Part shown: in pieces, positions 1-25,199 of the stretch
Numbering within the stretch: position 1 is the stretch's first letter
Layout of the letters: each line of letters opens with the position of its first letter
From: a virus
Length of the DNA stretch: 25,199 nucleotides
Direction: 5' to 3' (one strand)
Virus record (IMG/VR): IMGVR_UViG_3300008114_000300
Span: 1-25,199 of that record
The notes under the pieces: model-generated
What the model was told of the DNA's origin: nothing
Databases searched by the model: none
What the model saw: the letters and a program-made list of their open reading frames with translations, nothing else
Position numbers and translations under genes: made by a program

Positions 1-1773
1 TGTACCGCTAGTCCCATCTAATCCACTTGTACCCGATGTTCCTGAAATACCTGATGTACCGCTAGTTCCATCTAATCCACTTGTACCCGATGTTCCTGAA
101 ATACCTGAAGTACCGCTAGTTCCATCTAATCCACTTGTACCTGATGTTCCTGAAGTACCTGATGTACCGCTAGTTCCTGAAATACCTGAAGTACCTGATG
201 TTCCATCCAAACCTGAAGTACCTGATGTTCCTGAAGAACCGCTTGTTCCGCTAGTTCCTGATGTTCCATCCAAACCTGAAGTACCTGATGTGCCTGAAAT
301 ACCTGAAGTACCGCTAGTTCCATCTAATCCACTTGTACCTGATGTTCCATCTAAACCTGATGTACCGCTAGTTCCTGAAATACCTGATGTTCCTGAAGAA
401 CCACTTGTACCGTCCGTTCCTGATGAACCACTCGTACCTGAAGTACCCGATGTTCCTGAAGAACCACTTGTACCGTCTAATCCATTTGTTCCTGAAATAC
501 CATTCACACCCGATGTACCAGATGTACCACTTGAGCCAGAAGTACCATCCGTTCCTGAACTACCTGATGTTCCTGATGAACCTGTTGTACCATCTGTACC
601 TGAACTACCTGATGTTCCTGATGAACCTGACGTTCCTGATGAACCACTTGTACCTGAAGTTCCGCTAGTTCCTGATGAACCATCTGTTCCGGATGTTCCA
701 CTTAAACCACTTGTACCTGAAGTTCCTGATGAACCACTTATACCCGATGTTCCGCTAGTTCCTGATGAACCATCAACACCACTAATACCACTTGTACCTG
801 ATGTTCCCGATGAACCATTCGTTCCTGAAGTTCCACTTGAACCTGAAGTTCCAGATGTTCCATCTAAACCATTTGTTCCTGAAATACCATTAACACCTGA
901 AGTTCCACTTGTTCCAGTATTTCCCGTAATAACTACGGTAATTGAACCTCCAGTATTATTAATAACGGTCGCACCGCTAAATGTCATACCTGTGACATTG
1001 GCTACAGTTGTAGTACCATCTCCAACACTAAGAGGACTACCACCTCCTGATGTAAATCCTGTTATTACAACATCACTTCCATCACTATTATTTAAAGTTA
1101 ACTCACCTAATCCGCTATTATAAGTTCCACCTGTTATGGTACCAGTAAAACCTGTAATTGTAATAGTACCACCAGTACTATTAACTAAATCTAACACTTG
1201 TGTACCTGAAAAATATGTACCACCTGTTATTTGAACATCAGTACCATAAAATACTCTCCATCTAGCGTCGTTTCTAGTAACACCACTAACACCTTCAATG
1301 GTTGAAGCAGTCCAAGCGGTTATAAAATCTTTACCAGCCTGAGAACGAGCGTTTACCGTAGTAAATGTAGATGATATTGTTACTGCAGATGAACCTGTTA
1401 AACCTGTAACAGAATTCCATAAAGCATCATAATTTGGAATAGTATATTGATATACCGTATCTGTTTCCTGAACATATACTTGCATACCTAACCTTCTTCT
1501 TCCCGAAGAAATGTTATCCGAATTAAGTGTTAATGTTGTATATGATAAACCAGTATTTGTACCAATACTAATTTGAATTGGTATGGTATTTCCCGATAAT
1601 TGTTGTAATCCAGTACCAGAAAAACCGAGCTCTAAATTATTTAAATAATATACTTCTTGATATCCACCAATTTGAGATACTGAAAAGTTTGTACCTACGA
1701 ATGAATTTATTGCAACACCTTCAGGAGCTGTTAATGTTACGTTAGCTACGGGATTTTTATAAGGAAACGACAT
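1..1773 (-). CDS. Tail-fibre-like protein with collagen-like repeats (C-terminus beyond window)
   Basis: An open frame runs from ATG at 1773 to base 1 without a stop, giving 591 residues in the window; the C-terminus lies off the left edge. Residues 1 to about 283 are rich in Gly, Thr, Ser, Val and Asn with short beta-type strings (GGTYNSGLGEL, TGGTITITGFTG), as in phage fibre shafts. From about residue 284 onward the chain is an almost unbroken Gly-X-Y array (GTSGTSGSSG, GLDGTSG, GVNGISG), at least 300 residues, predicted to form a trimeric collagen-like stalk. Such stalks are known in phage tail fibres; the receptor-binding tip would be in the missing part. The start is clear: 28 bases separate it from the upstream stop, with an A-rich leader and a TATTTATA motif 8 bases before ATG. 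Its place last in the structural cluster fits a distal fibre. The exact receptor role is inferred. Confidence 0.82.
   Translation of the reverse strand, partial: MSFPYKNPVANVTLTAPEGVAINSFVGTNFSVSQIGGYQEVYYLNNLELGFSGTGLQQLSGNTIPIQISIGTNTGLSYTTLTLNSDNISSGRRRLGMQVYVQETDTVYQYTIPNYDALWNSVTGLTGSSAVTISSTFTTVNARSQAGKDFITAWTASTIEGVSGVTRNDARWRVFYGTDVQITGGTYFSGTQVLDLVNSTGGTITITGFTGTITGGTYNSGLGELTLNNSDGSDVVITGFTSGGGSPLSVGDGTTTVANVTGMTFSGATVINNTGGSITVVITGNTGTSGTSGVNGISGTNGLDGTSGTSGSSGTSGTNGSSGTSGTSGISGVDGSSGTSGTSGISGSSGTSGTSGLSGTSGTDGSSGTSGTSGTSGSSGTSGSSGTSGSSGTDGTTGSSGTSGSSGTDGTSGSSGTSGTSGVNGISGTNGLDGTSGSSGTSGTSGTSGSSGTDGTSGSSGTSGISGTSGTSGLDGTSGTSGLDGTSGTSGISGTSGTSGLDGTSGTSGTSGSSGTSGTSGLDGTSGTSGISGTSGTSGTSGTSGTSGLDGTSGTSGISGTSGTSGLDGTSGTSGISGTSGTSGLDGTSGT
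3..164 (-). repeat. 54-bp tandem repeats inside the collagen-like region
   Basis: Three consecutive, nearly identical 54-bp units start at 3, 57 and 111. Each encodes 18 residues, that is six Gly-X-Y triplets including GLDG and GISG. The first two copies differ at only two positions. Looser 9-bp-phased repeats continue to about 924. The high DNA identity indicates recent unit duplication or slippage rather than only protein-level constraint. The array may extend past the left edge. Confidence 0.8.
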
Positions 1774-1781
1774 TTTTTTAT

Positions 1782-1789
1782 TATAAATA
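1782..1789 (-). promoter_or_regulatory. Candidate phage promoter/leader motif TATTTATA before fibre gene
   Basis: TATTTATA on the coding strand lies 8 bases before the ATG at 1773, inside a 28-base intergenic gap. The same octamer precedes the genes starting at 3064 and 20645, and one-base variants precede 18396 and 24108. So close to the ATG it would give an almost leaderless transcript if it is a -10 type element; an A/T-rich translation signal is the alternative. Confidence 0.3.
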
Positions 1790-1801
1790 GATTACTGTTT
1801 T

Positions 1802-3064
1802 TTATGTTTTAGCCGCTCCTGTGAAATATATTGAGCCAGTTAATGGTAGAGAACCAGGGTATAGTAAATTAGGTGTTATCCAAAGTACTCTATAAGTACC
1901 CGCAGGAATTGCCGCTCCTGGTGTAACAATAACATTATATGCGTTAGTAGTAGGTGTTATTGATGGTAAATCATCAAATATCTCATTACCAGAAGGTGTT
2001 GTACCCAAATCAATTTGATAATTGTTTAATGTTCCACCAATACCATTTAATGGTAACCAAATACTATAGAAATATTGAAGTGCTGAATTTACAACAGTAG
2101 ACGATACTTGAATACTACTAAACAAATATGTAGATTGATTTATTGGTGAACTAAATGTAACGGGTGTTACAAAATTACCACCTCCACTAACAAATGATGG
2201 TTGGTGAGCGTAAACATCTAAATCATTACTATAATTTCCACCACTATTGTTTGGAGGTCCACCACCACCATTATAGCTACCCCACTCAACAGCACCATTT
2301 GAACCAGCCCATGTATCTAATGTTGTGGTATCACCAGCATTAATAGGTTCCGCAAATACATACGCCAAGAATCCAGCTGATGATGGTGTAACTGTAGGTG
2401 TAATTGTTGGAGTCACACTAATAGTAGGTGTCGGTGTTATTGTTGGTGTTTGGGTATTAGTTGGTGTTTGAGTATTAGTTGGAGTAATACTTGGTGTTAT
2501 ACTAATTGTTGGAGTAATACTTGGAGTAATACTTGGTGTTACAGTATTAGTTGGTGTATTAGTCGGAGTTTGAGTTGGAGTTTTAGTTGGAGTAAGAGTT
2601 GGTGTTACCGTTGTAGTTGGTGTAATACTTGGAGTAATACTTGGTGTAACACTCGGCGTAATTGAAATTGTTGGTGTTAGTGTTGGTGTTATTGTTGGTG
2701 TTACACTAATTGTTGGTGTTGGTGTTATTGTTGGTGTTGTTGTAACAGTTGGCGTATTTGTTGGTGTTATTGTCGGTGTTGGTGTTACGGTTCTAGTTGG
2801 AGTTGGGGTTAATCCTGAACAAGCCGCAGGGTCCGAAAGTTCAACGGCAACACCATCAAACATTTGTTGTCTTGTAGCCGCAGAATATACCGCAGTAGTA
2901 CCTGTAGTTCCTGTGTAAATATCAAAAGGACCAATAGCATTGTTGGTTCCATCAAATCTAACAATAACATATTGAGTACATGCTGTAACAGTATATTGTT
3001 GGGTTACGGAGTTTAAACATCCGTCCGCTTCGTTTACTACAATAATGTCATAAGTAACTGCCAT
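1802..3064 (-). CDS. Virion/tail protein with long Thr-Pro-rich stalk
   Basis: A 420-residue protein of unrecognised family. Residues 1-84 form a small domain with two features resembling the preceding gene product: an ADGC segment and GPFDIY, compared with SPFDVY in the 115-aa protein. Residues 85-228 are a tetrapeptide-phased Thr-Pro array ([12 protein letters not shown] style), about 144 residues of proline-rich, probably extended linker. Residues 229-420 form a beta-rich C-terminal domain with Gly/Asn-rich loops and no motif I can name. A second Thr-Pro linker occurs in the 921-aa protein. Position between other surface-type proteins supports a host-contact or decoration role. Start ATG 3064 follows a 74-base gap with a TATTTATA motif. 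No signal peptide or membrane segment is seen. Confidence 0.78.
2381..2812 (-). repeat. Thr-Pro tetrapeptide-coding repeat array
   Basis: Short 12-bp-phased direct repeats on the coding strand encode T-P-(T/S)-x units, residues 85-228 of the 420-aa protein. The array also leaves a long opposite-strand reading frame rich in Ser and Trp (2450-2665), which is a shadow of the repeat and not a gene. Confidence 0.75.
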
Positions 3065-3082
3065 CTATAATATAATTTCTTA

Positions 3083-3090
3083 TATAAATA
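3083..3090 (-). promoter_or_regulatory. Candidate phage promoter motif TATTTATA before the 420-aa gene
   Basis: TATTTATA on the coding strand lies 18 bases upstream of the ATG at 3064, in one of the few real intergenic gaps of the structural region (3065-3138). This spacing fits a -10 type element with a short leader. The same octamer precedes the genes at 1773 and 20645. Confidence 0.35.
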
Positions 3091-3127
3091 CAAGGAGTTT
3101 ATACTTTTGGAAATTTTTATTTAAGTA

Positions 3128-3148
3128 TTTAAGTTTTTTTAACTTAAA
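3128..3148 (-). terminator. Weak A/T-only hairpin at the end of the 115-aa gene
   Basis: A perfect 7-bp inverted repeat (TTTAAGT / ACTTAAA, loop of 7) overlaps the stop codon at 3139. On the minus strand it is followed by an A/T-rich but not U-only stretch. It separates the 115-aa gene from the candidate promoter at 3083. The stem is only A/T with one G-C pair, so it may be a fold or chance. Confidence 0.2.
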
Positions 3149-3486
3149 CATAAATCACAACTTGGATTTGCGGCAATGACATCAAAGGTACAACTTGATG
3201 TTGCGATGGTAATATTGTAAATACAATCAGCAGCAACAACTTGAATTGCAAATCCACAACCGTATCTACACTCAAGAATTTTAAATTTAGAACAACCATT
3301 TCCATCAACAATTGTCAACATAATTGCCGGAGCATTATCATACAAAGACGGCAAATAAAAATATTCTACAGGAGGTACTGCGGTATTAATTGTCGCAATA
3401 AAAACTTGATTGTTTCCATATACATCAGAAACATAAACATCAAATGGTGATGCCCCCGTGATTGATGAAATTTCTATTCTTGCCAT
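3139..3486 (-). CDS. Small cysteine-containing virion-associated protein (115 aa)
   Basis: An unrecognised protein. I place the start at ATG 3486 because it overlaps the upstream stop as TAATG, the same coupling used elsewhere in this cluster; a TTG at 3498 would add four residues. The N-terminal half (GASPFDVYV, then a DGNGC segment) resembles the N-terminal domain of the next gene product, suggesting a shared small beta fold. The C-terminal half has several cysteines (CRYGC, DCIYN, SSC, PSCDLC). There is no signal peptide or membrane helix. Its place between a SprB-repeat protein and a Thr-Pro stalk protein suggests an adaptor or tip component of the same structure, which is inference only. 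Confidence 0.65.
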   Translation of the reverse strand: MARIEISSITGASPFDVYVSDVYGNNQVFIATINTAVPPVEYFYLPSLYDNAPAIMLTIVDGNGCSKFKILECRYGCGFAIQVVAADCIYNITIATSSCTFDVIAANPSCDLCLS

Positions 3487-6251
3487 TAACTTACACAATT
3501 AATATCATATTGGATTATCAAGTCTATAATAACTTGTTGATTGGCAAGTTCACCATCTGTTTGTATTGTAATAACACTTGATGATGTATCAATTGTCACC
3601 GATGAAACGCCAGGAACTGTTAATAATAATGTTTCAACAGTATCATACCATTGAGTATCTGTTGGTATATCTAATAAGGTTGTACCTGTGTAGAATGATT
3701 GACTGTATGTTACGCCACTAACTTCAATTTGAGCAACAAATGTTGTGGCACTTAATAAACAATTTGTATTTCCCGAAGTTAAATCATAGTAACCATCATT
3801 TAACATTTGAAGAATACCACGTTTGGTTCCTGATGTGTATTGGAAATCACTTTCACACATTGTAAATATTTGATATGTTGTTTCAATTGGATTACAACTC
3901 ACATTTGAAGTTCTTGTTTGAGTACAACCACTTGCATCAACCAATGTTAATGTGTATGTCCCACCTGTTAAACCTGACACAGTTATTGTTTGTGGATTAC
4001 CTGAAACATTATCCGACCAAGTAAATGTAAATGGTGGTGTTCCTGATGAAATAAGGGCTGTCATTGTTCCACCCGAACCAGTTCCACAACTTGTTGGGTA
4101 TAATGAAAATAAAATTGGTGTACCCGTTACAATTGAAACTATTCCTGTTTGTATACAACCATCCGCATCTGTAACTGTGTATGTATAATCACCACCACCC
4201 AACGAACTAAATGTTGTTGCCGACAAACTTGAGTTAATTGAAACACCATTACTTAATTGATATAGATAAGGTGCGGTTCCACCTGTTGAAAGTGTGATTG
4301 TTGCTTGTCCGTTATTCATACCACAAGCGGTTGCTTCGGTACTTGTTGTTACGGTGTATTTATTTTCAGCAAAAATTGTCACATCTTGACTATAACCACA
4401 AGATGAGTTGTCAGAAACAAATACTGTATAATCACCACTTTCTAAATTTGTAAAAATATAGGTGTTTGAATTTGTTGTTATATTTGTTGACGATGAATCA
4501 GGTCTTACAATAGTATATGTAAACGGTGCGGTTCCACCTTGTATATCAATACTAATCTGTCCATCAGTTTTACTACAAAATGAATTTGTTGCGTTAATAT
4601 CAATACTACTAAATGTTCCTGGTGTTGCTAATGTAGTTCCAAAATCTACTTTACATAATGCTGCGTCAGTAACTGCAACACTAAACACACCGGCACTTAA
4701 CCCTGTAAACAAATATTGTGTTGCGTATGTTACATCAACATAACCTGTAGACGCTGAATAATAATATGGTCCTGTTCCACCTGTAATGGTGAGTAATAGT
4801 GAACCATTGGCTTCAAAACAACCAGGTGTTTGTGCACTCCAAGAACCAAGTCCTAATGATGGAACAAAGTCAACAACCGCAGTCTGTGATAAAACACAAC
4901 CATCACCTGATGTTACCGTAACTTCATATATACCTTGAGTTAAACCCGTAATTGATGTTCCCGTAGTTCCATCATTCCACAAATATGTGAAGGGTGAGTT
5001 TCCTGTAACACCTGTAACATAAACTTTACCTGTTGGGCTAGCACATTGTGTATCATTAACAATATAGAATCCATACTCTAACGTATTTGATGAATATATA
5101 ATACAAGTTTCTGTTGATGCCGAACATCCTGCAGCACTAACACCTATAACATTATAAGTTCCCGCAGATAAATTGTCAAAAATGGCTAAATCATTAGTTG
5201 TTGTCTTTGAATCCACAAGTCCATAAGAATCATATAGATAATATGTTATTTGACTATTATCACTACTTGCAGATACCGTGTATGAACCATTGTTTAATCC
5301 ACAAGTTGTATATGTTTCTGATATAAAACTTAAAGAAATTCCTGATGATACTGTGGCGTTAATATAAAATTCACTATTTACAGGTGCCGTTGAATCATTC
5401 GCTCTTATTAGATACGTTCCTGCAGATAAATTAGTTTTATATGTACCTGTTCCAAGATTTGGGTCATACCAATTGAAAGTATATGGTGGTGTTCCTCCTG
5501 TAGCAACAATTTCAATACTACCCACACCATTTTCACAAGTTCCTGTCACAAATAATTCATAACCAAATGTATTTCCATTTCCAAAACCACTAATTGTTGG
5601 TGTAATTGTTGGTGTTGGCGTAATTGTTGAAGTTACTGTTGGTGTCGGAGTTGGTGATAGTCCAATTGTTGGTGTCACAGTAGGTGTTGGAGTAATTGTG
5701 GGCGTTACAGTTGGTGTTTGAGTTTGTGTTGGTGTGGGTGTTGGAGTTACAACACAAGGTGCATATATTTCACAAGTCGCACAGCTACCCCAACCTTGGA
5801 GGTATGATGAATTAGTAGAGTAGGCGCTACCAGCATAAATGGTATTACCAGTGTAATTTGTAATTGCTGTGGTACATCCCGTAAATAATGATGTTCCACC
5901 ACTACTTATATTCCAATAAAAAATATTACCATCATAAAATAATGAATCTAATTCAAAATCACCTCTTCTTATACTAAATGTTGTGTTATCACAACAAGAT
6001 GAAAATGTATAATATAAATTATCAGGGTTTGCTGTCTGACATGCCGAGCAATTACTATACTCTTCAGTAGCATATGATTGTTTTGGTGAAGATATTGATG
6101 AACTAGTTGTGTAAACATAACAAGCACCATCACCAGAATATATGACACTACTTTGGTTATTAACCCAAGTTCCTGCAGTATCAATTTGAAATGTTTTTGT
6201 AACACCGAAACCAAATGCACAACTATAAAATAACCTATTAACTAATGCCAT
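3486..6251 (-). CDS. Large tail/adhesin-like protein with SprB-type repeats
   Basis: A 921-residue multidomain protein. Residues 1-168 are a Cys-rich module with two similar halves (CSACQTANP near 68-76, CATCEIYAPC near 157-166). Residues 169-220 are a Thr-Pro linker. Residues about 231-786 contain seven repeats of 75-80 residues with the pattern GGTxPYxYxW, LSAGTYxVxVTDxxGC (for example GNSPFTYLWNDG at 418, GTPPFTFTW at 737). This matches the SprB repeat found in Bacteroidetes surface adhesins, including the gliding adhesin SprB. Residues 790-921 form a C-terminal domain resembling the end of the upstream 985-aa protein (QWYDTVE, then YDINC). No secretion signal is present, which favours a virion protein over a secreted one. 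A likely role is binding host surface glycans or adhesins; that role is inferred. Confidence 0.82.
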   Translation of the reverse strand: MALVNRLFYSCAFGFGVTKTFQIDTAGTWVNNQSSVIYSGDGACYVYTTSSSISSPKQSYATEEYSNCSACQTANPDNLYYTFSSCCDNTTFSIRRGDFELDSLFYDGNIFYWNISSGGTSLFTGCTTAITNYTGNTIYAGSAYSTNSSYLQGWGSCATCEIYAPCVVTPTPTPTQTQTPTVTPTITPTPTVTPTIGLSPTPTPTVTSTITPTPTITPTISGFGNGNTFGYELFVTGTCENGVGSIEIVATGGTPPYTFNWYDPNLGTGTYKTNLSAGTYLIRANDSTAPVNSEFYINATVSSGISLSFISETYTTCGLNNGSYTVSASSDNSQITYYLYDSYGLVDSKTTTNDLAIFDNLSAGTYNVIGVSAAGCSASTETCIIYSSNTLEYGFYIVNDTQCASPTGKVYVTGVTGNSPFTYLWNDGTTGTSITGLTQGIYEVTVTSGDGCVLSQTAVVDFVPSLGLGSWSAQTPGCFEANGSLLLTITGGTGPYYYSASTGYVDVTYATQYLFTGLSAGVFSVAVTDAALCKVDFGTTLATPGTFSSIDINATNSFCSKTDGQISIDIQGGTAPFTYTIVRPDSSSTNITTNSNTYIFTNLESGDYTVFVSDNSSCGYSQDVTIFAENKYTVTTSTEATACGMNNGQATITLSTGGTAPYLYQLSNGVSINSSLSATTFSSLGGGDYTYTVTDADGCIQTGIVSIVTGTPILFSLYPTSCGTGSGGTMTALISSGTPPFTFTWSDNVSGNPQTITVSGLTGGTYTLTLVDASGCTQTRTSNVSCNPIETTYQIFTMCESDFQYTSGTKRGILQMLNDGYYDLTSGNTNCLLSATTFVAQIEVSGVTYSQSFYTGTTLLDIPTDTQWYDTVETLLLTVPGVSSVTIDTSSSVITIQTDGELANQQVIIDLIIQYDINCVS
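5592..5747 (-). repeat. Thr-Pro-coding linker repeat in the 921-aa gene
   Basis: Direct short repeats encode about 52 residues of TPTP/TVTPTI units (residues 169-220). At DNA level they closely resemble the larger array at 2381-2812, so the two loci share sequence usable for recombination. Confidence 0.65.
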
Positions 6252-6284
6252 TGTTTATTAAATATATTTGGTTTATGTTATTCA

Positions 6285-9242
6285 TTACTGACAAGTGATA
6301 TCAATATTAACTCCTACGTTTATTTGTAATGTACTTACAGCGGTTGTTGTAGCACATGTTAAATTGTATACCGTTACACTATTACCATTCACAAAGAAAT
6401 AATAACCATCATTTATCAATTGTGAAAGGTTTAATATTAATGCTGATTTCCATTGACTATTACTTGGAACTTGAGATGTTCCATAACCTTCAAAGAATTT
6501 GGTATTAATCAATGTTGTTCCATCAATTTTAACATTTACATACCATTGAGAATATAATGTGTTTGTTAAACAATCAGATAATTGATAACCTTGACTATTT
6601 AAGTAAGAATATAAAACACTGTATAAAATTTCAGAGAATGAACTAACAGTTGAAGTATTGACACCAATCCAAGGATAAATTGCACATGTTGTATTCTCAG
6701 TTGTACAATCATATGAGAATAATTGACCACTCGCTAAACATGGGTCATTTGTGATAGGTATTAACTGACAACCTCTTTGTCTTCTATAAACATATTTCTG
6801 TCTTTGAAGTGATGAGTTTTCTAAACGAGTACCAGTATTCCATATTGTGGATGCTGGAATCATTTGTTGTGTCAATCTAATCCAATATGGACCAAGACCT
6901 TCAACATATTCAATTAATTTTTGATATGTGAAATTATCATTTGGTATTCCAACATTTTGTTCTGATAATAAGTAATTGTAATAAATGTTTAATAATTCAG
7001 GATATCCACTTGTTTTACCATCAGTTGAATACCATCTGTTTCTTGCATTTATTGTTGAGTTAACGTATGTTTGTGCAAATTCAAAGAATGTCTTTTTATT
7101 TGGTTCAGGATTAATAAATGTCCAATCATATGTTCCCAAACTTGGATATGTTGGTGACATACCTGAATTTGGAATTGGATAGTTATTTTCTCGTGACATC
7201 TTCCAGACATTATATAAGATACCCTGAGATGGATTCATAAATAAATCCACATTTTTGGCGTTTAACACTAACTTATCACTTGCAGCATAGTAATAAGCAT
7301 TGTATCCTGATTCTGTACTAACTCTATATGCGGGTGGTTGCCAACTCTTTTTATTATCAGGAGTTAATTTTAAATTGTAACCCAAATTCATATAAGGGAA
7401 TTTTCTAAACTTGTTAAAATATTCCTGACCATATGTAAATGGTTGTAATGTTGTTTGAACATTTGGACTATTACCCGTAAAGACTGATTGAGTTACATTT
7501 ACAACTTGCGGACTTCTATGTTGTGGTGTAGATTCAAACCAACCAGCACCTTTTTCAAAATAATAGTCATCTGTATTAACAGGTGCTTGTGGATAACCAA
7601 ATTCATCAACAGGATAATCATCCCTAACTTGGTCAACTAAAAATAATTCAGTTGTTGATGTAAATGCCGTATATTGCGTTCCGTAAATTGAGTATGTTGT
7701 ACCAGACTCATAGGTGGTTATATTTTCAACATAAGTTCCACCCGTAATTTGGGCGAACTGTTCGTTGAATTGTTTCATATTGATTCTTTGGTCAGCAACA
7801 TATACATGTTCGTTAAACTCAATCAACGCATCGGGAGCTCCAACCAATCTTAATGTAAATTCAACTGAACGTCTTGTTCCCTTTGATTTAAACAAGTATG
7901 CCGAATTAAGAATAAGATTTCTGTAAAACTGATAGTTTAATTCTGATGGTGTATATTCTCTTGAATAACCTGCGTATTGTGTTACACCCGTTGAATTATA
8001 AACTGAGTCTAAAAAGTTTTCATTTGAAATTGGTGAAATGTTTGTACTCCAACCTAATGTTTGTGCTAAGTTTTTCAACAACATTGATGGGATATCATTT
8101 CCTGGCGTATAGTTTACCGAATTCATATATGCCAACGCATCTATAAATTGTTTAATTTGGTCAAAACTTCTTCCGTAAATTTGTAATACCTTCGCAACTC
8201 GGTGGTCATCAGTATCAAACTCTAACAAAGATTCTGTAACTAAGAAACGAGCAATTAAGTTAGTTTTAAAAGCATCAAACTCAGAACCAATAACATTTAA
8301 TGTTTCCAAATAATTTGTAAAACTTTGAGTTCTAATATCTAAGTTCCATAAACCATCTTTCTGCCATGTAACATTTTTAGTTTGTACTGATGCAACTCCA
8401 TTGTCTGAATCAACAGGAACATTAAATGTCGCAGTATAAATTGGAAGAACCAATCTGTTTAATAAAAATTGTTCTACTTGGTCAAAATCTTCAGAAAACG
8501 CTTTTTCAACGTAATAATCATTTGGTCTAATAACCAATGACTTGTATGTTGAAACGTCTCCACTAAATGGATTGCCAATAACAATAACTTTTATGGTTCC
8601 ACTATACAAACTTGATGATGACGTAAAATCAATAATTTGATAAAGGTTTTCATCAACAGATAAACTATAATCTCTATATCTATTTGTTAAATCTCTTAAT
8701 GGTGAAAACTCTTGCTCTCTGTTTTGTAGATTAATTGCTGAATTAACAGAATAGTCAATTGAAAATGGATTTTTAATTCTTGCAACATCAATTGTTAATT
8801 CAGTTTCATTAGCAACTGAATCATAAACAATATCATACGCAGTCTCACCTGATGTGAAGTCATAATACAACGCATCAATTTCAATAGCCGCTGGAAAAAA
8901 ATTAAGTATTCTTTGAACCGATACTTCAAATCTTTTTTGTAATGAACCAAAGATTGTAAAGTTGGTTACTTGTGATAAATCATAATTTGGATAAACCCTA
9001 TATTCTTTAGCAATTAATTCTCTTGAAGCATTAACAGAATCTAAATTTAAATCTTCTAATGAAACTGGTGATTGAAATACACCAATATTAAAATTACGAT
9101 TTGATTTTTCAGATATTCCTTGAGTAAATTCAAAGTTACCTTGTGTAAGTCCACCACCTTGCACAGTTTGTAACCCTACGATATTATCAAAGGGTGTACC
9201 TGCTCCTGATGCCGCTGTATTTGGTATGAACTTTTTAGCCAT
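6285..9242 (-). CDS. Large baseplate/tail structural protein (985 aa)
   Basis: The family is not named with confidence. Around residues 440-470 the motif YRNLILNSAYLFKSKGTRRS followed by LRLVGAP is seen. It resembles the segment 'YKNLLKN..YLLKSKGT..S....LR.FG.P' that I associate with tail proteins of marine and Bacteroidetes phages. Residues 1-430 are mixed alpha/beta with many aromatic residues. The last roughly 115 residues (QWYVNVKIDG, SNSQWKSAL, VNIDITC) resemble the C-terminus of the next protein. ATG 9242 overlaps the upstream stop as TAATG, so translation is probably coupled. It sits between the baseplate genes and the adhesin-like genes, so it may connect baseplate and fibres; the size is similar to T4 gp7, but I see no motif proving that identity. 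Confidence 0.75.
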   Translation of the reverse strand: MAKKFIPNTAASGAGTPFDNIVGLQTVQGGGLTQGNFEFTQGISEKSNRNFNIGVFQSPVSLEDLNLDSVNASRELIAKEYRVYPNYDLSQVTNFTIFGSLQKRFEVSVQRILNFFPAAIEIDALYYDFTSGETAYDIVYDSVANETELTIDVARIKNPFSIDYSVNSAINLQNREQEFSPLRDLTNRYRDYSLSVDENLYQIIDFTSSSSLYSGTIKVIVIGNPFSGDVSTYKSLVIRPNDYYVEKAFSEDFDQVEQFLLNRLVLPIYTATFNVPVDSDNGVASVQTKNVTWQKDGLWNLDIRTQSFTNYLETLNVIGSEFDAFKTNLIARFLVTESLLEFDTDDHRVAKVLQIYGRSFDQIKQFIDALAYMNSVNYTPGNDIPSMLLKNLAQTLGWSTNISPISNENFLDSVYNSTGVTQYAGYSREYTPSELNYQFYRNLILNSAYLFKSKGTRRSVEFTLRLVGAPDALIEFNEHVYVADQRINMKQFNEQFAQITGGTYVENITTYESGTTYSIYGTQYTAFTSTTELFLVDQVRDDYPVDEFGYPQAPVNTDDYYFEKGAGWFESTPQHRSPQVVNVTQSVFTGNSPNVQTTLQPFTYGQEYFNKFRKFPYMNLGYNLKLTPDNKKSWQPPAYRVSTESGYNAYYYAASDKLVLNAKNVDLFMNPSQGILYNVWKMSRENNYPIPNSGMSPTYPSLGTYDWTFINPEPNKKTFFEFAQTYVNSTINARNRWYSTDGKTSGYPELLNIYYNYLLSEQNVGIPNDNFTYQKLIEYVEGLGPYWIRLTQQMIPASTIWNTGTRLENSSLQRQKYVYRRQRGCQLIPITNDPCLASGQLFSYDCTTENTTCAIYPWIGVNTSTVSSFSEILYSVLYSYLNSQGYQLSDCLTNTLYSQWYVNVKIDGTTLINTKFFEGYGTSQVPSNSQWKSALILNLSQLINDGYYFFVNGNSVTVYNLTCATTTAVSTLQINVGVNIDITCQ

Positions 9243-10150
9243 TATTGTGCTGTGATATTTTGATAGCTTTTACTGAAATCAATATTAGTACCTCTGTTAT
9301 CTTTAACCTCATATAACAAGTTATTAAAGTCATCCTTGATTTCATACAAGTTATACTGTTGGTAAATGTTATTTTGTGCGTCATAGATAGTGTATATACC
9401 ATCTTCCATAGATTTAGTTTGATTACCGTAAAGGGCAATACCCAATGTATCAATATCATACTGCGAAACTTGAACTTCTAAAGTCAAAGGATTAAAATAT
9501 GTGTTTGATAAAATAATACTTTGTGCTGGTTGTCCAATGTACGGAGTTGCATTTGGTTTGTTTGTTGGTGATGAACTTGGTGATAAAGTACAAAATACCA
9601 AATTAGTTTGACCTTCTGTATATCTATATCTAACAGCCTTTTGTACTGTGTTAGTTAAGTTTTGAATAACTGGTTCACAATAAAAGTTTGATGTTATAAT
9701 TCTAAAAAAGTTAGGTATTTTACTACCATCAGCATTTAAATATTCAACTCTAAAACCAACAAGTCCTTGGGCAACAAATTTGTTGACATATTGGCTTGGC
9801 ACATTACTTAAATCAATAACAATACCTTTTACGTTTGGAAGTGCAGATAAAACACCACAATCAGTAATTGTTGTTCTTATTTCAGCGGGTCTAATATACA
9901 ATGTGTATATACCAATTTGAGTAAACACATCAGCAGGTAATCTTAAATTATAAAGACCACCCAATATTTCGTTTGTATTTCCACCAGTACTTGCGTTATT
10001 AAAGTATGGTCTCAATATTGCCGCAGCGTCAAGACTAGTTAACAGAAAGTCATCCGTTACATCTCTTGATGGTGTGTAATTCATTATGATGCTCACGTCT
10101 TCGGGTGATACATCTGCCGGTCTTATTGTTCCGTATGTTCCTGTTGCCAT
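9242..10150 (-). CDS. Virion structural protein, unknown (302 aa)
   Basis: I do not recognise this family. The protein begins MATGTYGTIRPADVSPEDVS and is rich in beta-prone and aromatic residues, with no Cys cluster, signal peptide or membrane segment. A charged C-terminal part (KDDFNNLLYEVKDNRG) ends the chain. It is set between two structural genes: one base separates its ATG from the upstream TAA (10152), and its own stop overlaps the downstream ATG as TAATG. This packing implies co-translation with the 359- and 985-aa proteins, so it is probably a component of the same baseplate or tail assembly. Confidence 0.7.
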   Translation of the reverse strand: MATGTYGTIRPADVSPEDVSIIMNYTPSRDVTDDFLLTSLDAAAILRPYFNNASTGGNTNEILGGLYNLRLPADVFTQIGIYTLYIRPAEIRTTITDCGVLSALPNVKGIVIDLSNVPSQYVNKFVAQGLVGFRVEYLNADGSKIPNFFRIITSNFYCEPVIQNLTNTVQKAVRYRYTEGQTNLVFCTLSPSSSPTNKPNATPYIGQPAQSIILSNTYFNPLTLEVQVSQYDIDTLGIALYGNQTKSMEDGIYTIYDAQNNIYQQYNLYEIKDDFNNLLYEVKDNRGTNIDFSKSYQNITAQ

Positions 10151-10151
10151 T

Positions 10152-11231
10152 TTATGTTACATTAAAAAATCTATATCCATATTTTATTAGGTCTCCGAGA
10201 TTGTCCACTTCGCCTATCCTTTGTACCCTTTCAAGTGCGGAGTTTTTGCCTCTTTCAATAAATACATTAGATTGTACTTCTGGTTGAGAAATTATTCCTA
10301 AAAGTAATTCATCTTTTACAATTGGTTCTTGAACCATCCAATCTGCGGTTAATCCTGATGATTGTGTAAAGTATATTGTTGTTCCATCAGAATAATCATA
10401 GTAATCAATATCTTGAATTGTATATGCTGTGTAAACCAAATTAATTTCTGTTATGATACCATAATCAACATTATTTTTTTGAACAGGTACTAATAATTGA
10501 AATTTGTTTTGTCCGTATTGTGCAAGGTCATTAATCCTTGAATCAGTATATCCACTAATTGTAAATGGTACAGTTACGTAATCAGATGATACTTGAGCAT
10601 CAACTAAATTAACACTATCCCCCGTAAAAATATAATCATAGGATATTGGTGTTGCACTCCATGAACCAGTATTTGGTGTAAAGTATGCAGTTCCACTTGA
10701 ATTAAAATCAGGAACTTCAACATATGGTGTTTTAATATTTTTTGATACCTTTGTATTACCCCAAGGACTATTTTGTGATAAGGTAATTGTATAACCACTT
10801 GGGTTAGAATTATAAGTGTGTACCAAAGAATTTGGTGTGTATGCCGTTACGGGTATAACAGGACTTCCATCACCCCAATCTAAATAATATTGTGAGAGTT
10901 CCAGATAGGCATTAAATTCCACATCAGCAGTATTATAAACATTCCAAGTAAATGGGTTTCCTGTCGTGGATGAAAATATAAAATTGTTTACAACATTAAT
11001 CTGTGAAATGGCACCATCAAATACTGAATAGTATCCCATGTCCACAGTATTCTGTAATAACAAAATTGGAACGGTTAAACCTGTTAACGTTGACGTATTG
11101 TTTGTACCACCCGTCAATGTTTCAGTCATAGATGAATAAACACCAAATGTTTCACCTGAATAAGTTACATCATGTATAATTGTTTTTAATACTTCAGGGG
11201 ATACCCTAACGTACATTGTTTGTGATTCCAT
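10152..11231 (-). CDS. Structural protein with PKD-like domain (359 aa)
   Basis: Residues about 95-155 contain a PKD/Ig-like signature: YYLDWGDGSP at 115-124, HTY at 138-140 and SGYTITL at 145-151, the usual WGDGS...H.Y...Y.ITL pattern. PKD domains are beta-sandwiches common in Bacteroidetes surface proteins and seen in phage structural proteins. The C-terminal segment (VFIERGKNSALERVQRIGEV, then DLIKYGYRFFN) is charged and looks like a conserved attachment region; I recall similar tails in other uncultured phage virion proteins but cannot name a family. ATG 11231 overlaps the upstream stop as TAATG. A role in the baseplate or tail periphery is inferred from context. Confidence 0.75.
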   Translation of the reverse strand: MESQTMYVRVSPEVLKTIIHDVTYSGETFGVYSSMTETLTGGTNNTSTLTGLTVPILLLQNTVDMGYYSVFDGAISQINVVNNFIFSSTTGNPFTWNVYNTADVEFNAYLELSQYYLDWGDGSPVIPVTAYTPNSLVHTYNSNPSGYTITLSQNSPWGNTKVSKNIKTPYVEVPDFNSSGTAYFTPNTGSWSATPISYDYIFTGDSVNLVDAQVSSDYVTVPFTISGYTDSRINDLAQYGQNKFQLLVPVQKNNVDYGIITEINLVYTAYTIQDIDYYDYSDGTTIYFTQSSGLTADWMVQEPIVKDELLLGIISQPEVQSNVFIERGKNSALERVQRIGEVDNLGDLIKYGYRFFNVT

Positions 11232-12004
11232 TATGGGTTTGTATATTCATACCATTTTATGGGATTACTTACGGTTCCCGTTCTGTTTCCTGTTGGATAA
11301 TTAAATACCTGATATGTTTGTGTTAAATAATCCAAATCAACTTTATAATAGAAATAACTTTCAGGTGGAAAGTCATACATATTTGGTAATAAGTTTTGTT
11401 GGGTATTCATCATTTTAATGAATTGACCCGTACTACCATCAAAGAATTTGGCTGTCATATAAAATGTGTTGATGTTTAAAAAACCCCTACCCTTTAACCA
11501 ATAAAGGAAGAAACCTTCTTTATCACCAATATAATCCAAAACATATTTTGGTTTTCTAATTGTAACTGGTGTTGTATTGTTTAACACCGTGGCTTGAGTT
11601 AATCCTTGTTGAACGGGAAGTATTACCGTAAAATAAGATTTTTGTGTTCTTGGTGTTGGACTATCATAAAAATCTATTTTCCAAAAAGATTTATCAAATG
11701 GTGGTTCAAAGTAATATATTTGATTTGTTGAGAATTTTGCTTGGTACGAATTTAACCATTGTTGTGAATCTTCTTCATACAAGTAAAAATCATAATTGAT
11801 TGATGTCTTTGTTACATCATAAGTTTGGTGGTCAAATCTTGTAACCTCAAAGTCATCATTTGGGTTAAGAATTTTTTCCAACACATCTTCCTCGTATTTT
11901 TCAAGGTCCAATTGTTGTCCATACATATCCCAAGATTGCTCCAAAGGAATGTTCAAAAATTTTGTTTGATTATCAAACAGTATTCTTACTTTATTCGCAT
12001 CCAT
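11231..12004 (-). CDS. Virion structural protein, unknown (257 aa)
   Basis: Unrecognised. It is very rich in Tyr and Phe (for example NYDFYLYEED, ESYFYYKVDLDYL) and has no Cys, membrane helix or signal peptide, as expected for a soluble beta-rich structural protein. The gene starts 14 bases inside the end of the 564-aa gene in another frame and its stop overlaps the next start as TAATG, so it is embedded in the coupled cluster. It may be a baseplate wedge or tail accessory subunit. Confidence 0.7.
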   Translation of the reverse strand: MDANKVRILFDNQTKFLNIPLEQSWDMYGQQLDLEKYEEDVLEKILNPNDDFEVTRFDHQTYDVTKTSINYDFYLYEEDSQQWLNSYQAKFSTNQIYYFEPPFDKSFWKIDFYDSPTPRTQKSYFTVILPVQQGLTQATVLNNTTPVTIRKPKYVLDYIGDKEGFFLYWLKGRGFLNINTFYMTAKFFDGSTGQFIKMMNTQQNLLPNMYDFPPESYFYYKVDLDYLTQTYQVFNYPTGNRTGTVSNPIKWYEYTNP

Positions 12005-13685
12005 CTATGATTGGGTCTGGGACTACTTGGTACAATTCTGTTATGTCAAATGACGCACCTTCAGGGTATAATCTAAAAGGTATATTTTGGAATGGGTAAT
12101 GAGCATTATTTAAATATGGAAATTCAACACCCCTACCTAAATTATCAACATAACCATATGTGTAAATATCTCTCCATAACCATAATTTGTTATTGTTACT
12201 GAAATAAGCATAGTTTGGAATATCTTCAATTCCAACTGGTTGAGCGGTTTCAACATAATCTGAAAATACTCTTAATGTTATTGGATTATGAACTTGATAA
12301 TAAAAACCACTTGTGTTTGTGCTAGCAGTTGATGGTATTGTAAATGCCTTTTGATTATAAGTTATCTTGTTCATATATTCAGAGATAACCCTTTCGGTTT
12401 GTTCAAAATCATTCCACTCACACCAATCACCATACATCGTATCACCACTATATCTTGGTAGGTTAACTGTAAAATCATATGTTACACCATTTTGTGTTTT
12501 GGTATAACCTGATGTAAGATTATCTTCGGTTGATAATGGATTTGTTGTATCCCACCAAGGATTTGTTTCATTTGGTGTCATATTCATTTTCCAACCACGT
12601 CTTAATCTATTAAACCAACCAAAGTACCCAACATTTTGGAATGTTGCAAATATTTGTGTTAAAGGTTTCTTGTTGTTGTCTAATTGAGTTAATAATTCAA
12701 AGTCACGAGCAAATGTTGTATTGTACGTGTTTGAACTTTGGTAGTTAGCAATTCTACTAACTTTGTTTGGTGTTAATGATGAGAACTGATACATCGCACC
12801 ATCATCAAATGGGTTTAACTCAAAACCATTTCTTGTAATAATTGAATCGTGAGGATTTGTTATAATCTTATGTTTTCTAACATAATACCTTGACATTGTT
12901 TCCCCTGAGTTATTAATATCGGCAATTCTTTTAAACACACCTGTAACACCCGCAGCAAATGTACTACCTGTGTATCCAACATTATTTAAATTGAATATGT
13001 AGGCATCTGAACCAATTGTGTTGTTTCCCAAACTACTAACTTGGAATAAATTCATGTCATCATAATTAAATGATAATTGAACGTATTGACCTATAGTTAA
13101 TCCGTGTGTAACAGGACACACAAATTGTATGATTGGCATTCCATTATCAGAACCTGTTGTAATCTTAAATGGTATTCCATCACCTGACACCCAAGCTGGA
13201 AGTGATGTTCCATTTTGATAATAATACTGCATCTGAACATTGTAGTCATTTTCATATGGATATGATAAAACAATATTCCAATTGTATGTTGAACTACTTT
13301 TGGTAACAAAATCTAATTGTAATGAATCAATATCAGTTCTAATAAATTCAAATTCTTGGAACGATGGTAATCCACTCCATATACCATTGATAATTGAAAC
13401 TTCAGGATTTACATAAAATAAACTATCTCTAAAAATAGTATAATCGGTATGACCAACCAAATTGTTTTCATAGATATAAGAAATTTTAATTGTTGGTCTG
13501 AATGTTGTCGCCTTTTGTCTTTCAGCATCAAACAATGTTGCCAAGTTAACAGATACAGTTCTATCATATTCAATAACTTGAGATTGAGTTTGATTAATAC
13601 CAACCTGAAGAGTTATATCTGCCTCAGGAGCTGACTTAAACTTTAAATCAGGTTTAACTACTATGAAATCTGTTTCTTGACTCAT
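11991..13685 (-). CDS. Virion structural protein, unknown (564 aa)
   Basis: No family recognised. The N-terminus (VVKPDLKFKSAPEADITLQV) leads into a beta-rich, aromatic and Asn-rich chain. Trp clusters such as NPWWDTTNP, YGDWCEWNDF and KLWLWRDIYTYGY occur in the second half. There is no membrane segment. ATG 13685 overlaps the stop of the 537-aa gene as ATGA, and its own end overlaps the 257-aa gene by 14 bases. Context places it in the baseplate/tail assembly, and length and composition suit a structural subunit rather than an enzyme. Confidence 0.72.
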   Translation of the reverse strand: MSQETDFIVVKPDLKFKSAPEADITLQVGINQTQSQVIEYDRTVSVNLATLFDAERQKATTFRPTIKISYIYENNLVGHTDYTIFRDSLFYVNPEVSIINGIWSGLPSFQEFEFIRTDIDSLQLDFVTKSSSTYNWNIVLSYPYENDYNVQMQYYYQNGTSLPAWVSGDGIPFKITTGSDNGMPIIQFVCPVTHGLTIGQYVQLSFNYDDMNLFQVSSLGNNTIGSDAYIFNLNNVGYTGSTFAAGVTGVFKRIADINNSGETMSRYYVRKHKIITNPHDSIITRNGFELNPFDDGAMYQFSSLTPNKVSRIANYQSSNTYNTTFARDFELLTQLDNNKKPLTQIFATFQNVGYFGWFNRLRRGWKMNMTPNETNPWWDTTNPLSTEDNLTSGYTKTQNGVTYDFTVNLPRYSGDTMYGDWCEWNDFEQTERVISEYMNKITYNQKAFTIPSTASTNTSGFYYQVHNPITLRVFSDYVETAQPVGIEDIPNYAYFSNNNKLWLWRDIYTYGYVDNLGRGVEFPYLNNAHYPFQNIPFRLYPEGASFDITELYQVVPDPIIDGCE

Positions 13686-15295
13686 TCTGATATTCCAATA
13701 TAAAGTTGTGTAAATTTATCCATTGCAGATGCACCTTTCTTTAATCCAAAATAAAAGTACCAAGGAGCACTTGTTAATGTTGTCTGATTTAATGTACCAG
13801 GAAGAATTACAGGTTCGTTTCCACCCTGAGCGTTTCTTTGGAAAATATATCCTGTACGGTTTTGAATGTATTGGTTTCCACCGATAAACATAGGTGCGTT
13901 TAATCTATCAATACTTTGGTATTTTTGTTTGTAAGCCGAATATGTAAATTTAGAACTAGACCAAGTGTTTTCTTGATTACCAAATATTGACGGTTGTGAT
14001 GGACTACCCCAACCATTGTTGTACCAAGTATAAAATGGAACCTCTTGTGATTTGGTTCCTAAGTAGTCAGCTATTAATGTACTACCCGTTAAGTTTCTAT
14101 TCAATCTCCTCGGTGATATCAAATCTCTTTCTTGTGTGAATCCACTATAGAACACACCAAATACAGGATTACCTTTGGAATCACCATCAACGTAAATTGG
14201 ATTGTCTGAAGTAGTATTTGGGTCGTCAACATAATTCTCAGCAGTAAATGGTACTATACCATATTGAGAGTTGATTTGTAACATCTGAGCATAATCACCA
14301 TCAACCCTATCTTCGTTTCTACTAAATAAAGAAGCCACAGAACCATTACTAACACCAAAAATTTGACTTAAGTAATTTGAATTTACTAATCTTGATATAA
14401 CAAATAATTGTAATAAGTCTTTTTCACTACTCCAACTTGTTGCCGTTAGATTGTCCATTTGATATCCATAGTAATCAGGTGATAAGTTAACATCTTTAGT
14501 CCAAATGTATTTTGGTCCTAAGTCAAGAATTGTTGTTGGAAACAAGAAATCTTTTTTATTAACATCATTACTATTGTTTGTTGGTGAATCTTTACCAATA
14601 AAATCACTTCCATTCCAAGGACTTGAACGGTAGTAATAGTTACTTGACTCGGGGTCAAAAACTAAAACATCAGCACAGAAAGTATAATTAACATTACCAT
14701 TGAGTGGATTAACACTTCTGACATATGGTTTATTATTGGAATCAAAGAATACGTTGTTTTCAAATGGGAACGCAAATAAAGTTCCATTAACCCAAGCATT
14801 TACAAATGTATGTGATAAGGCACCTCTACAAATAGCAAATGTTAGTCTAAATCTTGATACCCATTGGGCTATCAATGTAAAGTCATTATTTCTACCAAAC
14901 AAAGAAACTAATGGTTTATTGACAATACTATAACAACCATTAACTACTACAGGTCCACCAAGATTTGTATTACAGTCATTTGTTGCCGGTAATACGGTAA
15001 AGTTGGTACCAATACCTTGATAACAATTTAAGTCAACCATACCAGCACAAGAGAACGACTCTAATACCTTATTCATTGTTCCACCTGTAACAACATCAGC
15101 CCCACCTGTTGCATCACCAAAAGAAAAACTTGGTACAGGAACTACGGTTTCAGCACTTCCACTATCACTATAAAAATTATATGTTAAACTATTTGATGCT
15201 TGCCAAGCAAATGCGTTATTGTCTACGGTATTTAATACGGTACCTGTTGGTAATCTGTCCGCTCTCATAACCATTCGGTTACTATAAACAACCAT
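13682..15295 (-). CDS. Virion structural protein, unknown (537 aa; start uncertain)
   Basis: Unrecognised family; beta-rich with Asn/Ser-rich loops and scattered Cys. The first ATG is at 15295 (MVVYSNRMVMRADRLPTG), but the same frame is open for 22 further codons up to a TAA at 15362-15364. That upstream segment reads like natural protein (KPQYYYAPSWARYSPGK) yet has no ATG, GTG or TTG. The real N-terminus may therefore be longer, through a non-standard start, a -1 frameshift from the 1016-aa gene (whose stop is at 15346-15348), or a base error. There is no good ribosome-binding site before ATG 15295. The stop overlaps the next ATG as ATGA. A role in the baseplate/tail is inferred from neighbours. 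Confidence 0.72.
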   Translation of the reverse strand: MVVYSNRMVMRADRLPTGTVLNTVDNNAFAWQASNSLTYNFYSDSGSAETVVPVPSFSFGDATGGADVVTGGTMNKVLESFSCAGMVDLNCYQGIGTNFTVLPATNDCNTNLGGPVVVNGCYSIVNKPLVSLFGRNNDFTLIAQWVSRFRLTFAICRGALSHTFVNAWVNGTLFAFPFENNVFFDSNNKPYVRSVNPLNGNVNYTFCADVLVFDPESSNYYYRSSPWNGSDFIGKDSPTNNSNDVNKKDFLFPTTILDLGPKYIWTKDVNLSPDYYGYQMDNLTATSWSSEKDLLQLFVISRLVNSNYLSQIFGVSNGSVASLFSRNEDRVDGDYAQMLQINSQYGIVPFTAENYVDDPNTTSDNPIYVDGDSKGNPVFGVFYSGFTQERDLISPRRLNRNLTGSTLIADYLGTKSQEVPFYTWYNNGWGSPSQPSIFGNQENTWSSSKFTYSAYKQKYQSIDRLNAPMFIGGNQYIQNRTGYIFQRNAQGGNEPVILPGTLNQTTLTSAPWYFYFGLKKGASAMDKFTQLYIGISE

Positions 15296-15345
15296 TTTGC
15301 CTGGACTGTATCTAGCCCAAGATGGTGCGTAATAATATTGCGGTT

Positions 15346-18300
15346 TTAAATTATTATTCCATTATAAGCAATTCCTGAGGGAGTATTACTATAACCCAAT
15401 AATTGACCTTGGGTTCCAGCATTAACCATACCATTATTACCACTAGTCAATAAACTATTACCATTACTTGTTGTTGGTAAGTAATTATTAATTTGTGATG
15501 TGTCTAACGCTGAATAATAAGATTGTAAAGTTGTTGTATATGCCGAATATTGTGTTCCTGCAGTATACTGATAAGATGGGTAATAAAGATATTGACCATT
15601 TTGATTATCAGTATTTGCAGTTAATAAATTATGTCGTACAGTTTTAAGACCTGGTTGAACGGGTATATTTAAAAAGAATTCTCCTTCAACAATTTTATTA
15701 CCATAGGTATTATATCCAAAAATTCTTGATAAATCATACTTAATTTTCTTTCTTCCACTTTGTGGGTCAACACCTCTAACCATAAAGATTAGATTAAGAT
15801 TACCACCAACCCATTGACCAAGATAATTTGAATAGGTGTCTTCACCTTCTTTACCATCTTGACGGTATAATTTAATTTGTTGTTGTAATTGTTTTAATAA
15901 ACTAGTTGATAATGTATTTGAATTTTGACTTATAAAGTCATTATAAGTTAATCCTGTGATTACTTGAAAATATTCTATATCTGTCGGAAATCTATATTCT
16001 TTAGTAGTACCAGTTGTTGAACCTGATAAACTATAAGTTACCGTTTGTAGGTTTGTTGAATTTGATGGGTTGGCGTAATTTACCACAATACTACCACCAA
16101 TATTTGTAGTACCTGTAATACCTGTTGAATCTCCTGTTGTATAAGCAGAAAAGTTTGGGTCTTTTGATAAGTTTGGTTGTGAAAAAGAAATTAACTTACC
16201 TGATGGGAAATAACTTTCAGTATTTGGGTCAACAAAAACCGCCATGATATTATCAAAGTGGTTTTTTGTCGGGTTAATTCCTGGCTCAATTTGAACTTTA
16301 ATTCTGTTTGAACCAGCATACCTATCAGTATCAAAGTACTTTGACTTTAAGTTAAATTTATTAATAACTTCCCATGGTGGTAAATTGTCAATAAAGTCAT
16401 AATCATTTTTATCTACGTTTCTAATTGGTGTTCTAATTGCCCAATTGTCATTAGCTTGTCCAGCAAAAACTTCTTTATGTTCATTAATTTCAACACCCCA
16501 ATTTGATATTGTAAAAAAATCAGCATTTAAAGATGTTGAGTTTTGTTGTGACGCATTTTTAACTAATGATGCTTGTTCGTTATCCGCTGGTACAGATTCT
16601 GGTGTACAATCACAAGCCTGACAATCAGGATAACTTAAATTTGGTAATGTTATTTTAACAAATGGATTACCTAACACATCAAATATATCACTAAAACTTT
16701 TTGACTCAGGACAATCTAAATCTGCACCTAACCAATTAATAAATTTACAAATACCAGAAATTATTAATAATAATGAACCATATATAAAAGCAATTAATGG
16801 TTTTAGTATTTCCCAAACAATAGATAATACGTGTAGTATTGGTGTCAATACTATTAAAAATATTGAGTTTAATGGTAGTATTACATTATTAACTAAGAAC
16901 ACAAAGAAATCAAAATTCCTAACACCATCTGTTGCGGGAAATCTATTGTTTTCACTAGCACATGATGGGTCCGTGATTTCTTTAATACCAATAAATTTAG
17001 ACCTATTAGTTCCTTTTTTATATTGGTCAATAAGTCCGGCAACGGTATATACTTTATTATATTGAAACTCATAAAAAGTATCCTTACATTCAATGGCGTC
17101 TTGTGGATTAGTGTATCCACTCCAATCAAGTCCAAAATAATATGAACCTAACACTTGTTTATATGGTGTACCTAAAACATTTACAGAATAATATGGGTCT
17201 GACGTTGAATTAGTCCAACCATATTCTTTAATGTTTGGAACCAAGAAATAACCTCTTCTAATTTCATTGGTTTCAAAATTAGCAGGTTGAGCATATTTTA
17301 TTTTAAATCTATATTTTCCTTTTGTTGGAATACCAATGCTTGGGTCTTTACTAAAAATTGTTTCCCCGAATTCATTTGTTGTCACATAGTCCAAGTTCAT
17401 TGGAACTTCCATTAACCAAGTACCATCGGCATCAATAACTTTACCACCTCTTGGTAATGTTGCCCTTTCTAAGATTGGTTTTCCATCAGTATCTTGATAG
17501 ATTGTTTGTCTAATACCAATAATTTCACCAGGTCCTGTTTGTAGATTACAAAGGTTACCCATGTCTCTAGGTGGTTTACAATTTTTGGTAATTGATTCAT
17601 CATTAATTCCCGTCACCAAAGAACCCATGAATATGGATGTTGGTTTAATTTCAATACCCTCTTTTCTTAAATCAAAATCATGTCGTGCAATACTAACCTG
17701 ACAAATCTCAGGTTGACCCCAAAATGGTTCAACATTTACTGTTTGATTAATGTTAACAATCTGTGGTAATTCAAATAAATTTGTTGAGCTCTTAAAAGTA
17801 CCACCATCAATTTGGTCGGCAGTTGCTCTACCCATTCTAACTAAATCTTGTGGTGATAAAGAAAAAGGACCGATATCAGATAAGTCCATATCCATAACCA
17901 AAGTATAAGTTCCAATTGGAACCCCCATAATCATATAATCACCACTACCATTTGTTTTGACGGTGAATTTATAATACTTGTCGTAAACTTCAATTAAGGC
18001 TGGATTTGTAAGTACATCTTCTCTTGTTGGAAAAGTTCCTGTTGGGACGTGTCCTGTATGTTGTTGTACGTATGGTAATAAGTTATATCTATAACCATCA
18101 TCGTTAACATCTGTATTAACATTTCTATAAGGATAAAGAGATGAAATAATTTCATCATTGGCATCATCATCGGTTAATGGTATGAATACAGATAATCTAA
18201 CATTTGGAACACCATAACCACCATTGGCAACAACACGACCAACTACAACACCATAATCGGCACACATTCTTGTATAAATTTCTTCAGACCTAACTTTCAG

Positions 18301-18396
18301 AGATAATATCTCCAATTGTTCAAAATCTTGGTCTATTTCAATGTTGACTTGTCTATCAACACCAACTTGTGTGCGAATTCTATACGTTTTGGACAT
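15346..18396 (-). CDS. Large baseplate-region protein with internal hydrophobic segment (1016 aa)
   Basis: No family is named with certainty. Residues 46-75 and 140-175 look like a carboxypeptidase-regulatory-like beta fold (VVVGRVVANGG, VPNVRLSVFIPL, GVPIGTYTLVMDMD), often used as a small Ig-type module. Residues about 495-556 are strongly hydrophobic (FVFLVNNVILPLNSIFLIVL; LIAFIYGSLLLIISGI), enough for two or three membrane helices, followed by a Cys-rich stretch (C562, then DCQACDC at 591-597). The remaining part is beta-rich. It directly follows gp6-like after a 72-base gap holding a TATTTATG motif. Location suggests a baseplate wedge or hub component; the hydrophobic core could insert into the host envelope during infection, which is inference. 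Confidence 0.75.
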   Translation of the reverse strand: MSKTYRIRTQVGVDRQVNIEIDQDFEQLEILSLKVRSEEIYTRMCADYGVVVGRVVANGGYGVPNVRLSVFIPLTDDDANDEIISSLYPYRNVNTDVNDDGYRYNLLPYVQQHTGHVPTGTFPTREDVLTNPALIEVYDKYYKFTVKTNGSGDYMIMGVPIGTYTLVMDMDLSDIGPFSLSPQDLVRMGRATADQIDGGTFKSSTNLFELPQIVNINQTVNVEPFWGQPEICQVSIARHDFDLRKEGIEIKPTSIFMGSLVTGINDESITKNCKPPRDMGNLCNLQTGPGEIIGIRQTIYQDTDGKPILERATLPRGGKVIDADGTWLMEVPMNLDYVTTNEFGETIFSKDPSIGIPTKGKYRFKIKYAQPANFETNEIRRGYFLVPNIKEYGWTNSTSDPYYSVNVLGTPYKQVLGSYYFGLDWSGYTNPQDAIECKDTFYEFQYNKVYTVAGLIDQYKKGTNRSKFIGIKEITDPSCASENNRFPATDGVRNFDFFVFLVNNVILPLNSIFLIVLTPILHVLSIVWEILKPLIAFIYGSLLLIISGICKFINWLGADLDCPESKSFSDIFDVLGNPFVKITLPNLSYPDCQACDCTPESVPADNEQASLVKNASQQNSTSLNADFFTISNWGVEINEHKEVFAGQANDNWAIRTPIRNVDKNDYDFIDNLPPWEVINKFNLKSKYFDTDRYAGSNRIKVQIEPGINPTKNHFDNIMAVFVDPNTESYFPSGKLISFSQPNLSKDPNFSAYTTGDSTGITGTTNIGGSIVVNYANPSNSTNLQTVTYSLSGSTTGTTKEYRFPTDIEYFQVITGLTYNDFISQNSNTLSTSLLKQLQQQIKLYRQDGKEGEDTYSNYLGQWVGGNLNLIFMVRGVDPQSGRKKIKYDLSRIFGYNTYGNKIVEGEFFLNIPVQPGLKTVRHNLLTANTDNQNGQYLYYPSYQYTAGTQYSAYTTTLQSYYSALDTSQINNYLPTTSNGNSLLTSGNNGMVNAGTQGQLLGYSNTPSGIAYNGIII

Positions 18397-18412
18397 TCCG
18401 ATTACTTTCTTT

Positions 18413-18420
18413 CATAAATA
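18413..18420 (-). promoter_or_regulatory. Candidate promoter motif variant TATTTATG before the 1016-aa gene
   Basis: The coding strand has TATTTATG about 16 bases upstream of ATG 18396, within the 72-base gap 18397-18468. The gap also holds an imperfect A/T hairpin around TTTTATAAAA. It is a one-base variant of the octamer seen before 1773, 3064 and 20645. Confidence 0.25.
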
Positions 18421-18468
18421 GTTTATACACTATTTTATAAAAGATAGTTTATGTTTCAATAAAATAAA

Positions 18469-20178
18469 TTATGAGAAGTTAGTTGTTTGATAATTCTTAA
18501 CTCTAACAACAATATCTTTTGCTGGGAAACGAATTTGATATATCTGATTTGGTTGTGCAAAGATTGTATTGTCTACCAAACTGATTTTCTTAGTTGCGTC
18601 ATCTGAATAAGGCATTGATGTTTGAGCCGAACTGTATTGTCCACCAACTTTGTTAAAGATTGAAATGTCGGTAACACTTAACACTCCATTTTCGTCTTGG
18701 ATAATTCTATTCAATTCTGCCAATACAATATTCTCACCCAATCCTCTAACAGCAGGGCTAAAGAAAGTTGTAACCCTATCAATAATACTTGATATAACAA
18801 CACCTTGGTTTTGAGTTGCATCCAATACAACAGATACATCAACACCCAAGTCAATTACCTCAGCACTTCCAATTGTAACGTAGTCGTTAATCATACGGTA
18901 GTTTGAAAGATATTCTGCCAAGTTATTCTTTAATGTTTGTGATACTTCAGATGTTAAGTTTCCACTAGCATCATATGATAATATTTGAACATTAATCTTA
19001 TTGTTGTTTTCTGTAATTGATACTTTGGCAGGAGCACCAAACTCACCAGGCATGTTTCTAATAATCGCCTCATAGTCATGAATAGTAATATCTGAAGGAC
19101 CATTTACAAAGAAATCAACTGCTCCAATTTGAGTGATTGTATTTACACCCAAGTTGGTTGCTTGTCCACCACCAATTCTATATTGGATAAATATTGTTGT
19201 ATTGGCAGTTGGAGCTGAACCCAAAGACATTGAATTGTTTTGGTATCTTTGAATCTTCAATGGAACATCAAGTGCTGTAAACTCTCTAAGTTGGTCTTCA
19301 GCCGTGTTTGTTCCACCACCAAAAGTAATCTTTAAAAATCCTTCAGGTGTAAATTCAGTAATGAATCTATTTTGTGTTTGAATATATGTCCCAACTTTAA
19401 TTGCTGGGTCATCGGATGGTTTTGAAGGGTCAGCAATAAACACTCTATCATCAGCAAGTGCCGGTACCTCATACCATCTACCCTGAGCACCCATGAATTC
19501 TTGTGCTGTAGGAACATTTGAATATGCTGTACCGTCTCTTTGAATAATAGATGAAACCCCTAATACGTTTTTTTCTGGTAAGAAAAATTCAAAGAATGGT
19601 CTAACATCATTTGGTGTTATCACTCTTTTGAATACCTTTGTAATACCGTTAACAACTGTTTCTCTTTTTGTAATTGTATAATTAATCAAATTACCCTGAG
19701 CGTCAAAGTTTGGTATTTTTAATCTGTTTGGAAATCCATCAGCATTAAATGGAGACGCAAAATTCACATCATATAAATTTTCAAATATCTGACCTGAACC
19801 TGATACTTGTGAACCACGTCTTAAAGTACCCAAATATCTTTCATCTTCTTTATCACCAAAGGCAGGAACCGTAATTGAAAAGTCCACCAAAGCAATTGAT
19901 GGTCTTTGTCCAGGAATTTTTAATCCATATGTTCTTGCAATGTTATAAATTGATGAACGTTGTTGTGCATATTGAAGAACAGTTTCTTGAATACTTCTGT
20001 CAATATGATAATGTAAGTTGTCGGCTACGGCTGCGTTTAAATCCAAAAACACAGAGAAAACTGAAGCATCATTAAAGTTATCAATCAACTCAGGATAGTA
20101 AGTCCTTGTATAATTGATAAGTTCCTGACGAATTGCTTGGAAGTCCCTAACGGTATATGATATCTTTCTTTGTGCCAT
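18469..20178 (-). CDS. 6: Baseplate wedge protein gp6-like (baseplate J family)
   Basis: A 569-residue protein with the N-terminal hallmark of gp6/baseplate-J proteins: SYTVRDFQAIRQELINYTR at about 8-26, then a helical NDASVFSVFLDLNAAVADN region and an IARTYGLKIPGQRPS turn at about 81-95. The middle and C-terminal parts show baseplate-J features (RIGGGQATNLGVNTI; IHDYEAIIRNMPGEFGAPAK, whose short form is the family's 'dfe.la...pg..' signature). In T4, gp6 dimers join the wedges into the inner baseplate ring and control sheath contraction; T4 gp6 is about 660 residues, so this one is shorter. It lies 5 bases after gp25-like, the conserved pairing in contractile tails. The assignment is confident. 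Confidence 0.9.
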   Translation of the reverse strand: MAQRKISYTVRDFQAIRQELINYTRTYYPELIDNFNDASVFSVFLDLNAAVADNLHYHIDRSIQETVLQYAQQRSSIYNIARTYGLKIPGQRPSIALVDFSITVPAFGDKEDERYLGTLRRGSQVSGSGQIFENLYDVNFASPFNADGFPNRLKIPNFDAQGNLINYTITKRETVVNGITKVFKRVITPNDVRPFFEFFLPEKNVLGVSSIIQRDGTAYSNVPTAQEFMGAQGRWYEVPALADDRVFIADPSKPSDDPAIKVGTYIQTQNRFITEFTPEGFLKITFGGGTNTAEDQLREFTALDVPLKIQRYQNNSMSLGSAPTANTTIFIQYRIGGGQATNLGVNTITQIGAVDFFVNGPSDITIHDYEAIIRNMPGEFGAPAKVSITENNNKINVQILSYDASGNLTSEVSQTLKNNLAEYLSNYRMINDYVTIGSAEVIDLGVDVSVVLDATQNQGVVISSIIDRVTTFFSPAVRGLGENIVLAELNRIIQDENGVLSVTDISIFNKVGGQYSSAQTSMPYSDDATKKISLVDNTIFAQPNQIYQIRFPAKDIVVRVKNYQTTNFS

Positions 20179-20183
20179 TTATG

Positions 20184-20645
20184 TTAAATATTCAGGATTA
20201 CGAAATCTTTAGTGTTAAATACATCATTTGAAATGGCATAATCAATTCTTACAGTAGCGGTATATTCAGTCACGTTTTGATTTGTCATTTGTATTTGGGG
20301 GTCAGTAACACCACCTGTTGAAGTTGCTGTTAATCCTGCAGCTTCACCTGTTGGAGCACTAATGTTAATATTTGTTAATTGTAATTGAGGCATGTACTTT
20401 TGTACAGAATCTCTTATTTCAGATTCAATATTTTTAAATGTTGGTCCATCCAAAGGTTCAAAAATGTATTCCAACAATCCAGTACCAAAATCAGGTAAAA
20501 AATATCTACTACCTTTTCTTGTTAATAACAAGTGAATTAAATTACTTCGGATTTCCTCAGCAGAGTAATCCGACAAATCCAAATACTTACCGTTGAAAGA
20601 AGTTACAAAGGGGAAGGTTAACCCATATGTTTTACCATTAGCCAT
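20184..20645 (-). CDS. 25: Baseplate wedge protein gp25-like
   Basis: A 153-residue protein with the GPW/gp25 family motif at residues 39-64: LLLTRKGSRYFLPDFGTG followed by YIFEP. T4 gp25 is 132 residues and is a core baseplate wedge/sheath initiator subunit conserved in all contractile systems. The N-terminus (TYGLTFPFVTSFNGKYLDL) matches the usual short lead-in. It is directly followed by the gp6-like gene with a 5-base gap. ATG 20645 overlaps the end of the small DUF5522-like gene by 8 bases, and a TATTTATA motif lies 4 bases upstream. The assignment is confident. Confidence 0.93.
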   Translation of the reverse strand: MANGKTYGLTFPFVTSFNGKYLDLSDYSAEEIRSNLIHLLLTRKGSRYFLPDFGTGLLEYIFEPLDGPTFKNIESEIRDSVQKYMPQLQLTNINISAPTGEAAGLTATSTGGVTDPQIQMTNQNVTEYTATVRIDYAISNDVFNTKDFVILNI

Positions 20646-20850
20646 TATCTATAAATATAGTTGTATTTCCTTTTTTGTATTTAGGAAAATAAGGACAATG
20701 TCTACAACCATTACCGCAACAAGAACCTCTTTGTTTATGAAATTCCTCAGTAAAGACATATTTTCCTTCTTCAATATAAAAAGAAGAAGGGGAAAGTTGT
20801 TCACTCCCCCCCTCCGTAGGTGTTTTTATATTCTCTTTATTTGATTTCAC
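20638..20850 (-). CDS. Small cysteine-rich DUF5522-like protein
   Basis: The C-terminal core YVFTEEFHKQRGSCCGNGCR followed by HCPYFPKY matches the DUF5522 family signature (VxTexYHxxrGxCCGxxCxHCPY), a small bacterial protein common in Bacteroidetes whose clustered Cys and His suggest metal binding; its function is unknown. The start is uncertain. I chose GTG at 20850 because it limits overlap with the reductase gene to 14 bases and has GGAG three bases upstream; GTG at 20880 would add ten residues. No ATG is available. A terminator-like hairpin lies inside the coding region (20789-20811). It may be a host-derived cargo gene between nucleotide metabolism and structural genes. Confidence 0.65.
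   Translation of the reverse strand: MKSNKENIKTPTEGGSEQLSPSSFYIEEGKYVFTEEFHKQRGSCCGNGCRHCPYFPKYKKGNTTIFIDNG
20650..20657 (-). promoter_or_regulatory. Candidate promoter/leader motif TATTTATA before gp25-like
   Basis: TATTTATA on the coding strand is 4 bases upstream of ATG 20645 and lies inside the 3' end of the DUF5522-like gene. It marks the border between the metabolic genes and the structural cassette. The very short distance to the ATG means a transcript from it would be leaderless or would start at a later codon, so it may instead be an A/U-rich initiation signal. Confidence 0.28.
20776..20811 (-). terminator. Rho-independent terminator-like hairpin after the ribonucleotide reductase
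   Basis: In minus-strand RNA an 8-bp stem GGGGGGAG / CUUUCCCC (two G-U pairs) closes a 7-base loop (20797-20803), followed by a U-rich run UUCUUCUUUUU. Stem pairing works only on the minus strand; on the plus strand two A-C mismatches break it. It sits 26 bases past the reductase stop at 20837 and could end or attenuate early transcription before the structural cassette. It lies within the DUF5522-like frame, so partial read-through is expected. Confidence 0.5.
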
Positions 20851-22696
20851 AAGCTCCACCAGCACAAGCCAATTCACCACTCAAATCTGTGTTGTCTTGT
20901 AATTCAACAACTTTTGATAAATCAATTGTGTGTAGTTTAGCGAACAATCTGTCGTATTCTTCTTTTGTACAATCCTCAAATGGTGCTTGAATGTAACTTC
21001 CACCATCATAAGGTAATACAGATAAACCATTGTAGAAGTCACGGTTTTCCCACATCCACTCACCTGCCAATTCCCAATCTTCATTTTTTAAACTGATTGT
21101 TGCAGATACGTTGTGTGTGTTTGAACCAGTTCTGTGACCAGGTCTTACCCACTCTTGTGTAATTTTCTTAACACGGTCCAACAATTGGAATGGAGATTCT
21201 GTTCTCAAAATTGCTCCTTCAGGAGATTTTTGTGGAACTGAAATAACTGCCGTGTCGTGTGGACGGAAGAATTCATCTTCAACCAACTCAGGATGATACA
21301 TTGCCAAGTATTGGTAGATTGCTTCATTCTTACCAACACGGACTCTACGGATGTAGTAATCATTGTGCCATGCGTGGATACCTGAAGATGTTCCCAATGT
21401 CAGAGATGTTGTCCCTGCAGGTTTTACAGTAGTTGTACGAGCCGACTTGTTAACACCAATCAACTCAGCAACTCTTGCGTTTTCTTCTTTTACAAGTTTC
21501 GCAGCTTCTTTCATGTTATAACCCAATACAACACCTGAACCGATACCTGTCATAGATACACCAATCAATGCTTCTTTTTCAGTTGTACGTTTCCATACAT
21601 CTCTCAAGTAATGGAAATCAGTATAACCCGCTTGAAGTGTTCCAATGAAAGCCGCCGCTTTAACACGATTATTCAAGTCCTCTTGTGATTCAATGTCAGA
21701 AACATTTACCTCACACAAGTTACAGAATTGGTTTGGTCTCAAAGCGATTTCACAACATGGATTAGTTCCCCAATCTTTATCATTTGTAAAGTAGATACCA
21801 GGTTCACCTGCTCCTGACGCTTCAACTCTTTTCCACAAGTCCATAAAGAAATCTTTTGTAATCTTGTGTCTAACCAAAGCCGCTGAATTGTTAGCTCTAC
21901 CTCTTTGTGGATTTGTTTCCCACCAAGCACCTGACTTACAAGCAATCATCTCGTTGTCATCAGCCGAGAACAATGAAATCAAAGCCGCTCTACGAATACC
22001 ACCAGCAAGAACTGCGTCTGCAATGTGACATATCATATCGTGAACCTCAATTGATGATAATCTTTCACCATCTTCTTTCGCGTCCAACATACCTTTCAAT
22101 TTGTGGATACAATCTTTCAATGGTTGAGGACCTGGTGCTTTACCACCTGATGTTACAAGTTGAGCTCCTTTTGGTCTAACATCTGAAAAATCAAACTCAG
22201 GTGTTGACAAATGCTCACCAAAGTAAGATTTCATTAACACTTTAATTGCATCAGCCCAACCTTCAATTGAATCACCAACCAAGAATCTTCTTGTTCTATT
22301 TGGGTTTGGTTTTCTAATTTCAGGTAATTTTTCTACGTGATGTTTTTGAACTGAATACCCTACTCCAGTTCCACCCAATAACAAGAACATTGTTTCTGAG
22401 AATGCGTCCAAGTGGTCAATAGGAAGGTAAGCACAGTTGTAGATTCTGTTTGGAGAAATCTCAATTGGTTTACCACCAAATTGCATTGACCTCATTGAAG
22501 GTAATACTTTTTTAGTATACACATAATGATACACGTCCACAATCTCACTTGCGATGTGGGGGTATTTCTTAATGTGCATATTCATGTTTCTTGTTACAAG
22601 CTCTTCCCAAGTTTCTCTTCTTTCCAACTCAGGAATAAATTTTGAATACTTCATGTGAACCGTTAGGTCCGACAATATCTTTTGTGATGCGTCCAT
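20837..22696 (-). CDS. nrdJ: Adenosylcobalamin-dependent (class II) ribonucleoside-triphosphate reductase
   Basis: A 619-residue enzyme reducing ribonucleoside triphosphates to deoxy forms for phage DNA synthesis, using coenzyme B12 and no oxygen. The active-site loop NPCCEI gives N312, thiyl Cys C314 and E316; the buried redox pair is probably C88 (IYNCAY) and C325 (QFCNL). The C-terminal CAGGAC (C611, C616), ending CEIK, is the external shuttle pair typical of the monomeric RTPR type. Other family segments are LLLGGTGVGYSVQ at 105-117 and TTVKPAGTTSLTLG at 422-435. The Lactobacillus RTPR is 739 residues, so this one is compact, probably lacking part of the insert or allosteric region. It follows the helicase by 26 bases. 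The call is confident; thioredoxin partner and B12 supply are not in the window. Confidence 0.93.
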   Translation of the reverse strand: MDASQKILSDLTVHMKYSKFIPELERRETWEELVTRNMNMHIKKYPHIASEIVDVYHYVYTKKVLPSMRSMQFGGKPIEISPNRIYNCAYLPIDHLDAFSETMFLLLGGTGVGYSVQKHHVEKLPEIRKPNPNRTRRFLVGDSIEGWADAIKVLMKSYFGEHLSTPEFDFSDVRPKGAQLVTSGGKAPGPQPLKDCIHKLKGMLDAKEDGERLSSIEVHDMICHIADAVLAGGIRRAALISLFSADDNEMIACKSGAWWETNPQRGRANNSAALVRHKITKDFFMDLWKRVEASGAGEPGIYFTNDKDWGTNPCCEIALRPNQFCNLCEVNVSDIESQEDLNNRVKAAAFIGTLQAGYTDFHYLRDVWKRTTEKEALIGVSMTGIGSGVVLGYNMKEAAKLVKEENARVAELIGVNKSARTTTVKPAGTTSLTLGTSSGIHAWHNDYYIRRVRVGKNEAIYQYLAMYHPELVEDEFFRPHDTAVISVPQKSPEGAILRTESPFQLLDRVKKITQEWVRPGHRTGSNTHNVSATISLKNEDWELAGEWMWENRDFYNGLSVLPYDGGSYIQAPFEDCTKEEYDRLFAKLHTIDLSKVVELQDNTDLSGELACAGGACEIK

Positions 22697-22722
22697 TTTA
22701 TTTAAAATACTATTTTTTTTTA

Positions 22723-24108
22723 TTAGTTAAAGTTATTTGGTTGTACTCGCTCTTTTCTTTTTTCCATTAGTTCTTTGATTCTATCTCTGTTCTTTTCTTC
22801 TTTCTTTTCTTCAAATCCTAAGAAGGTAACAGAACTTTCAGTATCAATTTCCAACAATTCGTTGTTGAACTTACAGTTTTCAAAGATAACCCCATCTTTA
22901 CCCACACGAGACTTGGTAATTGCGATGGTTGCTAAATTCATTTCTTTTTGTTGTAAAGTTTTAGCCACGGAAATGATAACGTGTCCAACTTGTGCCTTTT
23001 TAATAGAACCACCCATTTGGTCGGTAGTAACAACCTCAGAAGATATAGAGCTTCTGTTACCCTGTGTTGCGGTCCACCCCACTACGCCAAGTTCATGACA
23101 CATAGCTTCGTAACCTCTCATAACGGAACCTTCACTTTTCCATTCATCTCCCATATTCCTATCAGGTACAATACAATCAATATAATCTAAAACAATCATA
23201 TCAATCTTATGTCCATCAGCAACCATCTTTCTAATCATGTTCTTGATTTGAGTCATTGTAAATTGGTCTGAAGGTAGTTTTTTCAAGAACAATTTGTTGG
23301 TCATTTCTTCTTTGACCTGACGTGCTTTTTCAAGAACTTCTTCACGGTGTAATGGGAGTTCATCAGGTGGTATACCTGTCCACATTGTGAAGTGTTTACG
23401 TTGGATTACTTTTGGATTGTCCTCAAAGAATAACTGAAGAACATTGTAACCGTTATTAAATGCTGTGTTTGCAATTTTTGAAAGGATTGTAGTTTTTCCT
23501 ACACCAGTTGGTGCTAAGATTACACCCAATTCACCTTTTGCTAATCCACCTTTTAATAACTTGTCAATACCCGTAATCCCCATTGGGATTGGGTGACGGA
23601 AATCTTCATTCAAAACATCTTCCAAGTTTTGGAAAACATCTTCAATTTTATTTCCATTTTCCCCTACTTGGAGAGCACTTCTTACAAGTTCTTCAAGTTT
23701 GTCATAGTTTTCAAATTCTCCACTATCAAGTATTTTTTGTGATTTGGTGATTGCCTTTTGAAGTTCTTGTTGTTTACAAAACTTCAATGATTTTTCTTGT
23801 ACAAATGTCGCACCTTCGGTTGACGCAGTTTGTATCTGTTTGATAGTGTCGTTTAGAATTTTCAACATCAACTCTTGTGGGAACTCACTTTTTACCATTT
23901 GTGAAAGTGTTTCGTATGATGGAGTACAATCATATTTTACATAGTACTCTTTCACCAATTGGAGAAGTGTTTTGAAATATTTGTTTTCAAAGTGTGAAGG
24001 TTCAATTACATCAATAATAGAATGTGAGAAGTCCTTATCTAAGATAATCTGATTTAATAATTGTAGTTGAAACGTGTTACCTAGATACTCAAAATTCTTG
24101 TTTGACAT
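22723..24108 (-). CDS. dnaB: Replicative DNA helicase, DnaB/T4 gp41-like
   Basis: A 461-residue hexameric 5'-3' helicase. Residues 1-150 are a helical N-terminal domain. The RecA-like core starts near 176 (MGITGIDKLLKGGL); Walker A is APTGVGKTT at 199-207 (K205, T206), Walker B is DMIVLD at 303-308 (D308), the TQGNR sensor segment is at 348-352 (Q349), and TKSRVGKDG near 398-406 carries the likely arginine finger R401. Catalytic E229 is suggested by FFED. The C-terminus is a charged tail (EEKKEEKNRDR). Length is close to T4 gp41 (475). The start has an AAGGA site ten bases upstream and a TATTTATC motif farther out. It lies between a 149-aa unknown gene and the reductase, in a replication cluster. 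It works with a primase not in this window. Confidence 0.92.
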   Translation of the reverse strand: MSNKNFEYLGNTFQLQLLNQIILDKDFSHSIIDVIEPSHFENKYFKTLLQLVKEYYVKYDCTPSYETLSQMVKSEFPQELMLKILNDTIKQIQTASTEGATFVQEKSLKFCKQQELQKAITKSQKILDSGEFENYDKLEELVRSALQVGENGNKIEDVFQNLEDVLNEDFRHPIPMGITGIDKLLKGGLAKGELGVILAPTGVGKTTILSKIANTAFNNGYNVLQLFFEDNPKVIQRKHFTMWTGIPPDELPLHREEVLEKARQVKEEMTNKLFLKKLPSDQFTMTQIKNMIRKMVADGHKIDMIVLDYIDCIVPDRNMGDEWKSEGSVMRGYEAMCHELGVVGWTATQGNRSSISSEVVTTDQMGGSIKKAQVGHVIISVAKTLQQKEMNLATIAITKSRVGKDGVIFENCKFNNELLEIDTESSVTFLGFEEKKEEKNRDRIKELMEKRKERVQPNNFN

Positions 24109-24118
24109 AATTAAATTT

Positions 24119-24123
24119 TCCTT
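24119..24123 (-). promoter_or_regulatory. Shine-Dalgarno-like site of the helicase gene
   Basis: AAGGA on the coding strand lies ten bases before ATG 24108. It stands out because most other starts in the window have only A/T-rich leaders, as is usual for Bacteroidetes-type translation. Confidence 0.45.
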
Positions 24124-24132
24124 ATTAGTTTT

Positions 24133-24140
24133 GATAAATA
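24133..24140 (-). promoter_or_regulatory. Candidate promoter motif variant TATTTATC before the helicase
   Basis: TATTTATC lies about 24 bases upstream of ATG 24108, in the 35-base gap after the 149-aa gene. It is a one-base variant of the octamer found before three other genes. Spacing suits a -10 type element with a leader containing the AAGGA site. Confidence 0.25.
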
Positions 24141-24143
24141 CTA

Positions 24144-24593
24144 TTAGATTAAGTTATAGTTCATGTAACTTGTAACAAAATTTTCATCGGAAAAAATGTC
24201 AGTCAAATCCTTTAATACACTTTTTACTTGCTGGCGTATATCTACGGTGTATCTTATTTTAGGTGGGAACAATTTAGCGTCCAAAATTCTATGACAAATT
24301 GTCTGTTCTCCTACCTTTATTAAAAAGTTAAATGTTTCTGGACCCTCAGTATTTGATGTTTGCAAGATACTTGGGTTCTCCAAAATTTCGTCTTTGTTTT
24401 CCAAAAGGTATACAACCGAACGCATCTTTTGGCCGTACTCAAACCCTTCTACAAAGTCTCTTAGATACTGATACAATTCCATAGAACTGCGAGCTTGTGG
24501 ATTGTAATCTCTTACGTTAAAGTAACGTTGGATTACGATGTTGTTGTTCAAGGTAATCAAGAACTCCATTTTAATTACATCTGTTTCTTTCAT
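24144..24593 (-). CDS. Unknown 149-aa protein in replication cluster
   Basis: No family recognised. The chain is soluble and mixed alpha/beta, with the segments MEFLITLNNNIVIQRYFNVR, ELYQYLRDFVEGFEYGQK and FNFLIKVGEQTICHRILDAK, and no metal or nucleotide motif. The pattern of a beta N-terminus followed by helices and a second beta block suggests a compact fold. The gene is seven bases after the nuclease reading frame and 35 bases before the helicase, so it is most likely a replication or recombination accessory, or a regulator. It is a candidate helicase-loader-like gene by position only; T4 gp59 is longer (217) and I see no sequence resemblance. The start could also be the internal ATG nine codons in. 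Confidence 0.72.
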   Translation of the reverse strand: MKETDVIKMEFLITLNNNIVIQRYFNVRDYNPQARSSMELYQYLRDFVEGFEYGQKMRSVVYLLENKDEILENPSILQTSNTEGPETFNFLIKVGEQTICHRILDAKLFPPKIRYTVDIRQQVKSVLKDLTDIFSDENFVTSYMNYNLI

Positions 24594-24600
24594 AATTTTT

Positions 24601-24825
24601 TTATTTTTCTATTTGTTGTTTGTGTTGTCTTTTTTCTTTTCTTGTCAATTTCATCAAAGGTCGTATAAATTTTATAAATTCATCATCACTCTTACCGAGA
24701 TATTTGAAGAATCCATCTTCTGTCATCATACGAATTAGATTTTTGTAACCCCTACCTTCAGGGTCTAAAGTGTCGGCATAATATTGTTCAACAAGTAACC
24801 TACCTTCATCAGAAATAAAAGTTCT
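24601..24825 (-). CDS. Continuation of the 5'-3' nuclease in the -1 frame (frameshifted C-terminus)
   Basis: The frame after the TGA at 24826-24828 is open for 74 residues to a TAA at 24601. It reads as ordinary protein: FISDEGRLLVEQYYADTLD, PEGRGYKNLIRMMTEDGFFK, then a basic tail (TRKEKRQHKQQIEK). The YYADTLDPEGRGY...GFFKYL arrangement resembles the C-terminal part of T4 RNase H (NYYNSYKLPPRGKIYSYF...). It has no suitable start of its own upstream and abuts the nuclease frame. Adding one A in the plus-strand run AAAA at 24817-24820 would join KAEEL to FISDEG in one frame. Causes could be a sequencing/assembly error, a real mutation, or programmed -1 frameshifting. Confidence 0.6.
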   Translation of the reverse strand, partial: RTFISDEGRLLVEQYYADTLDPEGRGYKNLIRMMTEDGFFKYLGKSDDEFIKFIRPLMKLTRKEKRQHKQQIEK

Positions 24826-25199
24826 TCAGCCTTTGTTAAAATATGGTTAAAAGTTATCATAGAATCAAGTATCTCAGGAAAGTATTTTACAATGGTCTTT
24901 TCACCCAACCTTAATATACCACTGATGTTATCTGATTTATCACCAGTTAATATCTTAAGAGTCAATACGTTATAGTGTGGAAATTCAGTATCACCAAATT
25001 TAACTTTATCACCATTTTTAAATGTGACTTTGGAAATTGGTGAGTAGATTGATGTATGTTTATCAATCAGTTGGAAGTAATCTTTATCTGCCGATAATAT
25101 TGTTTTTGATTCTTCTTTCGCAATCTGACAATAGTAGGCTATTAAATCATCCGCCTCACATTCAGTTGCTCTTACCTGACGAACAAAACATTCTTCAAG
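24765..25199 (-). CDS. rnh: 5'-3' exonuclease/flap nuclease, T4 RNase H-like (N-terminus off window)
   Basis: A partial gene; the frame is open at base 25199 and gives 144 residues. FEN/RNase H motifs are clear: ATECEADDLIAYY (metal-binding Glu/Asp cluster), LSADKDYFQLI (metal-binding Asp pair), and LTGDKSDNISGILRLGEKT (the Asp motif plus helix-3-turn-helix DNA-binding region). T4 RNase H has the parallel EADD, SSDGDF and GDKKDN. These enzymes remove RNA primers and trim flaps during lagging-strand synthesis. This frame ends in a short non-family-like tail (LFLMKVGYLLNNIMPTL) at a TAG, while a convincing C-terminal domain continues in the -1 frame (next entry). It is therefore probably one gene with a frame break near 24820. 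Confidence 0.85.
   Translation of the reverse strand, partial: LEECFVRQVRATECEADDLIAYYCQIAKEESKTILSADKDYFQLIDKHTSIYSPISKVTFKNGDKVKFGDTEFPHYNVLTLKILTGDKSDNISGILRLGEKTIVKYFPEILDSMITFNHILTKAEELLFLMKVGYLLNNIMPTL

Follow-up and report, generated by a model that had tools for sequence, protein, structure and literature searches.

Uncultured T4-like phages encode a family of large proteins in which two sets of beta-rich, soluble domains appear to be linked through a single, strongly hydrophobic alpha-helix, some 40–60 residues long. We read it, with a confidence just short of even, as a wedge-associated baseplate protein that would be carried in the virion and whose helix would contact and enter the host membrane. 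This oily helix may be how the phages grip or breach that membrane. As long as the baseplate is closed, contacts among the helices or with adjoining subunits would keep them covered. Opening of the baseplate at the cell surface would let them enter the host membrane or lie across it, which would anchor the baseplate and possibly help the tube to cross. One member of the family is encoded on the minus strand of the window, that is, the whole stretch of 25,199 nucleotides of an IMG/VR virus record (IMGVR_UViG_3300008114_000300) that was analysed (Table 1).

Translation of the hydrophobic segment in the window gives 62 stop-free residues, in the frame and at the place where an earlier sequence-only reading had put a membrane-like region inside a baseplate-region protein. 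It is the most hydrophobic stretch of the 15 window ORFs tested and holds two non-overlapping 19-mers above a Kyte-Doolittle (KD) mean of 1.6, one starting at residue 512 (mean 2.23) and one at residue 535 (mean 2.14), while no 19-mer reaching 1.6 was found in the other 14 ORFs. The earlier reading counted two or three hydrophobic stretches; the strong hydrophobicity was borne out, and a single long helix is the prediction that describes the region better. The cysteine cluster (DCQACDC) that it noticed after the segment is indeed present, at residues 591–597. Within the family the window copy is among the weaker ones, with +0.09 on a biological hydrophobicity scale.

Table 1. Features of the window discussed in the text (residue numbers refer to the large ORF).
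Feature	Position	Strand	Remark
Large ORF, 1016 aa	15346..18396	-	shortened window copy of a 1590–1591-aa baseplate-region protein
Hydrophobic segment, residues 495–556	16729..16914	-	predicted single helix 497–555
Cys479	16960..16962	-	invariant (119/119); N-terminal side of helix
CxxCxC, residues 592–597	16606..16623	-	C-terminal side of helix; C592 and C595 in 119/119, C597 in 116/119
Beta-sandwich fold region, residues 43–250	17647..18270	-	transthyretin/Cna-B/CarboxypepD_reg-like; best VIA Z 7.2, middling
Junction without 70 bp	15358..15359	none	70 bp present in close relatives; reading frame broken
537-aa ORF	13682..15295	-	in intact relatives the C-terminal part of the large-protein gene
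gp6-like baseplate wedge gene, 569 aa	18469..20178	-	phrog_219, E 1.6e-12
gp25-like baseplate wedge gene	20184..20645	-	PF04965, E 3.4e-12
Conserved neighbour p564	11991..13685	-	44/44 loci with room
Conserved neighbour p257	11231..12004	-	44/44 loci with room
Conserved neighbour p359	10152..11231	-	44/44 loci with room
Conserved neighbour p302	9242..10150	-	34/44 loci with room
985-aa protein	6285..9242	-	domain common to the large gp6-adjoining protein of immuto, Mel-JY01 and LR756508

The ORF of 1016 residues from which the sequence-only reading started is present as given, but the whole protein is longer: the relatives L002 and L003 (99% and 98% identical) encode 1591 residues and L004 encodes 1590, and intact family proteins span about 1585–2190 residues. 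At 15358/15359, 70 bp that L002, L003 and L007 have are missing from the window (about the same compared with L004 and L005), and since this gap breaks the frame, the 537-aa ORF that follows is the remainder of the large-protein gene. A second gap, of 132 bp at 19086/19087, lies in the gp6-like gene of the window with respect to all five relatives compared (L002, L003, L004, L005 and L007), and it preserves the frame. Both window-specific gaps, seen in a single record, are either real deletions or an assembly artefact. Split ORFs were also observed in L086, L110 and L132, each at a different position, the break of L132 falling inside the hydrophobic segment.

The family is large. Patterns taken from the window sequence led to 126 tblastn-confirmed relatives in IMG/VR, a profile to at least 561, and a search starting from another member to at least 597. 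The sample studied here comprises 284 loci with a family ORF, which yielded 205 distinct proteins (190 of them non-nested), and an alignment of 119 diverse family proteins (A3). No match to the family was found by tblastn with three family queries in 50,697 records of named phages, and in one scan of GTDB genomes none of 109 candidate stretches was confirmed. PHROGs gave no match for the large protein; Pfam gave only CarboxypepD_reg (PF13620) at residues 142–168, with 17.3 bits, below the cut-off of 32.3; and when the A3 profile was run against PDB sequences, gp7 among them, there was no match up to E 1. No title describing the large protein was found in the literature covered, which excludes subscription journals. 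One UniProt relative came from the structure search, the uncharacterised A0A8S5LA66 from Myoviridae sp. ctPuP5. With a Foldseek E of 4.2e-43 and 34% identity over 553 columns it is a clear relative of the large protein in sequence and structure.

Homologues without the segment, which would have spoken against the sequence-only reading, were looked for among the 190 non-nested proteins and none was found: 187 have a 19-mer with a mean KD of at least 2.0 within residues 421–760, and the three exceptions either end at contig edges (L079 and L150) or are frame-broken inside the segment (L132). Over the 119 aligned proteins the best 19-mer ranges from 2.16 to 3.74 (median 2.75), and the mean KD of residues 497–535 ranges from 1.57 to 2.95 (median 2.23), exceeding 1.6 in all but one of them (118/119). 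Mean pairwise identity in the same residues is only 29%, compared with 61% for residues 1–480. Hydrophobicity is thus kept while the sequence drifts, which looks like selection for a property, namely the hydrophobicity of the segment. Acidic residues are nearly excluded from residues 497–535 (no Asp or Glu in 99 of the 119 proteins, a single one in 20), His522 is kept in 111/119, and a proline occurs at positions 500–534 in 107/119; internal prolines are often seen in helices that span membranes but seldom in long helices of soluble proteins. On the same biological hydrophobicity scale, 112/119 contain a 19–23-mer below 0 kcal/mol. The segment varies widely in length, being about 40 residues in some members and extended in others. 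Elsewhere in the protein a TM-like 19-mer is absent from 153 of the 176 members anchored by motif search, with one such 19-mer in 21, two in one and three in one. In the 80 of 140.6 kb surveyed in a long relative (G003), the family protein is the only one of 54 ORFs with such a stretch (a count that includes two pieces of a tape-measure-like ORF). That tape-measure-like ORF, named by look and position with no informative family match, peaks at a 19-mer KD of 1.76.

The predicted shape is a single helix. AlphaFold2 was run with 119 sequences on a monomer of residues 1–760 (mean pLDDT 78.8, pTM 0.56), and this second model shows one continuous helix at residues 497–555, with a block pLDDT of about 80–86 from residue 501 on. 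The first model, made from 32 sequences (mean pLDDT 53.6), shows the same helix and was too poor for a fold search. AlphaFold2 without partners or lipid may over-extend helices. Additionally, the family-mean hydrophobicity over residues 497–556 peaks at 100 degrees per residue (a period of 3.60), none of 5000 permutations being as strong, and the phases along the segment are coherent (65, 58, 37 and 56 degrees). Both models and the coherent 3.6-residue periodicity thus suggest a single helix along which a stripe of lower hydrophobicity runs. Separate transmembrane spans connected by turns, the topology suggested by the sequence-only reading, are therefore disfavoured. As caveats to the single helix, the window's own clade (3/119) has a one-residue insertion at position 503, and gaps occupy 12–34% of columns 536–556 compared with 1–3% of columns 531–535. 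Cys479 and the CxxCxC motif bracket the helix, whose base may therefore be closed by a metal site or by disulfides; Cys283 and Cys437 are invariant as well (119/119). Among the PDB matches listed for the second model, only single beta-sandwich domains were found.

The gene neighbourhood points to the baseplate. Synteny was counted over 144 loci, and for each gene only those with enough flanking DNA were scored. The gp6-like gene adjoins the family gene upstream in 114/114 loci with room, the gp25-like gene is found upstream in 106/106, and p564, p257 and p359 lie downstream in every locus with room, so that the order gp25–gp6–family gene–p564–p257–p359 is invariant. A gene for a contractile sheath is present in all five long relatives (four of them over the cut-off) and a gp23-type capsid gene in two of the five. 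In G003 (42811–46002) and four other long records the sheath-like ORFs have open frames of 1066–1271 aa, compared with 659 aa in T4 gp18, and the G003 tail module contains two ORFs of 2229 and 1619 aa (26644–33330 and 33643–38499) without a PHROG match. The gp6 of the window is most similar to those of Flavobacterium phage immuto, Microcystis phage Mel-JY01 and LR756508, and beside gp6 in these three no family homologue is detectable. Orthology with the large protein that adjoins gp6 in them was considered and rejected; that protein matches the 985-aa protein of the window instead (hhalign Prob 83, E 8.9e-6) and contains no hydrophobic stretch. Since the phages with the closest gp6 lack a detectable homologue beside it, the family gene was probably added behind gp6, or replaced another gene there, in this lineage specifically, and its function would not be a general one.

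Other genes of the window bear on the host. The 921-aa Thr-Pro-rich protein has six SprB-repeat matches in Pfam, and these, together with the gp6 similarity to a Flavobacterium phage, suggest that the hosts of the family phages are likely Bacteroidota, as judged from sequence. Large proteins with Thr-Pro-rich repeats are encoded at 3486–6251 and 1802–3064, and an antisense Pro/Val/Glu-rich ORF lies at 290–1123. The protein encoded at 20837–22696, next to gp25, looks ribonucleotide reductase-like from its sequence; of 73 loci with room, only 26 have a relative of it at that place.

The obvious protein for comparison is T4 gp7 (gene 7, L289 7061–10159), of 1032 aa. Its gene follows gene 6 immediately, its annotation reads 'C-terminus is predicted integral membrane domain', and its sequence is present in solved baseplate entries. 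Its TM-like segment lies at about residues 880–905 (19-mer KD 2.07) and is kept in a second solved gp7 sequence. Both proteins are large, are encoded directly downstream of gene 6 and have a TM-like hydrophobic 19-mer, but the gp7 segment is short and near the C-terminus, whereas the family segment has 40–60 residues, lies mid-protein and is flanked by invariant cysteines. No sequence homology was detected, neither by hmmsearch with the family HMM (E 1.6) nor by hhalign of a single gp7 against family alignment A1 (Prob 0.4, E 0.15); the large protein was therefore not classed as gp7, and it may be a working counterpart of it. The 50 listed Foldseek/VIA-align matches, which cover mainly residues 43–455, do not include gp7. 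The best 19-mer of every family protein (119/119) exceeds that of gp7, which is the highest of 24 T4 proteins, and the best 39-mer has a median KD of 2.34 and a minimum of 1.46, compared with at most 1.31 in the same 24. T4 gp7 is not known to be a membrane protein or to insert into membranes; hydrophobicity alone is thus no proof of insertion.

Hydrophobic segments of this kind have been described in other tails. In phi29 the L-loops of the tail knob protein gp9 contain a hydrophobic helical segment that is reported to exit and form a helix barrel for membrane penetration (PMC6542822). The family protein resembles gp9 as described there in having such a segment inside a soluble tail protein; phi29, on the other hand, has a short non-contractile tail and a different protein, and the exit and the barrel are those reported for gp9. 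For T5 pb2, a hydrophobic stretch of 46 residues has been proposed to form a channel by inserting in the outer membrane (PMC10038345); pb2 is a siphophage tape-measure protein, whereas the family gene sits in a baseplate-wedge neighbourhood. The trait shared with gp9 and pb2, a membrane-length hydrophobic helical segment in an otherwise soluble protein, was found conserved throughout the family. In the thylakoid-anchored contractile injection system (CIS), Cis13 is a component of a contractile machine with a membrane helix or anchor (PMC8894136). Unlike the large phage protein, Cis13 is fibre-like, and its machine is encoded by the host and anchored in a membrane.

A helix that never meets lipid is the foremost competing explanation, one to which we give appreciable weight though clearly less than an even chance: the segment would be a buried hydrophobic trunk of the wedge, packing on its own copies or on gp6 helices, like the gp7 segment. 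T4 gp7 occupies the same slot, is about as long as the window ORF and has the strongest TM-like 19-mer of the T4 proteins compared, and the single continuous helix of both models, with its less hydrophobic stripe at helix periodicity, would suit such packing; that gp7 is not known to insert into membranes keeps this alternative at the weight given here. However, the large protein shows no sequence similarity to gp7, its hydrophobic stretch surpasses all those of the T4 proteins in both length and hydrophobicity and varies in length, this stretch is nearly free of acidic residues and often contains proline, and among the 15 window ORFs tested no neighbour has a matching hydrophobic helix against which it could pack. 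An assembly anchor, a helix that goes into the host inner membrane as the protein is made and so directs baseplate assembly to that membrane, with no role as an infection device, seems improbable. The insertion-like hydrophobicity of 112/119 members on the biological scale agrees with it, and Cis13 in the thylakoid-anchored CIS offers a precedent (PMC8894136), but a protein fixed in the membrane would have to be pulled out again for the virion to leave, and the widely varying segment lengths fit no fixed topology. Still less probable, and very much so, is a non-virion protein encoded within the structural operon, for instance a phage-encoded envelope modifier: the size of 1590–1900 aa and the beta-sandwich domains would suit a surface protein, and no virion proteomics of family phages was found in the literature covered (subscription journals lying outside it), but the gene order is invariant at all loci with room.

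The membrane-contacting baseplate helix thus remains the preferred reading. One point against it is the length of the predicted helix, which at about 88 Å exceeds what one simple passage through a membrane would take. T4 stoichiometry gives six wedge copies, and six helices would form a bore too small for DNA, so that a DNA channel is doubtful and is the least supported part of the sequence-only reading, which had proposed a hidden transmembrane core released on sheath contraction to breach the host membrane or form such a channel. Other elements of that reading fared better: the segment is real and universal in intact members, its hydrophobicity is retained and the gene lies by gp25 and gp6 in contractile-tailed phages. 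Membrane action is plausible, and a multi-span topology is disfavoured. A more elaborate version, which we regard as unlikely, makes the wedge rather than the tape measure the membrane-entry device: the helices would form a ring, oily on the outside and with the stripe of polar or small residues (H522, periodic N/S/T, K/R and G) within, latched at its base by Cys479/592/595(/597) and released at opening; it would hold the tail in place and form a lining or a seal for the tube where it passes the membrane.

How contractile-tailed phages cross the cytoplasmic membrane is poorly resolved, and the search for candidate segments has mostly turned to the tape measure or the hub. In the widespread group of uncultured phages described here, a protein of the wedge operon, left unnamed by the Pfam and PHROGs scans, contains a hydrophobic helix that is universal and apparently under selection. 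If this helix stays out of lipid, it would be an unusually hydrophobic buried trunk; if it enters lipid, the baseplate itself would be a membrane-active part.
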